Below, piece by piece: positions 1 to 64,000 of a DNA stretch of 64,000 nucleotides (position 1 is its first letter; each line of letters begins with the position of its first letter). The position numbers and the translations under genes are program-made. Below the pieces are notes generated by a model. That model was given only the letters and a program-made list of their open reading frames with translations. It was not told where the DNA came from and ran no database searches. This DNA is from a virus: positions 1-64,000 of IMG/VR virus record IMGVR_UViG_3300034198_011161; one strand, given 5' to 3'.

Positions 1-137
1 ACCCAGGTATGGCTAAGACAGCACGTGACGAAGGCTTTGACGAAGTTGCTGATTGGTTCGAGACATTGGCAAAGGCTGAGCGTTCACACGCTAACCGTTA
101 CCAGAAGGCTTTGGACGCTCTCAACGCAAATCAATAA
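1..137 (+). CDS. Rubrerythrin-like diiron protein, C-terminal end (partial)
   Basis: The window opens inside this gene; frame 3 is open from the first bases to the TAA at 135-137. The 44 visible residues include GFDEVADWFETLAKAERSH, a close match to the last helix of the rubrerythrin four-helix bundle, with the Glu and His residues typical of its diiron site. Rubrerythrins reduce hydrogen peroxide in the cytoplasm. Classical members continue into a C-terminal rubredoxin domain with four cysteines. This one stops seven residues after the helix, so it is a rubredoxin-less form that would need a separate electron donor. The next gene starts 10 nt downstream. The family call is firm; the N-terminal half is outside the window. 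Confidence 0.8.
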   Translation, partial: PGMAKTARDEGFDEVADWFETLAKAERSHANRYQKALDALNANQ

Positions 138-146
138 GGCAATACG

Positions 147-455
147 ATGTTGGTCGTGGACTGGGCAACTTGGCTCGACCAACACATACCTTACTACGAA
201 GCCGAAAGGCTGAGAACTATATATCAGCGGGATACACCCGCTGAAGTTCTTTGTGTCGGTGCATCACACCGTATCAATCAAATACACAAAAAATTGGGCT
301 ATCGTGGCCGTGCTTGGGAATATACCGACGGTTTTATTCAAGGACGCGGCTTTAGGACGGAAGCAATCTTTTTGGAACGAGACACACATGGACAATGGTA
401 CTGGGCTTTTTGGCAAAAGGGAGCAGGACTGACTGTTGTTCTTAGCATGCCTTGA
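147..455 (+). CDS. Conserved-looking hypothetical protein, 102 aa
   Basis: I do not recognise the family. The protein is soluble, rich in aromatic residues (WEYTDGFIQGRGF, QWYWAFWQK) and has no signal peptide or membrane segment. It starts at ATG 147, 10 nt after the rubrerythrin stop, with a purine-rich AAGGC as a weak ribosome site, so the two genes are probably co-transcribed. The compact spacing and the lack of a better frame on either strand support a real gene. Confidence 0.6.
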   Translation: MLVVDWATWLDQHIPYYEAERLRTIYQRDTPAEVLCVGASHRINQIHKKLGYRGRAWEYTDGFIQGRGFRTEAIFLERDTHGQWYWAFWQKGAGLTVVLSMP

Positions 456-464
456 CTGTATACT
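436..464 (+). promoter_or_regulatory. Possible sigma70-type promoter
   Basis: TTGTTC (436-441), a 17-nt spacer and TATACT (459-464) lie at the end of the previous gene and 26 nt before the ATG of the next one. The match to consensus is moderate, so this is a weak call. Confidence 0.3.
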
Positions 465-490
465 AATGTTATCGCAACTCGAGAGGCACC

Positions 491-745
491 ATGAGCAATC
501 AAGTAGAACGTTTCAAACACAGCAAAAGACTTCAACGGAAAATACGTGCTATCAAGAAGCAAACAAGAATAGCCAAGGCTCACGGTTTCCCTATGGGGAA
601 ACCAGAACATCGACTAAGCAAGATTCATGCTGTCACATGCGGGAACTCAAATTGTTATATGTGCGGTAATCCACGTAAGTTTTTTAAAGAACCCACTGTG
701 CAAGAAAAGTCGTTTGACCAAACAAAAAAATGGACAGAAGAATAG
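491..745 (+). CDS. Small basic phage protein with a two-cysteine knuckle, 84 aa
   Basis: ATG at 491 follows a GAGAGG ribosome site. The N-terminal half is strongly basic (KHSKRLQRKIRAIKKQTR). The middle carries H-x3-C-x5-C-x2-C (HAVTCGNSNCYMCGNPRK), which looks like a small zinc-binding knuckle. Short proteins with this CGNPRK signature recur in phages and bacteria, and no function is known to me. Nucleic-acid binding is a guess from the charge and cysteines. The gene ends at the promoter that serves the tRNA. Confidence 0.65.
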   Translation: MSNQVERFKHSKRLQRKIRAIKKQTRIAKAHGFPMGKPEHRLSKIHAVTCGNSNCYMCGNPRKFFKEPTVQEKSFDQTKKWTEE

Positions 746-775
746 TTGACGTAAGTACTGATTCTGCTGTATAAT
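746..775 (+). promoter_or_regulatory. Sigma70-type promoter for tRNA-Thr
   Basis: TTGACG (746-751), 18-nt spacer, TATAAT (770-775, perfect -10). The tRNA begins 10 nt after the -10 box, so transcription should start just before it. Confidence 0.7.
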
Positions 776-785
776 AGCTATGTAT

Positions 786-859
786 GCCCCCATAGTTAAA
801 TGGCATAACAGTTGATTTGTAATCATCAATTCGCAGTTCGATTCTGTGTGGGGGCACCA
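786..859 (+). tRNA. tRNA-Thr, anticodon UGU, CCA encoded
   Basis: The 74-nt sequence folds as a cloverleaf. The acceptor stem GCCCCCA/TGGGGGC pairs perfectly. The D arm is GTTA/TAAC around AATGGCA. The anticodon loop is TTTGTAA. The T arm is CGCAG/CTGTG (one G-T pair) around TTCGATT. A discriminator A is followed by an encoded CCA. The anticodon stem GTTGA/TCATC has one T-T mismatch. The anticodon TGT reads ACA and other Thr codons. A dedicated sigma70 promoter lies immediately upstream, and a small gene follows 27 nt downstream. T4-like phages often carry a few tRNAs; the identity rests on the loop register. Confidence 0.85.
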
Positions 860-886
860 GATTTCAATCCAACCAAAGGAAACAGA

Positions 887-1048
887 ATGAAAACATCATC
901 AGCATTCAAACTATCAAAAACTGCCAAGCGAGCATTGGCTATCATTACCAATCCTGATCAACACGGAGCCTGGAAGAAGGCCCTGGTCAGTGCAGAAGCT
1001 GCTGCTCAGATCCGTCCAGCACGTAGAGAAAAGACAAACCAATCATGA
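887..1048 (+). CDS. Small basic hypothetical protein, 53 aa
   Basis: ATG 887 follows an AAAGGAAA ribosome site just downstream of the tRNA; a longer frame would begin inside the tRNA and is rejected. The protein is short, basic and Ala-rich (KTAKRALAIITNPDQHGAWKK region) without a recognisable domain. Its TGA overlaps the ATG of the next gene (ATGA), indicating translational coupling. Confidence 0.5.
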   Translation: MKTSSAFKLSKTAKRALAIITNPDQHGAWKKALVSAEAAAQIRPARREKTNQS

Positions 1049-1212
1049 GCAAACTCACTGACACATTAAAGGCCGCATTGGCCAAAAAACAGGGCAAGCA
1101 TCACATCGAGAACGAAGATGGTGCCACAGTAGACAACAAAGCCAAAAAAACAGCACCACCTATGGGCGCTGCTGGCAGACCCATGAAAAAGGCCGCTGGT
1201 CGAGGGCGATAA
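1045..1212 (+). CDS. Small Lys/Gly-rich hypothetical protein, 55 aa
   Basis: This frame starts with the ATGA overlap at the end of the preceding gene. It encodes a very basic, low-complexity protein with AALAKKQGKHHIENEDG near the start and a tail GRPMKKAAGRGR. No fold is recognisable; the tail resembles nucleic-acid-binding tails. It ends 4 nt before the next promoter. Confidence 0.5.
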   Translation: MSKLTDTLKAALAKKQGKHHIENEDGATVDNKAKKTAPPMGAAGRPMKKAAGRGR

Positions 1213-1216
1213 GTAG

Positions 1217-1245
1217 TTGACCAGAAATGGCTTTTCTGGTATAAT
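1217..1245 (+). promoter_or_regulatory. Sigma70-type promoter with inverted repeat in the spacer
   Basis: TTGACC (1217-1222), 17-nt spacer, TATAAT (1240-1245). The spacer is framed by a perfect 7-bp inverted repeat, CCAGAAA (1221-1227) and TTTCTGG (1233-1239), separated by 5 nt. It drives the phosphoesterase, whose ATG is 28 nt after the -10 box. The repeat could be an operator. Confidence 0.75.
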
Positions 1246-1273
1246 ACAATGTTAAATCAGAAAGGAGGGCAAG

Positions 1274-1876
1274 ATGCCTAGTGTATTTTTAGTAAGCGAC
1301 ACGCATTTCGGACACGCTGGCGTCTGCCGCTTCACACGCAACGATGGAGTTACAAAGTTGCGCCCATGGACAGACCCAGACGAAATGGATGAGTTCATGA
1401 TAGCAGCCTGGAACGAGCGGGTCCGGCCCACAGACAAAGTCTATCACTTGGGCGATGTAGTCATTAACCGACGGGCATTACCTACATTGGCTCGGTTAAA
1501 CGGGGATAAAGTGTTGATCCGAGGTAACCACGATATCTTCCGTGATGATGAATATCGTGAATACTTCCGTGAGCTTAGAGCTTACCATGTCATGAACGGT
1601 ATGATTCTCAGTCATATTCCTGTTCACGCAGAATCGTTGGGACGGTTTGGTGTAAACATCCACGGACACTTACACGCCAACCGTGTTAAAAAAGCTCGCG
1701 GTGTTGATGCCCACACAGGTGAAGTATTGTACAGTGATGAAAACGACGTTCGTTATCATTGTGTGTGCGTGGAACATACTGACTTTGCACCCATCCTGTT
1801 CGAAGATGTTATCAAACGGATAGAGGCCGAAGGCGGTGTAATAGGATTTAGGAACGGTAACGGACCTACAATGTAA
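1274..1876 (+). CDS. Calcineurin-like metallophosphoesterase, 200 aa
   Basis: All motifs of the two-metal phosphoesterase fold are present in order: DTHFGH (D9, H11), GDV (D61), GNHD (residues 84-87), a single His (H114) and GHLH (131-134). Short members of this family occur in many phages and act on phosphomonoesters or cyclic phosphodiesters; the substrate cannot be told from sequence. ATG 1274 is preceded by a very strong AAAGGAGGG ribosome site and by its own promoter. The length of about 200 residues fits the phage form, and all catalytic residues are intact. Confidence 0.85.
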   Translation: MPSVFLVSDTHFGHAGVCRFTRNDGVTKLRPWTDPDEMDEFMIAAWNERVRPTDKVYHLGDVVINRRALPTLARLNGDKVLIRGNHDIFRDDEYREYFRELRAYHVMNGMILSHIPVHAESLGRFGVNIHGHLHANRVKKARGVDAHTGEVLYSDENDVRYHCVCVEHTDFAPILFEDVIKRIEAEGGVIGFRNGNGPTM

Positions 1877-1900
1877 AAGTTGTAGTGTTTCATACAAACA

Positions 1901-1908
1901 TATAAATA
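1901..1908 (+). promoter_or_regulatory. T4-type late promoter candidate TATAAATA
   Basis: An exact TATAAATA lies 30 nt upstream of the GTG start of the 2OG oxygenase and 24 nt after the phosphoesterase stop. It matches the T4 late-promoter consensus; no good -35 is associated. Inferred from the motif and position only. Confidence 0.45.
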
Positions 1909-1938
1909 TGTTTACAGAAAAGTCATGAGGAGATTTTT

Positions 1939-2595
1939 GTGAAGTATTGGTATGATTATCAAATTAAAAATCAGGTTGTTAATTTTGATTGGCATGCCGC
2001 TACAAAACCAATCGCCAACATAAAACATGATCTTGAATCACTGATTACAGAGCTCAAACTAAGATATAGTCGCGGAGAACTTGACAAGGAAGATGGTAAT
2101 TTCTTTAGTAAAGAGTACGTAGATACTATAGAATGTCCTGGGCTAGATTCCGAAGAAATTAAAAAATTATTTTTTGATTCGGAATACAAAGATGTAGTTG
2201 ATAACAGTAATATTGATCGGCCGATTATTCCGGCAGACATTCGCCGAGAAATTGAAGAGCTCAGTTATAAAAAATTCAATCTACGCCCAGGCACAGTAAG
2301 TATGGGCATTCAATTGCAACATCCGGGTCAATTTGTACTGCTTCACATTGATAGGCCTAAATTTCAAGATTACAAAATACCACTGACGGATCTACAGCAA
2401 GACCCAGTATCAACCAAAATTTTAATTTTTTGTGATGATTGGCAATATGGGCAGGCTTTTCAAATGGGCAAAGAATTTATTAAATGGAAAGCTGGGGATG
2501 TATACACTTGGAATCAGCGAGATGTTCCTCATGGCAGTGCCAATTTTGGATTTGATTCTCGATGGATCTTACGTATTACCGGCGTTCCACTGTAA
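1939..2595 (+). CDS. 2-oxoglutarate/Fe(II) oxygenase-like protein, 218 aa
   Basis: The C-terminal half carries the jelly-roll signature of Asp/Asn hydroxylase-like 2OG-Fe(II) oxygenases: H136-x-D138 (LLHIDRP), distal H198 (VPHGSAN) and R208 ten residues after that His, expected to bind the 2OG carboxylate. Such enzymes hydroxylate side chains or small molecules in the cytoplasm. The N-terminal 100 residues are unique. GTG 1939 is chosen because it follows GAGGAG at good spacing. It sits between a TATAAATA site and the sigma70 promoter of the next operon. Three related proteins follow within 8 kb, so the window holds a small family of these oxygenases. The substrate is unknown. Confidence 0.75.
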   Translation: MKYWYDYQIKNQVVNFDWHAATKPIANIKHDLESLITELKLRYSRGELDKEDGNFFSKEYVDTIECPGLDSEEIKKLFFDSEYKDVVDNSNIDRPIIPADIRREIEELSYKKFNLRPGTVSMGIQLQHPGQFVLLHIDRPKFQDYKIPLTDLQQDPVSTKILIFCDDWQYGQAFQMGKEFIKWKAGDVYTWNQRDVPHGSANFGFDSRWILRITGVPL

Positions 2596-2640
2596 CGGGT
2601 CACTGTAAATTATCTTATATCTCAATTCAAAATATATCTG

Positions 2641-2669
2641 TTGACACTGTGTAATCAACACAGTATAAT
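2641..2669 (+). promoter_or_regulatory. Consensus sigma70 promoter with inverted repeat in the spacer
   Basis: TTGACA (2641-2646), 17-nt spacer and TATAAT (2664-2669) both match consensus perfectly. A perfect 7-bp inverted repeat ACTGTGT (2646-2652)/ACACAGT (2658-2664) with a 5-nt centre fills the spacer, the same 7-5-7 geometry as at 1221-1239 but with a different sequence. It drives the cargo operon from 2695. Confidence 0.8.
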
Positions 2670-2694
2670 ATAATCTTATCATTGGAGTTTATAA

Positions 2695-3420
2695 ATGTCT
2701 TTTTTCCTAAACAAAAGAGAGCGTGGCCATCTTGAACGAGGGCACTGGCACTTTGATCCAACAATCTCTGGCCAGGATTATACCACATTGGCTCATTGCC
2801 TGTCGGCGGATCTGTGCAGAGATATTATACAACTAGGCAAGCAAACCTGGGACAAACGCACTGCATTTACCACTGGGTTATATCTTTTGCCGCACCCAGA
2901 TCCTGAAGTTATTGTGGACAAACAAGAAATAGCCGAACGATTTGTTGACAAAATTATTGACACTGACAAAGAATGGTTCAACATTGTGTATATTGATATT
3001 GATCAGTGCCCGGAGCTGGTCAGCAAAATTGAAAATCAACTGAACATTGTGATTACTTCCCAGACCAGTCAACATGCTCTGAAGGCCAACTTGTCGGGCA
3101 TGCGATTGGCTGTGCAAAGACCTGGGTGTATTACTATGAATCACATTGACCATATCTATGGTCACACCCCGGAACGACCCAGCAGGTTTGACGAGCCGTT
3201 TGAAAGAAAAATTGTGGTTTTTTTAGAAGATCATGTTCCGGGACAATATTTCAACATAGGTAATCATAATTTTCACCCATGGCAACAAGGTCAGGCCTTT
3301 ACTTGGGACTGGGGAACTCCGCACCATGCTTGCAATTTTAGCAACACTGTCAGATACAATTTGATGATTTCAGTAGATCCAAGACTCAACCCAAACCTAG
3401 CGCACAAAATATGGAAATAA
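2695..3420 (+). CDS. 2-oxoglutarate/Fe(II) oxygenase-like protein, 241 aa
   Basis: This is the second member of the family, with H150-x-D152 (MNHIDHIYG), H210 in TPHHACN and R220 ten residues later. It also shares the D/WxxGQ...W-x-AG/QG-x-x-x-TW framework with the proteins at 1939 and 8699. ATG 2695 follows TTGGAG. The N-terminus (ERGHWHFDP) resembles the N-terminus of the protein at 8699 (SNWHFDP), which suggests these two are closer paralogues. It is the first gene of an operon with 3411, 3629 and 4804, all overlapping. The reaction is probably a hydroxylation; the substrate is unknown. Confidence 0.75.
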   Translation: MSFFLNKRERGHLERGHWHFDPTISGQDYTTLAHCLSADLCRDIIQLGKQTWDKRTAFTTGLYLLPHPDPEVIVDKQEIAERFVDKIIDTDKEWFNIVYIDIDQCPELVSKIENQLNIVITSQTSQHALKANLSGMRLAVQRPGCITMNHIDHIYGHTPERPSRFDEPFERKIVVFLEDHVPGQYFNIGNHNFHPWQQGQAFTWDWGTPHHACNFSNTVRYNLMISVDPRLNPNLAHKIWK

Positions 3421-3632
3421 TCTTACAACCAGGATGTTGGACAGACGTCAACATCACGCACCGTCAAACAATATTTTTTGAAAAACAAGCATTTGGACAA
3501 CAATGTTTCTTGCTTCCGGCCGATAAAGAAATACACGGACACCAACTATGTGTACCCGGTGATGTTGTTCGTGCATTTAATGCCAGTTTTGAAATCATGC
3601 AATTGAATTTGACAACCCAGACAATTCTGTGA
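3411..3632 (+). CDS. Hypothetical protein, 73 aa, in the cargo operon
   Basis: It starts at ATG 3411 inside the end of the oxygenase gene (10-nt overlap), and its TGA overlaps the GTG of the next gene. The sequence is mostly short beta-strand-like segments (EIILQPG, TIFFEKQAF, IHGHQLCVPGDVV), possibly a small beta-barrel, but I recognise no family. Strict translational coupling on both sides argues that it is real and works with the oxygenase and the PP-loop protein. Confidence 0.55.
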   Translation: MEIILQPGCWTDVNITHRQTIFFEKQAFGQQCFLLPADKEIHGHQLCVPGDVVRAFNASFEIMQLNLTTQTIL

Positions 3633-4807
3633 TAATTGATCCAAAAAATTGGCAAAGTCTAATCGGTAACTCCCAATTGCCAATATGGCGAGTACACGAT
3701 CAGATTTTTTATCACAAGCTGTCGGCCATTCTGTCTACCACCGATGTTGGAATGATCAAATATGATTGTTTTCACAGCTCGCTTGATGCCATAAACTGGA
3801 GTATTGAACCCTCCGAAACTTATCAAGAACTATGCAGACAGCGTGCCCGAGAAATACGAGATTCACACGACTGGGTCAGGCTATGGTACAGTGGAGGCGC
3901 AGATAGTCACACTGCTCTAATGAGTTTTTACCATGCTGGGTGCGCACCAGACGAAGTAATAACCATGCGTTGGTCAGGAATGACTCAGCAAGGCAATCCT
4001 GTAAATATTGAAACTGATCAATTGGTAACTCCTTTGTTGGGTCAGTTGCAAGAGATGTTCCCTCGTACTCGGTTTAGAACCATTGAATATCACAACGATT
4101 GGTTTCAGCGCAACATGAATCAAGATTGGTATTTGTACATGTTCAAACATGAGTTCAATGCTATGTTTGCCAGAAACATATCAGTCAGTCACGACATTGA
4201 TCCACAATTACTGGATGCTTATCAAAAATATGCCACAGTGGCCAATGTCACAGGAGAGCCCAAGCCCAACATATTACACCGCAATGGTGAATGGTGGGCT
4301 ACCATAATTGACAGTCAAATTGCCGGCATGCACGGTGTGCCAGGACTACAGATGTTTCATTTGTCTCCTTCTGCGCCTGACCTATTTGTCAAACAATGTC
4401 ACATGCTGAAAAAAGCATTTCAACAAAAAACTCACGGCCTTGATGAAAAACAAATATGGCAACTAAATCACGATTTGACCAGCAAGAATCTTGCTCTTGA
4501 ACGTGGCAATGAGTTTGATTTGAACAATATCAGTTGGCTACAATGGCAACACGGCAAATTGTTTGATCAACACGGCGATCATGGATTCAACGTAATGGCT
4601 CAGCGATTTTTAGATCACAGCAATGGATTTTATTATGACCATTACAGAAAATTACTGGATCGTGAACTGTGGTCTCAAAAATCTCAGTTTTTTAACACTG
4701 GTAACATTGTTAAAAATAGCACAGGTATATTCAGTCATTTTTGGTCGTTGGACCAACACAAAGTTTCCACAGTGGACGATCTTTTCCCACAAGGCTTTGA
4801 TTTATGA
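3629..4807 (+). CDS. PP-loop ATP pyrophosphatase-like protein, 392 aa
   Basis: WYSGGADSHTAL at residues 86-97 contains the SGGxDS signature of the N-type ATP-pyrophosphatase fold shared by asparagine synthetase, GMP synthetase, TilS and related enzymes. These use ATP to adenylate a carboxylate or carbonyl before amidation or thiolation. No glutaminase domain is present, so it would need free ammonia or another amine donor, or it acts as a ligase. GTG 3629 overlaps the preceding stop. Its stop overlaps the ATG of the permease gene (ATGA at 4804). The remaining 290 residues show no domain I recognise. A biosynthetic role beside the oxygenases is inferred. Confidence 0.65.
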   Translation: MIIDPKNWQSLIGNSQLPIWRVHDQIFYHKLSAILSTTDVGMIKYDCFHSSLDAINWSIEPSETYQELCRQRAREIRDSHDWVRLWYSGGADSHTALMSFYHAGCAPDEVITMRWSGMTQQGNPVNIETDQLVTPLLGQLQEMFPRTRFRTIEYHNDWFQRNMNQDWYLYMFKHEFNAMFARNISVSHDIDPQLLDAYQKYATVANVTGEPKPNILHRNGEWWATIIDSQIAGMHGVPGLQMFHLSPSAPDLFVKQCHMLKKAFQQKTHGLDEKQIWQLNHDLTSKNLALERGNEFDLNNISWLQWQHGKLFDQHGDHGFNVMAQRFLDHSNGFYYDHYRKLLDRELWSQKSQFFNTGNIVKNSTGIFSHFWSLDQHKVSTVDDLFPQGFDL

Positions 4808-6123
4808 TCAGTCCTGATATAGTATTGCCTTTGTTGTTTGGATTTGCAACAGGCATTGTAAGTGGACTGTTGCCCGGTGTAGGTATATTGAGTTTTACTA
4901 TACTGTGTTGGCCATTGTTGAATGACTGGACTGTTATACAGTGTCTGAGTTGGTTCATGGCAGTGATGTTGACTTCACAATTTGTGGGCAGTGTTGTGGC
5001 CACACATTTTGGCATATTAGGAGAAACCAGTAGCTACACTGCCACGGTTGAAGGATTTCGTCTTTTTCAGCAAGGACGAGGACCTATTGCAATTAAATCT
5101 GCTGCAATTGGCAGTTTAATTGCCACGGTAATAGCATTGATAATTTTTAGTTCAGTTAACATCGCTGTAGACTGGATTGCATCCTGGTATCGCACCAGTT
5201 TTCAAGTTTTGATTGTTGTGGTTGTGCTGATAGCGGTGTGTTTTATAAGCCCGGAAAAAAGTTGGCTCAGTAGAATTTTGCAAATTGCAACTGGACTACT
5301 GCTGGGCACCATTGGTCAGCGTTCTATGTATGATTTTACCGTTGATCTAGAAATTATCAAAATTGATCAATCTTTGCCATTGATACCATTGTTGGCTGGA
5401 TTGTACATAATGCCCAACCTTGTACGCAATCACCAAACTATTGCTGTTGCTGTGGTCGAACAAGTGCAAAACAAAGTTGAAAAATTTACTCATTGGACCA
5501 CAGCAATTTTTTACAGTTTTGTGGGATTTTTATTTGGACTTACGCCAGGGCTGACCACTGACATTGCCAGCAATGTCAGTTACAAACTTCAACAATACAT
5601 TGAAAAACGCAAAAAAACATATGATGCCAATGGCAGTGTAGGCTGTGTCACTGCCGCAGAAACAGCCAATAATGCAGCAGCCATAAGTTGCATGTTGCCG
5701 TTGTTGTTGTTTGGTGTTCCTATCACAGTCAGCGAAAGTTTGTTGTATTCTATTATTTCTAGCAAAGGGCATGTGTTTTCTCTTTATAATTTTAATACCG
5801 AGTTGATTGTCAATCTGCTGATAGGGTTAACTGCGGTGGGCATATTGAGTTATGTGATCAGTGGCTCATTGAGTCAACTGCTGGTTAAATTTTATCTGTG
5901 GCTAAGGCACAAAACCATGTGGCTAATTGGTGTTTTATTGTTGTTTGCTGTGATTTGGACTGGTATCAATGAATACAGTTTGCCAGAATATGTTGGAACA
6001 TTGATCTTTGGCCTAACCATAGCTACAATTTTTTGGCGCACTAATTTTTATATTTTGATATTTGCGTTTGCCATCAGTAATCATGCAGTAGAAAATTTGA
6101 TAAGGCTGAAATTTTTATTATAA
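4804..6123 (+). CDS. TctA-like membrane permease of a tripartite tricarboxylate transporter, 439 aa
   Basis: This very hydrophobic protein has roughly ten membrane segments. It shows both halves of the TctA signature: SGLLPGVG near residue 20 and FGLTPGLTTD near residue 245. It also has ETANNAAAISCMLPLL, which matches the conserved ANNAA motif of TctA. TctA forms the large membrane unit of transporters that take up carboxylates using a periplasmic TctC binding protein and a small TctB subunit. The length is slightly under the usual 500 residues. The start overlaps the PP-loop gene. No TctB-like gene is seen. A TctC-like gene follows at 6293. Host-derived cargo is an inference. Confidence 0.75.
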   Translation: MISPDIVLPLLFGFATGIVSGLLPGVGILSFTILCWPLLNDWTVIQCLSWFMAVMLTSQFVGSVVATHFGILGETSSYTATVEGFRLFQQGRGPIAIKSAAIGSLIATVIALIIFSSVNIAVDWIASWYRTSFQVLIVVVVLIAVCFISPEKSWLSRILQIATGLLLGTIGQRSMYDFTVDLEIIKIDQSLPLIPLLAGLYIMPNLVRNHQTIAVAVVEQVQNKVEKFTHWTTAIFYSFVGFLFGLTPGLTTDIASNVSYKLQQYIEKRKKTYDANGSVGCVTAAETANNAAAISCMLPLLLFGVPITVSESLLYSIISSKGHVFSLYNFNTELIVNLLIGLTAVGILSYVISGSLSQLLVKFYLWLRHKTMWLIGVLLLFAVIWTGINEYSLPEYVGTLIFGLTIATIFWRTNFYILIFAFAISNHAVENLIRLKFLL

Positions 6124-6126
6124 ATA
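6119..6126 (+). promoter_or_regulatory. T4-type late promoter candidate TATAAATA
   Basis: An exact TATAAATA straddles the stop codon of the TctA-like gene, 166 nt before the next gene. The intervening stretch holds a possible short frame and a separate sigma70 promoter. Functional status is uncertain. Confidence 0.3.
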
Positions 6127-6149
6127 TTTGTGAGCAGCGCCATTTGTCA

Positions 6150-6239
6150 GTGACGCCGGAATCCAAACGACGCAAAAGTTCGACACTTGTATGGGAAATC
6201 CCTAACGCCGTCCGTAGCAAGATATTGCAAGCCATTTAG
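6150..6239 (+). CDS. Possible 29-residue ORF between TctA- and TctC-like genes
   Basis: GTG 6150 to TAG 6239 encodes a short basic peptide (TPESKRRKSS near its start, EIPNAVRSKILQAI at its end). The frame is also open upstream to the TctA-like stop region. There is no clear ribosome site. It could be a peptide, the remnant of a longer gene, or chance. Confidence 0.2.
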   Translation: MTPESKRRKSSTLVWEIPNAVRSKILQAI

Positions 6240-6240
6240 A

Positions 6241-6269
6241 TTGACTATCATGGAAAAATAGTGTAATAT
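6241..6269 (+). promoter_or_regulatory. Sigma70-type promoter for the TctC-like gene
   Basis: TTGACT (6241-6246), 17-nt spacer, TAATAT (6264-6269). GGAGG at 6281-6285 and GTG 6293 follow at good spacing. This gives the binding-protein gene its own start of transcription, separate from the 2641 promoter. Confidence 0.65.
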
Positions 6270-6292
6270 ATATTTTTATTGGAGGAATATCT

Positions 6293-7165
6293 GTGTTTAA
6301 AATTTTTACTATTATGCTTTCGTTTTTTATGGCCAGTGCTGTCTGGGCCGGAACAAAAATCACCGTGCTTCAGGGCGAAAGTCCCGGGAGCATTGCACAC
6401 GAATTTATCAACACTGTGGTCACTGAACTCAAGACCAAATACGACACAGTTGAAGTTATTAATGCGGGTAACTGTACCAAAGCTGTGGAAATCTACCATA
6501 AATTCAAAGGAGAAAATCTTTTGTTTGTGTTTTACGGCGACCACTGGCTCAGCAATGAACTTGACAAGCACAACTGCGGTGTTCCGATTACACAAACAAA
6601 TTTGGTGTTTTTGACCAGTCAGGCGCAGGTTATTTGCACCCGAGGAAATGCCAATGCTGATCTTGGCAGTTTTAAAAATGGCAAAACCTTTGGATTCCCA
6701 TTTCCACATGATTTTTGGACTGAAGTAGTCAAAGATATCAACAAAAACATTGGCAGTAATCTTCAGCCAGTGCCATACACCACCGGAGGAAAAGTGACCA
6801 CTGGACTGTTGAGTGGAGAAATTGATTGGATTGCCACGGCGGAGTCTCGAGTTGTACCAATGGTACAAGAAGGTCGTATGAGTTGCTTGGCTAAAATGGG
6901 GGACAGTGATCGACATTTTCCTGGTATTAAAACAATGATTCCAAAAGGAAAATTTGTGGATTTCCAGTTTATGTACACCGCTGTGATAAAAAATGGATCA
7001 GCAGATCAGTTACACAAAGATTTCTCGGCCATGCTTAAATCTGGCGCACCGTTGAAAACTCAACTTGATTCTGGTTATTTTCAAACCAACACAGGAACTA
7101 GAAAGGATCTTTGGAAAGAGTACCTACAGCGTAGAGAAATTTTCCGAAACATTTACGGACAATAA
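6293..7165 (+). CDS. TctC-like periplasmic solute-binding protein, 290 aa
   Basis: A clean Sec signal peptide (hydrophobic core LSFFMASAVWA, probable cleavage after AVWA) is followed by a two-lobed binding-protein sequence resembling the TctC/Bug family of periplasmic carboxylate receptors: ESPGSIAHEF near the start, and VPYTTGGKVTTGLLSGEIDW with conserved Gly and Asp. Such proteins capture a carboxylate and deliver it to TctA/TctB. The size fits (Bug proteins are about 300 residues). GTG start after GGAGG. Its separate promoter and strong ribosome site would allow higher expression than the permease, as is usual for binding proteins. The next gene starts 2 nt after the stop. Confidence 0.7.
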   Translation: MFKIFTIMLSFFMASAVWAGTKITVLQGESPGSIAHEFINTVVTELKTKYDTVEVINAGNCTKAVEIYHKFKGENLLFVFYGDHWLSNELDKHNCGVPITQTNLVFLTSQAQVICTRGNANADLGSFKNGKTFGFPFPHDFWTEVVKDINKNIGSNLQPVPYTTGGKVTTGLLSGEIDWIATAESRVVPMVQEGRMSCLAKMGDSDRHFPGIKTMIPKGKFVDFQFMYTAVIKNGSADQLHKDFSAMLKSGAPLKTQLDSGYFQTNTGTRKDLWKEYLQRREIFRNIYGQ

Positions 7166-7167
7166 AA

Positions 7168-8715
7168 ATGGCCGACATACTGATCATTGGCGACAACAAT
7201 TTTATAGATGGCGGTAGTGGTATTTCTCGTGCCAGTGGTGCCCATAGAATTGCCACTCATCTTAGACAACATGGATACACCGTAGAGGTCATTGACTTTG
7301 TTACTCACTGGACTATGGATGAGTGGTGTCAGGCCATGGATATGTTTGTTGGGCCCGAAACACTGTTTTTGGGCATAGCAGCCAACCTTATCACCAATGA
7401 CTCGGCTGTGGATCCGTTGACCTCTAAATGGAAAGAACTTTATCCTGACAAGCCTGTGGTAATTGGCGGAAATAATTTGTTGAGTCGCACCTCACAGAAT
7501 ATTGACTACTACATTGAAGGTTACGCCGAGCAGGCAATTTTGGATTTTATACGCTATCTCAAAAAACAAATACCCAGAGAAGGTGTTCGATGGAGTACGT
7601 TTAGAACTGACAAAAATTTTATTTCTTGCAATGAAGATTACAAAGAGATTGATACCAGTGATCTTACTATTTCTTATCTCGACAGTGATTACATACAGCC
7701 AAATGAAGCAGTAGCGTTAGAAACTGCAAGAGGATGTTTGTTCAAATGTAAATTTTGTACCTATCCATTGATAGGCAAGAAAAAACTAGACTATCTACGC
7801 GACATTCAGAGTTTGGTAGATGAAATAAAATTCAACTACGAAACATGGGGAGTAAACAAATATTTTATCAGCGAAGACACGTTCAACGATAGTCTTATCA
7901 AGATTGAGAGTCTTCATTCTGCATTGGAAAAATTGCCATTCAACATTGAGTTTATGTGCTACGCTAAAATGGAGTTAATGATCTCAAACCCCACCATGGC
8001 CAAACTCATGGGGGAAATGGGTATGCGGGGTGTTCACTTTGGCATAGAAACTTTTAATCAACAAGCAGGCCGAGCAATAGGCAAGGGCATGGATCCAAAT
8101 CGTATCAAAGAAGGCATTATTCGATGCCGTGAAGATTTGCCACGTACTCATATAACTTGTTCCAACATTGTTGGCTTGCCGTATCAACGCGACGAAGAGT
8201 GTTGGGACGCCAACGAATGGTATGAAAAAGAAAGCGGCATAGACCATTGGTCGTGGCAACCTTTGTATTTGCCTAATCCTAAATTTACTATTCACAACAG
8301 CGAGTTCAGTAGAAATGCTCTTATGTATGGATATGTTGAGCTATCAGATCGTGAAATTAGCGAACTGGCCGAAAAAGAAAAACAAGAATTGGGAGATTCA
8401 ACTATTCAACAGGCATCATTTGCAAGAGACACTGTAAGAAAAAAACTTATACTTTGGAAAAATTCTAGCACTGGTAAAAATTACTTTGATGCCAGTAAAC
8501 AAGCAATGTCATTGAATGAAAAAAGTGTTACTAGAAAGTGGAGTCCGTGGGCTATATTTGAACATTCTTACACTGGACTAACAGTTGACGAAATGCGTAC
8601 CTGGGGATATCACAATGTGATACCCAATGTACCAAAATCCATGTTGTTAAAAACTACTCTTGAATTTATCAACCAATATAAATCAAACAAACTCAATCAT
8701 GCAAAAAAACAATGA
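7168..8715 (+). CDS. Radical SAM enzyme with B12-binding-like N-terminal domain, 515 aa
   Basis: Residues 1 to about 140 look like the Rossmann domain found ahead of many class B radical SAM enzymes (MADILIIGDNN..., SGAHRIATHLRQHGYTVEVI). The DxHxxG cobalamin ligand motif is not visible, so B12 may not be bound through His. The radical SAM cluster is C190-x3-C194-x2-C197 (CLFKCKFC), followed by the GVHFGIETF region typical of the B12-type family. Such enzymes methylate or rearrange unactivated carbons. The gene follows the TctC-like gene by 2 nt and overlaps the next oxygenase by 17 nt, so it belongs to the cargo operon. The substrate is unknown. Confidence 0.75.
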   Translation: MADILIIGDNNFIDGGSGISRASGAHRIATHLRQHGYTVEVIDFVTHWTMDEWCQAMDMFVGPETLFLGIAANLITNDSAVDPLTSKWKELYPDKPVVIGGNNLLSRTSQNIDYYIEGYAEQAILDFIRYLKKQIPREGVRWSTFRTDKNFISCNEDYKEIDTSDLTISYLDSDYIQPNEAVALETARGCLFKCKFCTYPLIGKKKLDYLRDIQSLVDEIKFNYETWGVNKYFISEDTFNDSLIKIESLHSALEKLPFNIEFMCYAKMELMISNPTMAKLMGEMGMRGVHFGIETFNQQAGRAIGKGMDPNRIKEGIIRCREDLPRTHITCSNIVGLPYQRDEECWDANEWYEKESGIDHWSWQPLYLPNPKFTIHNSEFSRNALMYGYVELSDREISELAEKEKQELGDSTIQQASFARDTVRKKLILWKNSSTGKNYFDASKQAMSLNEKSVTRKWSPWAIFEHSYTGLTVDEMRTWGYHNVIPNVPKSMLLKTTLEFINQYKSNKLNHAKKQ

Positions 8716-9397
8716 ATACAAAGGGTCGCGGTGGCAATTCACCCGTGACCGAAGTAACTGGCACTTTGATCCGTTTCGTCCTCCTGAACTGGGGATTGAT
8801 AGCTATAGTCCTGTTGGAAGATTTATTGCTGACTTTGCCCCTATAATTGAAAAATACAAAAAACAAGTAGAATCTATTACGTGGGCAACTGGTGTTCGAA
8901 AACAATACCCAGCCAACGATCCGTTAAAAAACGCACTAGCTGAACAACTGGATCACAAACAAGCTGGATTTGATCCTGACCAAATTATGTTTGATCGAGC
9001 ATTTGGAGATGATGAACCATTGTTTAAAAAAATGTCCGCAATTATCGGTATGGAAAACAACGACATTCGTTTTAATTTACAACAGACTGGTCATTTGTTG
9101 GTCACCCACATGGACTATCTTGACGGATTTGAACGAGATGGCAACCCAGGTCGTAGATTTGCTGTCATGCTCGAGGACTGGAGATGGGGACAGATTTTTC
9201 AACTAGGCAATGCCAACTGGACTCAGTGGAAAGCTGGGGATTGTATCACTTGGGAATATCGAGACATACCTCATAGTACCTGCAACATGGGGTGGTGGCC
9301 AAGACCCATGTTGCAAATTTCGGGTACCGTGACTGAAAAAACACAAAAATTTTTGTTAGAAAATAATAGTGATCGAATAATTCAAGTTGATCTATGA
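8699..9397 (+). CDS. 2-oxoglutarate/Fe(II) oxygenase-like protein, 232 aa
   Basis: Third member of the family: H137-x-D139 (THMDYLDG), H192 in IPHSTCN and R202 ten residues on. The stretch LEDWRWGQIFQLGN, followed by QWKAGDCITWEYRDIPH, is nearly superimposable on the same part of the protein at 1939. ATG 8699 is chosen over an in-frame upstream start because the longer form would lie in the end of the radical SAM gene and lacks support. It overlaps that gene by 17 nt and the next by 4 nt. It presumably acts on the same pathway as the radical SAM enzyme; the substrate is unknown. Confidence 0.75.
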   Translation: MQKNNEYKGSRWQFTRDRSNWHFDPFRPPELGIDSYSPVGRFIADFAPIIEKYKKQVESITWATGVRKQYPANDPLKNALAEQLDHKQAGFDPDQIMFDRAFGDDEPLFKKMSAIIGMENNDIRFNLQQTGHLLVTHMDYLDGFERDGNPGRRFAVMLEDWRWGQIFQLGNANWTQWKAGDCITWEYRDIPHSTCNMGWWPRPMLQISGTVTEKTQKFLLENNSDRIIQVDL

Positions 9398-10524
9398 TTA
9401 CTATTATATTTGACCGTGCTTATCAACATGATTTGAAATTTAAAATCAATGGACAACCTGCAATTGTTTGTCAAGTCAATGACACCCACGTACAGATAGA
9501 TGCTGACTATACACTGTTTAATTTAAGTTATCTAACAATTGATTCATTGAATGACTATAAGATTGTTGATGTTTTAATAGACGGGGATAGCTTGGGTTTA
9601 AACAATTTACTGTATCTTTCTTGGGGAGAACTTATCCAAGGGTCTAAAATACAACCATGTATAGAACTTAACTCATATTTAAAAACATGGACCTTGCCTT
9701 TTATGTCTCCATTGGCCTCCTGGGTTGGATTGACAGCTACTAAACATTTCAATGGATTACTTGGACTAGATATCAGTGAACATCGACAAATTTTTTGGCC
9801 GCAATCCATAAGTTTATCTGAGAAGTGGCCCAAGATAATAAAGGACTTTTTTAAATTCAACACTGATTTTGGATGTTACGACAATGTACATCTCGACCAC
9901 TGGTTACACAACCACAACATACCATGGCTATCTTACAACTCTGGATTAGATTGTTCGCAAAAAAAACTCATGTTAACCGAAGCTGTACGTGCAATCAACC
10001 AAGAAAAATTTTCCTGTATCGAAGACAAGACCCTAGGAGAGCTCACTATGACTGTGATAGATGGCGAACCTCGTAATTGGCAACTATGGTTTATTGTTGA
10101 TCCTGAATGCAACAACACAAAATCATGGCAACAGAGACTCACTTGTGATCCCGGTGATATACCGGAAATTTATTCTTTTATTTCATCTCTGCCTGTTACC
10201 AATATATTCTCAGCCTGGGTTGGCTATCTTCCAGCTGGATGTTGCCTGTATCCACACATAGACGGTTACTCAAAATCAAGACTGGATGCTGACACTGGGT
10301 TACGTGGTCTGTACATAAAATTAAATGAAAGCCCAGGGCATATGATGAAGTTTTCAGGGTTTGGATTACTTCCAGACGGCGATGCCATAATCAACAATAA
10401 AAATTTTGCACATGCTGTTGTTAATGATAGCAATGTTGATCGTTATATTCTAAACATACAATTCACCGGCGAACAAGATCAATTTAGCCATCTAATTCAG
10501 TTACCGACCAATGATAGTCTTTGA
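9394..10524 (+). CDS. Large 2-oxoglutarate oxygenase-like protein (Asp/Asn hydroxylase type), 376 aa
   Basis: The C-terminal third carries H288-x-D290 (YPHIDGYSKSR), H340 (NFAHAV) and R350, again ten residues after the distal His, as in Asp/Asn beta-hydroxylase-like enzymes. The first 250 residues form a separate region without a family I know and may recognise the substrate. ATG 9394 overlaps the previous stop (ATGA). It ends the cargo operon; a new promoter follows 21 nt after its TGA. Several Trp and His residues lie in LDHWLHNHNIPWLSYNSG. Confidence 0.65.
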   Translation: MITIIFDRAYQHDLKFKINGQPAIVCQVNDTHVQIDADYTLFNLSYLTIDSLNDYKIVDVLIDGDSLGLNNLLYLSWGELIQGSKIQPCIELNSYLKTWTLPFMSPLASWVGLTATKHFNGLLGLDISEHRQIFWPQSISLSEKWPKIIKDFFKFNTDFGCYDNVHLDHWLHNHNIPWLSYNSGLDCSQKKLMLTEAVRAINQEKFSCIEDKTLGELTMTVIDGEPRNWQLWFIVDPECNNTKSWQQRLTCDPGDIPEIYSFISSLPVTNIFSAWVGYLPAGCCLYPHIDGYSKSRLDADTGLRGLYIKLNESPGHMMKFSGFGLLPDGDAIINNKNFAHAVVNDSNVDRYILNIQFTGEQDQFSHLIQLPTNDSL

Positions 10525-10545
10525 TATTTGACGTTTTATAAAAGG

Positions 10546-10574
10546 TTGACCAGAAAGTCCTAAAACGGTATAAT
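10546..10574 (+). promoter_or_regulatory. Sigma70-type promoter of the GTTGACCAGAAA class
   Basis: TTGACC (10546-10551), 17-nt spacer, TATAAT (10569-10574). The -35 is part of GGTTGACCAGAAA, repeated at other promoters in the window. The leader contains AGTTAAACATTAGGAGC (10585-10601), which is duplicated at 11154-11170. Confidence 0.8.
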
Positions 10575-10605
10575 GTTGTTATACAGTTAAACATTAGGAG
10601 CCAAA

Positions 10606-10917
10606 ATGGAAAAGAATGTAGAACGTCAATTAGAGTTGTTTATGCGTAAACTCACAGGACTGGTTGAAACACATTATCAAACCAGATTTCCAAACCTAGA
10701 AGTTCCAAAGATGACCTTAAGCAAAGGTCGCAAGTATGCCAAGATTGTCAAAGAATCCAATCAGCGTACTGTTCACAGCTTTGTAGATTTATCCAACGGT
10801 GATATTTTGATGGCTGCAGGATGGAATGCTCCGGCCAAAACAGCACGTGGCAGTATTTTTGACACCAACTGTGGTGTAGGTACAGCGGTCACAGTGTACG
10901 GAGCCCGTTACCTATGA
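10606..10917 (+). CDS. Conserved-looking phage protein, 103 aa
   Basis: ATG 10606 follows TTAGGAGC. The protein has an amphipathic N-terminal helix (ERQLELFMRKLTGLVETHY) and a C-terminal GSIFDTNCGVGTAVTVYGARYL segment of the type seen in small phage proteins with an SIFD motif. I know no function. Its TGA overlaps the next ATG, so the pair is translationally coupled. Confidence 0.6.
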   Translation: MEKNVERQLELFMRKLTGLVETHYQTRFPNLEVPKMTLSKGRKYAKIVKESNQRTVHSFVDLSNGDILMAAGWNAPAKTARGSIFDTNCGVGTAVTVYGARYL

Positions 10918-11084
10918 TCATAGAGCAAGCCTTTGAAATCATTGAAGATTTTTTTGGTGCCAATCAAATCGAAGACCCATTAAAGGGCATGGAACTCATG
11001 GTGGGTCATTTTAAACAGTTAAACAAAACAGAACAACAGGCATTGATAACTTTTATGGATGCCAGCCGTAAAAAAACTGTTTAA
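10914..11084 (+). CDS. Small acidic hypothetical protein, 56 aa
   Basis: It starts with the ATGA overlap at the end of the previous gene. It is predicted helical (AFEIIEDFFGANQ, KGMELMVGHFKQLNK). No family recognised. The coupling and the following promoter delimit a two-gene unit. Confidence 0.5.
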   Translation: MIIEQAFEIIEDFFGANQIEDPLKGMELMVGHFKQLNKTEQQALITFMDASRKKTV

Positions 11085-11115
11085 AATCAATGACTTAGCA
11101 ACCCAAACAGTTAGG

Positions 11116-11144
11116 TTGACCAAAAATACCCAATTTGTTACAAT
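11116..11144 (+). promoter_or_regulatory. Sigma70-type promoter with duplicated leader
   Basis: TTGACC (11116-11121), 17-nt spacer, TACAAT (11139-11144). The leader AGTTAAACATTAGGAGC (11154-11170) is identical to that at 10585-10601, ribosome site included. Confidence 0.7.
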
Positions 11145-11174
11145 ATTACATATAGTTAAACATTAGGAGCTAAA

Positions 11175-11519
11175 ATGGAATACACAGTAGAACAAGTTCG
11201 AAACATTGTTGCAGAAGCCAAAGCAGAAGCTCGCAAGGCCGCTGATGAATACTTTCAAACCCGATTAGGTGGACAAGATCAGTATGCCTGTGGTTTTGCT
11301 TGGGTTGATATCTACGGTATCAAAGGCAACACCAAACTAGGCAAAACACTAAAAGCCGCTGGTATTGAACGATCAGACTACAAGAAATGTTTCTCAATTT
11401 GGAATCCTTCAGAACACGGTGCTCAGAACGTTGACACCAAAGAAGCCGGTGCCTTGGCCGCTCAGAAGGTGTTTGAGAAATACGGTTTCCGTGCCTACGC
11501 AGGTAGCCGACTAGATTAA
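11175..11519 (+). CDS. Hypothetical phage protein, 114 aa
   Basis: ATG 11175 follows ATTAGGAGC. The N-terminus is helical and charged (EQVRNIVAEAKAEARKAADEYF). The remainder contains CGFAWVDIYGIKGNTKLG and a Tyr/Trp-rich tail. I recognise no enzymatic motif. Single-gene unit: own promoter, followed by an untranslated stretch with hairpins. Confidence 0.6.
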   Translation: MEYTVEQVRNIVAEAKAEARKAADEYFQTRLGGQDQYACGFAWVDIYGIKGNTKLGKTLKAAGIERSDYKKCFSIWNPSEHGAQNVDTKEAGALAAQKVFEKYGFRAYAGSRLD

Positions 11520-11587
11520 ACAGGCCGTAATGGGCAGGTGCCTGCCTTGGGGAGCCTTGATACCCCAGAACCGAAGCAGTCAAATTT

Positions 11588-11619
11588 TGCTGGTTTTAGA
11601 CTCTAAAATAAAACCAGCA
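11588..11619. other. Strong hairpin before the MoxR promoter
   Basis: TGCTGGTTTTA (11588-11598) pairs perfectly with TAAAACCAGCA (11609-11619). No T-run follows on the plus strand. On the minus strand the hairpin is followed by AAAATTTG, also not a T-run, so it is not a classical terminator in either direction. It may be a boundary or processing element. A second short hairpin, GGCAGG/CCTGCC, lies near 11535. Nothing coding is seen between 11520 and 11698. Confidence 0.5.
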
Positions 11620-11622
11620 CAG

Positions 11623-11651
11623 TTGACCAGTATTGCAGTTTGCAGTACAAT
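11623..11651 (+). promoter_or_regulatory. Sigma70-type promoter for the MoxR gene
   Basis: TTGACC (11623-11628), 17-nt spacer, TACAAT (11646-11651). The -35 context is AGTTGACCAG, like the other promoters of this class. Confidence 0.65.
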
Positions 11652-11698
11652 AGTTCTACAGTATTAAATTTTGTTAAACTTTGATTAAGGACACAGCC

Positions 11699-12784
11699 AT
11701 GTCAGAAACAAGAACAGTTACTTCGGTTCAAGCTCGTAAGAGTTTGCTCAAAGCATTTAAAAAACAACGCCCATTGTTCCTATGGGGTCCTCCTGGTATT
11801 GGTAAGTCTGAGTTGGTTGCCGACTTGGCCAAAGAACTAGGTGGTTACATGATTGACTTACGTTTGGGTCAAATGGAGCCCACTGACATTCGTGGTATTC
11901 CTTTCTACAACAAGGACTCAGGCAAAATGGACTGGGCTGAACCAGTGGATTTGCCTACAGAAGAATTTGCCAAAGACTATCCAGTTGTGATATTGTTCTT
12001 GGACGAAATGAACTCTGCGGCTCCGTCAGTACAGGCCGCTGCCTATCAACTGATCTTGAATCGCCGAGTTGGCAAATACGTCTTGCCCGAGAATGTGGTC
12101 ATGGTGGCTGCAGGTAACCGTGAAAGCGACCGTGGCGTTACATATCGTATGCCCACGCCGTTGGCCAATCGTTTTGTGCACCAAGAAATGAAGGTAGACT
12201 TTGCTTCTTGGCAAGAGTGGGCAGTTCAAAACAACATCCACAAGGATGTGGTGGGTTATTTGAGTTTTGCCAAACAAGACTTGTATGAATTTGATGCCAA
12301 ATCTGCTAGTCGCGCTTTTGCTACACCACGTTCATGGACATTCGTAAGTGAATTGTTGGAGGACGAAGATGGCGACGATGACACTATCACCAACTTGGTA
12401 GCAGGCACAGTAGGCGAAGGCCTGGCTGTGAAGTTTATGGCTCATCGTAAGATTGCTGGACGTATGCCCCGGCCAGAAGATATCTTGGCAGGCAAGGTTG
12501 ATACCTTGGATGTCAAAGAAGTATCGGCCATGTACTCATTGGTGATCTCTATGTGCTACGAACTAAAAGGTGCTGTGGAGAAGAAGGTTGCAGACAAACA
12601 GTTCCACGAAATGGCAGACCGCTTCTTTGCTTACATGATGAAGAACTTTGAAACTGAGTTGGTTGTAATGGGTGCTAGAATTGCTCTTACCACTTATAAC
12701 TTACCGTTCCAGCCTACTAAGCTGAAAAACTTTGATGAATTCCATCAGCGTTATGGCAAGTACATTTTACAGGCATCTGCCTAA
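11699..12784 (+). CDS. MoxR-type AAA+ ATPase, 361 aa
   Basis: Walker A GPPGIGKS at residues 30-37 and Walker B ILFLDEMN (D102, E103) are followed by the sensor-1 region VVMVAAGN and MPTPLANRF, as in MoxR/RavA-type AAA+ ATPases. These ring-shaped ATPases usually act as chaperones together with a VWA-domain protein; a VWA protein is encoded at 14896. ATG 11699 follows TTAAGGACACAGCC; an in-frame TTG 18 nt upstream lacks a ribosome site. The gene for the presumed partner would be adjacent in a simple arrangement, but two small genes and the porin cassette lie between them. Confidence 0.85.
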   Translation: MSETRTVTSVQARKSLLKAFKKQRPLFLWGPPGIGKSELVADLAKELGGYMIDLRLGQMEPTDIRGIPFYNKDSGKMDWAEPVDLPTEEFAKDYPVVILFLDEMNSAAPSVQAAAYQLILNRRVGKYVLPENVVMVAAGNRESDRGVTYRMPTPLANRFVHQEMKVDFASWQEWAVQNNIHKDVVGYLSFAKQDLYEFDAKSASRAFATPRSWTFVSELLEDEDGDDDTITNLVAGTVGEGLAVKFMAHRKIAGRMPRPEDILAGKVDTLDVKEVSAMYSLVISMCYELKGAVEKKVADKQFHEMADRFFAYMMKNFETELVVMGARIALTTYNLPFQPTKLKNFDEFHQRYGKYILQASA

Positions 12785-12860
12785 TAGGTTACAGGAGGGT
12801 GGTGTGGTTGTATTCACAGGCTGTGTTCGCACTGCCTTCCTTCTTTTTGCAAGGTAAGAG

Positions 12861-13199
12861 ATGAATTATGAAATGACCCAACTAGATCGCAGACACGCTT
12901 GGAACGATCAGTTTGCTTACATGATTGAGTTCAAGAAAACTCACGAATCCATGTACATCAGAAGCAATCAAGGTGTGTTGGAATTTGATCGTAGTCGTCG
13001 CTGGTTCAACGAAACCTACGGATGGAGTCAGGACGTTGAAACTCGTTCGCAAATAGGTCGCACTCAAGCCACCGATTTTAACCTGCATTGGGCATACTCA
13101 ATCAAGTACAATGAATACAGAATCTATGTACGATCGGATCAGGAACTAAACTGGTTTGTGCTGAGCCATCCAAATCAACCCGGTTATGTAGATGATTGA
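12861..13199 (+). CDS. Hypothetical protein, 112 aa
   Basis: ATG 12861 follows AAGGTAAGAG. The protein is rich in Tyr, Trp and Arg (RRWFNETYGWSQDVETRSQIGR) with no known domain and no export signal. It overlaps the next gene by 8 nt. It lies 76 nt downstream of the MoxR gene without an obvious promoter between, so it may be co-transcribed with it. Confidence 0.55.
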   Translation: MNYEMTQLDRRHAWNDQFAYMIEFKKTHESMYIRSNQGVLEFDRSRRWFNETYGWSQDVETRSQIGRTQATDFNLHWAYSIKYNEYRIYVRSDQELNWFVLSHPNQPGYVDD

Positions 13200-13458
13200 T
13201 TACTATTACGAGTTTCCAGAAGGTATCACGCTGTTTGATCGACCCATTGGTAGATATGCTTTCCTACGTGGTTACCATCCAGATGAAAGTAGTACTGGTA
13301 TGAAAATTATACATAACCACTGTTATCGAATGTCCATACGTACATGGATAGAAAATGCCAATGGTCTTGTGTTGGCCCGAGAACATGGACGTGAGATTCA
13401 TGAAAAATGCCCACCAAAACAAATGACCTGGATCAAACTACAGGCTCGTGAGCTATAA
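13192..13458 (+). CDS. Hypothetical protein, 88 aa
   Basis: ATG 13192 overlaps the end of the preceding gene (ATGATTGA). It is a small aromatic protein (DYYYEFPEGITLFDRPIGRY) of unknown family. Coupled translation and the absence of a competing frame support it. It is the last gene before the 239-nt porin leader. Confidence 0.5.
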   Translation: MIDYYYEFPEGITLFDRPIGRYAFLRGYHPDESSTGMKIIHNHCYRMSIRTWIENANGLVLAREHGREIHEKCPPKQMTWIKLQAREL

Positions 13459-13697
13459 CGTATAACCAAAATATTTCTGCTGATATTGCTGGACTAAATA
13501 ATATTAGCAACGCCGACAATCTGTTGACGTCAGACTTCAAATTGACGCTTTGAGTAACTACTCATTTACTAACGTGATACGTTCAGAACGCCATCTGTAG
13601 GTAGACCCTTTCTACTCAGCTTATTAACCTTTACAGAAACATTGACAATGAGGTCCAGTCTCTGTGACATTAATATACACTCTTAATAAGGAAAACT
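13459..13697 (+). promoter_or_regulatory. Upstream region of the porin gene
   Basis: This non-coding stretch precedes the porin. It holds several TTGAC boxes: TTGACG at 13524 (part of the palindrome TTGACGTCA), TTGACG at 13542 and TTGACA at 13642. None has a convincing -10 at 17 nt; TTTACT at 13565 and TAATAT at 13671 are weak candidates. Its layout differs from the short phage leaders nearby, suggesting it travelled with the porin gene. Confidence 0.4.
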
Positions 13698-14789
13698 ATG
13701 AAGTTTAATAAAATGTTAATGGCGGTTTTGGTATCGTCATTGTTTGTAACAACAGCACACGCTCAATCCACAATTACCATATACGGCATTGTTGACGGCG
13801 GTATTACCTCAACAACCACTGATACGACCAGTACAGCTGGTGTAACCACATCAGTCAAAGATAAAACCACAGGCAATGGCGGTGCTTATACATCAAGCCG
13901 TTTGGGTTTTAGAGGTACCGAAGACCTAGGTAGTGGTTTAAAAGCTAATTTTGTCTATGAGTTTGGTTTGTCCGACACTGATGGTACTGCTACCGACGTA
14001 GACTCGGGCACTGATGCCGCTGGTAATATGACTACTCGTATTGCCACTGTTGGTTTGTCAGGTTCTTTTGGTTCGTTGGACATTGGCCGTCAAACAACTA
14101 TTTCTGAAAAAGCATGGTTTGTTGGTGACGTTGGCGCAGGCAATAATTTTATTGGTCGTGCTTACACAAGCTCAACAAAATTGAATAACACACGTAGCGA
14201 TCGCTTGATTAACTACACCTCACCAAACTTTGCTGGATTTACAATTCAAGCAGCATTTGGCGAGCGTAACAATCAAGCCACTACTGTTACAACCGCAGAT
14301 CAGGCAAAAGAAACAGGTCTGGGTATTGCTTATTCAGCTGGCCAGCTGAATGCCATGATTGGTTATTCCAAAGAAGATAAAACTTTGGATGGTGCAAGAA
14401 TTGCTGGCGCAACAACCGGTAGCAATCCGGAGCAGTTGGTGTTTGGTGCCAACTACGACTTTACAGTGGCCAAGGCTTTTGTTACTTACGCACAAGGCAA
14501 AGACCTCAATGGGTCAAGCAACGTTATCAACAACAAGAAGGTAGCAGAAGTTGGCGTTGCTATTCCATTCGGTAAGACGACTCTCCAGACCTCTTACTTC
14601 AGTGGCGAGAATAAACCTACCACAACAACCAAACAAGACTTGAGCGGATATCAAGTTGCTGCTCTATATGCTTTTAGCAAGCGTACAACCGGTTATGTTG
14701 CTTATGGTGCATCCAACACTGAAACTAAAGATTCATTGGCAAAAACCGAAGTTGAACAATTTGGATTTGGCATTCGTCACGCATTCTAA
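13698..14789 (+). CDS. Outer-membrane porin, Gram-negative (betaproteobacterial type), 363 aa
   Basis: A standard Sec signal peptide (MAVLVSSLFVTTAHA, cleavage before QSTITIYG) leads into a trimeric-porin sequence: ITIYGIVDGGI, SRLGFRGTEDLGSGLKANF, DIGRQTT, LINYTSPNFAGFTIQAAFG and a terminal GFGIRHAF ending in Phe, the outer-membrane assembly signal. All are typical of general-diffusion porins of Burkholderiales and related bacteria, which pass small solutes. The length of 363 is normal and no break is seen, so it should be functional. ATG follows AATAAGGAAAACT. It has its own terminator at 14811 and a long leader. A porin is not a core phage gene, so acquisition from a host is very likely. 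Receptor replacement, nutrient uptake or superinfection effects are possible roles. Confidence 0.9.
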   Translation: MKFNKMLMAVLVSSLFVTTAHAQSTITIYGIVDGGITSTTTDTTSTAGVTTSVKDKTTGNGGAYTSSRLGFRGTEDLGSGLKANFVYEFGLSDTDGTATDVDSGTDAAGNMTTRIATVGLSGSFGSLDIGRQTTISEKAWFVGDVGAGNNFIGRAYTSSTKLNNTRSDRLINYTSPNFAGFTIQAAFGERNNQATTVTTADQAKETGLGIAYSAGQLNAMIGYSKEDKTLDGARIAGATTGSNPEQLVFGANYDFTVAKAFVTYAQGKDLNGSSNVINNKKVAEVGVAIPFGKTTLQTSYFSGENKPTTTTKQDLSGYQVAALYAFSKRTTGYVAYGASNTETKDSLAKTEVEQFGFGIRHAF

Positions 14790-14810
14790 GTTGCTGATTT
14801 AGAAGAAGAA

Positions 14811-14834
14811 AAGCCCACTGTGAGTGGGCTTTTT
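14811..14834 (+). terminator. Rho-independent terminator after the porin
   Basis: AAGCCCAC (14811-14818) pairs with GTGGGCTT (14824-14831) around a 5-nt loop and is followed by Ts. It isolates the porin from the promoter that begins at 14840. Confidence 0.85.
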
Positions 14835-14839
14835 CATGG

Positions 14840-14868
14840 TTGACCAGAAATGGTACATACAGTATAAT
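14840..14868 (+). promoter_or_regulatory. Sigma70-type promoter of the GTTGACCAGAAA class
   Basis: TTGACC (14840-14845), 17-nt spacer, TATAAT (14863-14868) within GGTTGACCAGAAATGG, nearly the same -35 context as at 1217 and 10546. It drives the VWA gene at 14896. Confidence 0.8.
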
Positions 14869-14895
14869 ATACTATATTAAGAAATAAGGACTTAT

Positions 14896-16179
14896 ATGAG
14901 CGCAAAAGGTACCACAGCAGATTCCAAAGAAGCAGACAAGTTTGCCAATTTGATTGGTCCAACTGATCCTGCAGAAGATCGTGATGTACGCGAAAAGCTG
15001 ATCACTGCTCGTGTGGGTTTGTTGCTACGAGCCAGTTTCTTTGGTAACTTGGCCACTCGTTTGAAATTGGTCAATGCCGACGAATGGTGTCCTACTGCTG
15101 CCACAGACGGTCGTAACTTCTACTACAATACTCGTTTTGTAAACATGCTTCGTCCCAAAGAATTGGAGTTCTTGTTTGGTCACGAAGTGTTGCATTGTGT
15201 GTATGATCACTTTGGTCGTAGGGGTGATCGAGACCCACAGCTTTGGAACATTGCCAACGATTATTGTGTGAACGCAGACTTGGTCAAACACAGAGTAGGT
15301 GAAAAAATTACTTCAGTGCCTTGCTTGCATGATTCAAAATACGACGGTATGAGTTCCGAAGAAATCTACGACAAGTTGTATGAAAACGCCGAAAAGATCA
15401 ATATTGACGACCTGATCAACAAGTTGTTGGACGAGCACATGGACGGCGATGAAGACGGTAAAGGATCCGGCGGAGAAGGGGAAGGCAAAGATGGCAAAGG
15501 TCGTCCCAAACTCAGTGCTGCAGACAAGGCCGCTATCCGTGACGAAATCAAAGAAGCTGTACTAGCGGCGGTTGCAGCATCAGACGGTGCAGGCAATTTA
15601 CCAGCAGGTGTCAAACGTCTCATTCAAGACATGACTGAGCCTAAGATGAACTGGCGTGAACTGTTGCGTATGCAATTAGAGTCAACCATCAAGTCAGACT
15701 ATACCTGGATGCGTGCCAGCAGACGTGGTTGGCACATGGATGCTATCATGCCGGGCACAAAGAATGATGAAATGATTGATCTTGCTATCAGTATTGATGC
15801 GTCCGGATCCATGGGAGAAGCTGTACTCAAAGATATACTATCGGAAACTCAAGGTATCATGGATAGTTTTCCGGCTTTTAAACTGCATGTGATTTCGTTT
15901 GATACTGCTGTGTACAATCCAGCTACCTACGATTCAGAGAACTTGGACAATCTAGTGGATTATGAAATTCACGGTGGTGGTGGCACTGACTTTGACTGTG
16001 TGTTTGAATATTTCAAAGAAAATGATATCCAGCCCAAGCGTCATATTATGTTCACTGACGGTTATCCATTTGGATCGTGGGGTGATGAAAACTATTGTGA
16101 TACTGTGTTTATCATACATGGCAATACAAACGTGGTTCCGCCATGGGGACAGCATGCTTACTACGAGGAATTCAAATGA
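14896..16179 (+). CDS. VWA-domain protein with a metallopeptidase-like N-terminus, 427 aa
   Basis: The N-terminal part carries H96-E-x2-H100 (FGHEVLHCVYDHFG), a zincin-type metal site, as in the putative VWA-associated metallopeptidases. A charged Gly/Lys-rich linker (residues about 185-205) follows. The C-terminal VWA domain has DASGSM (D301) and a GGGGTDF segment, completing a MIDAS-like metal site. Proteins of this layout pair with MoxR AAA+ ATPases in bacteria and phages; the partner here is at 11699. ATG follows AATAAGGACTTAT. The function in phages is unknown; chaperone-like remodelling or peptidase activity are possible. It overlaps the next gene by 4 nt. Confidence 0.8.
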   Translation: MSAKGTTADSKEADKFANLIGPTDPAEDRDVREKLITARVGLLLRASFFGNLATRLKLVNADEWCPTAATDGRNFYYNTRFVNMLRPKELEFLFGHEVLHCVYDHFGRRGDRDPQLWNIANDYCVNADLVKHRVGEKITSVPCLHDSKYDGMSSEEIYDKLYENAEKINIDDLINKLLDEHMDGDEDGKGSGGEGEGKDGKGRPKLSAADKAAIRDEIKEAVLAAVAASDGAGNLPAGVKRLIQDMTEPKMNWRELLRMQLESTIKSDYTWMRASRRGWHMDAIMPGTKNDEMIDLAISIDASGSMGEAVLKDILSETQGIMDSFPAFKLHVISFDTAVYNPATYDSENLDNLVDYEIHGGGGTDFDCVFEYFKENDIQPKRHIMFTDGYPFGSWGDENYCDTVFIIHGNTNVVPPWGQHAYYEEFK

Positions 16180-16355
16180 TCCGACGATTGTTTCAGCCAC
16201 AACCAAATTTTAGCTATCCTTTGATGCGTGATCTTGCTCGCCAGCCCAAGTGCTACGAAATGACTGATCAAGAACGAGCCGAAGCTGTACTTAAAGTAGA
16301 TCAACTGTTGCAAGATCGAAATCTTGAAAATTCTCAAGGATACTACGGAGCCTAA
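16176..16355 (+). CDS. Small hypothetical protein, 59 aa
   Basis: It begins at the ATGA overlap with the VWA gene. Composition: basic N-terminus (IRRLFQPQPNFSYPLMRDL), then a charged helix (DQERAEAVLKVDQLLQDR). No known family. An in-frame upstream ATG exists inside the VWA gene but is less likely. The next gene starts directly after its stop. Confidence 0.5.
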   Translation: MIRRLFQPQPNFSYPLMRDLARQPKCYEMTDQERAEAVLKVDQLLQDRNLENSQGYYGA

Positions 16356-16523
16356 ATGAACGATTTAAAATTTACTACCGTAGGTGAATACATGGACACT
16401 CGTTGCTGTGGCAGTGACGCCTGTGTAATTGATCCCGAAGGTAAATGCTGGTGTGGACAAACGTGGGATGGTGAAAAAATGTGCTATCCAATGACCAACT
16501 CTGCTCAGTGTTCTCCGCCATGA
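16356..16523 (+). CDS. Cysteine-rich small protein, 55 aa
   Basis: It starts immediately after the preceding TAA. Seven cysteines in 55 residues (TRCCGSDAC, GKCWCGQ, KMC, QC) suggest a metal-binding or disulfide-stabilised mini-protein; there is no signal peptide. The stop overlaps the next ATG (ATGA at 16520). Family unknown. Confidence 0.5.
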   Translation: MNDLKFTTVGEYMDTRCCGSDACVIDPEGKCWCGQTWDGEKMCYPMTNSAQCSPP

Positions 16524-16654
16524 TTGTAAAATTTAGACAGTGGCTGGCCAAGAAGATTCTGGGAAAACATTGTGCCTGTTATCAAATGGGCTATCATAAA
16601 CTATGCGATTTTCGCAAACACAAGATTGAAAATAAAAATGTTACAAAAATTTAG
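16520..16654 (+). CDS. Small basic protein, 44 aa
   Basis: It starts at an ATGA overlap. Basic, with CAC...C spacing (GKHCACYQMGYHKLC) that could bind a metal. It overlaps the next gene by 17 nt in another frame. Only the coupling supports it, so the call is tentative. Confidence 0.4.
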   Translation: MIVKFRQWLAKKILGKHCACYQMGYHKLCDFRKHKIENKNVTKI

Positions 16655-16820
16655 ATCGTGGTATTTGACAAATCATATTGAAATTACTTGGTTCCTTATT
16701 GGATTCTTGTGTTACAGTGGATTGCTTTCATTGGGCAGAGGTGACTATGTAGGTGCTGTTGTTTATTTTGGTGTTGCCTATATTAACTACTTGTTCTACA
16801 ACAAAGGTGGATCAATCTAA
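16638..16820 (+). CDS. Small membrane protein, 60 aa, two predicted helices
   Basis: After a short basic stretch (MLQKFRSWYL) come two hydrophobic segments (ITWFLIGFLCYSGLLSL and GAVVYFGVAYINYLFY) separated by a short GRGD turn, so it probably spans the inner membrane twice. No family recognised. The frame opens upstream, but ATG 16638 gives the simplest membrane topology. It is followed by a terminator. Confidence 0.5.
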   Translation: MLQKFRSWYLTNHIEITWFLIGFLCYSGLLSLGRGDYVGAVVYFGVAYINYLFYNKGGSI

Positions 16821-16846
16821 CCAAACTTCCCAGATTTGGTAACAAA

Positions 16847-16880
16847 ATGCTGTGATTTATTTTATCACAGCATATTTTTT
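16847..16880 (+). terminator. Rho-independent terminator
   Basis: ATGCTGTGAT (16847-16856) pairs perfectly with ATCACAGCAT (16864-16873), followed by ATTTTTT. It ends the unit begun at the 14840 promoter. Confidence 0.9.
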
Positions 16881-16881
16881 T

Positions 16882-16889
16882 ATTAAATA
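16882..16889 (+). promoter_or_regulatory. Late-type promoter candidate ATTAAATA next to a start codon
   Basis: ATTAAATA lies directly after the terminator's T-run and ends 5 nt before ATG 16895. No ribosome site precedes that ATG, so a transcript from here would be leaderless or almost so. Confidence 0.35.
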
Positions 16890-16894
16890 TCTAT

Positions 16895-17110
16895 ATGGAA
16901 AATCAACAACAAATCACAGTACAAGACCTTGATGCCATCAGAAACATCATTGATCTTGCCAGCACACGTGGCGCATTCCGAGCCAACGAGTTGGCCGACA
17001 TAGGCTTGCTTTACAACAAGCTGAGTCAATTTTTAGAAGCAGTAATAGCTCAAGCAGAGCAAACAGATTCTGAGCAATCAGATGATCCAACAGGAGAAAC
17101 AAATGAGTAA
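16895..17110 (+). CDS. Conserved-looking small phage protein, 71 aa
   Basis: The segment LDAIRNIIDLASTRGAFRAN, followed by ELADIGLLYNKLSQFLEAV, resembles a helical protein common in T4-like marine phages with the pattern IIDLAS-RGAF-ELA-G-LYN. The C-terminus is acidic. Function unknown. There is no Shine-Dalgarno before the ATG, and a terminator sits just upstream. It overlaps the next gene by 8 nt. Confidence 0.65.
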   Translation: MENQQQITVQDLDAIRNIIDLASTRGAFRANELADIGLLYNKLSQFLEAVIAQAEQTDSEQSDDPTGETNE

Positions 17111-17819
17111 TTTTTTAAAACACGTAGGCAAACACGGCGACCGTAGAACGGTTATTTTGTTTAGAGAAGTACCCAACGAAGGTCATATGTGTTTGGTAAT
17201 CTATCCAGACGTATTGCCAGCACCATGGGAAGATGCAATTATGCGAGCATTAGAAAGTGACATGGGTCAACAAGCAGAAGAGTTTGCCAATGCATTGCAT
17301 CGTACATTGTTACCAGATGGTCGCGCAGTACTTGAAACTCTACACAGAGAAAACATGATCAAGAAGGTTCGCACAGCTGACGTCATTGTAACCCCAAGGT
17401 CAGACTCAAAAATCCGTCTTGATGAACTAAACAAGATGTTGAATGAAATGAAGCAAGGTGAAGATGCTATCAAGCGTATGGCACAAAATGATGCCTCACG
17501 TGGCATGGTTGATGCGCCTACCAAACGTGCTGCTGAACAAGCATTTAAAGAAGGTCGCCAAGCACAAGCACAAGTATCAAGAGCACAAGCTTCACAAGAT
17601 AGTGCCCTAGATGATCGTGCTATTGCCGGCAATATGTTGGCACAAGCCACACGTATGGAAGCTGAGGCCAAAGGTCTTATTGCTGAAGCTGCACGTATGA
17701 AGAAAGAAGCCGAACGTATGGATCCAACTGTGACTGCCACAAAGATTCCTACTGAGCAACCAGCCAAACGCGGTCGTCCTAGTAAAGTATCTAAGGCGGT
17801 AGCGGATGCAACTCAGTGA
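17103..17819 (+). CDS. Coiled-coil, Ala-rich phage protein, 238 aa
   Basis: ATG 17103 follows AGGAGAAAC; an earlier in-frame start lacks support. Residues 1-100 form a folded-looking domain (KHGDRRTVILFREVPNEGHM). Residues from about 100 to 210 are Ala/Glu/Lys/Gln-rich and heptad-like (AEQAFKEGRQAQAQVSRAQA, IAEAARMKKEAERM), probably coiled coil. The tail (KRGRPSKVSKAV) is basic with an AT-hook-like GRPSK. Similar proteins occur in T4-like marine phages, but I know no function. It overlaps the next gene by 14 nt. Confidence 0.65.
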   Translation: MSNFLKHVGKHGDRRTVILFREVPNEGHMCLVIYPDVLPAPWEDAIMRALESDMGQQAEEFANALHRTLLPDGRAVLETLHRENMIKKVRTADVIVTPRSDSKIRLDELNKMLNEMKQGEDAIKRMAQNDASRGMVDAPTKRAAEQAFKEGRQAQAQVSRAQASQDSALDDRAIAGNMLAQATRMEAEAKGLIAEAARMKKEAERMDPTVTATKIPTEQPAKRGRPSKVSKAVADATQ

Positions 17820-18108
17820 TGATTTCTTAGATCGATGGGAACGTATAGTCGCTGATGTAAACAAAACTGATGTGCCATTGGAGTGTATTAAGAAAGTAGT
17901 AATCAAACTTCAAGGCAAACGTCAGCGTACTATCAACATACATACCCTACAGAAACAAGGACTCGCCATAGAAGAAATTGAAGCACTGCTTACAAGAACA
18001 TTTACACAGCTAGATCCAGAAATAGTTGATGTAGACTTTGTTGTAGACATTGGCTCTGTGGCAGAGATGGTTCAACCCGAAACTGACAAATTGCTAGGTA
18101 AACTTTGA
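17806..18108 (+). CDS. Small phage protein, 100 aa
   Basis: ATG 17806 lies in the end of the coiled-coil gene. The sequence (SDDFLDRWERIVADVNKTDV, followed by KKVVIKLQGKRQRTINIHTL) is of a type common in T4-like phages next to the preceding gene. No catalytic motif. The coupling suggests it works with its neighbour. Confidence 0.6.
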   Translation: MQLSDDFLDRWERIVADVNKTDVPLECIKKVVIKLQGKRQRTINIHTLQKQGLAIEEIEALLTRTFTQLDPEIVDVDFVVDIGSVAEMVQPETDKLLGKL

Positions 18109-18215
18109 AACTAAAATTAGTAAGTTATAGTCAACCCACTGCAGAATTCACAGCAGTGGGCATTGACAATACACAAAAGCTCATTGCCTCTGAGTTGGTT
18201 GCAAAAAATCAATAA
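18105..18215 (+). pseudogene. Possible N-terminal remnant of a ThyX-like thymidylate synthase, 36 aa
   Basis: TTG 18105 overlaps the previous stop. The 36 residues begin KLKLVSYSQPTAEFTAVG and continue IDNTQKLIA, similar to the start of flavin-dependent thymidylate synthases in T4-like marine phages (LVSYTQP...ID..ELIAYCARVSNP). After LIA the match decays and the frame stops. No other ThyX domain follows, so if the likeness is right this is a decayed relic. A short chance frame or a free-standing small peptide is possible. Confidence 0.35.
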
Positions 18216-18227
18216 TACTGTTATAAT
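18199..18227 (+). promoter_or_regulatory. Sigma70-type promoter abutting a start codon
   Basis: TTGCAA (18199-18204), 17-nt spacer, TATAAT (18222-18227). The next ATG (18233) begins only 6 nt after the -10 box, where transcription should start, and has no ribosome site. Confidence 0.7.
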
Positions 18228-18232
18228 ACAGT

Positions 18233-18481
18233 ATGAAACAAGTAGTATTACATCAATTCAATATGGGCGATGTAGATGATGTTGAAATCTATGTTGCCCA
18301 ACCCATTTATGAATGGCAACAAACACCAGCAGGTCGTTGGTGCACAGAACATGCCAGCAATTTACATTACCTTACAGGATTTGATCCAAGTGGATACGGA
18401 TACCGCATTACCATCACAGGTGATATGGAAGATAAATTAGCAACGGAGTTTTTATTACGATGGAAAAACGTACAATCCTAG
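18233..18481 (+). CDS. Conserved-looking phage protein, 82 aa
   Basis: The segment MGDVDDVEIYVAQPIYEWQQ, then TPAGRW, matches a small protein frequent in T4-like marine phages (pattern DVEDPEIYAAQPIYEWQQTEQG). Function unknown. ATG 18233 sits at the expected transcription start, so translation may be leaderless. It overlaps the epimerase gene by 22 nt. Confidence 0.65.
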   Translation: MKQVVLHQFNMGDVDDVEIYVAQPIYEWQQTPAGRWCTEHASNLHYLTGFDPSGYGYRITITGDMEDKLATEFLLRWKNVQS

Positions 18482-19440
18482 TCACAGGTGGTCTGGGACT
18501 GATAGGTCACAATGTTGTTGCTCAATTGGAAGCACTGGGTCACACAGTTGTTGTCACAGATATCAGAACCAATTACGGACTAGTTCCACAAGAAGAAATC
18601 GATTACTTGATGGCTGAACGTCTGAAGAAGATTCAAACCAAGGAAATATATCGCATTGATATTGCTGATTCCAATGGCATTGACTTCTTGTTGCGTAAAT
18701 TTAATCCAGACACTATTATACACCTTGCTAGTTTTCCCAGACAAAAAGTAGTCAATGCTAATCCGGCCCTTGGCTCACGCACTATGAGCGAGGGTCTGCT
18801 AAACTTGTTGGAAAATTCCAAAAAACACAAAGTCAGCAAGTTCCTTTATATTTCAAGCTCAATGGTCTACGGTAACTTTGAGGATAACGTTGCAGAAGAT
18901 GCTGTTTGTTGTCCACAAGGGCAATATGGTATCATGAAGTTGGCTGGTGAATGGCTGACTCGTGACTACACTCGTAGCTCAGGCATGACACACGTTATTA
19001 TTCGTCCCAGTGCTGTGTATGGTCCATTGGATGTGAACGATCGTGTGATTGCCAAGTTTATGTCCACAGCCATGTGTGGTGGTATACTAAAAGTAAATGG
19101 AGCCGCAGAGTCATTGGATTTTACCTACGTAGATGATACAGCTGCAGGTATTGTGGCCGCTGCTCTAAGTGATCGTGCCAATAATCAGACCTATAACATC
19201 ACAAAAAGCCATGGTCGTAGTTTGTTGGATGCTGCCAACCTTGTGGTTAACCTTGCAGGACGCGGTACAATAGAAGTAAGAGACAAAGATTCAGACTTCC
19301 CTAGTCGTGGAGCATTGAATATAGATCGAGCACGTCAAGACTTTGGATACTTCCCGCAGGTTGATATAGAAGAAGGCTTCCGGGAATATTTCAATTGGTT
19401 TAACAACTCAACCTATTGGAAATCTCAATGTCAGGACTGA
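18460..19440 (+). CDS. NAD-dependent sugar epimerase/dehydratase (extended SDR), 326 aa
   Basis: The Rossmann motif TGGLGLIG (residues 9-16) binds NAD(P). The catalytic pair is in YGIMK (YxxxK) around residues 156-160, with the active-site Ser in ISSSMVYG. RPSAVYGP and YVDDTA are typical of nucleotide-sugar epimerases and dehydratases of the GalE/RmlB type. The likely role is changing a nucleotide-activated sugar in the cytoplasm. ATG overlaps the preceding gene and its end overlaps the aminotransferase by 13 nt, a common pairing in amino-sugar pathways. The precise reaction cannot be assigned. Confidence 0.85.
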   Translation: MEKRTILVTGGLGLIGHNVVAQLEALGHTVVVTDIRTNYGLVPQEEIDYLMAERLKKIQTKEIYRIDIADSNGIDFLLRKFNPDTIIHLASFPRQKVVNANPALGSRTMSEGLLNLLENSKKHKVSKFLYISSSMVYGNFEDNVAEDAVCCPQGQYGIMKLAGEWLTRDYTRSSGMTHVIIRPSAVYGPLDVNDRVIAKFMSTAMCGGILKVNGAAESLDFTYVDDTAAGIVAAALSDRANNQTYNITKSHGRSLLDAANLVVNLAGRGTIEVRDKDSDFPSRGALNIDRARQDFGYFPQVDIEEGFREYFNWFNNSTYWKSQCQD

Positions 19441-20522
19441 CCATACCTTTTACTGGTCTTAAGAAGCAATACAATAACTTAAGAACAGAAATACTGGAAG
19501 CCACTGATGAAGTGCTACGCAGTGGGCAGTTAATGAACAGCAACTACACAGCTGAGTTTGAAAACTGGCTGGCCAAAAAGAACTCCTGTAAGTACGCTGT
19601 CACTTGTCATTCAGGTACTCATGCATTAGAAATCATTGCCAGTTACTATGCTGATCAAACTGTAGTTCATCCTCCACGTGTGTTGATACCCAGTATGACC
19701 TATGCGGCCACGGCCAATGCATTTATGCGAGCAGGTTGGGACATACACTTTGTGGACACAGATCACTATGGCATTATTGATCCAGAATCAATTCCCAATG
19801 AACTAAGTTATCAAGCCATAGTAATGGTAGGCCTGTATGGTGCCAGTGTCAAAAATCTCAGCGATCGGCGCTGGCCTGTACGCAGTGTTGCCAATGATGT
19901 GGTCTGGATTGAAGACGCTGCACAGCATTGGCTTTCTGACAAAGGTATCCGATTTGGCAGTGCGTCTGCTATCAGCTTTGATCCTATGAAGAACCTTGCT
20001 TGTTATGGCAATGGCGGCGCAGTAGTAACCAACGACATAGATCTGTTGGAATATGCTAGAGCTTGGCGAGACAATGGCAAAAGCACACATCAATTGATAG
20101 GAACCAACAGTCGCATGAGTGAAATAGACTGTGCGCAAATGATGGTCAAAACACACTACCTAGATCAATGGCAAGATCGTAGACGAGATATTGCTGCGTA
20201 TTGGATGGAACGTTTAAACAAAAGTAATATACGTTGTTTGGTTGATGCAAAGAACTTCAATGATCATTCGTTTCACAAGTTTGTGATTGATCTAGATCAG
20301 CGTGATATTCTCAAACAAAATCTAGCATTGAAGAAAATTGAAACACGCATACACTACAATTTGCCATTGCATGAATTGGGTGTGTTTAGACAGTGGCCAG
20401 GACCAGATATTCTCAGCAGAGCCAGTGCATTGAGTAGACGTGTGTTGAGTTTGCCTATCTATCCAGAACTCAGCGATCTCGAAGTTGACTATGTCATTGA
20501 TCAGGTTTTAGATTGTGCTTGA
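19428..20522 (+). CDS. DegT/DnrJ/EryC1-type PLP aminotransferase, 364 aa
   Basis: The start ATG 19428 gives SGLTIPFTGLKKQYNN, the typical N-terminus of sugar aminotransferases. CHSGTHALEI is the substrate and PLP-phosphate region, and WIEDAAQHW holds the Asp that binds the pyridinium N. FDPMKNLACYGNGG carries the PLP-binding Lys (consensus FxxxK-x6-GxGG). These enzymes transfer an amino group to a keto-sugar nucleotide. Together with the epimerase it would make an amino or deoxyamino sugar for the nearby glycosyltransferases. The 3' end overlaps the convergent gene at 20494 by 29 nt. Confidence 0.85.
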   Translation: MSGLTIPFTGLKKQYNNLRTEILEATDEVLRSGQLMNSNYTAEFENWLAKKNSCKYAVTCHSGTHALEIIASYYADQTVVHPPRVLIPSMTYAATANAFMRAGWDIHFVDTDHYGIIDPESIPNELSYQAIVMVGLYGASVKNLSDRRWPVRSVANDVVWIEDAAQHWLSDKGIRFGSASAISFDPMKNLACYGNGGAVVTNDIDLLEYARAWRDNGKSTHQLIGTNSRMSEIDCAQMMVKTHYLDQWQDRRRDIAAYWMERLNKSNIRCLVDAKNFNDHSFHKFVIDLDQRDILKQNLALKKIETRIHYNLPLHELGVFRQWPGPDILSRASALSRRVLSLPIYPELSDLEVDYVIDQVLDCA

Positions 20523-22089
20523 TCAAAGCATAACTAGCTAACCAAGCCCAGTCGTAACTTTTCCTTAGCTCCTCCATAGCTCCGCCCACTGATTCATAGT
20601 ATTCCACGGCATCTTCGGCGCCTTTCATACTCCATTTAGATTCAGTATTATCCACAGTACACCATTGTTTGAGTCGATATTGGCTTTCTATATCTGTGGC
20701 TGAACGCAATTTCAATGTTTCTCGAAATGCAGTTCTCCAACACATCCATGAATCCATATGATAATAGGCTGTGCCACTCAGTATGGGCACAACTTCGTGC
20801 GCTGAATCTAAAGTGAAGTCCAATCCTTTCCCTGTGTTGTTCAGAGTCAACTGCTTGTTATAGGCAATCATGGCTTGATGGCCGTACTCCAGCCCGTTCA
20901 CAGGATTTCGTGCATGAAAGATATAGTGCTTGGGTTGTTGTAGTCTATCTGGTTGCCATGCCCAATCAAACAACGAATCGACTGCTAGCGTGGCAAACAC
21001 AGCAAAGAACCATGGTGTGGTACTGGCGTTGGCAGCTGCATGATAAGCTGCCACACGTCCCGGTACACGATCCACTCGTTGTACGCGATTACGCTCCCCT
21101 ACTAAAAACTTTAATCTTTCATAATTATAGTCAGCATTGACTTCGCCGTTGCTGATAAACACAATGTCCAATGGTTGATCTTTTGATAGATTACTGTGAC
21201 TTTTATCTACCACAGGATAATCATAGACTTGAGTGTGTATAAAGTTTTTGGCTTCACGTGGAATTAGCACTGTGCTGCCACCGGGACTCAATGTTGTTAC
21301 TGCGCGAGTTTCTTGTCGCCATAGGTTCAATGTGGGCGTCTGCGAATATTCAGCATCGCTGACAGAAAACTGTACCACAGGAGATACAAAGTCGTATTTC
21401 ATAATAGCGTCAACTTGACTGTCATGGGTATGATGTACCCGAGGTACTGGGTGCCTAGGTACTGTGCAATTTCCCACAAAGTGTATGGTGTCAAACCATT
21501 CTAACAAAGCTAGAGTTTTGGTTTTCTCCAGGAAGCTAGGAACATGCACATAAAATGTGTCGCCAAACTTTTGTTCATTGCTGGCAAACACATGCAACAT
21601 GTCCTGTTGCCATTCGCTGGGATGCCAAGTGAAATCAAAGTCGGAGTAATCACATACACTGCTGACTACCCAAACATATTCTTCCTGCACTTTGCTCAAT
21701 ACACGTTTCAATGTACCGAGATAATCACTGATAAATCGTGTGCTGTAATCGCAATCAACTGTTAGTCCATTTCCATGGTCAATACCCACAACAGGCACAC
21801 TGACTTGGCGAGGTAGTACGTGATGCGTTCGGTTAGATTCCGTGCCACCAATTTTGGGCACAAGATATGTGCCACCATTGGCTTGATGCTGACTGGGCCA
21901 TATATGAGTTTGATTGCTTTCCCACGGTGTTGGCTCCCAAAGAAAATCAAACCCAGAATAATCAGTTAAATAGTTTACAATCCAACAGTATCTTGTACTA
22001 CTTAACTCCTGTGCTTGCTCAATAGAATTTACTGCCTGTTCATGTGGAAACAGATTGGGTTTTGGGCCTAGGTAGAATATATCAAACAT
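20494..22089 (-). CDS. Glycosyltransferase-like protein with a threefold internal repeat, 531 aa
   Basis: I see three diverged copies of one module. Copy 1 has RYCWIVNYLTDYSGFDFLWE (about residue 33). Copy 2 has EYVWVVSSVCDYSDFDFTWH (about 136). Copy 3 has PWFFAVFATLAVDSLFDWAW (about 343) followed by HARNPVNGLEYGHQAMI. Copy 3 also resembles the GT-like protein at 35668 (RARNHVNGLMYGNGG, AWRAGFRE against CWRTAFRE). Classical DxD residues are not obvious in copies 1 and 2, so some modules may be non-catalytic. It starts at an ATG that shares CATG with the divergent gene at 22088. A promoter lies in that gene (22110-22138). The function is inferred only from the similarity and context. Confidence 0.6.
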   Translation of the reverse strand: MFDIFYLGPKPNLFPHEQAVNSIEQAQELSSTRYCWIVNYLTDYSGFDFLWEPTPWESNQTHIWPSQHQANGGTYLVPKIGGTESNRTHHVLPRQVSVPVVGIDHGNGLTVDCDYSTRFISDYLGTLKRVLSKVQEEYVWVVSSVCDYSDFDFTWHPSEWQQDMLHVFASNEQKFGDTFYVHVPSFLEKTKTLALLEWFDTIHFVGNCTVPRHPVPRVHHTHDSQVDAIMKYDFVSPVVQFSVSDAEYSQTPTLNLWRQETRAVTTLSPGGSTVLIPREAKNFIHTQVYDYPVVDKSHSNLSKDQPLDIVFISNGEVNADYNYERLKFLVGERNRVQRVDRVPGRVAAYHAAANASTTPWFFAVFATLAVDSLFDWAWQPDRLQQPKHYIFHARNPVNGLEYGHQAMIAYNKQLTLNNTGKGLDFTLDSAHEVVPILSGTAYYHMDSWMCWRTAFRETLKLRSATDIESQYRLKQWCTVDNTESKWSMKGAEDAVEYYESVGGAMEELRKSYDWAWLASYALIKHNLKPDQ

Positions 22090-23170
22090 GATTAGAATCG
22101 ATGAACTTTATTATAACATAATTGTACCAAGAGTGCAAGCAAAGTTGGCTCACGGCGCACATTGGTTTGATCCTTTTGGTAGTGTAAAGTTTGAAGACTT
22201 GTGTAGTGTTCCGCCGATCAATAGTGGTCATAACTCTGTGAGATATTTGTTTTGGGATCAAGAACCGTTGCATAAAGAACTAGTCGATCAAACTTTGATT
22301 AAATTTATTGATATGTTTGATCAAGGACAACGACATATTATTACCAGTGAATACAACAGTGCCAATGTGGATTATGTCCAACGTACTTATGGATTCCAGC
22401 CACACTATTACTTCTTTCACGGATGGGCTGCACTAGATTGGTTTAGAGGCTATCATAGAAGTTTTCTAATGCCCAAACCTCAACAAAGAACTATCTCTAA
22501 AACATTTATAGCACCCAACAGAATCATAGCAGGCAATCGTGAACATAGACTGTTGATGTTGTATCATATGTTCAAACATAACTTACATGACAATTGGATT
22601 AGTTGCCCTCAAACATGCCCAGCAGAAAATATCAGTGTGTACGACGCTGTGACTAAATTAAAACACATTTATCCAGACATTGAGTCAGTGTTTGCCCAAA
22701 CAAATTTTCCAAAATGTTTCCCAGGCGAATCCAACAGTCCCATGCACAGTTATCAACTAAGTTTGTTTGACGAATGTGCTGAAAGTTTGTTGTATGTGGT
22801 TACAGAAACTGTGGCCGACGGTGTCCGGCAACATCTAACTGAAAAAACATTCAAACCTATTTGTTTGAACATGCCATTTGTGATTGTAGGTACTGCTGGC
22901 AGTCTAGAATATATCCGACGCTACGGATTTAAAACATTTGGGGACTTATGGGACGAAAGCTATGATCATGAGATCAACAATGTTGCTCGTATACAAAAGA
23001 TTGGTCAACTGTTAAAAGAGTTAGATCAACTGTCCCAACAAGAAAAGCAACTGTTATTTCGTCATGCCAGTGAGATTTCACAACACAACTTTGATCACTT
23101 TTACGGCGGCGGATTTGAACAGATATTATGGACAGAATTAACTGGTATGTTGGAGGGCATGGGTGTTTAA
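22088..23170 (+). CDS. Phage glycosyltransferase-like protein, 360 aa
   Basis: The C-terminal region has HLTEKTFKPICLNMPFVIVG, then TAGSLEYIRRYGFKTF, a signature shared with the proteins at 23163 and 32041 and with phage proteins annotated as glycosyltransferases (GT-B-like C-terminal part with E and K of TEKxFKP). The N-terminal half is variable (LFWDQEPLH, HGWAALDWF). It likely transfers a sugar from a nucleotide donor in the cytoplasm. ATG 22088 is part of a CATG shared with the start of the minus-strand gene; no clear ribosome site is present. It overlaps the next gene by 8 nt. Confidence 0.6.
   Translation: MIRIDELYYNIIVPRVQAKLAHGAHWFDPFGSVKFEDLCSVPPINSGHNSVRYLFWDQEPLHKELVDQTLIKFIDMFDQGQRHIITSEYNSANVDYVQRTYGFQPHYYFFHGWAALDWFRGYHRSFLMPKPQQRTISKTFIAPNRIIAGNREHRLLMLYHMFKHNLHDNWISCPQTCPAENISVYDAVTKLKHIYPDIESVFAQTNFPKCFPGESNSPMHSYQLSLFDECAESLLYVVTETVADGVRQHLTEKTFKPICLNMPFVIVGTAGSLEYIRRYGFKTFGDLWDESYDHEINNVARIQKIGQLLKELDQLSQQEKQLLFRHASEISQHNFDHFYGGGFEQILWTELTGMLEGMGV
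22110..22138 (-). promoter_or_regulatory. Sigma70-type promoter inside the 22088 gene, driving 20494-22089
   Basis: On the minus strand TTGCAC (22138-22133), a 17-nt spacer and TATAAT (22115-22110) precede the ATG at 22089 by 20 nt. It lies wholly within the coding sequence of the divergent gene. Confidence 0.55.
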
Positions 23171-24353
23171 CTTTGTATTCGATCAAAAACATCTGGGCAG
23201 ACCTTATCCTAATCTGGCACCAATGATGGATGCATCAAACGGTTATCATGGTATGGGAGACACATTTCCATACATTGTGCCGTGTAGGTTATTGTATTTC
23301 TGCCAGGATCATGATTATCCAATGTCCGTGAGCTACATCGATCAACCTGTTCCTGACAATGCATACTACCCAGTGGGCATTGGATGGTTTGATTTTGATC
23401 AAGATTATTTTGCGTTGATGAGTGAGCAGGTGCGGACATTGTTGCAGAAACAACAGATGAGAGTGTTGTTTTATTATCATGAGGGCGACAACCCTGCCCA
23501 CGAAAAAACACGCCTAGATCAATTATGTCAACAACACCAATTACCCGCAGACTGCTATAGATTTGTCAGCGGCAACACTGCATGCAAGGCATTGTCAAAC
23601 TTTGTTTATTTTCCAGACCACGAATTATTTTACTGGCGCAATGGCGTTGTTTGGAACAACCGTCCGCAAGCAGGATGTCACGTACATAATCGTCCTCGCA
23701 GTCGTCAGTTTACCTTGTTGAGTCGCATACACAAATGGTGGCGTAGTACCATAGTCAGTTATTTTCACCGTGAACAACTGCTGAACAACAGTTACTGGAG
23801 TTACGGCAATCAATGTATAGGAGATCAATATTTGGATAATCCTATACAAATACATCAATTTCCAGGACTTGATGTTTACATGGATGAATTTTTAGATCGT
23901 GGTCCATATACCTGTGATACCCTGACTCCAGACGAACACAACAGTCACTGGACATTGGTTCCGGAGCATTTTGAAGACAGCTATTGTCACTTGGTATTAG
24001 AAACATTTTTTGATGCCGACGGATCGGGCGGAGCTTTTTTAACAGAAAAAACGTTCAAACCCATACGTCACGGACAACCATTTGTGATTTTTGGCGCACC
24101 ACACAGTCTTGCTACATTACGCAAACTTGGATATAGAACCTACGATCAATACATTGACAACAGTTACGATACAGTAACCGACAACACCAAACGCTTTATC
24201 AAACTAATTGATACAGTACGCAATCTTAGTAATCAAGATTTACATGTATGGTTCGAACAATTGGCAGAAGATGCCAGGCACAATCAAGAATTGTTTGTTG
24301 GCAGTAAGTATGATAGGTTAAAGCAATTAGCTACAGACCTCAACACCATATAG
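23163..24353 (+). CDS. Phage glycosyltransferase-like protein, 396 aa
   Basis: Paralogue of the preceding protein: FLTEKTFKPIRHGQPFVIFG, then APHSLATLRKLGYRTYDQYI, in the C-terminal half. The N-terminal half differs. It uses GTG 23163, overlapping the preceding stop. Its 3' end overlaps the convergent carbamoyltransferase gene by 27 nt. The two probably act one after the other on the same glycan, but donor and acceptor are unknown. Confidence 0.6.
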   Translation: MFNFVFDQKHLGRPYPNLAPMMDASNGYHGMGDTFPYIVPCRLLYFCQDHDYPMSVSYIDQPVPDNAYYPVGIGWFDFDQDYFALMSEQVRTLLQKQQMRVLFYYHEGDNPAHEKTRLDQLCQQHQLPADCYRFVSGNTACKALSNFVYFPDHELFYWRNGVVWNNRPQAGCHVHNRPRSRQFTLLSRIHKWWRSTIVSYFHREQLLNNSYWSYGNQCIGDQYLDNPIQIHQFPGLDVYMDEFLDRGPYTCDTLTPDEHNSHWTLVPEHFEDSYCHLVLETFFDADGSGGAFLTEKTFKPIRHGQPFVIFGAPHSLATLRKLGYRTYDQYIDNSYDTVTDNTKRFIKLIDTVRNLSNQDLHVWFEQLAEDARHNQELFVGSKYDRLKQLATDLNTI

Positions 24354-25820
24354 TTGTTCAAAGCGATCAGCATCTGCGCGATCGTTGACCATGGGTTCGC
24401 CTCTGATGTTCAAACTGGTGTTGAGCAACATAGGACACCCGGTCATCACATACCATTTTTCTAGTAGTTCTCTGATGCCCGAACCATTTGCAGGCACTGT
24501 TTGTATTCTTGAAGTACCGTCCACATGCACAATAGCAGGAAATAGATCAGGCCTACGGCAAGTAGCCACAACTTGCATGTAACTGGTATCACTAAACCCA
24601 GTGGGCACATCAAAGTACTTGTGTACGTGCTCAGCAAGAATGACTGGGGCAAACGGTCTAAATTTTTGTCTGCGCTTGATTTCATTTACCCGATCCTTTA
24701 TTTCTGGTCCTCTTGGGTCTGCGAGCAAACTTCTGTTGCCCAAGGCTCTGGGTCCAAACTCGGCTCTGCCGGAAGCAACACCCACAATACCAGTAGTAAC
24801 AAGATGATCCAACAACTGGTTAACAGGATACGGCCCCGGTATACAGTGTCCCAAGTACGCATCACGCCAATGTATTTTTTTACCCAGTGCAAGAGCTGCG
24901 GCACCAAGACTAGAACCAGCATCGCCAGGACAAGGCATAATCCATATATTATCAAAATGATTTCCTAAATTTCTATTGGCCAAACAGTTGAGTGCAACAC
25001 CGCCCATATAGACCAAATTAGTGCTGAATCCAAATCCACGAGCACGAGCCATTACTTGCCCTATTAAAGTTTCTGCCAGCATCTGCGCACTAGCAGCTAG
25101 ATCCTCGTTGGTAGCCATGTTTAAATATTCATTGCTGATACCTAAGTGTAAATTATCTTGAAATTCAATATTGTAGTCATCAGCAACAAGATCTCTATGC
25201 ATGCGTTGATACCATGCAGGTTTTCCCCAACCTGACATTCCCATGGTGATATATTCTTCGTCTAGTGGGTGTAGACCAACTCGCTGAGTGATTGCACTAT
25301 AAAACAGTCCGATTGAGTGAGGATACTGTTGTCCCCAAAGTCGTTGATAAGTTGCTCGACCCGTCGAATCGTATTCTGCTCCCCAGATTGATACGGTATC
25401 AAATTCGCCGATGGCATCTATGACCACTACTGTGGCACGGTTGTAAGGTGAAGTTTGAAATCCAGCAGCCGCGTGACTTAAATGATGATTGTGTGTGGTA
25501 ATCTTGCCCGGAAATGTACCAAATTCTCGTCCAATTTGTTGTTTGAGTATTTGCATCACTGTTAATTTGTCCCACTCAACACCTTGTCCAGCACGAAAAT
25601 TACGTAGTTGTTTCATCCAAGGTCTTTCATAATACGCAACATGTTGTATACTATAATTAACTAACTCAGCAAGTAAGCCTGGACTTAAATTGGCATCATT
25701 CTTTTGTTTTGAATAACGCTCACTGTGTCCGGCAAATATAATTTCTCCGTCGTTGCGAATCACAGTGGCAGCTGCGTCATGGAATCCGGCGCTGACGCCC
25801 AGTATATGCTTTAATTTCAT
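24327..25820 (-). CDS. NodU/CmcH-type carbamoyltransferase, 497 aa
   Basis: Full-length match in motif order: ASKHA-type N-terminus (ILGVSAGFHDAAATVI), the metal/carbamoyl-adenylate His cluster HNHHLSHAAAG (residues 110-120), GMSGWGKP, MGGVALNCLANRNL, and the C-terminal YrdC-like part with GRAEFGPRALGNRSLLADPR. Such enzymes use carbamoyl phosphate and ATP to put a carbamoyl group on a hydroxyl of a sugar or antibiotic. This is the last gene of the 15-gene operon, so carbamoylation may be its final step. ATG 25820 is coupled by an ATGA overlap to the 33-residue gene upstream. Its end overlaps the convergent glycosyltransferase gene. Confidence 0.9.
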   Translation of the reverse strand: MKLKHILGVSAGFHDAAATVIRNDGEIIFAGHSERYSKQKNDANLSPGLLAELVNYSIQHVAYYERPWMKQLRNFRAGQGVEWDKLTVMQILKQQIGREFGTFPGKITTHNHHLSHAAAGFQTSPYNRATVVVIDAIGEFDTVSIWGAEYDSTGRATYQRLWGQQYPHSIGLFYSAITQRVGLHPLDEEYITMGMSGWGKPAWYQRMHRDLVADDYNIEFQDNLHLGISNEYLNMATNEDLAASAQMLAETLIGQVMARARGFGFSTNLVYMGGVALNCLANRNLGNHFDNIWIMPCPGDAGSSLGAAALALGKKIHWRDAYLGHCIPGPYPVNQLLDHLVTTGIVGVASGRAEFGPRALGNRSLLADPRGPEIKDRVNEIKRRQKFRPFAPVILAEHVHKYFDVPTGFSDTSYMQVVATCRRPDLFPAIVHVDGTSRIQTVPANGSGIRELLEKWYVMTGCPMLLNTSLNIRGEPMVNDRADADRFEQLYGVEVCS

Positions 25821-25918
25821 TTGTAGATAAACGGATCTCGTTTGCGAAGTTCTTTTAATTTTTTTCTGTAGCGTATTTCTAATCGAATACGGTTGTATAA
25901 ATTTTTAATCCACTTCAT
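25817..25918 (-). CDS. Tiny basic protein ending DPFIYK, 33 aa
   Basis: ATG 25918 follows CAAGGAAATTAATT. It encodes a helix rich in Lys and Arg (RYRKKLKELRKR) and ends DPFIYK. Its stop overlaps the carbamoyltransferase ATG (ATGA), and the gap to the upstream gene is 2 nt. I have an impression that short proteins with this KELRKRDPFIYK ending recur beside such carbamoyltransferases in marine phages, which would make it a partner rather than noise; a search is needed to confirm that. Confidence 0.6.
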   Translation of the reverse strand: MKWIKNLYNRIRLEIRYRKKLKELRKRDPFIYK

Positions 25919-25920
25919 AA

Positions 25921-26997
25921 TTAATTTCCTTGTCGAATTCGTTCAATCTGTAACTCTATATAGTTATCATCGGTCCAATTATAGTCGTAAACAACTTGAT
26001 GGCCAGCGAATACAATAGAACCCACATCTAGGTGCTCATTTAACATTTTCCAAATGATATTATGATCTGTTGTTCCAAAAGATCTCATGAGATCGACCTG
26101 TCCAATCTGGGGATGACCAATTGTAAGACTTTTGTCGGCAGGATCAAATCCATTGTTGACTAACCATTGGCGAAAATTATTTAAATTTTCTTTTTGCCAA
26201 GGTCCGTCCGACGGATCTAAACCCCATTCAATATCAAAATCTGCTGCTGCTTCAGTCTGCGGTCTTAAAGATGTAGTAGTAAGTTCGCCTATTCTGCTGT
26301 CGCGTCCTTCGTCATTGAATACTTCCCAGTGATGTTTTCCAACTGCTTTGTTGACTCCAACAAATACTCCACCTAGAGGCCTATTTAAAGTATCAACGCC
26401 AAACAACTCAAAATCCGCTGTCTCTAGTGTAAATCTTGGAGCATTGAGCCAGCACATCAATTGGCTAGGTCTTCGCCAATCAGGAGCAGTGATGGCTCGC
26501 CGATTACTGAGATTCCAGGTCTCAAATTCGTGACACAAAAGATTGAGTTGTCGTATATGATATCTTGTTGTTGAATTGGCTTTGTTATAGTACGGACTAA
26601 TATTTCCGCTGGTTCCTTGCAAGTCTTCAAAATATCTGTGAAGATTATTGAAATGCTCTTGGTTAGGCCGTTGTCCGGGCTGTTCCGGCTCAATTGGGCC
26701 TTCTACCAATGAATTTTCTAAAGTAAAGTAATCGTTGATTTGATAACCTAGATCTGCCAAATTAATCTGTTCAATACTGTAATTGATTTGATCTATTAGA
26801 AATTTAGCATTGCGACAGTTTTGCTCAAACCCTAAAAAACAATAATGTTTTTCTAACAAATATTTTTTATCAATAATCCGACTCAGTGCCGGCAACCATT
26901 TACGACTCAAAGAATTATCGTAGACGTCGATATAAATTGGCAATAGTTGTCCATCTTTGTGTCTAAGATTAATTTGTATTTGTTCTAATATTTTCAT
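25921..26997 (-). CDS. Hypothetical protein, 358 aa, in the radical SAM operon
   Basis: No family recognised. It is soluble, with no signal and no cysteine motif. It has a Trp/His-rich centre (RFTLETADFELFGVDTLNRP, followed by LGGVFVGVNKAVGKHHWEVF) and many acidic residues near the C-terminus. It overlaps the upstream radical SAM gene by 29 nt and lies 2 nt before the 33-residue gene, so its product should act with the radical SAM proteins and the carbamoyltransferase. An unfamiliar enzyme or substrate-carrier role is possible. Confidence 0.6.
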   Translation of the reverse strand: MKILEQIQINLRHKDGQLLPIYIDVYDNSLSRKWLPALSRIIDKKYLLEKHYCFLGFEQNCRNAKFLIDQINYSIEQINLADLGYQINDYFTLENSLVEGPIEPEQPGQRPNQEHFNNLHRYFEDLQGTSGNISPYYNKANSTTRYHIRQLNLLCHEFETWNLSNRRAITAPDWRRPSQLMCWLNAPRFTLETADFELFGVDTLNRPLGGVFVGVNKAVGKHHWEVFNDEGRDSRIGELTTTSLRPQTEAAADFDIEWGLDPSDGPWQKENLNNFRQWLVNNGFDPADKSLTIGHPQIGQVDLMRSFGTTDHNIIWKMLNEHLDVGSIVFAGHQVVYDYNWTDDNYIELQIERIRQGN

Positions 26998-28282
26998 ACC
27001 ATTCCGATATTTTTGGATTTTTGTTTAATATATTTGCAAGAGTAACAGAGTCTTTTCTAATATATTCTAATTGTAACACACGAGCTTTGCCACGTGCAAG
27101 TCCTTGTTGATAAGTATCTGGCCATTGTTCCTCAAATGTAGGACGTGTTTTTAACTGTAGCAATACATCGCGCAGTGCACCTGTTGGCATGTTGTTTACC
27201 AAACGATCTACTTCTGTGTCCAGCAATTCTCGCGGCAGTGCCAGTGGGCTCAGTATAATGTCTGGCGAAAACCCAAACACAACTTTGGCCAATATTTCAG
27301 AATTAGTTTCTTCAGCAAGTTTCACCATGTTTTCAATGTCGAACAATCCGGGCAATGTCAGTGTGAAGTCAATTCTACACTGTCGACTGTAGCGTCGATG
27401 TTTGCAGGCCAGTCTGTAGTTGGAGAGCCATTGCTCATAGTCAAGTCCTGTGCGTATATACTCTCCAATTACGCCGGTGCCATCCAAACTAGCACAAATT
27501 TGATAGTCACGAACATGATCCAGAATATCTCGAAACAAGTTAATGCCTTTGTAATATACTCGAGATAAGTTTGTGTTGTATCTTGCATACACACGTCGGC
27601 CGTGTCCTAATTCAATGATTCTACGCATGTAGCGCCAGTGTTGTTCGTACATCAAGGGTTCGCCTCCTACCCAATATACTTCTTCAACTCGACCTTGTTC
27701 TACTGCCTCGGCAAATTCTTGTTCAATCTGTTCATCTTGAAACTTAGTTATGGCTGATCTTACCTCGGGCAGTTGCCAATTATTCTTAGGATCTTCCCAA
27801 TTGACCATGTTGTTTTGTCGCTGTTCTGTTTCCCATGAACTGCTCAACATGTCGCCGCACATACGGCATTTAAAGTTACATAAGTTGCTGAAACGATAGT
27901 CCCAGCTGATGGGTTTTCCATTATAATGTCCTGTATCGCTGTCAGTGGCTGACATCAGCTGATCGTACTGGTCTTTGAACATATTCCAAAAATAGCTACG
28001 GTAAACATCGGTGTTCAACAGTTTGTTGTTGCATACTTCACATTCGGGCAAAGTTTCACCTGCAATCATGCGACGACGCACTGAACGCATGTGTTCAGAA
28101 TTCCAGTGTTGTTCCAGCGTGATGGGCGCATAAACACCTGTGCCAGATTCTGTGTCAATGTATTGGCGAAATGATTGCGCAGGTTCACGACTGGCACAGC
28201 ACATTCTGCGTTCTGTTTGCGGGCTCAGATATGTGTGAGTCCAAGGTGCTAGACACAGTGAGTCAGGTACTTGTTTAGTCAT
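26969..28282 (-). CDS. Radical SAM protein with N-terminal twitch/SPASM-like domain (copy A), 437 aa
   Basis: Cysteines C10, C28, C29, C81 and C84 form an N-terminal auxiliary-cluster set (CLAPW..., RMCC, ECEVC). The radical SAM motif is C135-x3-C139-x2-C142 (CNFKCRMCG), and the SAM-binding GGE occurs in WVGGEPLM. This order, twitch before the radical SAM barrel, is that of the N-terminal-twitch radical SAM family known mainly from phage and marine sequences, whose reactions are unknown. It overlaps the next gene by 29 nt and the previous one by 8 nt. Confidence 0.8.
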   Translation of the reverse strand: MTKQVPDSLCLAPWTHTYLSPQTERRMCCASREPAQSFRQYIDTESGTGVYAPITLEQHWNSEHMRSVRRRMIAGETLPECEVCNNKLLNTDVYRSYFWNMFKDQYDQLMSATDSDTGHYNGKPISWDYRFSNLCNFKCRMCGDMLSSSWETEQRQNNMVNWEDPKNNWQLPEVRSAITKFQDEQIEQEFAEAVEQGRVEEVYWVGGEPLMYEQHWRYMRRIIELGHGRRVYARYNTNLSRVYYKGINLFRDILDHVRDYQICASLDGTGVIGEYIRTGLDYEQWLSNYRLACKHRRYSRQCRIDFTLTLPGLFDIENMVKLAEETNSEILAKVVFGFSPDIILSPLALPRELLDTEVDRLVNNMPTGALRDVLLQLKTRPTFEEQWPDTYQQGLARGKARVLQLEYIRKDSVTLANILNKNPKISEWYENIRTNTN

Positions 28283-29477
28283 AATTTAATATATCCGCCA
28301 ATTCTGGAGCCACTGTTTTTAATGATTCATTTCTACGTAAATCCAACTGTTGTATATTTTTTATCATATTTTCTTTGGCATGACTTTGACCAAGGTACAT
28401 AAATTCAATAATCTTTTTTAATTCCGTGAGATATTTGTCTGGAAACGGTTCAATGTTCAAACGATTGGCTATTGCTATTTTAGCATCTTGAGGTAAATGT
28501 GCTATACTTAACCATGGCGCATCATGTAACATATTCCAATATACATAATCAAAGTTTTGTTGATCAATCCACACAGCTACATCCGCAAGATACATGACAT
28601 TGAATACATTGACCGTGCAACATACTTGCAGGGAGATATTTGTGTTGCGTGCTCGCATTTGTCGGAACCGTTCAATATTAGCACATACTTCTGTCCACAC
28701 AGCATTGGTACGCTGATATTCAAATCTAGACTCCACGTCATCTATGCTGAATGCTATTTCAACATGCTTAAAATGACGCCAAATAGATTCAGCATGCTCA
28801 GGATACTGTGTACCATTGGTGTTGTAATGTATTTCAATTTGGTCAGCTACTCCTTGATCTACCAGTGTCTGTAACAAATCAAAATGTTCCTGAATTAAAA
28901 ACGGCTCTCCTCCGGTAAATTCCAAGTAACGTATGTCTGTCAGTGAGTTGTTTAATTCTGTCCAAAATTGACTGTTTTCTCTGGGCCATGCACCTGCCTT
29001 TAACATTTCATAATGAAATGATTCTTTTTTACTATCGTTAACAAATTTTAATTCTTCAGTGGCAAATTGACTCGATGACCATGACCCGCATATACGACAT
29101 TTTAAATTACATATATTGCCTAGTTTTAGATCCAAAAACATCAAGGATTTGGCATCTGCAGTCCAGTCTGGACTAATACCCATGTGTTTTAGTCTGTCCA
29201 AGGTGTGCATACGTTTGCTGGTTCCGCCGGCATCTTCTACTGCCCAACATTTACGGCATGTTTGTGGTTGTTGTCCTTGTAAAAACTCCTGTCTGAGCTG
29301 TTGCATGTGCTTGCTAGACTGTATGTCAGCAAACGTGCTGTTCAACAGTCGGAACTTGTGGCCGTTATTGTCCACAATCTCGTCATCGGCCAAACAACAA
29401 GGACGTACAGTACCAATGGGACTGGTTTCTAAGCTGACCCAAGGCAATACACAGAATTTTGCGTGTGGTACGTTCAT
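28275..29477 (-). CDS. Radical SAM protein with N-terminal twitch/SPASM-like domain (copy B), 400 aa
   Basis: Same layout as copy A: C9 (KFCVLPW), C27-C28 (RPCC) and C74/C77 (TCRKC) in the N-terminal domain; radical SAM C123-x3-C127-x2-C130 (CNLKCRICG); FTGGEPFL for SAM. Its ATG overlaps the stop of copy C (ATGA). The barrel ends with a variable region that probably determines the substrate. All motif residues are intact. Confidence 0.8.
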   Translation of the reverse strand: MNVPHAKFCVLPWVSLETSPIGTVRPCCLADDEIVDNNGHKFRLLNSTFADIQSSKHMQQLRQEFLQGQQPQTCRKCWAVEDAGGTSKRMHTLDRLKHMGISPDWTADAKSLMFLDLKLGNICNLKCRICGSWSSSQFATEELKFVNDSKKESFHYEMLKAGAWPRENSQFWTELNNSLTDIRYLEFTGGEPFLIQEHFDLLQTLVDQGVADQIEIHYNTNGTQYPEHAESIWRHFKHVEIAFSIDDVESRFEYQRTNAVWTEVCANIERFRQMRARNTNISLQVCCTVNVFNVMYLADVAVWIDQQNFDYVYWNMLHDAPWLSIAHLPQDAKIAIANRLNIEPFPDKYLTELKKIIEFMYLGQSHAKENMIKNIQQLDLRRNESLKTVAPELADILNYD

Positions 29478-30733
29478 TTTAATTCCGACAATTCAGGAAT
29501 TACCGACAACAACTCTTCTTTGCGTATACGGTCAAGTTCAGTCATTTTTTGCCAAAACTTAGGTATCAGTGCTGTGTTGTCTGTGGTCATCATAAAGTTA
29601 ACAGCTGCCTCAAATCCCACTGTAGCACGGTTCAAAGAATCTTGCGGACGTAACCACGCCAAATGATCCTGTAATTTACTGTTGATCTTTTGTTTGTATT
29701 CTGTTGTGGCGATGTCTATGCGTAAATGAGCAGGATCTTGTAGGATGTTGACGTTTAAATCCTGCGCTTTTATTAAACCTTTTTCTACCCAGTCTCTGTG
29801 AAAGTCCGGAAGATGCAGAGCATTCAATATGCTCAAGGTAGGTGAAATATAAAAGTCCACGTTAGGGCAAATCTCCATCATGGTACGTCTATTGCGTTCG
29901 ACCTGATCCCAATGGGTGCCTTTTCTAATATATTCGGCTCTTGGACCTTCAGCATCCAAACTGGCGCCCACTGCTACAAATCGGAACTTGCGCCAGTAAT
30001 CAAATACTTCACGATCTTTTAGTCGGGTATGCGTAAAGTTTGTGTTGTATATTAGTCGTACATCAAAGCGTCCGCGACGTTCTAGTTCATCCAAGATGTT
30101 GTAGTGTTCTTTCATCATCAGAGGTTCGCCACCTGCAAAGTATATTTGCTCTACATAATCCAAGTGCGGTATTAGTTGGTCCCACATGTCTATTTCTGTG
30201 CGTCCTGCGTAATTCAACACTGGGTTTTTTATGGCCCAATCACCGCCGGCCAATTGAGCCTGATCTTGATGCCAGCTTGAGCTAAAAATATGCCCGCAAC
30301 TACGACAGCTTAGATTGCACAAATTACTGAACCGTATGTCCCAGTATGACATTTGAAAAGGTGTGCCTTGAAGATTGCTTATATGGTGTCCGTGGTGCTT
30401 GTTGGCGCTGCGACGTCCTGAAAAGAATCCTGCTTCTTCCTGTTCATAACAACGTTGGCATGCAGAACTTTTGCGCTCTTGCAACATGTTCACACGCAAT
30501 TCGTTCATGGGGTCGTCATACCATATTTGTTCCAGTGTTTTATCACGGCAGTTTCCAACTTGACCCACACCCATTTCGGCATGACAGCATGGATAGGCTT
30601 CGCCGGTAGGATAGGCATGTAAATGAATCCAAGGATAGATACAGAATGTTTTGGATTCCTTTAATAAGAATTCTTCACGCTCAGTTAACTCTATATTCCG
30701 TACCAGTTCTGTACTGTTGTAATTATAGGCCAT
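29474..30733 (-). CDS. Radical SAM protein with N-terminal twitch/SPASM-like domain (copy C), 419 aa
   Basis: N-terminal set C31 (FCIYPW), C49-C50 (YPCC) and C92/C95 (ACQRC). Radical SAM C139-x3-C143-x2-C146 (CNLSCRSCG), FAGGEPLM. A 20-residue extension precedes the twitch domain compared with copies A and B. It overlaps copy D by 11 nt. The FFSGRRSANKHHGHH stretch after the auxiliary cysteines is rich in His and Arg, unlike the other copies. Confidence 0.8.
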   Translation of the reverse strand: MAYNYNSTELVRNIELTEREEFLLKESKTFCIYPWIHLHAYPTGEAYPCCHAEMGVGQVGNCRDKTLEQIWYDDPMNELRVNMLQERKSSACQRCYEQEEAGFFSGRRSANKHHGHHISNLQGTPFQMSYWDIRFSNLCNLSCRSCGHIFSSSWHQDQAQLAGGDWAIKNPVLNYAGRTEIDMWDQLIPHLDYVEQIYFAGGEPLMMKEHYNILDELERRGRFDVRLIYNTNFTHTRLKDREVFDYWRKFRFVAVGASLDAEGPRAEYIRKGTHWDQVERNRRTMMEICPNVDFYISPTLSILNALHLPDFHRDWVEKGLIKAQDLNVNILQDPAHLRIDIATTEYKQKINSKLQDHLAWLRPQDSLNRATVGFEAAVNFMMTTDNTALIPKFWQKMTELDRIRKEELLSVIPELSELK

Positions 30734-32048
30734 TGTACCATTCTTTTAAATTGGGAAATGTTTCTGCAAAATTCTTGCCTCTGCGCTGATCATATTGGGC
30801 AAAGAACTCTCGAAAATCGTTGAGCAATTTTGGTCGATCAAATGCTTCCAAGTGTGGGGTTTTAACAATGTCCAAATAGTCAATCAAGCGTTGTATATGA
30901 TTGTGCTCATGCTCTTCCAGCACGTTGGATTCTTTCATACATACAAAAACATCGTTCAATCGACCACGATAATGTGTGCGTAGTTCGTCACTGAGCACTA
31001 ACGGTGATTGAAAACTAGGAAAACGCAGTATGTTGAGCGTGAAACTGATACGGTCTTGATATTGATGTTTTAATTCAATCAACAACTGCAAAAATTCTGG
31101 TAAACTGTCCAAGCACAATGCGTTGATAGTATTCATTATGTGTAATCTGCGTACATTGCTGTTGAGTATTTTGTGTACATTGACCAACCAAGCTGACCAG
31201 TCCAGCCCATCGCGTATGTACTCTGCTTGTAGACCCACGGATTCGTTTGATGTATAGATATCTACTTCCAACCCTTCGATTGAGTCAATCAAACGATCTA
31301 CATCAACCCCCGCTCCAAGATTTGAGTTAATGGCAAGTCTTGTTTGACTCTTGCCTTTGTTAGCTTTAAACCAATCCAACAACTTCCAGGTTTCTCCAGA
31401 CATCAAAGGTTCTCCGCCGGTGATACGTAGTTCTTCTAATGTGCTATGTAGGTCCGATTCCCACCATGCAAAAAAGGCTTTGGCATAGGGATTTGTTTCC
31501 CCAAACCGGTACAATTGCGCTGAGCTATGACTGTGAGTAAAATGATTGCGGCCGTCGCTGACAAGACCAGTATAAGCACCATTACGATCAATATCTCGAA
31601 CCCATGTACTAGAGAAAGCTGGATTACAATAACTGCAGGCAAACTGACAAGTGCGATCAAACGCAATTTCCAATGTGCGTAAATCCACATCTGTTTCAAC
31701 CGGAGTTGCAAATGCTTGATCCAATGCTTGTATAGGATAAATTTTTGATTTGTAAACACGGTCACTGATAGCATCACTGCCCATGTCTTCAATTTTCCAA
31801 CAGTATTCGCAACCAGCTGGGCGTTCGCCCTTTAACATCAACTCACGGTCATGCTTCTTTTGTTGTGTGTTATGCAACAACTTAGGATTCTTTTGTACAG
31901 CATCTGCGTCTACACGATGTGCAGGGGGATGATGACAGCTAGTGGTCATACCTGATCCTAGCCATATAGTGGCATTGTACCACTTGGCTGCACAGAAGCT
32001 ATCACTCTTGGTGTCTAGCACTTGTTTACGAAATTCTAAATCATTCAT
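30723..32048 (-). CDS. Radical SAM protein with N-terminal twitch-like domain (copy D, SCHHPP subclass), 441 aa
   Basis: ATG 32048 overlaps the preceding gene by 8 nt; an upstream TTG is less likely. The N-terminal set differs: C19, C38 in SCHHPP in place of the CC pair, and C80/C83 (GCEYC). Radical SAM C134-x3-C138-x2-C141 (CQFACSYCNP), ITGGEPLM. Only copy E shares the SC-x-HPP form, so D and E form a subclass, perhaps with a His ligand or a smaller auxiliary cluster. Confidence 0.8.
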   Translation of the reverse strand: MNDLEFRKQVLDTKSDSFCAAKWYNATIWLGSGMTTSCHHPPAHRVDADAVQKNPKLLHNTQQKKHDRELMLKGERPAGCEYCWKIEDMGSDAISDRVYKSKIYPIQALDQAFATPVETDVDLRTLEIAFDRTCQFACSYCNPAFSSTWVRDIDRNGAYTGLVSDGRNHFTHSHSSAQLYRFGETNPYAKAFFAWWESDLHSTLEELRITGGEPLMSGETWKLLDWFKANKGKSQTRLAINSNLGAGVDVDRLIDSIEGLEVDIYTSNESVGLQAEYIRDGLDWSAWLVNVHKILNSNVRRLHIMNTINALCLDSLPEFLQLLIELKHQYQDRISFTLNILRFPSFQSPLVLSDELRTHYRGRLNDVFVCMKESNVLEEHEHNHIQRLIDYLDIVKTPHLEAFDRPKLLNDFREFFAQYDQRRGKNFAETFPNLKEWYNGL

Positions 32049-33186
32049 CAAAACGATGCTTTCGGATAAATTGGGCAAAACGATCAGGAAATTCTTTGCG
32101 TATTTGGAGTCTTATTTCCGCGAGATGTTGCTGATTGTATTTACACACAGTATAACATTCTTTTAAGAAACTTGCAAGATCTTGTTGACATAAATCCTCT
32201 ACTATGTCAGCTATACGATCTATTCGTTGCTGATTGTTATCAATGGTGTCAAATGATTCATCGATTATACCATCAAATGTTTGAAATCCCAAATTGCGAA
32301 TATCTCTATAATAGCCAGCATTGGCCACAGCTATCCATGGGTGGCCCATGGCCAATGGTTTGGCTATCTTTTCTGTGCGGAAACTGTAAGGATATTCAAA
32401 TACAGTTTCGGTTACCAGACTAAAGTAAGTGTCGACATAGGGTTCGGCTTTTAAGTATATTTCACCCCAGTTGTTGTCAAATAGATCAAGTTTGACAAAG
32501 CTGGCGTTTGCCTGACCCACACGATCAGCGTAGCGGTCAACTTCGTATTGCTTAGGCAAGTACTTGATTTCCGTGTCGGTATACATTAAGTTCTTGTTAT
32601 CGACCATCAGTTGAATATCAGTAGAGCGTGTGAGTCTACAGTCTAGGTTGGTCCACACTGCTTGATCCAACAGCTTACTCAGTTTAAATCGTTCTATTAG
32701 ATACTTGCGTGTGGGCCTAGCACGTCCGTTTAAAAATAAGAACTTATAAGGCTTGCATGTTTTAGCGTATATTTCTTCTGTACGAGCTTGTGCTTGAATA
32801 TTTTCTTCGTAGTCCAATACTTTGGGCAGAAAGTTTTCATATGTTAAACATGGCCATCCCGGCTCAATATCTCCTCCGCCCACAAGTAAAATCTTACCGG
32901 ATTGTACATCTTGTGCCATGTCCTGAGCATAACACTTGGCGCGAATGGTTTCGGATCCTTCCATTGGATTACTGTGTACAATGCGGCAACCATGATTATC
33001 CATCATGTCTTGAATGCGTGAGCGATAGCCGGCAAACTGATTACGCCCAATAACATATATTGCTCCGGGCACAGTTTCATGCTCTTTTAACTCCCAAAAA
33101 CAATCATCTGCTTGGGATTCTATTAAGTCATATATTTCACTAAATGTGTCAACTATTAACTTACGCTTGCCTAGCATGGTACTCAC
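32041..33186 (-). CDS. Phage glycosyltransferase-like protein, 381 aa
   Basis: Paralogue of the proteins at 22088 and 23163: FRTEKIAKPLAMGHPWIAVA, then NAGYYRDIRNLGFQTFDGII, near residue 280. The GGGDIEPGW segment and NGRARPTRKYLIERF belong to the variable N-terminal half. GTG 33186 follows GGTGGAAAGAAT; ATG 33177 is an alternative. It sits between radical SAM copies D and E, with overlaps on both sides. Glycosyl transfer is inferred from the shared signature only. Confidence 0.6.
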   Translation of the reverse strand: MSTMLGKRKLIVDTFSEIYDLIESQADDCFWELKEHETVPGAIYVIGRNQFAGYRSRIQDMMDNHGCRIVHSNPMEGSETIRAKCYAQDMAQDVQSGKILLVGGGDIEPGWPCLTYENFLPKVLDYEENIQAQARTEEIYAKTCKPYKFLFLNGRARPTRKYLIERFKLSKLLDQAVWTNLDCRLTRSTDIQLMVDNKNLMYTDTEIKYLPKQYEVDRYADRVGQANASFVKLDLFDNNWGEIYLKAEPYVDTYFSLVTETVFEYPYSFRTEKIAKPLAMGHPWIAVANAGYYRDIRNLGFQTFDGIIDESFDTIDNNQQRIDRIADIVEDLCQQDLASFLKECYTVCKYNQQHLAEIRLQIRKEFPDRFAQFIRKHRFDE

Positions 33187-34576
33187 ATTCTTTCCACCAT
33201 GCAGTCATTTCTGGAAATGTTGCTAAAAAATCAGTACCACGTCTACGATCGTGTTCTGCAAAGAAACGGTAAAAGTCTGCTTTGTTTTGTTGAACATATT
33301 GCGCATCTAATTTCTGCCCATCTCGCATCCAGGCAATGTCTCTGTCCAATCTAGACAATTCATAATCTTTGAATCCGTGAAATGGATCATCGACAGTTTC
33401 TAAGTTTTTCATCATCCACGCCCATGTTTGTTCCAGTTGGTCCACGTAGCTTTCGGGCAACAATTGCAGGCTTTGCCATGTGGGTGTACGTAACACCGGA
33501 GTGTCGAACCACACACGTTGATATGTTTGTGAATATATTTTACGTAGTCCCAGTATACCAGCCATCAACTTACCCAGTCCAGTGACACTGAGATTGTTCA
33601 TGGTCACAATAAAAGTAATTGAATTACGTCCTGGAATTTCAGTTAAGAATTGATTCACTCTGTCCCAAAGCAAATCAAAATCCAACCCGTCACGAATGTA
33701 TTCCGCTTGCTCCATCCACGAGTCCAGACTCACAAACTGCATAAAGTGTTCAATCTTTTGACCCTCACACAACTGCTTTACATAGCCCAAGTATCGGTTC
33801 CATGAACGTTCATCCACAGAAAAGTTTGATGTTACATTTAGATGTAGGTCTGGTTTGGGATTGGCCAACACATAATCTAATACTCTATAGGTGTTTTTGT
33901 CCAGCATGGGCTCACCGCCAGTCATACGGAAGTGTGCTAATTCTGGATACAGCGTGGGCCACCATTGCCAAAATGCATCCACATAGGGGTTCTCTTCTCT
34001 TACAGGTATTGGCCTGTTACGACCAGTGAAGTGACTAGGAGCATTGTGTTCAGTGCTAGTAGGATAACCGCCAAACTGATCCACTTCCTGTTGCCAGGAA
34101 CTGCTAAATTGAGGACTACAGTAACTACATTTAAGATTGCAAGCGTGATTAAAATTAACTTCCACATAACTAGGTATAACATCTTCATCTCCGTTGGAAT
34201 TGGTTATTGCATCAAAGTCTTTGGCCGCCCATGGTTCACCTGATCGATAGTGTCTATCACTTAGTTTGCCGTTATCCTCCATTGTCCAGCAGTAAGAGCA
34301 CTCTTGTGGACGCTCTTGCTTGAGCATGATCTTGCGTTGCTCTTTTTTGTGTGCTGTGTTATGCAAAGCACTGGGATTATCTTTTAATACATTGGCATCA
34401 ATTACGTGCAATGGTGGATGATAACAACTGTTGTTGAGTCCAGTTGGTAGATGTAGGCTAACTTGTTTCCATTTGGCCAAACAGAGTGCTGATCCTAGAT
34501 TGGATTTCATTTGCTCTGCTGAACTTAGGAATATAGATTTAAAATCCGTTGTAACATTGTCGTCTTTGTTATTCAT
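33161..34576 (-). CDS. Radical SAM protein with N-terminal twitch-like domain (copy E, SCYHPP subclass), 471 aa
   Basis: The longest copy. C32, C51 in SCYHPP, and C93/C96 (ECSYC) in the N-terminal domain; radical SAM C146-x3-C150-x2-C153 (CNLKCSYCSP); MTGGEPML for SAM. It shares with copy D the LHNTAHKKEQRKIMLK-like linker (HNTQQKKHDRELMLK in D), so these two arose by a recent duplication now separated by a glycosyltransferase gene. It overlaps its neighbours by 26 and 8 nt. Confidence 0.8.
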   Translation of the reverse strand: MNNKDDNVTTDFKSIFLSSAEQMKSNLGSALCLAKWKQVSLHLPTGLNNSCYHPPLHVIDANVLKDNPSALHNTAHKKEQRKIMLKQERPQECSYCWTMEDNGKLSDRHYRSGEPWAAKDFDAITNSNGDEDVIPSYVEVNFNHACNLKCSYCSPQFSSSWQQEVDQFGGYPTSTEHNAPSHFTGRNRPIPVREENPYVDAFWQWWPTLYPELAHFRMTGGEPMLDKNTYRVLDYVLANPKPDLHLNVTSNFSVDERSWNRYLGYVKQLCEGQKIEHFMQFVSLDSWMEQAEYIRDGLDFDLLWDRVNQFLTEIPGRNSITFIVTMNNLSVTGLGKLMAGILGLRKIYSQTYQRVWFDTPVLRTPTWQSLQLLPESYVDQLEQTWAWMMKNLETVDDPFHGFKDYELSRLDRDIAWMRDGQKLDAQYVQQNKADFYRFFAEHDRRRGTDFLATFPEMTAWWKECEYHARQA

Positions 34577-35696
34577 ATTCGTGATTTTTCAAAATATTGT
34601 CAATGGCTATAGATTTAAAAGGCAGTAGATCAAACAATTTTTCACCTCGTAGATTGTCTAATAGTAGTATATGTGATATAGTTTGTGCAAATAGACATTG
34701 GTTAATATTGTTATTGATTAAATTTTTAATTTGTAGTACCATCTCTTTATCAATGTTGTAACTAGATTCAATGGCATTGATTTTATCCAGTGCCAATGAT
34801 TTTAAATTGTCTGGCACTACATTTAATGCTAGATAGTCTGGACCAGTCAGTACTATCGGGTAAACTTTGATATTATTTGACTTGGCATACTTGTATAATT
34901 CGTCAATGAACCAAATATTTAAAATACTTAATACTGGAGATAAGCCAATATTAATATTATTTTGTGAGTTTTCTAATAGTTGTTCTAGATTTGATTTTAT
35001 TTTAGGCCAACTGGTTCCGGATCTGATGTATTCCAATGGTTCACCAACAGCATCAATGCTGCATTGTATGTTAACATTTTTGAACTTTTTCCAAATATCA
35101 ATGATATTTTTATCTTTATACTTTATTGTAGTTAAATTAGTATTATACATCAGTGATATCTGAAAGGATTTCCCGGCATCAATCAATTCCTCAAGTAATT
35201 TCCAGTGGTCGCTGGATATCAAGGGTTCACCGCCGGTAAAGTACATCCAGTGCAGTGAATCGGTAATCAACAACTTTTTATAATCAAATAGGTCTTGACT
35301 TTGTATTATAGGAAATCTATCAAGTTCTTCTGCCCATTGGCTGCTAAAATGTGGTCCACAATATCTACATTTTAAATTACAAAAATTGGTATTTCTAATA
35401 TCAACAAATTGTAGTCCTGCAGCAGGTGTTACTGTTTCATTGAACATGCTTCTGTAACTTTTTAATCCGTTATATTCCGCGGCAGCACATTTACTGCATG
35501 GGTGTTCCTGAGGGCAATCTTGTGTTTTTAAGTCTATAAATCTATTAGGATTTGATAATTCTGATATAGGTTTTAAATAGTCGCTGGCAACTTGACAACA
35601 AGGACCAATTTTACCGTTAGGGAAAACTGTTACACCGTGATCAATGGCGGCGCATGTCCAACTCAATTTACCAACCTTCCTGTTGTCTAATAACAT
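34569..35696 (-). CDS. Radical SAM protein with N-terminal twitch/SPASM-like domain (copy F), 375 aa
   Basis: ATG 35696 follows GAGAAATTG. It is the shortest copy. N-terminal cysteines C15, C33-C34 (GPCC), C61, C67 and C70; radical SAM C106-x3-C110-x2-C113 (CNLKCRYCGP); FTGGEPLI. The C-terminal part is more Ile/Asn/Lys-rich than the other copies, and the DNA is visibly more AT-rich, hinting at a separate origin. It overlaps the upstream gene by 29 nt. Confidence 0.8.
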   Translation of the reverse strand: MLLDNRKVGKLSWTCAAIDHGVTVFPNGKIGPCCQVASDYLKPISELSNPNRFIDLKTQDCPQEHPCSKCAAAEYNGLKSYRSMFNETVTPAAGLQFVDIRNTNFCNLKCRYCGPHFSSQWAEELDRFPIIQSQDLFDYKKLLITDSLHWMYFTGGEPLISSDHWKLLEELIDAGKSFQISLMYNTNLTTIKYKDKNIIDIWKKFKNVNIQCSIDAVGEPLEYIRSGTSWPKIKSNLEQLLENSQNNINIGLSPVLSILNIWFIDELYKYAKSNNIKVYPIVLTGPDYLALNVVPDNLKSLALDKINAIESSYNIDKEMVLQIKNLINNNINQCLFAQTISHILLLDNLRGEKLFDLLPFKSIAIDNILKNHEYE

Positions 35697-36594
35697 CAAT
35701 TTCTCTAACCATCACACCTTGATTGTGCCAATTACTACGATAGTGTCTCTTGAAGAAGCAACTTTGTTCTGCAAACATTGACATCACAGGTAAATCCAGT
35801 TGTGTAGACAAATCCTCAGCCACACGGTTGGCCAATAACTCCGGATCTTGTTCTGCCACTGTTGACCATAATTCTTCCAAGGCATCAAAACTCTGCACCT
35901 GTCGATAATCCCAATCAGTGAGCATGGTCATGTATGTGCCCATTCTTGCGCCAGCAATGGACCATAATCCGTAATCTACATCTGCACCCACATTGTGCCA
36001 TATGGTCAAATGGTCTAAGTTGCGTTGATGCACACGATCTCGAAACTCTGTGACTGTGGGTTTCGAGCCTTTGTTCAAGCACATCTTGACACCTTCGCGG
36101 AATCCTGCACGCCAAGCATGACGAGCCGATCCATTGGGATATGTGGTTGAATAGCAATCGTGCATGGCCCAGTACAATGGATCAAAACAAAACTCCACCA
36201 CAGTTTCGTCTCTGCCGTCAGTGATTTCATGTGTTTTCATAGTGTTCACAAATGACCGTGTCCATGAACTCAGTCCACCGTTGCCGTACATCAAGCCATT
36301 GACATGATTACGAGCTCTCCAGCGAAACACCGCTGATTCATACCGATCATCCTTTAACTCTAAAGTCAAGTTAAAAAACTTCTCGTCAGGCAAGTTGTCA
36401 CCATCAATCAAAACAAATCGTTCAGTGTCACTGGCCGCAGCTGCTGCCTTGTGTGCGGCATCACTGCCTTTGACTCCATCCACACGTCGGGCCCATGGCA
36501 CCATGTTGCGTATCTTTACCCAGAATTCTTCCTTCTGTGGTTCGTCGTAGGAGAGATATATGCAGTCCAAATCTGCTATGTCAATCTTGGTCAT
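35668..36594 (-). CDS. GT-A-like glycosyltransferase, 308 aa
   Basis: ATG 36594 is taken because it overlaps the preceding stop; an upstream in-frame start exists. LDCIYLSYDEP and RFVLIDGDNLPD (D-x-D for a metal/nucleotide-sugar) resemble family-2-like GT-A proteins. The segment RARNHVNGLMYGNGG and AWRAGFRE is shared with the C-terminal module of the 531-residue protein at 20494, so both belong to one phage family. Probably cytoplasmic sugar transfer; donor and acceptor unknown. Confidence 0.65.
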   Translation of the reverse strand: MTKIDIADLDCIYLSYDEPQKEEFWVKIRNMVPWARRVDGVKGSDAAHKAAAAASDTERFVLIDGDNLPDEKFFNLTLELKDDRYESAVFRWRARNHVNGLMYGNGGLSSWTRSFVNTMKTHEITDGRDETVVEFCFDPLYWAMHDCYSTTYPNGSARHAWRAGFREGVKMCLNKGSKPTVTEFRDRVHQRNLDHLTIWHNVGADVDYGLWSIAGARMGTYMTMLTDWDYRQVQSFDALEELWSTVAEQDPELLANRVAEDLSTQLDLPVMSMFAEQSCFFKRHYRSNWHNQGVMVREIDVIRQQEGW

Positions 36595-36928
36595 TCTGCT
36601 TAAACCTCCATTTAATATGTTTTTGATCTTCGGACACAACTATACAAATATCTTTGTAATGACATGCTGTTCCTATAGTACCGGGTCTTAGTTTAGCAGT
36701 GAGTGCCACAGTATTATTTTTTAATTTTCCATTGACTACTCGCACTTTGGATGACGACAGTGCATATGTTTCTTGATCAATGTCAATGTAATTACCTGGT
36801 AAATCTTCCATGCTGTAAAATAAAGGATATCCTTGATCATCATGGTATAGTCTATAGAATATTGGCAACGTTGATTCAATTTGCTGACCCCATGCTGACC
36901 AAAAATTATCTGTTGTATCTTTGCTCAT
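36581..36928 (-). CDS. Conserved-looking small phage protein, 115 aa
   Basis: The segment FYRLYHDDQGYPLFYSMEDL, then PGNYIDIDQETYA, looks like a small protein widespread in T4-like marine phages. Function unknown. ATG 36928 overlaps the stop of the preceding gene (ATGA); another ATG 12 nt upstream is possible. Its end overlaps the next gene by 14 nt. Confidence 0.65.
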   Translation of the reverse strand: MSKDTTDNFWSAWGQQIESTLPIFYRLYHDDQGYPLFYSMEDLPGNYIDIDQETYALSSSKVRVVNGKLKNNTVALTAKLRPGTIGTACHYKDICIVVSEDQKHIKWRFKQNDQD

Positions 36929-37713
36929 TCTACTCGCCATTGTTTGTTATGGTAGTGAACAAATCCCCATTGTGCCACTGTGTTGATTCTTAGCCCCGGG
37001 TCGGTGTTTTCCCAGATCAATTCTTGAGTCCAATCTGAGGTCAGTGTTGGTATAACATGGCGTTTCATGTGGACTATACTGGGGCCTAGATTGTCTGGCA
37101 ATGTACAATGTTCCTCTCCCATAATTGTTGCGGCCATGGCATATACCACGTCTGTAGTAGGTTCTGCATCTGGAAACTTCAACAATGTTTTATAACTGTC
37201 CCAGTGTTCAAAAATATTTTTTACATGTTGAAAAAACTGTTTGGCCAATGGACTGACTCTCCAATAGGTTATAGCATTGTATACGTCAGGCAATTGATTT
37301 TTATCAAACAGTTTTCTATAAAATCTGCAATCACTGATATTGTCGTAAAAATCTCTACAACCCTTGCTGATCACAAGGTCCTTTTTTTCAAACAAGGTCC
37401 ACCAATGATCCACTGGACCAGCGGCAATCATGTCTGCTTCTAGTTTGATTGTTTGTCTAAATGGACTACCAGCAAAACATTGCCAGTCATTGCTTAATTT
37501 CCAACTATGATTATTGCTACAATCTCCGTACGGCAATATTTTTACAAAGTCAAACACTGGATCACTGTATGGTTGGTCAGTGAGCAAGCATATTTGTGCA
37601 GTTGGATGCCATAATTTAATACTTTGTGCCAGCTGTCGAGCACATGCCACGTAGTCAACATCTCGGGTGTTGACCGCTGGTATTAGGTACCCACGTTCAC
37701 TTTGAATTGGCAA
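36925..37713 (-). CDS. GT-A-like glycosyltransferase, 262 aa
   Basis: The segment SIKLWHPTAQICLLTD, then TIKLEADMIAAGPVDHWW, resembles GT8-like or related GT-A proteins with a D-x-D-equivalent EAD motif around residue 92. The TTG start at 37713 is chosen because GGGGAACC lies 8 nt upstream and no in-frame ATG fits. It overlaps the preceding gene by 17 nt. Together with the next gene it forms a pair of similar-size transferases. Confidence 0.55.
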   Translation of the reverse strand: MPIQSERGYLIPAVNTRDVDYVACARQLAQSIKLWHPTAQICLLTDQPYSDPVFDFVKILPYGDCSNNHSWKLSNDWQCFAGSPFRQTIKLEADMIAAGPVDHWWTLFEKKDLVISKGCRDFYDNISDCRFYRKLFDKNQLPDVYNAITYWRVSPLAKQFFQHVKNIFEHWDSYKTLLKFPDAEPTTDVVYAMAATIMGEEHCTLPDNLGPSIVHMKRHVIPTLTSDWTQELIWENTDPGLRINTVAQWGFVHYHNKQWRVE

Positions 37714-38503
37714 TTAGGTTCCCCAAATGTCGTTTGCCCATGGCATGAAAATCTTGATTTTTTATATGTATCCATTTGAGCTGATTTTGAGAATTGATAA
37801 AATTAATTTTATAGCAATCTTGCTCAATGTATTCTAACGTTTGTCCCGAAGTCAACGATGCCAGATCCCAGGGAATTTGTGCGTGATCGAGTGCGTGTCC
37901 ATTGACCATGCCCAATGCAATACTCAGTGCATGATCGTTGCGATAGGTAGATCTAGGAATTTGATAAACTTGTCTATAGTGCGACCAATTTTCTCTAATC
38001 ATTTTCATTGAATCAAACAGTAGTTTGACGCCAGTGCTACGTCGAAATAACATCACAGTGGCCCACCACATGGGCATTCGATACTTACCAAATTGATTTA
38101 AATCGTCAAATGATTGTAGCCCTGTTATATCGTAGGCTTGTTGATGTGCTAAAAAATCTTCCGAACATGAAAACAATACCCTTAATTGGTCACTGGCCAC
38201 CACATAGTCGGCATCCAAAACCAAGGTATGATCCCAGGGACTGATGTCATAGGCATCCACTCTATTGCCATTGTACCAGGTAACTACTTGGTCAATGTCG
38301 CCAAAGTGCCGCATGCTGGGTTCGCGAGCTGTGGCCAATACTATTTGTTCAAAATTATAGTGTGACGGAATATGTTCAATGTCAGTGACCACACAAGTTG
38401 GCAATCCAAGATGTCTGCGAATGTTTTGAGCACTCCAATTGGCCATACTCAAATAATCAAGTTGATCATTGTTGAATGCAAAAATCAATGCACCTTGGGT
38501 CAT
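37697..38503 (-). CDS. GT-A-like glycosyltransferase with DAD motif, 268 aa
   Basis: The frame begins upstream, but ATG 38503 overlaps the stop of the first gene (ATGA). TLVLDADYVVA (about residues 92-102) is a typical D-x-D site of GT-A enzymes. MWWATVMLFRRS and YRNDHALSIALG are seen in phage proteins of this type. Soluble and cytoplasmic. It would attach a sugar to an unknown acceptor. Confidence 0.6.
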   Translation of the reverse strand: MTQGALIFAFNNDQLDYLSMANWSAQNIRRHLGLPTCVVTDIEHIPSHYNFEQIVLATAREPSMRHFGDIDQVVTWYNGNRVDAYDISPWDHTLVLDADYVVASDQLRVLFSCSEDFLAHQQAYDITGLQSFDDLNQFGKYRMPMWWATVMLFRRSTGVKLLFDSMKMIRENWSHYRQVYQIPRSTYRNDHALSIALGMVNGHALDHAQIPWDLASLTSGQTLEYIEQDCYKINFINSQNQLKWIHIKNQDFHAMGKRHLGNLIANSK

Positions 38504-38805
38504 CTGTTTTTGTTGGCTTCTTGAAATTCCACTAACCATGCATTCATTTGCTCTTGCAATCGTTCCTTCATAAACTCGCACACTTGCTTGGCATTTACTT
38601 CAACGGGATTTTCGTATAAATCTTGTACAACAATTGGCTTGTCGCCGTACAAACTTAAAAATGTTATCATTTCAGGAGTTGCTCGAAACATGCCGCCATT
38701 CCATGCAAATGTCATTTTGCCTTGGTATTTTTCTTTGAGCAGTCGACGAGTAGCAACGTGCTCAAATCGAGCTCGTGAGTGAGAAACTAGTTGATCAGTA
38801 TTCAT
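38500..38805 (-). CDS. Conserved-looking small phage protein, 101 aa (first gene of the operon)
   Basis: The segment LVSHSRARFEHVATRRLLKE, KYQGKMTFAWNGGMFRATPE and EQMNAW resemble a small protein common in T4-like marine phages. Function unknown. ATG 38805 is only 6 nt after a -10 box, without a ribosome site, so it may be translated from a leaderless mRNA. It leads the 15-gene minus-strand operon. Confidence 0.65.
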   Translation of the reverse strand: MNTDQLVSHSRARFEHVATRRLLKEKYQGKMTFAWNGGMFRATPEMITFLSLYGDKPIVVQDLYENPVEVNAKQVCEFMKERLQEQMNAWLVEFQEANKNR

Positions 38806-38811
38806 AGATTA

Positions 38812-38840
38812 ATTGTACAACATATTTTGAAAAAAGTAAA
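38812..38840 (-). promoter_or_regulatory. Sigma70-like promoter of the radical SAM operon
   Basis: On the minus strand TTTACT (38840-38835), 17-nt spacer, TACAAT (38817-38812). It lies just behind the terminator of the tail operon and 6 nt before the first start codon. Confidence 0.55.
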
Positions 38841-38857
38841 GGGCGCGAACGCCCTTT
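38829..38857 (-). terminator. Rho-independent terminator of the tail operon
   Basis: AAAGGGCG/CGCCCTTT with a 4-nt loop (38838-38857) is followed on the minus strand by ACTTTTTT. It separates the structural genes from the radical SAM operon. Confidence 0.85.
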
Positions 38858-38875
38858 TGGTAAAGCTGAGGTTGA

Positions 38876-39859
38876 TTACGCTACAGTGGCTGCTACAGTT
38901 GGTGTGCCCCAAGTATTGGTTAGATTGTTTGTGCTTGGTGGAAAATATGTGACCACTGTTGCGGGTGCTGTACCAAATGAAATACCTGTTGTAGTTGTGC
39001 CGCCTGAAATATTGTCGTTTGGAAAGAAGCCGCCGCCTGGATCAGTCCAGAGTGTTGTTAACGTAATCGCAGTGCCGCCTGCGTTGACACTGGCATTGAT
39101 TTGAATAAATTGATCAGTGTACAAATATGTATCGGCAAACTGTTTGTAAATAGTTGTTGGCGTTGTTGTCAAATCATAGAATCCGGTTGTGGTGGCCAAG
39201 GTAGTTGGAGTTCCAGTGCCACCTATGCTAGTGGTGCCGGTGTATGCTGTACCTGCAATGGTCTGTGTGGCTGTTCCGCCGGTGATATAGATATCACCTA
39301 CCAATGTATTGGCCAAATCATTCCACTCGTCATCAGCTGTTGTGCCTGTGGATGTTTTTGATGTTTCCCACTTGATACGTCCGCCTGCGTTGAAGAAATA
39401 TCTGGCACTGGCAGCATTGGCAAATGTGATTGTGTGTGTGAATGTTATGGTCCAAGGATCGCCTCCAGAACCAGTGGCCGAGTCTTTGCTTGATGTGCCT
39501 GTCCACGCTGTATACTGGGTGCCACTTGCAGCAGCACTACCACGGTTGGTTGTAAGGTTAGTCAAGTCTGTGTTGAGTGCCGCCAAAATAGCAATGGTAC
39601 CTCCTGCTACTGGATTGGTTCTTGATGTGATTGCAGTGCCTTGATGACTGGCTATTGTGCTGATACGACTGTTTAAACTGGCCCACTGGGTAGCAGACAC
39701 TATTGCACCTGCAGCCACAGTGTCTAATATTGTTGATTGTCCGTATCCAATGTCCGTGGCGCCGGTGCCCCAAATGCTATTAGCGTTTGCTCCTGCGGTG
39801 GTGGATGCAAATCCATTGTAATCTGTTGCTTGTATTAATCCGCCTACTGAATATGTCAT
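38876..39859 (-). CDS. Virion structural protein (tail fibre-like), 327 aa
   Basis: The N-terminus YNGFASTTAGANANSIWGTG, then ATDIGYGQ, is a signature of structural proteins of T4-like marine phages. The body is Thr/Ser/Gly/Ala-rich with short beta-strands and no helix, as in fibre or head-decoration proteins. AAAGGGAAAC precedes the ATG. It is the last gene of the structural operon. Its location on the virion cannot be told. Confidence 0.6.
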   Translation of the reverse strand: MTYSVGGLIQATDYNGFASTTAGANANSIWGTGATDIGYGQSTILDTVAAGAIVSATQWASLNSRISTIASHQGTAITSRTNPVAGGTIAILAALNTDLTNLTTNRGSAAASGTQYTAWTGTSSKDSATGSGGDPWTITFTHTITFANAASARYFFNAGGRIKWETSKTSTGTTADDEWNDLANTLVGDIYITGGTATQTIAGTAYTGTTSIGGTGTPTTLATTTGFYDLTTTPTTIYKQFADTYLYTDQFIQINASVNAGGTAITLTTLWTDPGGGFFPNDNISGGTTTTGISFGTAPATVVTYFPPSTNNLTNTWGTPTVAATVA

Positions 39860-40003
39860 TTTTTGTTTCCCTTTGTATTAGTTGATCGATCTCAACGCTA
39901 TAACTCAACGGCGTTCTACTGTTAAACAGCAGTAAAATGGTTGTACCATTGGCGTCATTGTTAATGCTATAGCTGGGTTAATCAATTATTTTTCTTCTTT
40001 TCT

Positions 40004-41287
40004 TTACTTAATTGTTACAATTGCTTCTACAGTTCCCTGTTCTGCGCTTGTCTTATCTGCCAACGCACGACCAATAACGTTAAATGCAGTAGCTTCTCCT
40101 GGTTGTGCTGCTCTTGCTAATCCGTTGCCAGCTGAAACAAGACGATCGCCTTTGCGAATTGTACCAATTGTGTTAACTGGCACACGTCCAGTCATTGCAA
40201 CTGGTGGATGTGTGGCGTCTGTGCCTGCGTTGCTGTTCATCAAATATGCTGCTCTAGTACTTATCACACCAAGCACTTTATCGCTTAGTTCGGCACTGAC
40301 TTTGGTGATTTCTGCTGTACCACCTAGTTCGACCACTGTGCCAGCATCATAGATCAAGTCTGATTCAAAACGCTCTGCAACGTCAGCGTAGTTGGCATTG
40401 ATTTGATTGCCTGAAACTGTGCCGTTTGCGCCAAAAATTGTCAATGCTGTGGTTGGTGTTCCACCAACGTTGACTGAGAATGCCAAGTTACCATTTGAAG
40501 TTTGATTGGCAATAGTGGTGTTTACTCCTGATACACTCATTCGTAAATCAGAATCTACTCCCACTGACAAACCTGTGTCATTTAACACTCCCAACGTTCC
40601 TGATGTAGTATCGTTGGTAGTTGCACTTAAAAATCCTGTTGAGTCAATTCCATCCAGTAATTGTGCATCTAATGCTGTTCCTTGGAACAAATAACTGGCA
40701 CTACCGGAGCTCATGGTCATACCAGGTCGAACCTGTTGACCAGATCCCCATCCTGGAATGGCTGCCTGCGGAGTAAATGCTGCGTCTTTTGACATGATAG
40801 CAATAACAGCATCTTCAACATAGAATTTGATTACAACGTGGCTGGTGCTGGTGTTGTCAATGATGGTATCAACAATGGCACCTGTTGTGCCTGTGCCGGC
40901 AGTAAACGCCGGACCCACTAACAAAAATGTAGTACCTGTCCATACCTTTAACTGAGCGTTCACAGTGTCGTACCATAAATCGCCTGTGACGTTGGATGTA
41001 GGAGCAGTTGAACTAGCAGTAGCACTACTGATAGTTTTCCATGTTGATCCGTTCCAGGCTTTCATTACGTTTGCTCCAGAATCCCACCATAACTGTCCTT
41101 CCAACGGAGCTCCAGGGGCAGTGGTGTTGGATGAATTCTCCAACAAGTGGATAAAGTTTTCATCCAAAAACTCGCCATAACCGGCGTAGTTTTTACCCAC
41201 CAGCGTCATTGAGCTAGAAGTGTTGATAGTACCATCTGCTACTGTAGCAAATATAGTGCCATCGGTTAAGTTAATTGTATATGCCAT
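40004..41287 (-). CDS. Tail fibre/tailspike-like virion protein, 427 aa
   Basis: The N-terminal repeats LEGQLWWDSGANVMKAWNGS and VTGDLWYDTVNAQLKVWTGT are two copies of a small beta module found in phage fibres. The C-terminus YADVAERFESDLIYDAGTVV resembles the C-terminal chaperone/peptidase-type region of phage fibres that helps trimerisation. AGGACGGAGAG precedes ATG 41287. The 144 nt to the next gene contain no convincing gene; a palindrome CTGTTTAACAG is present. Confidence 0.65.
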   Translation of the reverse strand: MAYTINLTDGTIFATVADGTINTSSSMTLVGKNYAGYGEFLDENFIHLLENSSNTTAPGAPLEGQLWWDSGANVMKAWNGSTWKTISSATASSTAPTSNVTGDLWYDTVNAQLKVWTGTTFLLVGPAFTAGTGTTGAIVDTIIDNTSTSHVVIKFYVEDAVIAIMSKDAAFTPQAAIPGWGSGQQVRPGMTMSSGSASYLFQGTALDAQLLDGIDSTGFLSATTNDTTSGTLGVLNDTGLSVGVDSDLRMSVSGVNTTIANQTSNGNLAFSVNVGGTPTTALTIFGANGTVSGNQINANYADVAERFESDLIYDAGTVVELGGTAEITKVSAELSDKVLGVISTRAAYLMNSNAGTDATHPPVAMTGRVPVNTIGTIRKGDRLVSAGNGLARAAQPGEATAFNVIGRALADKTSAEQGTVEAIVTIK

Positions 41288-41312
41288 GTTGTTTTACTCT
41301 CCGTCCTATCTT

Positions 41313-41345
41313 TATTTATTCGTCAATAATATACACATATTTATG
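41313..41345 (-). promoter_or_regulatory. Two late-type promoter candidates
   Basis: On the minus strand CATAAATA (41345-41338) and AATAAATA (41320-41313) precede the fibre gene at 41287. They resemble TATAAATA late promoters. Similar CTAAATAA occurs at 42100-42093, ahead of the next two genes. Confidence 0.35.
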
Positions 41346-41946
41346 CGGCGCTGAGATTTGTCAACGTTTGGATACGCAATGTATAATCAATCTGTATCTG
41401 TCTGTTCAAGCTCTTTTGCACTGGGTGAAAAATCACATGTGTGATCAAACGCAAATCTGTGGCTGATCCGTTCCAGGTTTTTAGACCTAACTCGTCAAAT
41501 ACAAATTCACCATTGAAATTGGTACTGTTGTCAAATGCTTGTTGTCCTACAGGCTCGCCATAATCCAACAAACATTGAACTAAAATATCAGTATAAACCT
41601 TGCCAGTGGTGTGTAACACTGTCATTTTGTTGTTGGCAGGATCAGTGTTGGCAGCTGAGTTATCGTCAACTACTTTGGTATAAGTTTCGTTGTACAAGTC
41701 AGCATTTTGACCTGTGGTATTTGGGGGCAAGTATGTAATAACTCCAGTTGGGTCCACACTTGAGCCACCATTGCCAAACGCCATCAAGTAAATATAGCCT
41801 AGATTTCTATCACTCAATGTTTGTGCCATTGCAATACTGATATTCTCATAATGAATAGCATTCTTTTTGTCTACCAATACTTCGCCTGTCTCAGGATTGA
41901 AAATTTTAACAAATCCTTCAATTTTGGCCAACCCGGGTTGAATCAT
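41341..41946 (-). CDS. Virion-associated protein, 201 aa
   Basis: The N-terminus KIEGFVKIFNPETGEVLVDK, then NAIHYENIS, and FVFDELGLKTWNG suggest a tail or baseplate protein of the kind encoded near fibres in T4-like marine phages. Its first 30 residues are repeated in the 48-residue protein encoded immediately upstream. ATG 41946 overlaps that gene's stop (ATGA). Confidence 0.55.
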   Translation of the reverse strand: MIQPGLAKIEGFVKIFNPETGEVLVDKKNAIHYENISIAMAQTLSDRNLGYIYLMAFGNGGSSVDPTGVITYLPPNTTGQNADLYNETYTKVVDDNSAANTDPANNKMTVLHTTGKVYTDILVQCLLDYGEPVGQQAFDNSTNFNGEFVFDELGLKTWNGSATDLRLITHVIFHPVQKSLNRQIQIDYTLRIQTLTNLSAA

Positions 41947-42089
41947 GCTCGTTTCTCCACAAATACTTCTTTGGTCTCTGGATCAAAAATACGCACAAAG
42001 CCTTCAACTGATATAGATCCTGTATCGTTGGGTTTTTTTGGAGCTGGCTGTTGAACAACCGGCGGATTTTGTGTGGTATTTTGCGTCAT
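41943..42089 (-). CDS. 48-residue paralogue of the next protein's N-terminus
   Basis: ATG 42089 starts a short frame in the gap after the giant tail gene. After a Pro/Gln-rich arm (PPVVQQPAPKKP) it has SVEGFVRIFDPETKEVFVEK, aligning with EGFVKIFNPETGEVLVDK of the next gene. The stop overlaps that gene's ATG. It may be a free-standing copy of a docking domain or a truncated duplicate. A CTAAATAA box lies just upstream. Confidence 0.6.
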   Translation of the reverse strand: MTQNTTQNPPVVQQPAPKKPNDTGSISVEGFVRIFDPETKEVFVEKRA

Positions 42090-42106
42090 GATTTATTTAG
42101 CTGGAT

Positions 42107-45100
42107 TTACAGCCCCCTTAAGAACCTTGCGGCCTGTGTGTCAGTATCCTGCAATGCTACACCATTGCTTGGAGTACCTGCTCCAGGAGCATACCAAGTT
42201 ACACCACGGCGTACCAAAATAGTAACTTCGTAGCCGTTGATTGGCGCCGAATCAAACTCAATTTGCACCGGTCCGCTACCAATAATTGTATATCCGGCAG
42301 TTTGACGAATGCCCCCTACATATACTTCAACTGCTTCGTCAATTGTGGTGCTGTCTTCGCTGTCAACGTTGACATCAGTTGCTACAAATAATGTGGTAAC
42401 TCCATTGCCCATAAATGAATTGCTGTCAATATAATTTTGGAAAGATTCTGGCATCAAATTACCACGACCTAAATTATAAACAACAGCATCTACAGCATGA
42501 TCTGCAATGGCAGTACCGGCAGTTCCTCTCAATAGACTACTAACAGTGTTGTTTGCTGTATTACGTTCGCGGTACATGATACGCTCTCCGTTGACTGTCA
42601 GCAATCCCCAGATGTTGTTAGACAATTCAGGCTGATCAAGTGCACCTGCATCAACAACATATACTATGTCGTCACTGGCACTCAATGCTTGAGATAGTTG
42701 TGTAGTAGTTTCTGGAGTTATACGATACACAGCTTGAACTCCGCGCATGTCTTGGAAAATGCGGAATGCCATGGCCGAAGGAACCACACTGTCTGTGAAT
42801 TCTGTGATCATCAACACGGTAGTAGAGTCTATCACGCCAGATGATAATACTAATTCTTCGCCCGAAATAGTAAAGTCTTGTCCGTAGTACAAACGGCGGC
42901 CGCCGCCTGTGTTATTGATATTGATTGTGACCCAAAGTCTTGCAGGATCAATTATTTCTCGTCCAAGTTGTATATTGTTGACCGTTACAGTTGCACCTGC
43001 TGAATAATCAAAACTGCCCGGAGTATCAGATACTGTAGCACGATCAAAATCAGTGTCGTCGTAGCCCTCTGACACAGTTATGCCAGTGGTCACTGGACCA
43101 ACATACACCTGTGTGAGAATATTTTGTTGACGTGTGTCGTTCCATGTAGTAACTGAAATAATGTCTCCATTGTTTGGAACAAGACCACGTGTTGGATCAA
43201 ATACCAGTTGTCCACTGTTGATCCTACACTGAGTATTTGTAGTTACTGCAATCAAGATTCGATCTCCAATTGCTGGTGTAGTTGCAAATAGAACTTCGCG
43301 CTGTGTAATGCCGTCCCACGGCTCTACACTAAAGTCAACTCCAAGTGTTTGAGGGATGTCATTGACATAGACCAACACTTCATTGTCGGCAATTATTGCC
43401 TGACTGAATCCTAGACGGGTTGGAATCAAATAGGCTGTACTTCCATCACCAATGTATTCAGCGCCCCCTGCGGTTCTAGCACGACTACCGTTTACACTAA
43501 CAATCATGTTGGCAGGATTAGTGTACTCAAGACTGTTGGTTAAATTGTATGTATATACACCGGTTGTTCCAGTGATATATTGCGTTACTGGAGAACTCCA
43601 ACTGTAATTAACTGTGGTTCCGTTGATAGTTGTTGGCCCAATCACATACAATGCAATATAATCAGTTGTGGTGTAAGTGTCAAGGAAAGTAATAGTTGTG
43701 GTATTGTTAGCACTGGCCACATAACTATAATTCTCTGTTGAATCATTTAACTCAATCGGAAGATAAACACCGTTGACAAACAATACCAATTCTTGAATTT
43801 GATTATATTGAACATTGATAGTTAGACTATTGCCTACTTCAGCACCATTATACGAAGCTTGCAACAACTGATTTCCGCCACCTACTCCGTACGCTGTTCC
43901 AATCAAGATGTCATCAACATTACACCCAGATAACACGGTCAATGTTTGAGTTCCCCAATTAACTGTGAAGTTAAGTCCGGGAATTAAATCAATTCCAGTT
44001 GTTTGGTTGACCAGCGAAACAGTGACCAATGCTGGCACAAAGTTAAACCAGTTGCTAAAGCTATACACCTGTGGCAGTTGTTCAACTATAAATCCTTGAG
44101 AATATTCGGCAAATCCGTGTCCGTTTACTGCCCAGTCACTGCCCGGACGTGTGTACACACGCATGTCCAATGTGTCAAACTCACTGCCTGGAATCAATTC
44201 TTCTGGTGCGTGACTTGAATAGGTATCAATATATGCGCCACCATCAACGTTGACATCTGTGGCTCTTGTGCCAAGGAAAGGATCAAGATACGGACTTTCA
44301 TAGATGGCATCCAAGATAGCAGGATCATATGTTGGTCGTCCTTCTGGACCAAAACTAATATTGTCAAACGGATTGATGTCAAAGTTGCCCACATCGTATC
44401 CTGTGTTCTGACTAAACAATGGCCCAAATACCTGCACTCCCGGATAGTCCAACCCATCAATTAGCAATGGAAGATCTAGTCCAATTTCATTGGGTCCAGG
44501 AGTGTAGTAGCCTTGTGTACGATCAACTCCGCTAAGTGTTCCTGGGTTGACCAACAACCAATTTTCTGGATCAAAGGTTGCACTCTGTACTCCAGAGCTG
44601 TCACCGCTGTCTGCTTGCCATACCTCATTGTTGTATCTAACCTGTGTACCGTTGTCATAGTTTACGTTGGCTTCCCAATCAACAATGGTACTTGTGTACT
44701 GATATCTATCGTATTTGATTGTGGTTTTGATAGATCTAACCAACTCGTTGCCCATCACGGCCACAGCTCTTGCTCCAACACCATTGCCACCAACAAAGGT
44801 TATCACTGCGTCAGTTGAATATCCCACACCCGGATTAACAATGTTGATGCCTATAACTTCACCAGCAGTGTTGATTATTGCTGTCATTTCAGCCGGAGTG
44901 ATAGCTGTGCCAGTCACTATTACCTGTGGTTCTACAGTGTAACCTGCGCCGCCATCGACCACGGTTGTATCTTGTACACTCAATAGATAATTGTTGTACC
45001 ATTCACTCCATGGATTCTCTGTCCATATTTGCGCATCTGCCGCAGTATCGCTGTTGGCATTTGGTGTTCCAGTTCCTATGGCTGTACTCTGTGTGTATGG

Positions 45101-48100
45101 TAACAATATTGGACTTATATACTGAGGTATCAACAGATTGATGTTGTAGTACGCCGGACAATCAAAGTCAGTCATCATGCCAGAGTAGATATCTTGACCA
45201 TTATATGCTAAATTAAACTCTCGCACCTGTACATGATAAGGTTTAACTTCCTGAAGATAATCTAGCACAAACTCTTGATTGTCTTGTCTGTATATCTGGA
45301 AAGGAATCAGCTCACGAATTCTGTGTTCAACGTCGATCAAACTGGTTTTTATTAACCACTCCGGTGCTTGTTGCTCACTCAATATAAAATTAAACATCAA
45401 GATCAACAATCTGTTACGTTCAATAGCTAGTTCATCAATGAACAATTCTTCGTTGATTGCTTGAATAATCTTACGTGTTTCGGTCACTGGTTCAGAATCA
45501 AAATACTGAGCATCAAATACTTCAACATCAAAACCAAAGAGACCCACAGCATAATTCCAGAGTTCTTCACGGAATTGAATGGTTCCGTCTTGTAATCCAA
45601 CACGATCCCATCCTATGTCTGTGCGTAAATATATTTCAAATTTGCCTTGAGCGTTTGCTGTAACTTTCACACTGGCACCCACAGATACTGTCACAGTTGC
45701 CAATGATGCATAATTAAGAACTTCTGCCACTGGAATTATACCAGAATTGTAGCCAGGTTGATACCAGTCAATATAATACCAGTACTTGCGTGTATCGTAC
45801 GTTTGGACACGACTGAGTTGTGTAACGTTTGGGCTACCTAACAATGTAGAACCGGCAATCACTGTGTAGATTGTCCACAAGCCGTTGTTGGTACTGTCGC
45901 TGACAATTAGATATTTGTAACCTAATGGAACTTCTTGAAGATCCTGATAGCCAAGTTGTTCAATATTAGCCAGACGCATGTTCCATTCACCAGAGGCCAC
46001 TGTTGGTTCTGGCTCTTGACTGTTCAACAGTGTGAATTTTCTTGTTTCTACTATTGGGTAATTTTTTAACGTTGCGTTGGCACGCACAAGATAGTTTTCA
46101 AGTGCAGAGAAGCGGTCTACAAACATGCTTTGACGTGGACGGAACTGAACACCATATTGCTCTGGAGGACTCAATGTAGCATCCGGAACCCGAGCTCCTG
46201 TGGTATTGACTCCGCAAAAACTGTCTTGAAGTTTACGATACAATCCATCACTCAAAAAGCTGTCGGGACGATCTTGAGCAATCAACTCAAACTCTGTGTG
46301 AATATTATTCTCAGTGAATTCGCGATCGTACTCAACGTGCAATATTGTATCTTGAGCTGAGATAAACTCAAGCCCGTTGTAAATTGCCACAGTACTGGCA
46401 TTTATTGCAGCAATGTACGGAATTCCGCTGCTTCTTGGGCTTTCAATATAACGAGCAATTCCGGTGGTACTCAATGTTTTTCCAGCACTAGTATTGATGG
46501 TATTGATTCCTGTGACCCAGAAATAGTATTGTGTGCCAAACGTGCCTTGTGGAGTTAATCTGCTGGTTACTACATAACTAGTTGTGTCTAACGGTGTTCC
46601 TGGTCCGGTGTATGTCGCCGGAGGTACTGAACTTTCAATCCACTGATAGATATCTATACTTGATCCTGGGAATAACTGATTCCACCGTCGGCTTGCATAC
46701 ACAATATCATCTTGATTGGGATCGATAAATCTTGCACGGTCAATGTTCCACCAAATTTCACCCACGTGACTTTCGGCCCAGAAATTGCCATTGTTGTTAA
46801 TTGTACCAACATTATACTTGGCAGGATCAGCTACACTGATGTAGTTGATGTTTTGACGAGCAGCGCCCAATATCTTTCCCTGCAATGGATCAATAAAATC
46901 AAAAAACTGAGTTTGACTTGACTGTAGTTTGTTGTACATATAAACAGAGTTCAACAAATAAACGTCAACCACTGGTTGTTGTTGATGAATCACTGTCCAA
47001 GCACGTTTACGATCAATGTTGTTGAACACTCCTACTCGTCCATAATTCAACTCACTCAATGTACTGTCACCAAGATCGCTGCCCGGGCTACCAATTAATA
47101 ATCTACCAGTAGTATAGTTTACTGCTGTGCCCCATTGATCCAGAGCCGACACACTGTTATCATATACCTGTTGTCCAAACACAAATTGACCCGGATTAGA
47201 CACTGAATCAGTTGAGCTAGGCAAATAATCAAATGTGTACACCACACCGCTCTGTATTATGGTAGAACTAAACAGAGTGCTGTTGTCGTCAAAGTAAGTT
47301 GAACCGCCATCAAATGTCACAGGCTCATACAAATTGCCGCCTGGGGCTCCGACGACCAAATTGTCTGCTTCGCTGTCAATAAACACAGAACTGCCAAAAG
47401 CAGCACTAGGCACTGGATTAGGACTTGTAATGGTTTGCGTGTATGCATAAACGTCAAATCCGAGATTGGCAAATGCTGTGCCGGATGTGCCTGGCAACAC
47501 TGTTAATCGATTGAGTTCGTCTGCAGCTTCAATGTTGACAACACTAATAGTCAACAGTCCATTGGTAGAAGATGCTGTGATGTTTGGAATCGCAGCTGAT
47601 ACTATGTCATTGGCCAACACATCTGTCCAACTTGCAGATAACCAATAACTGGCATCCAAAATGTTTGTTCCTATTGGCACTGCTCTAAGTGCTTTGTAAA
47701 TTGTTGCTCCGTTGATTACCAAATCATCTTTGTTCCAGGCAAGATTTATGTTCCACGAGTCAGGAGTTGACACTGTCACAGGCGTATTTTGTATACGTAT
47801 GGTTTGCCCAGGAACTAATGTTGGATACGCAGACATAGATGGAGATGTTATTACTCCATAAATTCTTGCTTGATTGACTCTACGATCAACGCTGCCTGCT
47901 TCTGGTAATACTGTGCCATCCTGAGGGGCACCGATGTACACGCTGCAATTGTTGGGACACACGTCTACAGTTTGACCAAAGTTTGAGGCCTGGAAAGGAG
48001 CATCAGCAGAGAAGTTCTGTATTGAGTTGAATATGTTGCTTTCAAATTCCAAAATATCTCCAACATTCAACTCAACATTGCTTTCCAACACTACGTTGGA

Positions 48101-51100
48101 CCCAACCACTGTGAATTGTCCATTGATAAATTGATCGGCATTGGTCAAGAATGTGTTGTTTAACAACACACTGACCGGAGCCTGGAATCCTGATGGCAAT
48201 GTATAGGTTGTGATATCCGAATCAGAAACAATCACACGAGTCACACTACGATCAACGGTGTAAACACTGCCGGCATCGCTGATGGTATCTACAGTATCGT
48301 TGGGACAACCGATGACAATTTGACGACCGTCTGTGGTTGTGGCAACACTTTGTCCAAATCTTGCATCTGATGCTAGACCAGCAACAGTGATGGTTTCCAC
48401 TGGTGAGAAATAAGTTTTTGCATTTGCAACAATAGCGGCTTGGTTTATAGGCGCGGTTATAAATGTAATGCTTCCGCTGGCCCATGTATAATCAATGTAA
48501 GGACGTTGTAGAGCGCCATTGACAGTTACAGAGAATGAAAAATAATCATTGTTATCCACAGTGTACAAGTAATTTTCTAAATTAAAATTAGTGGTACTTC
48601 CATTGCCAGTATAGCTTTGCGCTGTTTTACGAATAATTAAAAGTATTTGTCCAGCAAGTGGAGTGTTATCCAATGCAATATTAGTTCCTGATACAGTGTA
48701 GTCGACTCCTAATGTTAATAGTTGATTGTTTAAAATCACATTGAGTTGTAAATTGTTATCAATTACAATTGAATCACTGTAATTATACAAAAAAGAAATT
48801 CCGTCCGTAATGTATTTTACTGATTGGTCTTCAGTGTCAACTCTGCCAAATGCATATACTTTGTTCTCGGCTGGCGCACCAATATACATCCACCGCTCAT
48901 CGCGGCTGATTGTTACCGAATAACCAAATTCAGATACATCATTGTAGTCGCCAAATGGTGCAACAAGCAATTGTCGTTGTTCAAAGGCATTGGTAGTTGC
49001 ACCGCGATAAACAACTCCAGCGTAACCTGTTTGACTGTTTGATTCGCTGGCTCCAATAACACACCACTCTTGGTTGCCAATATCAACTGCGTTACCATAG
49101 CCAGCTGTGGCTGTAGCACCTAAAAGCAACAAGGAACTTTGGGCGTATTGATTGTCGCTGTCTCGTAGATACGGATAGACAGCGCCAGTTGAGCTGTATG
49201 CTGGTGCTCCAACTAACGCAATAATGTTGTTGATACCTTGTGCAATACTGGCACCATAGCGAGTATTAGCAACCAACGCATTGGGGGTCATTTCAAAGTG
49301 AGCAGTAAACGGTGCCTGTTTTTCAATTACTTCCCAAAGTCCAGAACCGTTGTTGTCAACCCAAGCTCTTGCCCCGGGCAATAAAGAATCAACATATGGC
49401 AAGTCAATAACATCGCTGGCCTGAGTCACACGCATTGTTTGTAAATTATATGCAATGCCCTGAAGTGCAATGTTTGACAATCCAGTCAGCACAGTAACTG
49501 GTAATTGAATTACAATTTCTGTTGCTCCTGGCACTGCCAGCACACGATACACATTGTTGATTTGGTCATTGACATATCGTATGATAATAATACTGTCAAC
49601 ACTCAGCCCGTGTGGTTGACTGAATGTCACTGTGCTTGTGGTATCAAGATTTGAAGAAATATTTAAAATTCTTCCAGGAACTCCTGAGCATCTGTAGATA
49701 TTCCAATCATAACTGTTGCTCTTGGCTGCCCAGATTGTGGTACCCACACCCACAGTGTCTAACACAGCCGGAGAAATTCCTAAATCACCCAGCAATGAGA
49801 ACACTGTAACGTCTACATCATCAATGTTTACATAGCCGGCAGTGGGCAATGCTGCATCTTGTACAGATGTAGTTGTGGTTGGCAATATGTTGACGGAAGT
49901 AAGTTTGTAACTTTCTCTCCAAATATTGTCAAGTAATACTGTTTGATCAGCTTGGCTAGTTTGTTGAGGTTCAATCACTTGAATCAACGCTGGATCTGAT
50001 TCCAACAATGCTTCATTTAATTGCAACTCAAAGAAACTTCTATTGGCATTGGCTCCATATGCAGAACGTTGAATGGCCCAATTTTCAAATATATCATATT
50101 CAGCAACTTCTTTTTGAAGATTTGCATTGCCCAACAAACGCACACTTCTGATGGTACCTTTGTCTTTGAGGAATTGCTGGTACACATTGACCTGACTGAC
50201 ATCATCAAGATTCAGGGCAGTCATATATTGTCTTGGACGGAATCCAATTAATCCGTAGCTCAGTAAGTCTTGATCACTTTCAAGGTTTGCTGTGACAGTG
50301 TTATAACTGTTGGCCAACTGATTGGCTTTGTTGGGAATGTTTTCCAACAATCCGTTTTGAATCTTTGTGTAGTCACTCTTGACCCAATTGCTGTATTGGA
50401 ACTCTACACTGGGTTGAACAATTGTCTGTGCTGACCAATAGTTGGTTTTATAGAGAACAATTTCTCCCTTGGCATACTTGCGATTTGGTTCCCAATTTTT
50501 AACGCTAGCACGGTTGTTAAGTATAAATCCTTGTGCATCCAATTGACCAGTCCAGTCTGCGCTAACAGCAGCAGAAACATTAACACGACCTTGACGAGCA
50601 CCAGTGGCCGGATCATAAATCAAATCATTGAAGATACTGACATTGTCCAGTACTACCATACTTTCGTAACTGGTATACTTAAGATCAATGTATGATATTG
50701 TTTGGTTGCTCAAACTTGAAATTTTAAATACGTTCTCAAAACGATCTACCACTAGATCTCTAACTGGCAATGTGGTTCTATTTTGATCTAAAATAAGATT
50801 TTCTGGTGTTTGTGCAATCACACTGTCAACAATGGCCTGCTCCTTGAATGCAGTCAATGAAGTTGCTGTGGGATTGAGATTGATAACGCTGCCAGTCTGC
50901 CAGCCTTGATTAGCCCAGTACAAAAACTCTTGGGCCATTTGATTCCAGTTCAAAGTACGACCGTTTTCTCTACTATCAAATATTAATCCTTGACTTTCCA
51001 GCAATGCTCCATAGCTCAACAAAAAGTCGGCCACAACGGTCTGATTTGCAAATACGTATCCATAGGGCACCTGCACAACATCTTTTGTGTATTCGTTTGG

Positions 51101-54100
51101 AACTCGTACAATTGATCCACCTGCTTCAATGGTTATTTTTGTTCCTGAAGTGCGGCTGGCCAATATTTCAAAGTATGGATCAGTAATACTGTAGCCATAC
51201 ACTGCATATCCACCGTCAACTGCTTGAACAATGACACTGCTGTAAACTGTTCTTTCAAATGGTTGATTTTTGTACAACAATAAATTGTAACTCTCGTCGG
51301 GCAATAACAAACTGGAGTTTAAACTGTTAGGACTTGATTTCTCTGTGTAAATTTTGAGATATTGTTTGTCTGTAAAACTTCCTAGACGATAACACAAACG
51401 TACATCCAACTTGGCTAAATCTGCTGTCAAACGTGTGGTACTATCAAGACCCAACAACTGATTGTAATCAACAATCCAGTCAATATAACTGGCCTTGCTT
51501 ACACCATTGCCGTAGACTTCAACTCCGTTGGCGTCCAATCTATATCGATTGTTGTATAGATACTGATCTAGCTCAGTATCAAATTTGTATAGATCTCTAT
51601 CAACAAACAATGAGAAAAACTCTGCTGGTCGAGTCAGCGCCAACAATCTCATGACGGCAAATGGATAACTGGAACTCTTGAACCATGTGGCTTCTACAGG
51701 GCCGCCATCACCAAACGTCCATGACTTTTGGAACTGTGATGAGTCGTACAATCCAACCACTGTGTCAAACGGGCTCAACAATTGTCCTTCGTCGCCAGTT
51801 GGTATTACCTGACTCAAGCCTGGACGAGCATATTGAGGAAGAATATATTCTCCAGCTGGGTCGGCCACACGACCTAGCTCCAAATCATCCCATAGAACCA
51901 AGTTACCGCTGGTATATGGTGCTGCACCGTAGATGTCTTGCCACCAGGCGGGTTCTTCTGTAAATCCCAACATCTCCCACGGACGTGTGTCTGGATAATC
52001 AGTGTCAAAGAAGTACCTATAGATTCCACGCCATGCACCTGCTGGCAATGGTGCTTCTTCTCTAATGTCGGTGGTATCAGATAATTTGTTGCCTGATGCA
52101 ATGTAGTTCCATGTAAATTCGTTGGATGCATTATAATCTTGAGATTTATAATCTAGCTTGTTCCACCCAATCCAACTCAAAAAATCAGTTGATAAAATTT
52201 GATTTACTTCGGCTAACGTATAGTCCGTGGTTCTAAATTGTCCCGGAATAACTTCAACGGCCGGCAAAGGAATAGCCGACTTAATTTTTAAGTTGTTGTA
52301 GATTCTGGTTTCAAACTCCAACAACAAACTGTCTCGGAAATCATCAAATGCCACAGTCTTGCTGCCGTCGTGTCCTTGTATGACTAGCGTTGGTGTGACA
52401 TAGGTAGTGTCCAAGTATATCTGTGGTTTGAATGCTGGATACAATCCCAACTTGGTTGGAGTATTTGGAACAAAACTTCCGTAGGTAGTGGCATATTCTC
52501 TAATGACAATTACGTCCCCCACTGCCAATGGCGACGTAACAGTGAGTCTTGGACCATCGGTCGCTACGGTGTAGTCGTATCCAACTGTCAACAACACATT
52601 GTTGACATACACCAATACACTTTGATAGTTAGAGCTTGAGAAATCATAAGTGGTTGATAGATCAAACACCGGAGTAGATATTGGAGTGTACGTTGTTGTG
52701 GTTTGTGAGAACACCGAACTGGCCGGCAACATATCACTCCAGTAGAATGGATTGAATTGTGTACGACCAGTGGTGATGTCGCTGATCACTGCTGTCAGCA
52801 TGTCAGGTATGGTGTAATTGGTATAGTCATTGCGAACTGCGGTATCCAACAATTGAGCTTTGAACTTCTCGTATTCTCTGCTGTTGAAATTCAATGCGTT
52901 GAATATATTGTATTGTTCGCTGCGCATGAAATACCCGGCCAATGTCATTGGCGAGCTTTGTTGTAGAATATTTGTGCCATAGCGACTTATATCGCCCAAA
53001 TCGCGTGTGTTGTTTGCTCCGTTGATTGGGCCAACAATGTCTTTGAGATTTTGGCCAATGGTCTCATAATGAGATCTAACTGTACCCAACGTGAATGTTG
53101 GACTGTTTTTATTCAGTGGATTGTTCTCAAGATTCACAGGAACTTCATAAAATGCCACTTTACTGGTCTGATCACTGATGGCGTCAACTTCAATAACTTC
53201 ACCGACGGCAATATCCGCATTGATTGTCAGTGTAGTGGAATTACTTGTGACTGCATAACTGTAGTTGGTTGGGTCAATAAATTCTCCAGACACATATACT
53301 TGCAATGCTGGCAATGGAGAAGTATTGTTGACTGCTATGTCCATGGTCAATGGTTGACCATCATACACAAATCTAAATTGTTGTCTTGTTATACTTTTGG
53401 CAATTGCTGTTTGCCACCCAATTTCTTTTGCAAACACAGTTCTGTTGCTGTATTGTCTTACCAGTCCTTGACTGATATTTTCAGTAGAGCTTACGCTGTC
53501 TTTGGTATAGGTAAATGTGTCATTGTATAAATTATTTTCAAACACAATATCGCCAACATTGGCCAAACTAAGATAGCGCAAAGGAAATCCTAACACTGTG
53601 TCGTTGACTCCTGATACTTGTGCATAGGAAAATAATTTGTTGCCTACAAAATTGGTACTGGGATATTTTGCACGATTGCTAAAACTGACCCCGTCAAGGT
53701 CATAGACATCAAACAACGGTGCCTGATTTGTTTGAGTTTTTTCTTGTGCCGATAGCCACTCCACTCCATCAAAGTAAAAACTCAGTCCTTGTTGTTTGAT
53801 TCCGCTCAAACAAACCACGGTTTGATCAACCAGCACTGTGGCATCGCTAGCCGGAACTAAATTGATAATTGGTTGAGCAATCAACGGAGGCACAGAATCA
53901 GGAATGATAAATTCCACTACATAAATTTTGTTTCGTACCTGGGGATCTGAATCATTGGCAAAAATAATTCTGGAGCCGGTAATAAATGTATAGCCATCTG
54001 TGCTGTATCCTGTTGTGCCATTGATTGTACTGAGAGCATCGGTGGCTGCAAAGTCAATGATATCTACTGGCTGTTTGCCTTGGGTGCCAAAGTCAAACAA

Positions 54101-56209
54101 TCTTGTGCCGGCCCGATATTCCAACACTGGGCGTTTGGCACGAAAGTTATTGTCCAATGTTGCAACGGTGTTGTTGTATTCAGCAGTGGCATTAATCACA
54201 TCAATGTGGAACCAACGATTGCTGCGTGTCCATGCATTGAGATCTTGGCTGGCACGATTTATTGTGAGGTAATCCGGAATCAACGGCTGATTCAAACTGG
54301 CATCATAGTTACCTATGTCATATCCGGTACTGTCGTAAGGAACCGTGGCACTTTGTGTGTATGTTTCTGGAGTTACAAAATTAGCAACAGGCAACAATTT
54401 AATTGCCGTTCCCACGCCTTCAACATAATATTCCTGATTTTGATAACTGCTGGGATTTACTGATCCATTGAACTGTACTTTTAACCCATTTGTAAATACC
54501 ACACCATTGGGGCTAGTGTAGTTCTGCTTGTCAATAATATCCGTGATATCTAGTGTATCAACTTGATCTTGATTGATTAGCTTGATTCGACCAAAGATAC
54601 CAGGATCTGTGCCATCTTGATAGTACAGTGTATCAAGTACCGCAGTCAACAAAGGAATTTGTTGAAAATATCCTTCAGCATCTTTGTACCACTGAGTGCT
54701 GGAATATTGTGTTCCGTTGGTGATTGTGAATTTTTCCAGATTGGATACTGACAGTACATCAACTAACTTGATATATTGTGATCCGTCGTTGGTGGTTACA
54801 TATTGTATCTGCCAAACACTATAACGTTGGGCCGTTGGTACATCAGTTGTTTGATCAAACAGCGTGGTATCATATGATCCTGCACCGCTTTCAACGTTGC
54901 CAGCATTAGGCAAAGGATCAAATTGTGTAGTAACTTGCCAGCCGCCATCTTGTGCATCGGTAATTTCATTTAAGAAAACAATGGTTTTGCCATTCAGTGA
55001 GGTTGACCCGTCAATACCGCCGGTTCTTTTCAAAAATGGCTCCACGTATTGATTGTTGATTTCATTGAACTTGAGATCCGACACAATTAAATCAACAGTG
55101 CCGGGTGACTTGCCTGGTATACTACCAATGGTGTCTAGTGTATAATAAAAATTTTGTGCTGTGGACAATGGTACATTAAAAGAGACTGTACCTAGGTCTT
55201 CACCATTGTTGATAACGCCCAGTACATTTCTTGAACTGATGTTTGGAGTTGAAGGAATACGACCGTTGATACCAGGAACGGTTTGTATCCAAAATCCTGG
55301 GCCAGTGCCCGAGGTTCCATCAACAATGTTGATTTGACCCTGCATGTTTGGTTGTGTAGGATTTACATAATACAACGTGTTGGGTGCATCTTGTGGCACT
55401 ACAAAAGTTATAAGTCCTTCGCTGATGCCGTTGTTTGTGACGCCAGTGTTGTATTGATTGGTTGTGCCCAATGTTGGCTCAGTTTTGATATACATTGGCA
55501 AATCTCTATTGAGAATCATGTTGAACACATAGGTATTTCCACGAGTCAATGTCAGTATTGGGTTGTTTTGATAATCAATTACATAGGCACTGGTACCTTG
55601 ATTGGTCACACGAAAATTAACAGTTTCCTTGGCATTCTGTGCTACATTAAATGTGTAGTTGCCGCCGCGTACTAGAGTTAACACAGGATTCTCTCCGGCC
55701 ACTCCACTGAATGTATAAACACCATTGGCGCGAGTCACATCAAAATCATCAGTGGTTGCCACAGCTTCAGCAAATACGTCAACCGAATCAGGACCAGCTG
55801 GTAACCAATAGTATTGATTGAAGTTTACAAATTTGTCAAAATCAACAAATGGGTCCCAGGTATAATAGTCACTGGTGTATAATCTATCTGCATTATTGGT
55901 GATAGCACCTTGAACCGTTAGAGCATCTGTTATACCAGGATAGGTGACGGCATCTTCAACTGTTTGTCGATCTTCACTTAAAAAAACCACACCAGGTTCT
56001 AGCTGATAGTTGGCGCGAACTGCTGTTGGTTCTGCGATATAGTTTTCTTGAGAATTTATACCTGGGCCAACTTTACGTCCCACAAATCCCTGAATGCTTT
56101 TGAACTTAGGTTCTTGTACCAATTGATCAAGTGTGGCGCCAAGAAACTGTCGATTGGTAGAGGTTTGAAAAATCTCTGGTAAAAAATCTACGGTTCGAAC
56201 TCTTGCCAT
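42107..56209 (-). CDS. Giant tail structural protein, 4,700 aa, with beta-propeller and beta-sandwich repeats
   Basis: The N-terminus (VRTVDFLPEIFQTSTNRQFL, followed by GATLDQLVQEPKFKSIQGFV) is typical of very large structural proteins next to gp6 in T4-like marine phages. Residues 170-295 look like two cupredoxin-like modules (NPVLTLVRGGNYTFN, NPILTLTRGNTYVFN). Residues about 2310-3065 hold seven FG-GAP-like repeats, enough for one seven-bladed propeller. At least nine copies of a beta-sandwich with V-x-VNN-x5-G-x-DYTV...AVGD-x-I lie near 970, 1195, 2487, 2560, 2677, 4137, 4276, 4422 and 4625. It occupies the place of T4 gp7. The start is 1 nt after the gp6 stop. Baseplate or tail-surface location is likely; glycan or host-surface binding by the propeller is a guess. 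Confidence 0.7.
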   Translation of the reverse strand: MARVRTVDFLPEIFQTSTNRQFLGATLDQLVQEPKFKSIQGFVGRKVGPGINSQENYIAEPTAVRANYQLEPGVVFLSEDRQTVEDAVTYPGITDALTVQGAITNNADRLYTSDYYTWDPFVDFDKFVNFNQYYWLPAGPDSVDVFAEAVATTDDFDVTRANGVYTFSGVAGENPVLTLVRGGNYTFNVAQNAKETVNFRVTNQGTSAYVIDYQNNPILTLTRGNTYVFNMILNRDLPMYIKTEPTLGTTNQYNTGVTNNGISEGLITFVVPQDAPNTLYYVNPTQPNMQGQINIVDGTSGTGPGFWIQTVPGINGRIPSTPNISSRNVLGVINNGEDLGTVSFNVPLSTAQNFYYTLDTIGSIPGKSPGTVDLIVSDLKFNEINNQYVEPFLKRTGGIDGSTSLNGKTIVFLNEITDAQDGGWQVTTQFDPLPNAGNVESGAGSYDTTLFDQTTDVPTAQRYSVWQIQYVTTNDGSQYIKLVDVLSVSNLEKFTITNGTQYSSTQWYKDAEGYFQQIPLLTAVLDTLYYQDGTDPGIFGRIKLINQDQVDTLDITDIIDKQNYTSPNGVVFTNGLKVQFNGSVNPSSYQNQEYYVEGVGTAIKLLPVANFVTPETYTQSATVPYDSTGYDIGNYDASLNQPLIPDYLTINRASQDLNAWTRSNRWFHIDVINATAEYNNTVATLDNNFRAKRPVLEYRAGTRLFDFGTQGKQPVDIIDFAATDALSTINGTTGYSTDGYTFITGSRIIFANDSDPQVRNKIYVVEFIIPDSVPPLIAQPIINLVPASDATVLVDQTVVCLSGIKQQGLSFYFDGVEWLSAQEKTQTNQAPLFDVYDLDGVSFSNRAKYPSTNFVGNKLFSYAQVSGVNDTVLGFPLRYLSLANVGDIVFENNLYNDTFTYTKDSVSSTENISQGLVRQYSNRTVFAKEIGWQTAIAKSITRQQFRFVYDGQPLTMDIAVNNTSPLPALQVYVSGEFIDPTNYSYAVTSNSTTLTINADIAVGEVIEVDAISDQTSKVAFYEVPVNLENNPLNKNSPTFTLGTVRSHYETIGQNLKDIVGPINGANNTRDLGDISRYGTNILQQSSPMTLAGYFMRSEQYNIFNALNFNSREYEKFKAQLLDTAVRNDYTNYTIPDMLTAVISDITTGRTQFNPFYWSDMLPASSVFSQTTTTYTPISTPVFDLSTTYDFSSSNYQSVLVYVNNVLLTVGYDYTVATDGPRLTVTSPLAVGDVIVIREYATTYGSFVPNTPTKLGLYPAFKPQIYLDTTYVTPTLVIQGHDGSKTVAFDDFRDSLLLEFETRIYNNLKIKSAIPLPAVEVIPGQFRTTDYTLAEVNQILSTDFLSWIGWNKLDYKSQDYNASNEFTWNYIASGNKLSDTTDIREEAPLPAGAWRGIYRYFFDTDYPDTRPWEMLGFTEEPAWWQDIYGAAPYTSGNLVLWDDLELGRVADPAGEYILPQYARPGLSQVIPTGDEGQLLSPFDTVVGLYDSSQFQKSWTFGDGGPVEATWFKSSSYPFAVMRLLALTRPAEFFSLFVDRDLYKFDTELDQYLYNNRYRLDANGVEVYGNGVSKASYIDWIVDYNQLLGLDSTTRLTADLAKLDVRLCYRLGSFTDKQYLKIYTEKSSPNSLNSSLLLPDESYNLLLYKNQPFERTVYSSVIVQAVDGGYAVYGYSITDPYFEILASRTSGTKITIEAGGSIVRVPNEYTKDVVQVPYGYVFANQTVVADFLLSYGALLESQGLIFDSRENGRTLNWNQMAQEFLYWANQGWQTGSVINLNPTATSLTAFKEQAIVDSVIAQTPENLILDQNRTTLPVRDLVVDRFENVFKISSLSNQTISYIDLKYTSYESMVVLDNVSIFNDLIYDPATGARQGRVNVSAAVSADWTGQLDAQGFILNNRASVKNWEPNRKYAKGEIVLYKTNYWSAQTIVQPSVEFQYSNWVKSDYTKIQNGLLENIPNKANQLANSYNTVTANLESDQDLLSYGLIGFRPRQYMTALNLDDVSQVNVYQQFLKDKGTIRSVRLLGNANLQKEVAEYDIFENWAIQRSAYGANANRSFFELQLNEALLESDPALIQVIEPQQTSQADQTVLLDNIWRESYKLTSVNILPTTTTSVQDAALPTAGYVNIDDVDVTVFSLLGDLGISPAVLDTVGVGTTIWAAKSNSYDWNIYRCSGVPGRILNISSNLDTTSTVTFSQPHGLSVDSIIIIRYVNDQINNVYRVLAVPGATEIVIQLPVTVLTGLSNIALQGIAYNLQTMRVTQASDVIDLPYVDSLLPGARAWVDNNGSGLWEVIEKQAPFTAHFEMTPNALVANTRYGASIAQGINNIIALVGAPAYSSTGAVYPYLRDSDNQYAQSSLLLLGATATAGYGNAVDIGNQEWCVIGASESNSQTGYAGVVYRGATTNAFEQRQLLVAPFGDYNDVSEFGYSVTISRDERWMYIGAPAENKVYAFGRVDTEDQSVKYITDGISFLYNYSDSIVIDNNLQLNVILNNQLLTLGVDYTVSGTNIALDNTPLAGQILLIIRKTAQSYTGNGSTTNFNLENYLYTVDNNDYFSFSVTVNGALQRPYIDYTWASGSITFITAPINQAAIVANAKTYFSPVETITVAGLASDARFGQSVATTTDGRQIVIGCPNDTVDTISDAGSVYTVDRSVTRVIVSDSDITTYTLPSGFQAPVSVLLNNTFLTNADQFINGQFTVVGSNVVLESNVELNVGDILEFESNIFNSIQNFSADAPFQASNFGQTVDVCPNNCSVYIGAPQDGTVLPEAGSVDRRVNQARIYGVITSPSMSAYPTLVPGQTIRIQNTPVTVSTPDSWNINLAWNKDDLVINGATIYKALRAVPIGTNILDASYWLSASWTDVLANDIVSAAIPNITASSTNGLLTISVVNIEAADELNRLTVLPGTSGTAFANLGFDVYAYTQTITSPNPVPSAAFGSSVFIDSEADNLVVGAPGGNLYEPVTFDGGSTYFDDNSTLFSSTIIQSGVVYTFDYLPSSTDSVSNPGQFVFGQQVYDNSVSALDQWGTAVNYTTGRLLIGSPGSDLGDSTLSELNYGRVGVFNNIDRKRAWTVIHQQQPVVDVYLLNSVYMYNKLQSSQTQFFDFIDPLQGKILGAARQNINYISVADPAKYNVGTINNNGNFWAESHVGEIWWNIDRARFIDPNQDDIVYASRRWNQLFPGSSIDIYQWIESSVPPATYTGPGTPLDTTSYVVTSRLTPQGTFGTQYYFWVTGINTINTSAGKTLSTTGIARYIESPRSSGIPYIAAINASTVAIYNGLEFISAQDTILHVEYDREFTENNIHTEFELIAQDRPDSFLSDGLYRKLQDSFCGVNTTGARVPDATLSPPEQYGVQFRPRQSMFVDRFSALENYLVRANATLKNYPIVETRKFTLLNSQEPEPTVASGEWNMRLANIEQLGYQDLQEVPLGYKYLIVSDSTNNGLWTIYTVIAGSTLLGSPNVTQLSRVQTYDTRKYWYYIDWYQPGYNSGIIPVAEVLNYASLATVTVSVGASVKVTANAQGKFEIYLRTDIGWDRVGLQDGTIQFREELWNYAVGLFGFDVEVFDAQYFDSEPVTETRKIIQAINEELFIDELAIERNRLLILMFNFILSEQQAPEWLIKTSLIDVEHRIRELIPFQIYRQDNQEFVLDYLQEVKPYHVQVREFNLAYNGQDIYSGMMTDFDCPAYYNINLLIPQYISPILLPYTQSTAIGTGTPNANSDTAADAQIWTENPWSEWYNNYLLSVQDTTVVDGGAGYTVEPQVIVTGTAITPAEMTAIINTAGEVIGINIVNPGVGYSTDAVITFVGGNGVGARAVAVMGNELVRSIKTTIKYDRYQYTSTIVDWEANVNYDNGTQVRYNNEVWQADSGDSSGVQSATFDPENWLLVNPGTLSGVDRTQGYYTPGPNEIGLDLPLLIDGLDYPGVQVFGPLFSQNTGYDVGNFDINPFDNISFGPEGRPTYDPAILDAIYESPYLDPFLGTRATDVNVDGGAYIDTYSSHAPEELIPGSEFDTLDMRVYTRPGSDWAVNGHGFAEYSQGFIVEQLPQVYSFSNWFNFVPALVTVSLVNQTTGIDLIPGLNFTVNWGTQTLTVLSGCNVDDILIGTAYGVGGGNQLLQASYNGAEVGNSLTINVQYNQIQELVLFVNGVYLPIELNDSTENYSYVASANNTTTITFLDTYTTTDYIALYVIGPTTINGTTVNYSWSSPVTQYITGTTGVYTYNLTNSLEYTNPANMIVSVNGSRARTAGGAEYIGDGSTAYLIPTRLGFSQAIIADNEVLVYVNDIPQTLGVDFSVEPWDGITQREVLFATTPAIGDRILIAVTTNTQCRINSGQLVFDPTRGLVPNNGDIISVTTWNDTRQQNILTQVYVGPVTTGITVSEGYDDTDFDRATVSDTPGSFDYSAGATVTVNNIQLGREIIDPARLWVTININNTGGGRRLYYGQDFTISGEELVLSSGVIDSTTVLMITEFTDSVVPSAMAFRIFQDMRGVQAVYRITPETTTQLSQALSASDDIVYVVDAGALDQPELSNNIWGLLTVNGERIMYRERNTANNTVSSLLRGTAGTAIADHAVDAVVYNLGRGNLMPESFQNYIDSNSFMGNGVTTLFVATDVNVDSEDSTTIDEAVEVYVGGIRQTAGYTIIGSGPVQIEFDSAPINGYEVTILVRRGVTWYAPGAGTPSNGVALQDTDTQAARFLRGL

Positions 56210-56210
56210 A

Positions 56211-59200
56211 TTAAATTACTCCACTTCCTGGTGCTGTCCTAATGTTGGTGCTGGTCAAGGCTTCAATAACCTCAATGTTGTTGACATTGGCGGCATTTAC
56301 AAATATCTGACTTGGTGTTGACCTAATTTCATATAGGTCGCCAAAACTCTTTTGGGGGTTCAAAGGAACTAGGACCACACTACTAATTATGCCTCTCATT
56401 TCGGCATGGAGATAAGCTGCTAATTCTGAGAAGTAGAACGTGTCGCCAAAATCCCATTTGTCCAGTGTAAAGTAATTGTTTAAGTTTTGCACTATGAGAT
56501 TTTTGATTTCACTCACGCTGGCAGTGCTGTTTGCTGCTTTGATTACTTTGATTGTTGCTCGCAATTCTTCTGTGGCCTTTTCTCCAAACAAAGGTTTGAA
56601 CTCAACCGAATTTAAAATTACACTGTCAGAAATCATTTTGTAATCTTGTAGGCCACCATAGGTTGTTGTTAAACTATCAATGGTCGGAGGTGTTGGTTCT
56701 GGAACTGTTCCAGTAACGTCTCGAATATAATTCTGATAAGCAACATAGTACTCGTTGGTCACTACATAGAGATCAATGATGTTGGTTGTGCCAGGATCAA
56801 TACGACTGGTCAATGGACTGTTGTGTCTGTATTGAAAATACAGATCTTGTCGGCCAGTTCTAGCAATAAATTCATTGTTTACTACCAACGTTCTTACAAA
56901 AGTAGTTGTGTCAATAACCAGGGTATAGAATATTTCACTGGAGTACGCATAAAAGACTTGACCGTCAACATATTCTGTTTTGACCAATTCAATATCATCT
57001 AGTGTTGCATATTCAGAATTTACAATGCCTTGTTCGACCAAAAGATATCTTTCAAGATTGTCAAAGTCCACGGTTTTTTGTAAAAACACCCAAGGCGATG
57101 TAGAAGTAACAGTTGCAGTTGGTGCCACAATTTCATCAAAGAAATCTGGATTGTCAGGAATACCGTCGCTGTCAGCATCGCTAAACGATACCAACACTTG
57201 AAAGTCGTCTACAAATCCATCGCTTTGTACTGGCTGACCAACAATTTTAAGGCGTGTGTCACCAGACAGCGGTAATGCTGAATCTGGTCTTGAATTTGTT
57301 TTTAACACATTGACGAAGTCGCTGATCACAGTGCCTGTACGACTGTCGTAGATCAGTTGATCCCCGTAGTAGAAGAATCTAGTTTGTAACACACTACCAA
57401 AATAATAATCCAGGGCTCGAGAACTCACTGTGTATGTGCTACCATCAGTGACAAATTGCACAAACCAGCTAGCATCAAGATTTGTACCGGCTGTACTGCC
57501 TGCAAAAGTCTGACTCCATGATGCATTGATTGCCAAGTTAGTACTGGTAATCAAGTACCATGTTCCAGCAGTGCCTGTAATACTCCCAATACTGTCATAA
57601 CCTATACCAAAGTCACGATTCAATCGAATCTGTTCAGCCATACTCTGCTCAAATGTGGTTGGTAAATCTGTAACAAAAATTGGAATTACTTCTGTGGCCA
57701 CAGCACCTGTTGGTATGTAGTTGTTTAATGCCACTGGTCCAGACCCATCGGGTAAATTGCCTAGTCCGTTGTTGGTACCATCTAATACCACTGCAATTGG
57801 GCTTGCCCATAGAACCAACTTCTCGTCAGCTCGGGTAGGAGTGCCTGCTTTAAGTCTATTGTTGGAATCAAAATAATATCCGGCAGGTGGAACAAATTTG
57901 ACTAAACTTCCAATCACAATATACTTTTTGTTATCGCTGGTGTATGGACCAATTGGTACTGCGGCATCGGTAGCATTGGTAAAGTAACCTGTGGTTGAAT
58001 TGGCCAAACTGGTACTTAGATTCCATCCCACATTCAACGGTATCAATGAAGGACGAGGAAATTTAGAATAATAAAATTGTATGCTTTGACTTTGTGTCAG
58101 CAAGGGTTGAACCCGGTTGGTAATTACACTGGAAATTTCATTGTTGGTCAAGAAGCTAAACTGAAAACTAGGCAAGTTAAAAGATTCATACAGCGCACCG
58201 TCACTGCCAAACACATTTGTGCTGGCGTACTTGCCAGTGTTGTCAACCAATTCAAGGTAACGACTGGTGCCAATTGAGGCACGATTCAATGCTTTGGATT
58301 TTAAAATTGAATTGTAGGCTGTGAAGGGGAAGTTATTGTAATCTTCCCCGTTGACCATACGATTTTGTGTGTAATATCTGGCAGGAGCACGTTGTTTGAT
58401 TTCGTCAATGCTTTCTCGCGCCGTGGCGTTTGACACAGGTGTAGAAATTCCACAGGTAAATGTAATTGTTTCGAGTTGTCCTGTTCGACTTACATAGCTA
58501 ATTGGCAATACCACTGATTGCATTTCTTCTGGGTTGATAATGTATTCCAACCCGTTGGATGCACGCACATATGCACGAAACTGTCCCACTGGAATTTCAG
58601 AAAACACACCATCGCCAAAGTTCAATGTAATTTGATCGTTGGTGCGAGATGACACAGAAAAAAGTTTGCGTAAATTTGGAGCAGTCTGCTCAGCGGCCGC
58701 GCCGTATACACTTTCAACAAAATTCCACTCGCTGGCAATTGAGCCCACATTATCAAGTTGATACAACCAACGGTCATCGTTATTGACGCCTTCAATATTG
58801 ATGTTCACTGCTCGGTTACTCACACGGTCAGCCAAATTAAAATCTTGATTTTGCAACACCCCTTGCTTGAACAAAAAGAAGTAACCTGTGTTGGCCGAGT
58901 TAAATCCCAACTGATCGTTGCGGAACAGCATGTTGAATATGCCGTTGGGTCGTGGACTTGGTTCGTACACATAGTCTCGACCAATGGTGCTGGCATTTAC
59001 AGCTTCGAATGGCATGTTGATACCATCAATGGTAGAGTTATAAGGTATTACTGGTAGGAATCCAGGAACAAGATTGATACTGTACTCGTTGGTATCTACT
59101 CCTAAAATAGTAGTACGATTGCCAGGACGACCAATACGTTGACTATCAACCAAACTAGCATTGATAATTGCAGTGAACTGTTCTTGCCAATTAAAATTTG

Positions 59201-59642
59201 TAGGATCTGCCCAGTTTATGGTTACATTGGCCAAATCAATACCGTTGAAATCTGTGACATTTTCTGTGGTTTGTACACTGAATATTTTTAAGTATCCTGA
59301 TGAGCAAATATTGCGCTTTGGAGTATAGCTTACTAGATTGGCAAGACGTACTACCGAATCTCTACGTTCAGCTGTGTCAATGTAGTTTTCACGTGTGTTT
59401 AAATCTGTACGGAAGGCCAAACTTTGGCCCATAAAAGCCATAACGTCAAGCATGGCAATAAATTCTGATGATTCAATGTAGTCATTGAATGTTTCGGGGT
59501 AGTAAAGACGTAAGTAGTCTACAAAACTCTTGCGTAGAGTTTCAAAATCGTAGCTTTGGAAGTCTGCTTCACGATAGGTTTGATAGATTCTTTTCCAATC
59601 TTCAACGCCAAATATTGCTGTCTGTCTAGTAGTCTTTGCCAT
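56211..59642 (-). CDS. Baseplate wedge protein, gp6-like, 1,143 aa
   Basis: The N-terminal 120 residues (LRLYYPETFNDYIESSEFIA, MLDVMAFMGQSLAFRTDLNT, RENYIDTAERRDSVVRLANL) are diagnostic of the T4 gp6 / baseplate J-like wedge family that forms the inner ring of the baseplate. T4 gp6 has 660 residues; this one is nearly double, with extra beta-rich middle domains and a conserved C-terminal part (YFSELAAYLHAEMRGIISSV). It lies between gp25 and the giant protein. A CATAAATA box ends 7 nt before the ATG. Confidence 0.8.
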   Translation of the reverse strand: MAKTTRQTAIFGVEDWKRIYQTYREADFQSYDFETLRKSFVDYLRLYYPETFNDYIESSEFIAMLDVMAFMGQSLAFRTDLNTRENYIDTAERRDSVVRLANLVSYTPKRNICSSGYLKIFSVQTTENVTDFNGIDLANVTINWADPTNFNWQEQFTAIINASLVDSQRIGRPGNRTTILGVDTNEYSINLVPGFLPVIPYNSTIDGINMPFEAVNASTIGRDYVYEPSPRPNGIFNMLFRNDQLGFNSANTGYFFLFKQGVLQNQDFNLADRVSNRAVNINIEGVNNDDRWLYQLDNVGSIASEWNFVESVYGAAAEQTAPNLRKLFSVSSRTNDQITLNFGDGVFSEIPVGQFRAYVRASNGLEYIINPEEMQSVVLPISYVSRTGQLETITFTCGISTPVSNATARESIDEIKQRAPARYYTQNRMVNGEDYNNFPFTAYNSILKSKALNRASIGTSRYLELVDNTGKYASTNVFGSDGALYESFNLPSFQFSFLTNNEISSVITNRVQPLLTQSQSIQFYYSKFPRPSLIPLNVGWNLSTSLANSTTGYFTNATDAAVPIGPYTSDNKKYIVIGSLVKFVPPAGYYFDSNNRLKAGTPTRADEKLVLWASPIAVVLDGTNNGLGNLPDGSGPVALNNYIPTGAVATEVIPIFVTDLPTTFEQSMAEQIRLNRDFGIGYDSIGSITGTAGTWYLITSTNLAINASWSQTFAGSTAGTNLDASWFVQFVTDGSTYTVSSRALDYYFGSVLQTRFFYYGDQLIYDSRTGTVISDFVNVLKTNSRPDSALPLSGDTRLKIVGQPVQSDGFVDDFQVLVSFSDADSDGIPDNPDFFDEIVAPTATVTSTSPWVFLQKTVDFDNLERYLLVEQGIVNSEYATLDDIELVKTEYVDGQVFYAYSSEIFYTLVIDTTTFVRTLVVNNEFIARTGRQDLYFQYRHNSPLTSRIDPGTTNIIDLYVVTNEYYVAYQNYIRDVTGTVPEPTPPTIDSLTTTYGGLQDYKMISDSVILNSVEFKPLFGEKATEELRATIKVIKAANSTASVSEIKNLIVQNLNNYFTLDKWDFGDTFYFSELAAYLHAEMRGIISSVVLVPLNPQKSFGDLYEIRSTPSQIFVNAANVNNIEVIEALTSTNIRTAPGSGVI

Positions 59643-59649
59643 GGTCTTA

Positions 59650-59657
59650 TATTTATG
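59650..59657 (-). promoter_or_regulatory. Late-type promoter candidate before gp6
   Basis: CATAAATA (59657-59650) is in the 43-nt gap between gp25 and gp6. The gp6 ATG begins 7 nt downstream with no clear ribosome site, so the transcript would be almost leaderless. Confidence 0.4.
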
Positions 59658-59685
59658 GCAGTGAAAAACGGCTCAGTTTAAGATG

Positions 59686-60060
59686 TCAAATATAACTGGC
59701 TTGGCGTGTTTGTTGATCAAAAAATATGCTCAAACGTTCAGCATCGGTGCTGGGCACAATGGTTAATTCCAACTGTATTAGCATGCCGTTTTCCTGGGGA
59801 AATATGTCCACACTGGAGATTTGCAACCGAGGATCTCCACCTGCAACACGTTGTATTTCTCTAGTGATTGCTGCTTCGGTTTCGTTGGTTTGATTTTCAA
59901 ACAAATTGTCCCAAAGTGCTGTGCCATACCCAGGGCGTCCCACCAGTTGCCCTTGACGTATGTTTAGTGCATTTAGCAAGTCGCGCTTGATCAGTGCATC
60001 ATCCACCAGGGTAAATTTTTTAAACTGATCTTGTGTGTTGAATCCAATGAATGTGGCCAT
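59686..60060 (-). CDS. Baseplate wedge protein gp25-like, 124 aa
   Basis: Standard length and pattern of gp25/GpW: DDALIKRDLLNALNIRQGQL, GRPGYGTALWDNLFE, ITREIQRVAGGDPRLQI and a C-terminal beta-strand region. gp25 is the sheath-initiating, lysozyme-like-fold wedge subunit of contractile tails. It is preceded by a structural gene at 11-nt spacing, which contains an ATTAAATA box (60075-60068). Confidence 0.9.
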   Translation of the reverse strand: MATFIGFNTQDQFKKFTLVDDALIKRDLLNALNIRQGQLVGRPGYGTALWDNLFENQTNETEAAITREIQRVAGGDPRLQISSVDIFPQENGMLIQLELTIVPSTDAERLSIFFDQQTRQASYI

Positions 60061-60070
60061 AGTCTAGTAT

Positions 60071-60847
60071 TTAATCCTTTGGTTTACCTGGAGCAAAACG
60101 GAATACACCGTCTTCATCGGCGATTGGGGGTACGGCAGCAATTGTGTTTGCATCAGCATAGTCAATTGAAGGAACTTTAGGGTTACCAATGATATCTGTC
60201 ACTGCTTGGTCAAGATCTTGACGATCCACTGTGTTTTCAAATCCTGAAATACCTATTCCAACATTTAGCAATGCTGAATAAGTGTCCACAAAATCTATAG
60301 CGTACTGTGCCTGTCGTGCTATTATTAAGATATTGTTTACAAGATCAGTACTGGCAGTATCATTTACCCAGCTCACTACCGCAGTTACTCCATATCTGGC
60401 GGCCGGTTGCACAAAAGTTGCTTGAAATTTTGCTGATTCTCTACCTGTCAAAATACCAGCATCAATCAACCCCTGAAAGGCTCCGGTCATTATATCAATC
60501 TGTGCAAGATTTTGAAGTATTGGCTCATTGAGATAATCAAGCAAGCTAGTGATACCGTTTTGTCCAGTCCATACTGCTGGGGTGTTTAACACTGCCAGTG
60601 TCAGTGATGGTTCGGTAATCAAATTTATGGTTCCGGGTTTGAGATATCCAGTGAGTGTTAATCCAGCCGGTGTTTGTCCATAGACACCAACTCCTCGAGT
60701 CGATATCTCAGTTCCAAGATACACAGGATTGCCACTGTCATTTAATTGCCAATCAACCAATAAATTTCCGTCATTGTCATAGGGATTTACATAGGCAGCA
60801 TTGGCTGCTTGTGCAGTCAACGCAGTTACTTGTTCAGATGAAATCAT
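60071..60847 (-). CDS. Phage structural protein of unknown function, 258 aa
   Basis: This protein sits between gp25 and the gp5-like spike, an order seen in T4-like marine phages. LVDWQLNDSGNPVYLGTEIS is beta-like. GYLKPGTINLITEPSLTLAV, LNTPAVWTGQNGITSLLDYL and QPAARYGVTAVVSWVNDTA give a mixed fold. No enzyme motif. Coupled by a 4-nt overlap to the spike gene. Baseplate assembly is the most likely role. Confidence 0.6.
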   Translation of the reverse strand: MISSEQVTALTAQAANAAYVNPYDNDGNLLVDWQLNDSGNPVYLGTEISTRGVGVYGQTPAGLTLTGYLKPGTINLITEPSLTLAVLNTPAVWTGQNGITSLLDYLNEPILQNLAQIDIMTGAFQGLIDAGILTGRESAKFQATFVQPAARYGVTAVVSWVNDTASTDLVNNILIIARQAQYAIDFVDTYSALLNVGIGISGFENTVDRQDLDQAVTDIIGNPKVPSIDYADANTIAAVPPIADEDGVFRFAPGKPKD

Positions 60848-62490
60848 TGATCTTCTCCAATTCCTATGTCTGCCGGCGGTTCTGAAATATAATCTTCGGC
60901 ATCAATTGGGTCCTCCAGTGGTGCTCTTAACACAGTGGCTGCTGCATTTGCTGCCCGGGTCTGTAAATTAGATTGTGTGGTATTTGTTGTTGCCACAGTA
61001 GAAGATGGTGTTGGATCTTGAACGGTCGGTGTTGAATTCAAATCCGTTTTGTTGTTGACACCTTTGCTGTGATATGGATAGGGTTCGTGAGTAGGTGCTC
61101 TAGTTACAATGGTTTCTAAAGTTCCTGGAGTCACTGTCCAGCCTGTGGTTGAATCAAATTTTGTGTCTGATAGTTTGTAGTTTGGCAGTGGTGGAATTTC
61201 TGGCACAGGCGGAGTCGGCGCTCCATTTAAATTGATTACTTTAGCTTTGAAATTCAATGCCGAAGTGGCCTCCCAGCCACCCATTTTGCTTTTGATTCCC
61301 AGTGTGCCGTCTGAGCGTATGCCCAAAAACTTTGTACTAGACAACACCAGTTTGTCCAAGGAACTCACAACCATGGTTTTACCACTTTCTAAAAACATTT
61401 TTTCTTGAGCTTTGATTTTTATTGTGCCGCCCGCGTACATATTGATATTTTTGTCAGCGTGCAAATTCAGTGTGCCCTTTGTACGTAAGTTAATTGAATT
61501 GGTGCTGAAAACATCCACAGTGCCCTGTTTGCCAAACTCCATCCAGGTTTGACCATTGGCATGAGTGATGTAAAAACAATCTCCGTCATCACTCATGGTG
61601 ATTTGATGACCTTTAGCCGTGCGTATTCGTACCAGAGTATCTGTGCCACTGAGGTCGCCATCATCCATGACAAAAGTGTGGCCGCCCATGCGTCCAATTA
61701 CTGCTATCTCCTGAGGTGTTACTTCGCCTTTTTCTAATTTTGCACGAATGGTTTTAGGATCAAGACCGCCTTGGTAAATTGCTTTGCCCGGTGTTGATAT
61801 TCCGTAAACTGTGCTTGGAGATTCTCGTTGACTGTTTGATCGTATTGGTCCGCGTATGGGATCGTTGTTCAATCCTTGTTGAAATAATATGCCAGCCACT
61901 ACACTTTGCACAGGTTTTGGCTGATCGTAAAATCTAGGATTTTCGTTGATTGCTTCATTGAGTTGGTTGATCTCTGTCACTGGCAACAATGGTGTATTAA
62001 CAAAATAATTTTGCTGTGTTTTGTTTCCGGCAACATATTTGTTACTGGATCCAATGGCCGGAATCATGTGATTGATGCCTGTTTCCGGAAGACAACCTAC
62101 ATATATTCCTTGACTGGGATCACCGCCGATGAAAAAACAAACAACACGTACCCCCAGATCTGGTGGAGTAAACCACATGCCATAACTGTTTCTGTTACCA
62201 GGATATGTTCCTACACCGGCGCTGGTACTGCCTACATTGATTGGTGTTGCTCCATAAAAGGGCGGACAATAACTCACAGTTCGCCACAGCGTTGGATCAG
62301 TTAAATTGGGACTGCCGTCGGAATTGGTAGCACCAAATTCCTCAATGTATACCTGTAGACGGCCAGCTCTCACAACATCAACGTTGTTGGTCACAATGCC
62401 CACATATGGACCCATCTCCGCAGGTGCGCCGCCGCGATCAAATTTATAATTTCCGGGACGTCCTCTACTGCGTTGTGTATTTTCTGCCAT
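60844..62490 (-). CDS. Central tail spike, gp5-like, without lysozyme domain, 548 aa
   Basis: The N-terminal OB-fold domain (GPYVGIVTNNVDVVRAGRLQ, VYIEEFGATNSDG, RVVCFFIGGDPSQGIYVGCL) is that of gp5/VgrG spike proteins. The C-terminal half is a regular beta-helix with repeats such as INLRTKGTLNLHADKNINMY, followed by AGGTIKIKAQEKM. The lysozyme domain that follows the OB-fold in T4 gp5 is not visible here; instead there is a linker of about 120 residues. The spike trimer pierces the outer membrane. It overlaps the next gene by 4 nt and follows the hub gene by 14 nt. Confidence 0.8.
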   Translation of the reverse strand: MAENTQRSRGRPGNYKFDRGGAPAEMGPYVGIVTNNVDVVRAGRLQVYIEEFGATNSDGSPNLTDPTLWRTVSYCPPFYGATPINVGSTSAGVGTYPGNRNSYGMWFTPPDLGVRVVCFFIGGDPSQGIYVGCLPETGINHMIPAIGSSNKYVAGNKTQQNYFVNTPLLPVTEINQLNEAINENPRFYDQPKPVQSVVAGILFQQGLNNDPIRGPIRSNSQRESPSTVYGISTPGKAIYQGGLDPKTIRAKLEKGEVTPQEIAVIGRMGGHTFVMDDGDLSGTDTLVRIRTAKGHQITMSDDGDCFYITHANGQTWMEFGKQGTVDVFSTNSINLRTKGTLNLHADKNINMYAGGTIKIKAQEKMFLESGKTMVVSSLDKLVLSSTKFLGIRSDGTLGIKSKMGGWEATSALNFKAKVINLNGAPTPPVPEIPPLPNYKLSDTKFDSTTGWTVTPGTLETIVTRAPTHEPYPYHSKGVNNKTDLNSTPTVQDPTPSSTVATTNTTQSNLQTRAANAAATVLRAPLEDPIDAEDYISEPPADIGIGEDQ

Positions 62491-62504
62491 TGCCTATCCT
62501 AAAA

Positions 62505-64000
62505 TTATGTTTCTCTATTGAGCAGTTCTGGACCATTGGTTTCTGTTCCGGCATCATCGCCTGCTGCCAATGTTTGCGGAGGTGCTGGCCCAAGATCAAC
62601 TGCACGATTAATTTGTGATTCTGGTACTACCAATGTTGCGGTAGTACCTACAGGTAAGCCCGACGATGTTGGTGCTGTAGCCACCGAGGATGGTCTAGTG
62701 GGAGAACTGCCAAGTATGTTGTTTACCGCACCACTTACAAGATTCAATCCAGTGTTCACTGCAAGATTAGTTAGCCCAGTTCCTGCTAGGTTATTCAAAA
62801 AGGCCGGTGTTGACAATGCTCCCACTAGCGAACCAAATGATCCAGACAATCCGGATCTGGCTGCTTGCTGAAGCAATGAGTTAATAGTGTCTTGTTGTAT
62901 ACCTGCGGCAATAGACTGGTTGGCTTTGAATGTTTGATCTGGATAATAGGTGTTCAGCGTTCCTTTGAGTGTTTGGGTAAATTTGCCTCGATTGAATTCG
63001 CTGATGCACTCATTGGCACGATACACATAACTTTGTCTTGCAGCACCCGGTTGTCGACCATTTAAGAAATAGGTTGTCTGCTCGTTTGGATCAATCAATC
63101 CAGTTGAAAGATTGTAGTCTCGCGGAGAATTAATTAATATTTCAAAACAAATTTGTTGACTGTCAAAGTTGATGGTTCCGTCGGCCAAGAAACTTCTAAA
63201 ATAAAATGGATCATTTTTTCTAATCCCAGCAAATGCTTCACCTTGTTGTAGCCATGCAGGATCTCCTACTATAGTCAAAGTAGCATTTGCTAGATCTCCA
63301 GGATTGAACAAATAGTCTGCCAAGTTGGCTTTGGTTTCGTTGACTTTGCCATCGGCACCTTGACTACTTTGATTACTGCGAGGATCAAAGTTAAATTTCA
63401 TTGCATCGTTGATTATAGTTGCAGGATTACTGGATCCGCCGCTGAGCACACTGGTATACAGGGTATTCATGGTCTGTTCATAGCTTAGAACAGAATTATT
63501 TTCTCCTGTGAACCAATAATTGTATTGTTTGTGTACGCCTTTGAATGTGGGTACATAAAAATAATTACTGCCGGATTCATTGATTCTATAGATGTTTACT
63601 GAGTATTTGATATCGTAGGCATAGTCATTGCGTAAAGGATCGTACTTGGTTGGTGTGGCCTGTAGTCCAATCTTGAAATAGGCCAAGTTACTAGCAGCAG
63701 CACCGTTGGGTTTTTCTTTTTGTGAGTTGGGATCAAAGATCACAATTTGTTGATCTTCAAGATAACTGGAATTTCTAACCACTTGGTCAATTACCTGTAC
63801 TATTTGACTACCTGCTGTGATTGTGGCAATTTTGCTGTTGTTGTCAACACTTTGTTTGGTGCCAAGTTTTTTGTTGGCTGCATTCTGACTGGTCGAATTT
63901 GAAACCTTGCTCTTGTCAGTGGATCCTTTGTTTTTGATTAGGGCCTGTTCAAGACTGGCGTTTACAAACTCAATGCTGTAGTTATCAGGATAGGTGTATA
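62505..64000 (-). CDS. Baseplate hub or tail structural protein (5' end outside the window)
   Basis: The frame stays open to the window edge. Beyond the first in-frame GTG (63782) coding continues upstream with PDNYSIEFVNASLEQALIKN, so the start lies beyond 64000. At least 498 residues are visible. The region DYAYDIKYSVNIYRINESGS, then NYFYVPTFKGVHKQYNYWFT, is typical of a large hub-type protein preceding the gp5-like spike in T4-like marine phages. The C-terminal 120 residues are low-complexity Gly/Ala/Pro/Thr (LPVGTTATLVVPESQ), likely flexible. Exact counterpart in T4 uncertain. Confidence 0.65.
   Translation of the reverse strand, partial: YTYPDNYSIEFVNASLEQALIKNKGSTDKSKVSNSTSQNAANKKLGTKQSVDNNSKIATITAGSQIVQVIDQVVRNSSYLEDQQIVIFDPNSQKEKPNGAAASNLAYFKIGLQATPTKYDPLRNDYAYDIKYSVNIYRINESGSNYFYVPTFKGVHKQYNYWFTGENNSVLSYEQTMNTLYTSVLSGGSSNPATIINDAMKFNFDPRSNQSSQGADGKVNETKANLADYLFNPGDLANATLTIVGDPAWLQQGEAFAGIRKNDPFYFRSFLADGTINFDSQQICFEILINSPRDYNLSTGLIDPNEQTTYFLNGRQPGAARQSYVYRANECISEFNRGKFTQTLKGTLNTYYPDQTFKANQSIAAGIQQDTINSLLQQAARSGLSGSFGSLVGALSTPAFLNNLAGTGLTNLAVNTGLNLVSGAVNNILGSSPTRPSSVATAPTSSGLPVGTTATLVVPESQINRAVDLGPAPPQTLAAGDDAGTETNGPELLNRET

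Follow-up and report, generated by a model that had tools for sequence, protein, structure and literature searches.

PP-loop enzymes such as LarE, asparagine synthetase and NAD synthetase activate a carboxylate as its adenylate. A tctA domain has been listed as a putative auxiliary metabolic gene of unknown role in SUP05 viral contigs, together with 2OG oxygenases (eLife 2014, PMC4164917), and the tctA observation is repeated in a review (PMC6359870). Among cellular homologs, archaeal TctA may function without TctB or TctC (PMC5812351, PMC5898192), which makes a TctB-less version of the TctABC transporter plausible. In the literature searched, mostly outside subscription journals and preprints, we did not find described a phage TctA-TctC pair, its linkage to a PP-loop gene, a phage clade of TctA or a cytosolic DctP, and the pairing of TctA-TctC with a PP-loop gene in phages seems undescribed as a system.

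The record analysed here is IMG/VR IMGVR_UViG_3300034198_011161, a 74.6-kb contig, whose positions 1 to 64,000 constitute the window (64,000 nucleotides). Between 2695 and 10524, eight ORFs on the + strand overlap or abut inside each of two units (Table 1), as the first-pass annotation had described; unit 1 runs from OX2 to TctA and unit 2 from TctC to OX4, and a fourth oxygenase ORF, OX1, sits just upstream. Each unit had also been credited with a sigma70 promoter. The one ahead of unit 1 is a perfect consensus, whereas the candidate ahead of unit 2 was rejected: 43 sites with 9 of 12 matches were found against 31 +/- 6 expected, which places it at chance level, so that the promoter claim stands for unit 1 alone. 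The core of the region, made up of the PP-loop, TctA and TctC genes (3629-7165), is as a whole best explained, with a probability of roughly 0.55, as one case of a module carried by large tailed phages and adapted to them, namely a TctB-less importer of a small carboxylate, in many phages coupled to a possibly activating ATP pyrophosphatase.

Table 1. Features of the two-unit region and its upstream flank, in window coordinates.
Feature	Position	Strand	Evidence
OX1, DSBH oxygenase-like ORF, 218 aa, GTG start	1939..2595	+	HxD...H...R alignment; TauD E=0.02
Unit 1 promoter, sigma70-type, TTGACA-17-TATAAT	2641..2669	+	12/12 consensus matches
OX2, aspartyl/asparaginyl-hydroxylase-like oxygenase	2695..3420	+	PF05118 E=0.0019 (below cut-off); facial triad
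Small ORF, 73 aa, function unassigned; no obvious transmembrane segment, not a TctB	3411..3632	+	
PP-loop protein (N-type ATP pyrophosphatase-like), 392 aa, SGGADS	3629..4807	+	Leave-one-out profile; fold matches
TctA permease, 439 aa, phage "short" clade	4804..6123	+	PF01970 1.8e-51; tree; leave-one-out
Weak promoter-like site ahead of unit 2, TTGACT-17-TAATAT	6241..6269	+	9/12, within chance
TctC-type solute-binding protein, 290 aa, signal peptide	6293..7165	+	Fold, N-terminus, leave-one-out
B12-binding-type radical SAM enzyme, 515 aa, CLFKCKFC	7168..8715	+	PF04055 4.6e-17; PhpK/HpnJ-type models
OX3, DSBH oxygenase	8699..9397	+	HxD...H...R alignment
OX4, DSBH oxygenase, N-terminal extension, 376 aa	9394..10524	+	PF05118 E=0.013; HxD...H...R alignment

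The window TctA covers positions 4-412 of the 423 in the PF01970 profile. Its GLLPGVG and AAETANNAA stretches, the PGxG-type and ANNAA motifs already recognized in the first-pass annotation, align with P24, E286, N289 and N290, conserved in phage and bacterial TctA, and the essential residues are kept in 17 phage copies. In the TctA tree, the window sequence belongs to a divergent phage-only clade, the short clade, whose 17 sequences lie on one side of a branch with a support of 100/100; the sampling left archaeal short TctAs aside, and long branches could have joined phage TctAs artificially. Phage TctAs are of two kinds, a short one of 430-470 aa, which includes that of the window, and one of canonical length, which forms a separate group, 8 of its 9 sequences falling together in a clade (SH-aLRT 99); a single 250-kb contig, G020, carries both. 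With the window TctA left out of the model, the short-clade profile still gives it 277 bits, the highest score from outside the clade being 216, and the members treated in this manner span 260-506 bits. Among Pseudomonadota the best score of this profile is at most 222 bits, and the matches listed sit in reading frames no shorter than about 500 aa. It had been proposed that phylogeny might reveal a bacterial clade origin joined to phage-specific conservation; the phage-specific clade is there, and a recent bacterial donor was looked for and not found, the Pseudomonadota matches scoring as given above.

Further viral TctA loci were found by scanning IMG/VR with TctA alignments. Single-sequence scans of viral contigs with the TctA, radical SAM and PP-loop proteins returned nothing, indicating that alignments are needed to detect relatives. 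Searches of the PDB by phmmer with the PP-loop protein, TctA and TctC gave nothing useful, and isolate-phage records yielded no true relatives, only bacterial records or contaminants.

The identity of TctC is weak by sequence, with PF03401 reaching only 3.7e-4, under its cut-off, and firm by predicted structure: against the AlphaFold model (pLDDT 82), Foldseek ranks 1-17 in the PDB are all TctC, Bug, MatC or TphC proteins, with E values down to 2.4e-13. Its N-terminus, MFKIFTIMLSFFMASAVWA, is signal-peptide-like, in agreement with the signal peptide first assigned to it, and two cysteines, C115 and C198, are invariant across the phage family. The leave-one-out profile gives the window TctC 92.6 bits vs 36.7 for the best outside sequence, and such profiles place the window TctA, TctC and PP-loop protein all in phage families. 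TctC is the next gene to a short-clade TctA in 24/24 non-redundant further phage loci, while shuffled gene orders place it near TctA (two-gene window) in a mean of 6.3 and a maximum of 15. The two genes, whose occurrence apart in related phages had been raised as a point to check, are thus never separated in these loci, in the window or in locus L008.

Regarding the third component, TctB (PF07331) has no match anywhere in the 74.6-kb record, as anticipated from the first reading of the region, and none in the other short-clade records, including contigs of 218-343 kb, with the exception of G015-like records that also hold a canonical TctA. TctB is present beside several canonical phage TctAs. 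Since the records are fragments, only in the larger contigs can TctB and DctP be taken as firmly absent. With TctB unmatched, the importer is to be seen as TTT-like and TctB-less, not as a complete TTT.

The baseplate wedge genes on the record match those of jumbo phages (the best match, at 34.8% identity, comes from the 469-kb Sinorhizobium phage Phosso). Contamination is unlikely because G+C is even over the cassette region and a phosphoesterase gene (PHROG 547) just upstream has close relatives in the TctA-bearing viral contigs L009 and L014. The TctA-TctC pairs belong to genuine phage genomes: terminase is encoded in G002, G003, G011, G033, G034 and G040, and at L123:2209-6056 the TctA-TctC pair lies directly ahead of a terminase-like ORF. 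The notion that the cassette represents bacterial contamination or degenerate passenger genes draws on three IMG/VR matches that fall outside the phage clades (L011, L012 and L017) and on INPHARED matches that are bacterial records, but the window genes are intact and share their contig with baseplate genes, the TctA clade is phage-only and terminase is present on other contigs; we consider such an origin extremely improbable.

Other genes of the window deserve mention. A Gram-negative porin (PF13609, 9.7e-45) is encoded by the phage at 13698-14786, 3 kb from the importer, and has no relative among isolate-phage records. At 18460-25820, an epimerase, a DegT aminotransferase and a NodU/TobZ-type carbamoyltransferase suggest sugar or glycan modification, and a single ORF of 4700 aa occupies 42107-56209 in the tail region, adjoining the baseplate genes.

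The PP-loop protein of the window falls in no Pfam family. With the window protein left out, the profile of its family scores it at 138.9 bits vs 6.6 for the best background, and the SGGxDS motif is near-invariant in 15 PP-loop sequences. The family has no match at 80 bacterial TctA loci, in 398 Pseudomonadota genomes (a search run without a positive control) or in 50,697 isolate-phage records. It is also diverse, at 12-23% identity to the window protein, which, together with the low confidence of the structural model (56.6), makes a single shared reaction doubtful.

A window-type PP-loop gene is found within three genes of a short TctA in 10/24 loci, and the count within two genes, likewise 10/24, compares with a shuffled mean of 3.2 and a maximum of 8; in over half of the loci it is not near TctA. 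The orders TctC-TctA-PP in L008 and PP-TctC-DctP in L025 point to a gene set that is rearranged yet kept. Five TctA-TctC loci (L121, L122, L123, L125 and L127) have no PP-loop gene nearby. These would suit plain nutrient uptake, whereby TctA and TctC let the infected cell take in more of an organic acid for carbon or energy, the PP-loop, oxygenase and radical SAM genes being part of other pathways that just share the cargo region, a view in keeping with the mixed cargo of these phages and with the porin of the window, which would open the outer membrane. Across 60 phage loci, however, TctC (44) and PP-loop genes (37) are the only widely recurrent neighbours apart from DctP, above shuffled order, the next commonest occurring in only 6, and we regard plain uptake as possible, albeit rather unlikely.

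Individual loci show further gene combinations. L119:9327-12969 holds in a row TctC, 5-oxoprolinase-type PxpB/PxpC carboxyltransferase domains and a PP-loop gene, a combination hinting that the substrate of this phage is 5-oxoproline or a comparable lactam. In L124, two asparagine-synthetase-like genes lie between TctC and the PP-loop gene, and L016:3923-9410 carries oxygenase, acetyltransferase-like, rubrerythrin-like and asparagine-synthetase-like genes followed by a canonical phage TctA.

As to the chemistry of the PP-loop protein, its SGGxDS pyrophosphate-binding loop and, on the low-confidence model, a Rossmann-like fold agree with an N-type ATP pyrophosphatase. Its nearest folds are LarE, TilS, MnmA, GMP synthetase and NAD synthetase, the best PDB match being LarE (LarE-like fold, E=1.6e-4), confined to profile residues 82-182; no LarB or LarC was noticed. 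Similarity to QueC, MnmA and TilS is weak, and would fit an enzyme that modifies nucleic acid in a QueC/TilS-like manner, with the transporter supplying a precursor or being unrelated. Nevertheless, LarE acts on the carboxylate of a small cofactor, and no queuosine or deazaguanine pathway genes occur among the annotated or recurrent neighbours, making nucleic acid modification improbable.

The family identities, conserved residues, phage clade, gene linkage and absence of TctB are established by the comparisons, whereas we infer the inward direction of transport, the carboxylate substrate and the coupling of the PP-loop chemistry to the imported compound. TctC would be exported to the periplasm and bind a small organic acid, which the phage-lineage TctA, working without TctB, would carry inward by ion symport; in many phages, the PP-loop ATP pyrophosphatase may then adenylate a carboxylate for transfer of nitrogen, sulfur or another nucleophile. 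Alternatively, the binding protein and the permease might alter envelope signalling of the host or block a second infection, considering that TctC/Bug proteins can act in signalling (PMC5812351) and that phages often alter the envelope. The permease, however, keeps all conserved transport motifs, and no sensor kinase or regulator recurs adjoining it, so that a sensing or surface role has little likelihood. An active role for the importer is favoured by the residue, linkage and clade checks, and the initial interpretation of the region is in our view partly supported.

The region was initially supposed to combine uptake with hydroxylation, adenylation and radical chemistry. The combination of uptake with adenylation is strengthened by the repeated occurrence of PP-loop family genes in the neighbourhood. 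Hydroxylation fares less well, oxygenase relatives being present in only 6/60 phage loci, and radical chemistry drops out as a shared feature: neither the radical SAM gene nor most oxygenases are conserved partners of TctA. The radical SAM protein has the CxxxCxxC motif and a weak B12-binding match. The HxD...H...R pattern, comprising the facial triad and the 2OG-binding arginine, is invariant in the alignment of OX1-OX4 and their phage relatives; the oxygenases do not reach curated Pfam cut-offs, and Pfam support alone is weak. The radical SAM enzyme and the oxygenases may represent phage-specific tailoring additions in this virus, any coupling to the importer being specific to it and unproven. 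Six or more radical SAM/SPASM-type genes follow one another at 26969-35699 (-), and members of that family are also near TctA in L016, L019 and L118. A defence role for the region was dismissed, PADLOC giving nothing strong except the radical SAM domain.

A sister family of phage binding proteins, of the DctP type (PF03480, 1.8e-51), was matched at 464 viral loci, of which 80 were kept (L135-L214, e.g. L143:9001-9936). These loci share TctC and PP-loop genes, and many DctP genes adjoin a PP-loop gene; this adjacency is weaker (13 observed vs a shuffled mean of 6.8 and a maximum of 14) and is not claimed as a strong linkage. Phage DctP lacks a signal peptide, the median distance from an in-frame stop to the first conserved motif downstream being about 14 residues in 98 ORFs, and the protein appears to have moved to the cytosol. 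An arginine that aligns with the known carboxylate-binding position of SiaP-type TRAP binding proteins is kept in 36/36 sequences. DctP is discarded as a partner in the window, whose own record has none. On a broader and decidedly tentative view, large phages may share a "capture and activate" module in which TctB-less TctA-TctC, cytosolic DctP carriers devoid of signal peptide and a PP-loop ligase would jointly import, hold and activate organic acids of a single class, the end product being specific to the phage, for example a hypermodified nucleotide, a cofactor or a glycan.

Single metabolic genes are known in phages; if a whole secondary importer with its periplasmic binding protein has evolved within phages, some large phages would be rewiring host uptake. 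The binding-protein families TctC and DctP are widespread among uncultivated phages, and the PP-loop linkage turns the isolated domain match of 2014 into a concrete, testable pathway. In the available portion of that work (PMC4164917), SUP05 tctA figures as a domain match only, with no description of the TctC pair, the PP-loop linkage or the phage clade. Compared with TRAP DctP (PF03480), the phage proteins keep the aligned arginine but differ in lacking the signal peptide, and no DctQM was noticed. With LarE/asparagine-synthetase-type PP-loop ATP pyrophosphatases, the window protein shares SGGxDS and the PP-loop N-terminal fold, although identity to LarE is ~15% over part of its length and its C-terminal half is unmatched. 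Finally, the TTT family (TctABC; TC 2.A.80) is resembled in the TctA permease, the TctC/Bug-fold protein, the adjacency of their genes and the GxLPG and AETANNA motifs, whereas the window type has no TctB, a TctA of 430-470 aa instead of about 500, a TctC below the Pfam cut-off and a place in a separate phage clade, with a PP-loop partner.
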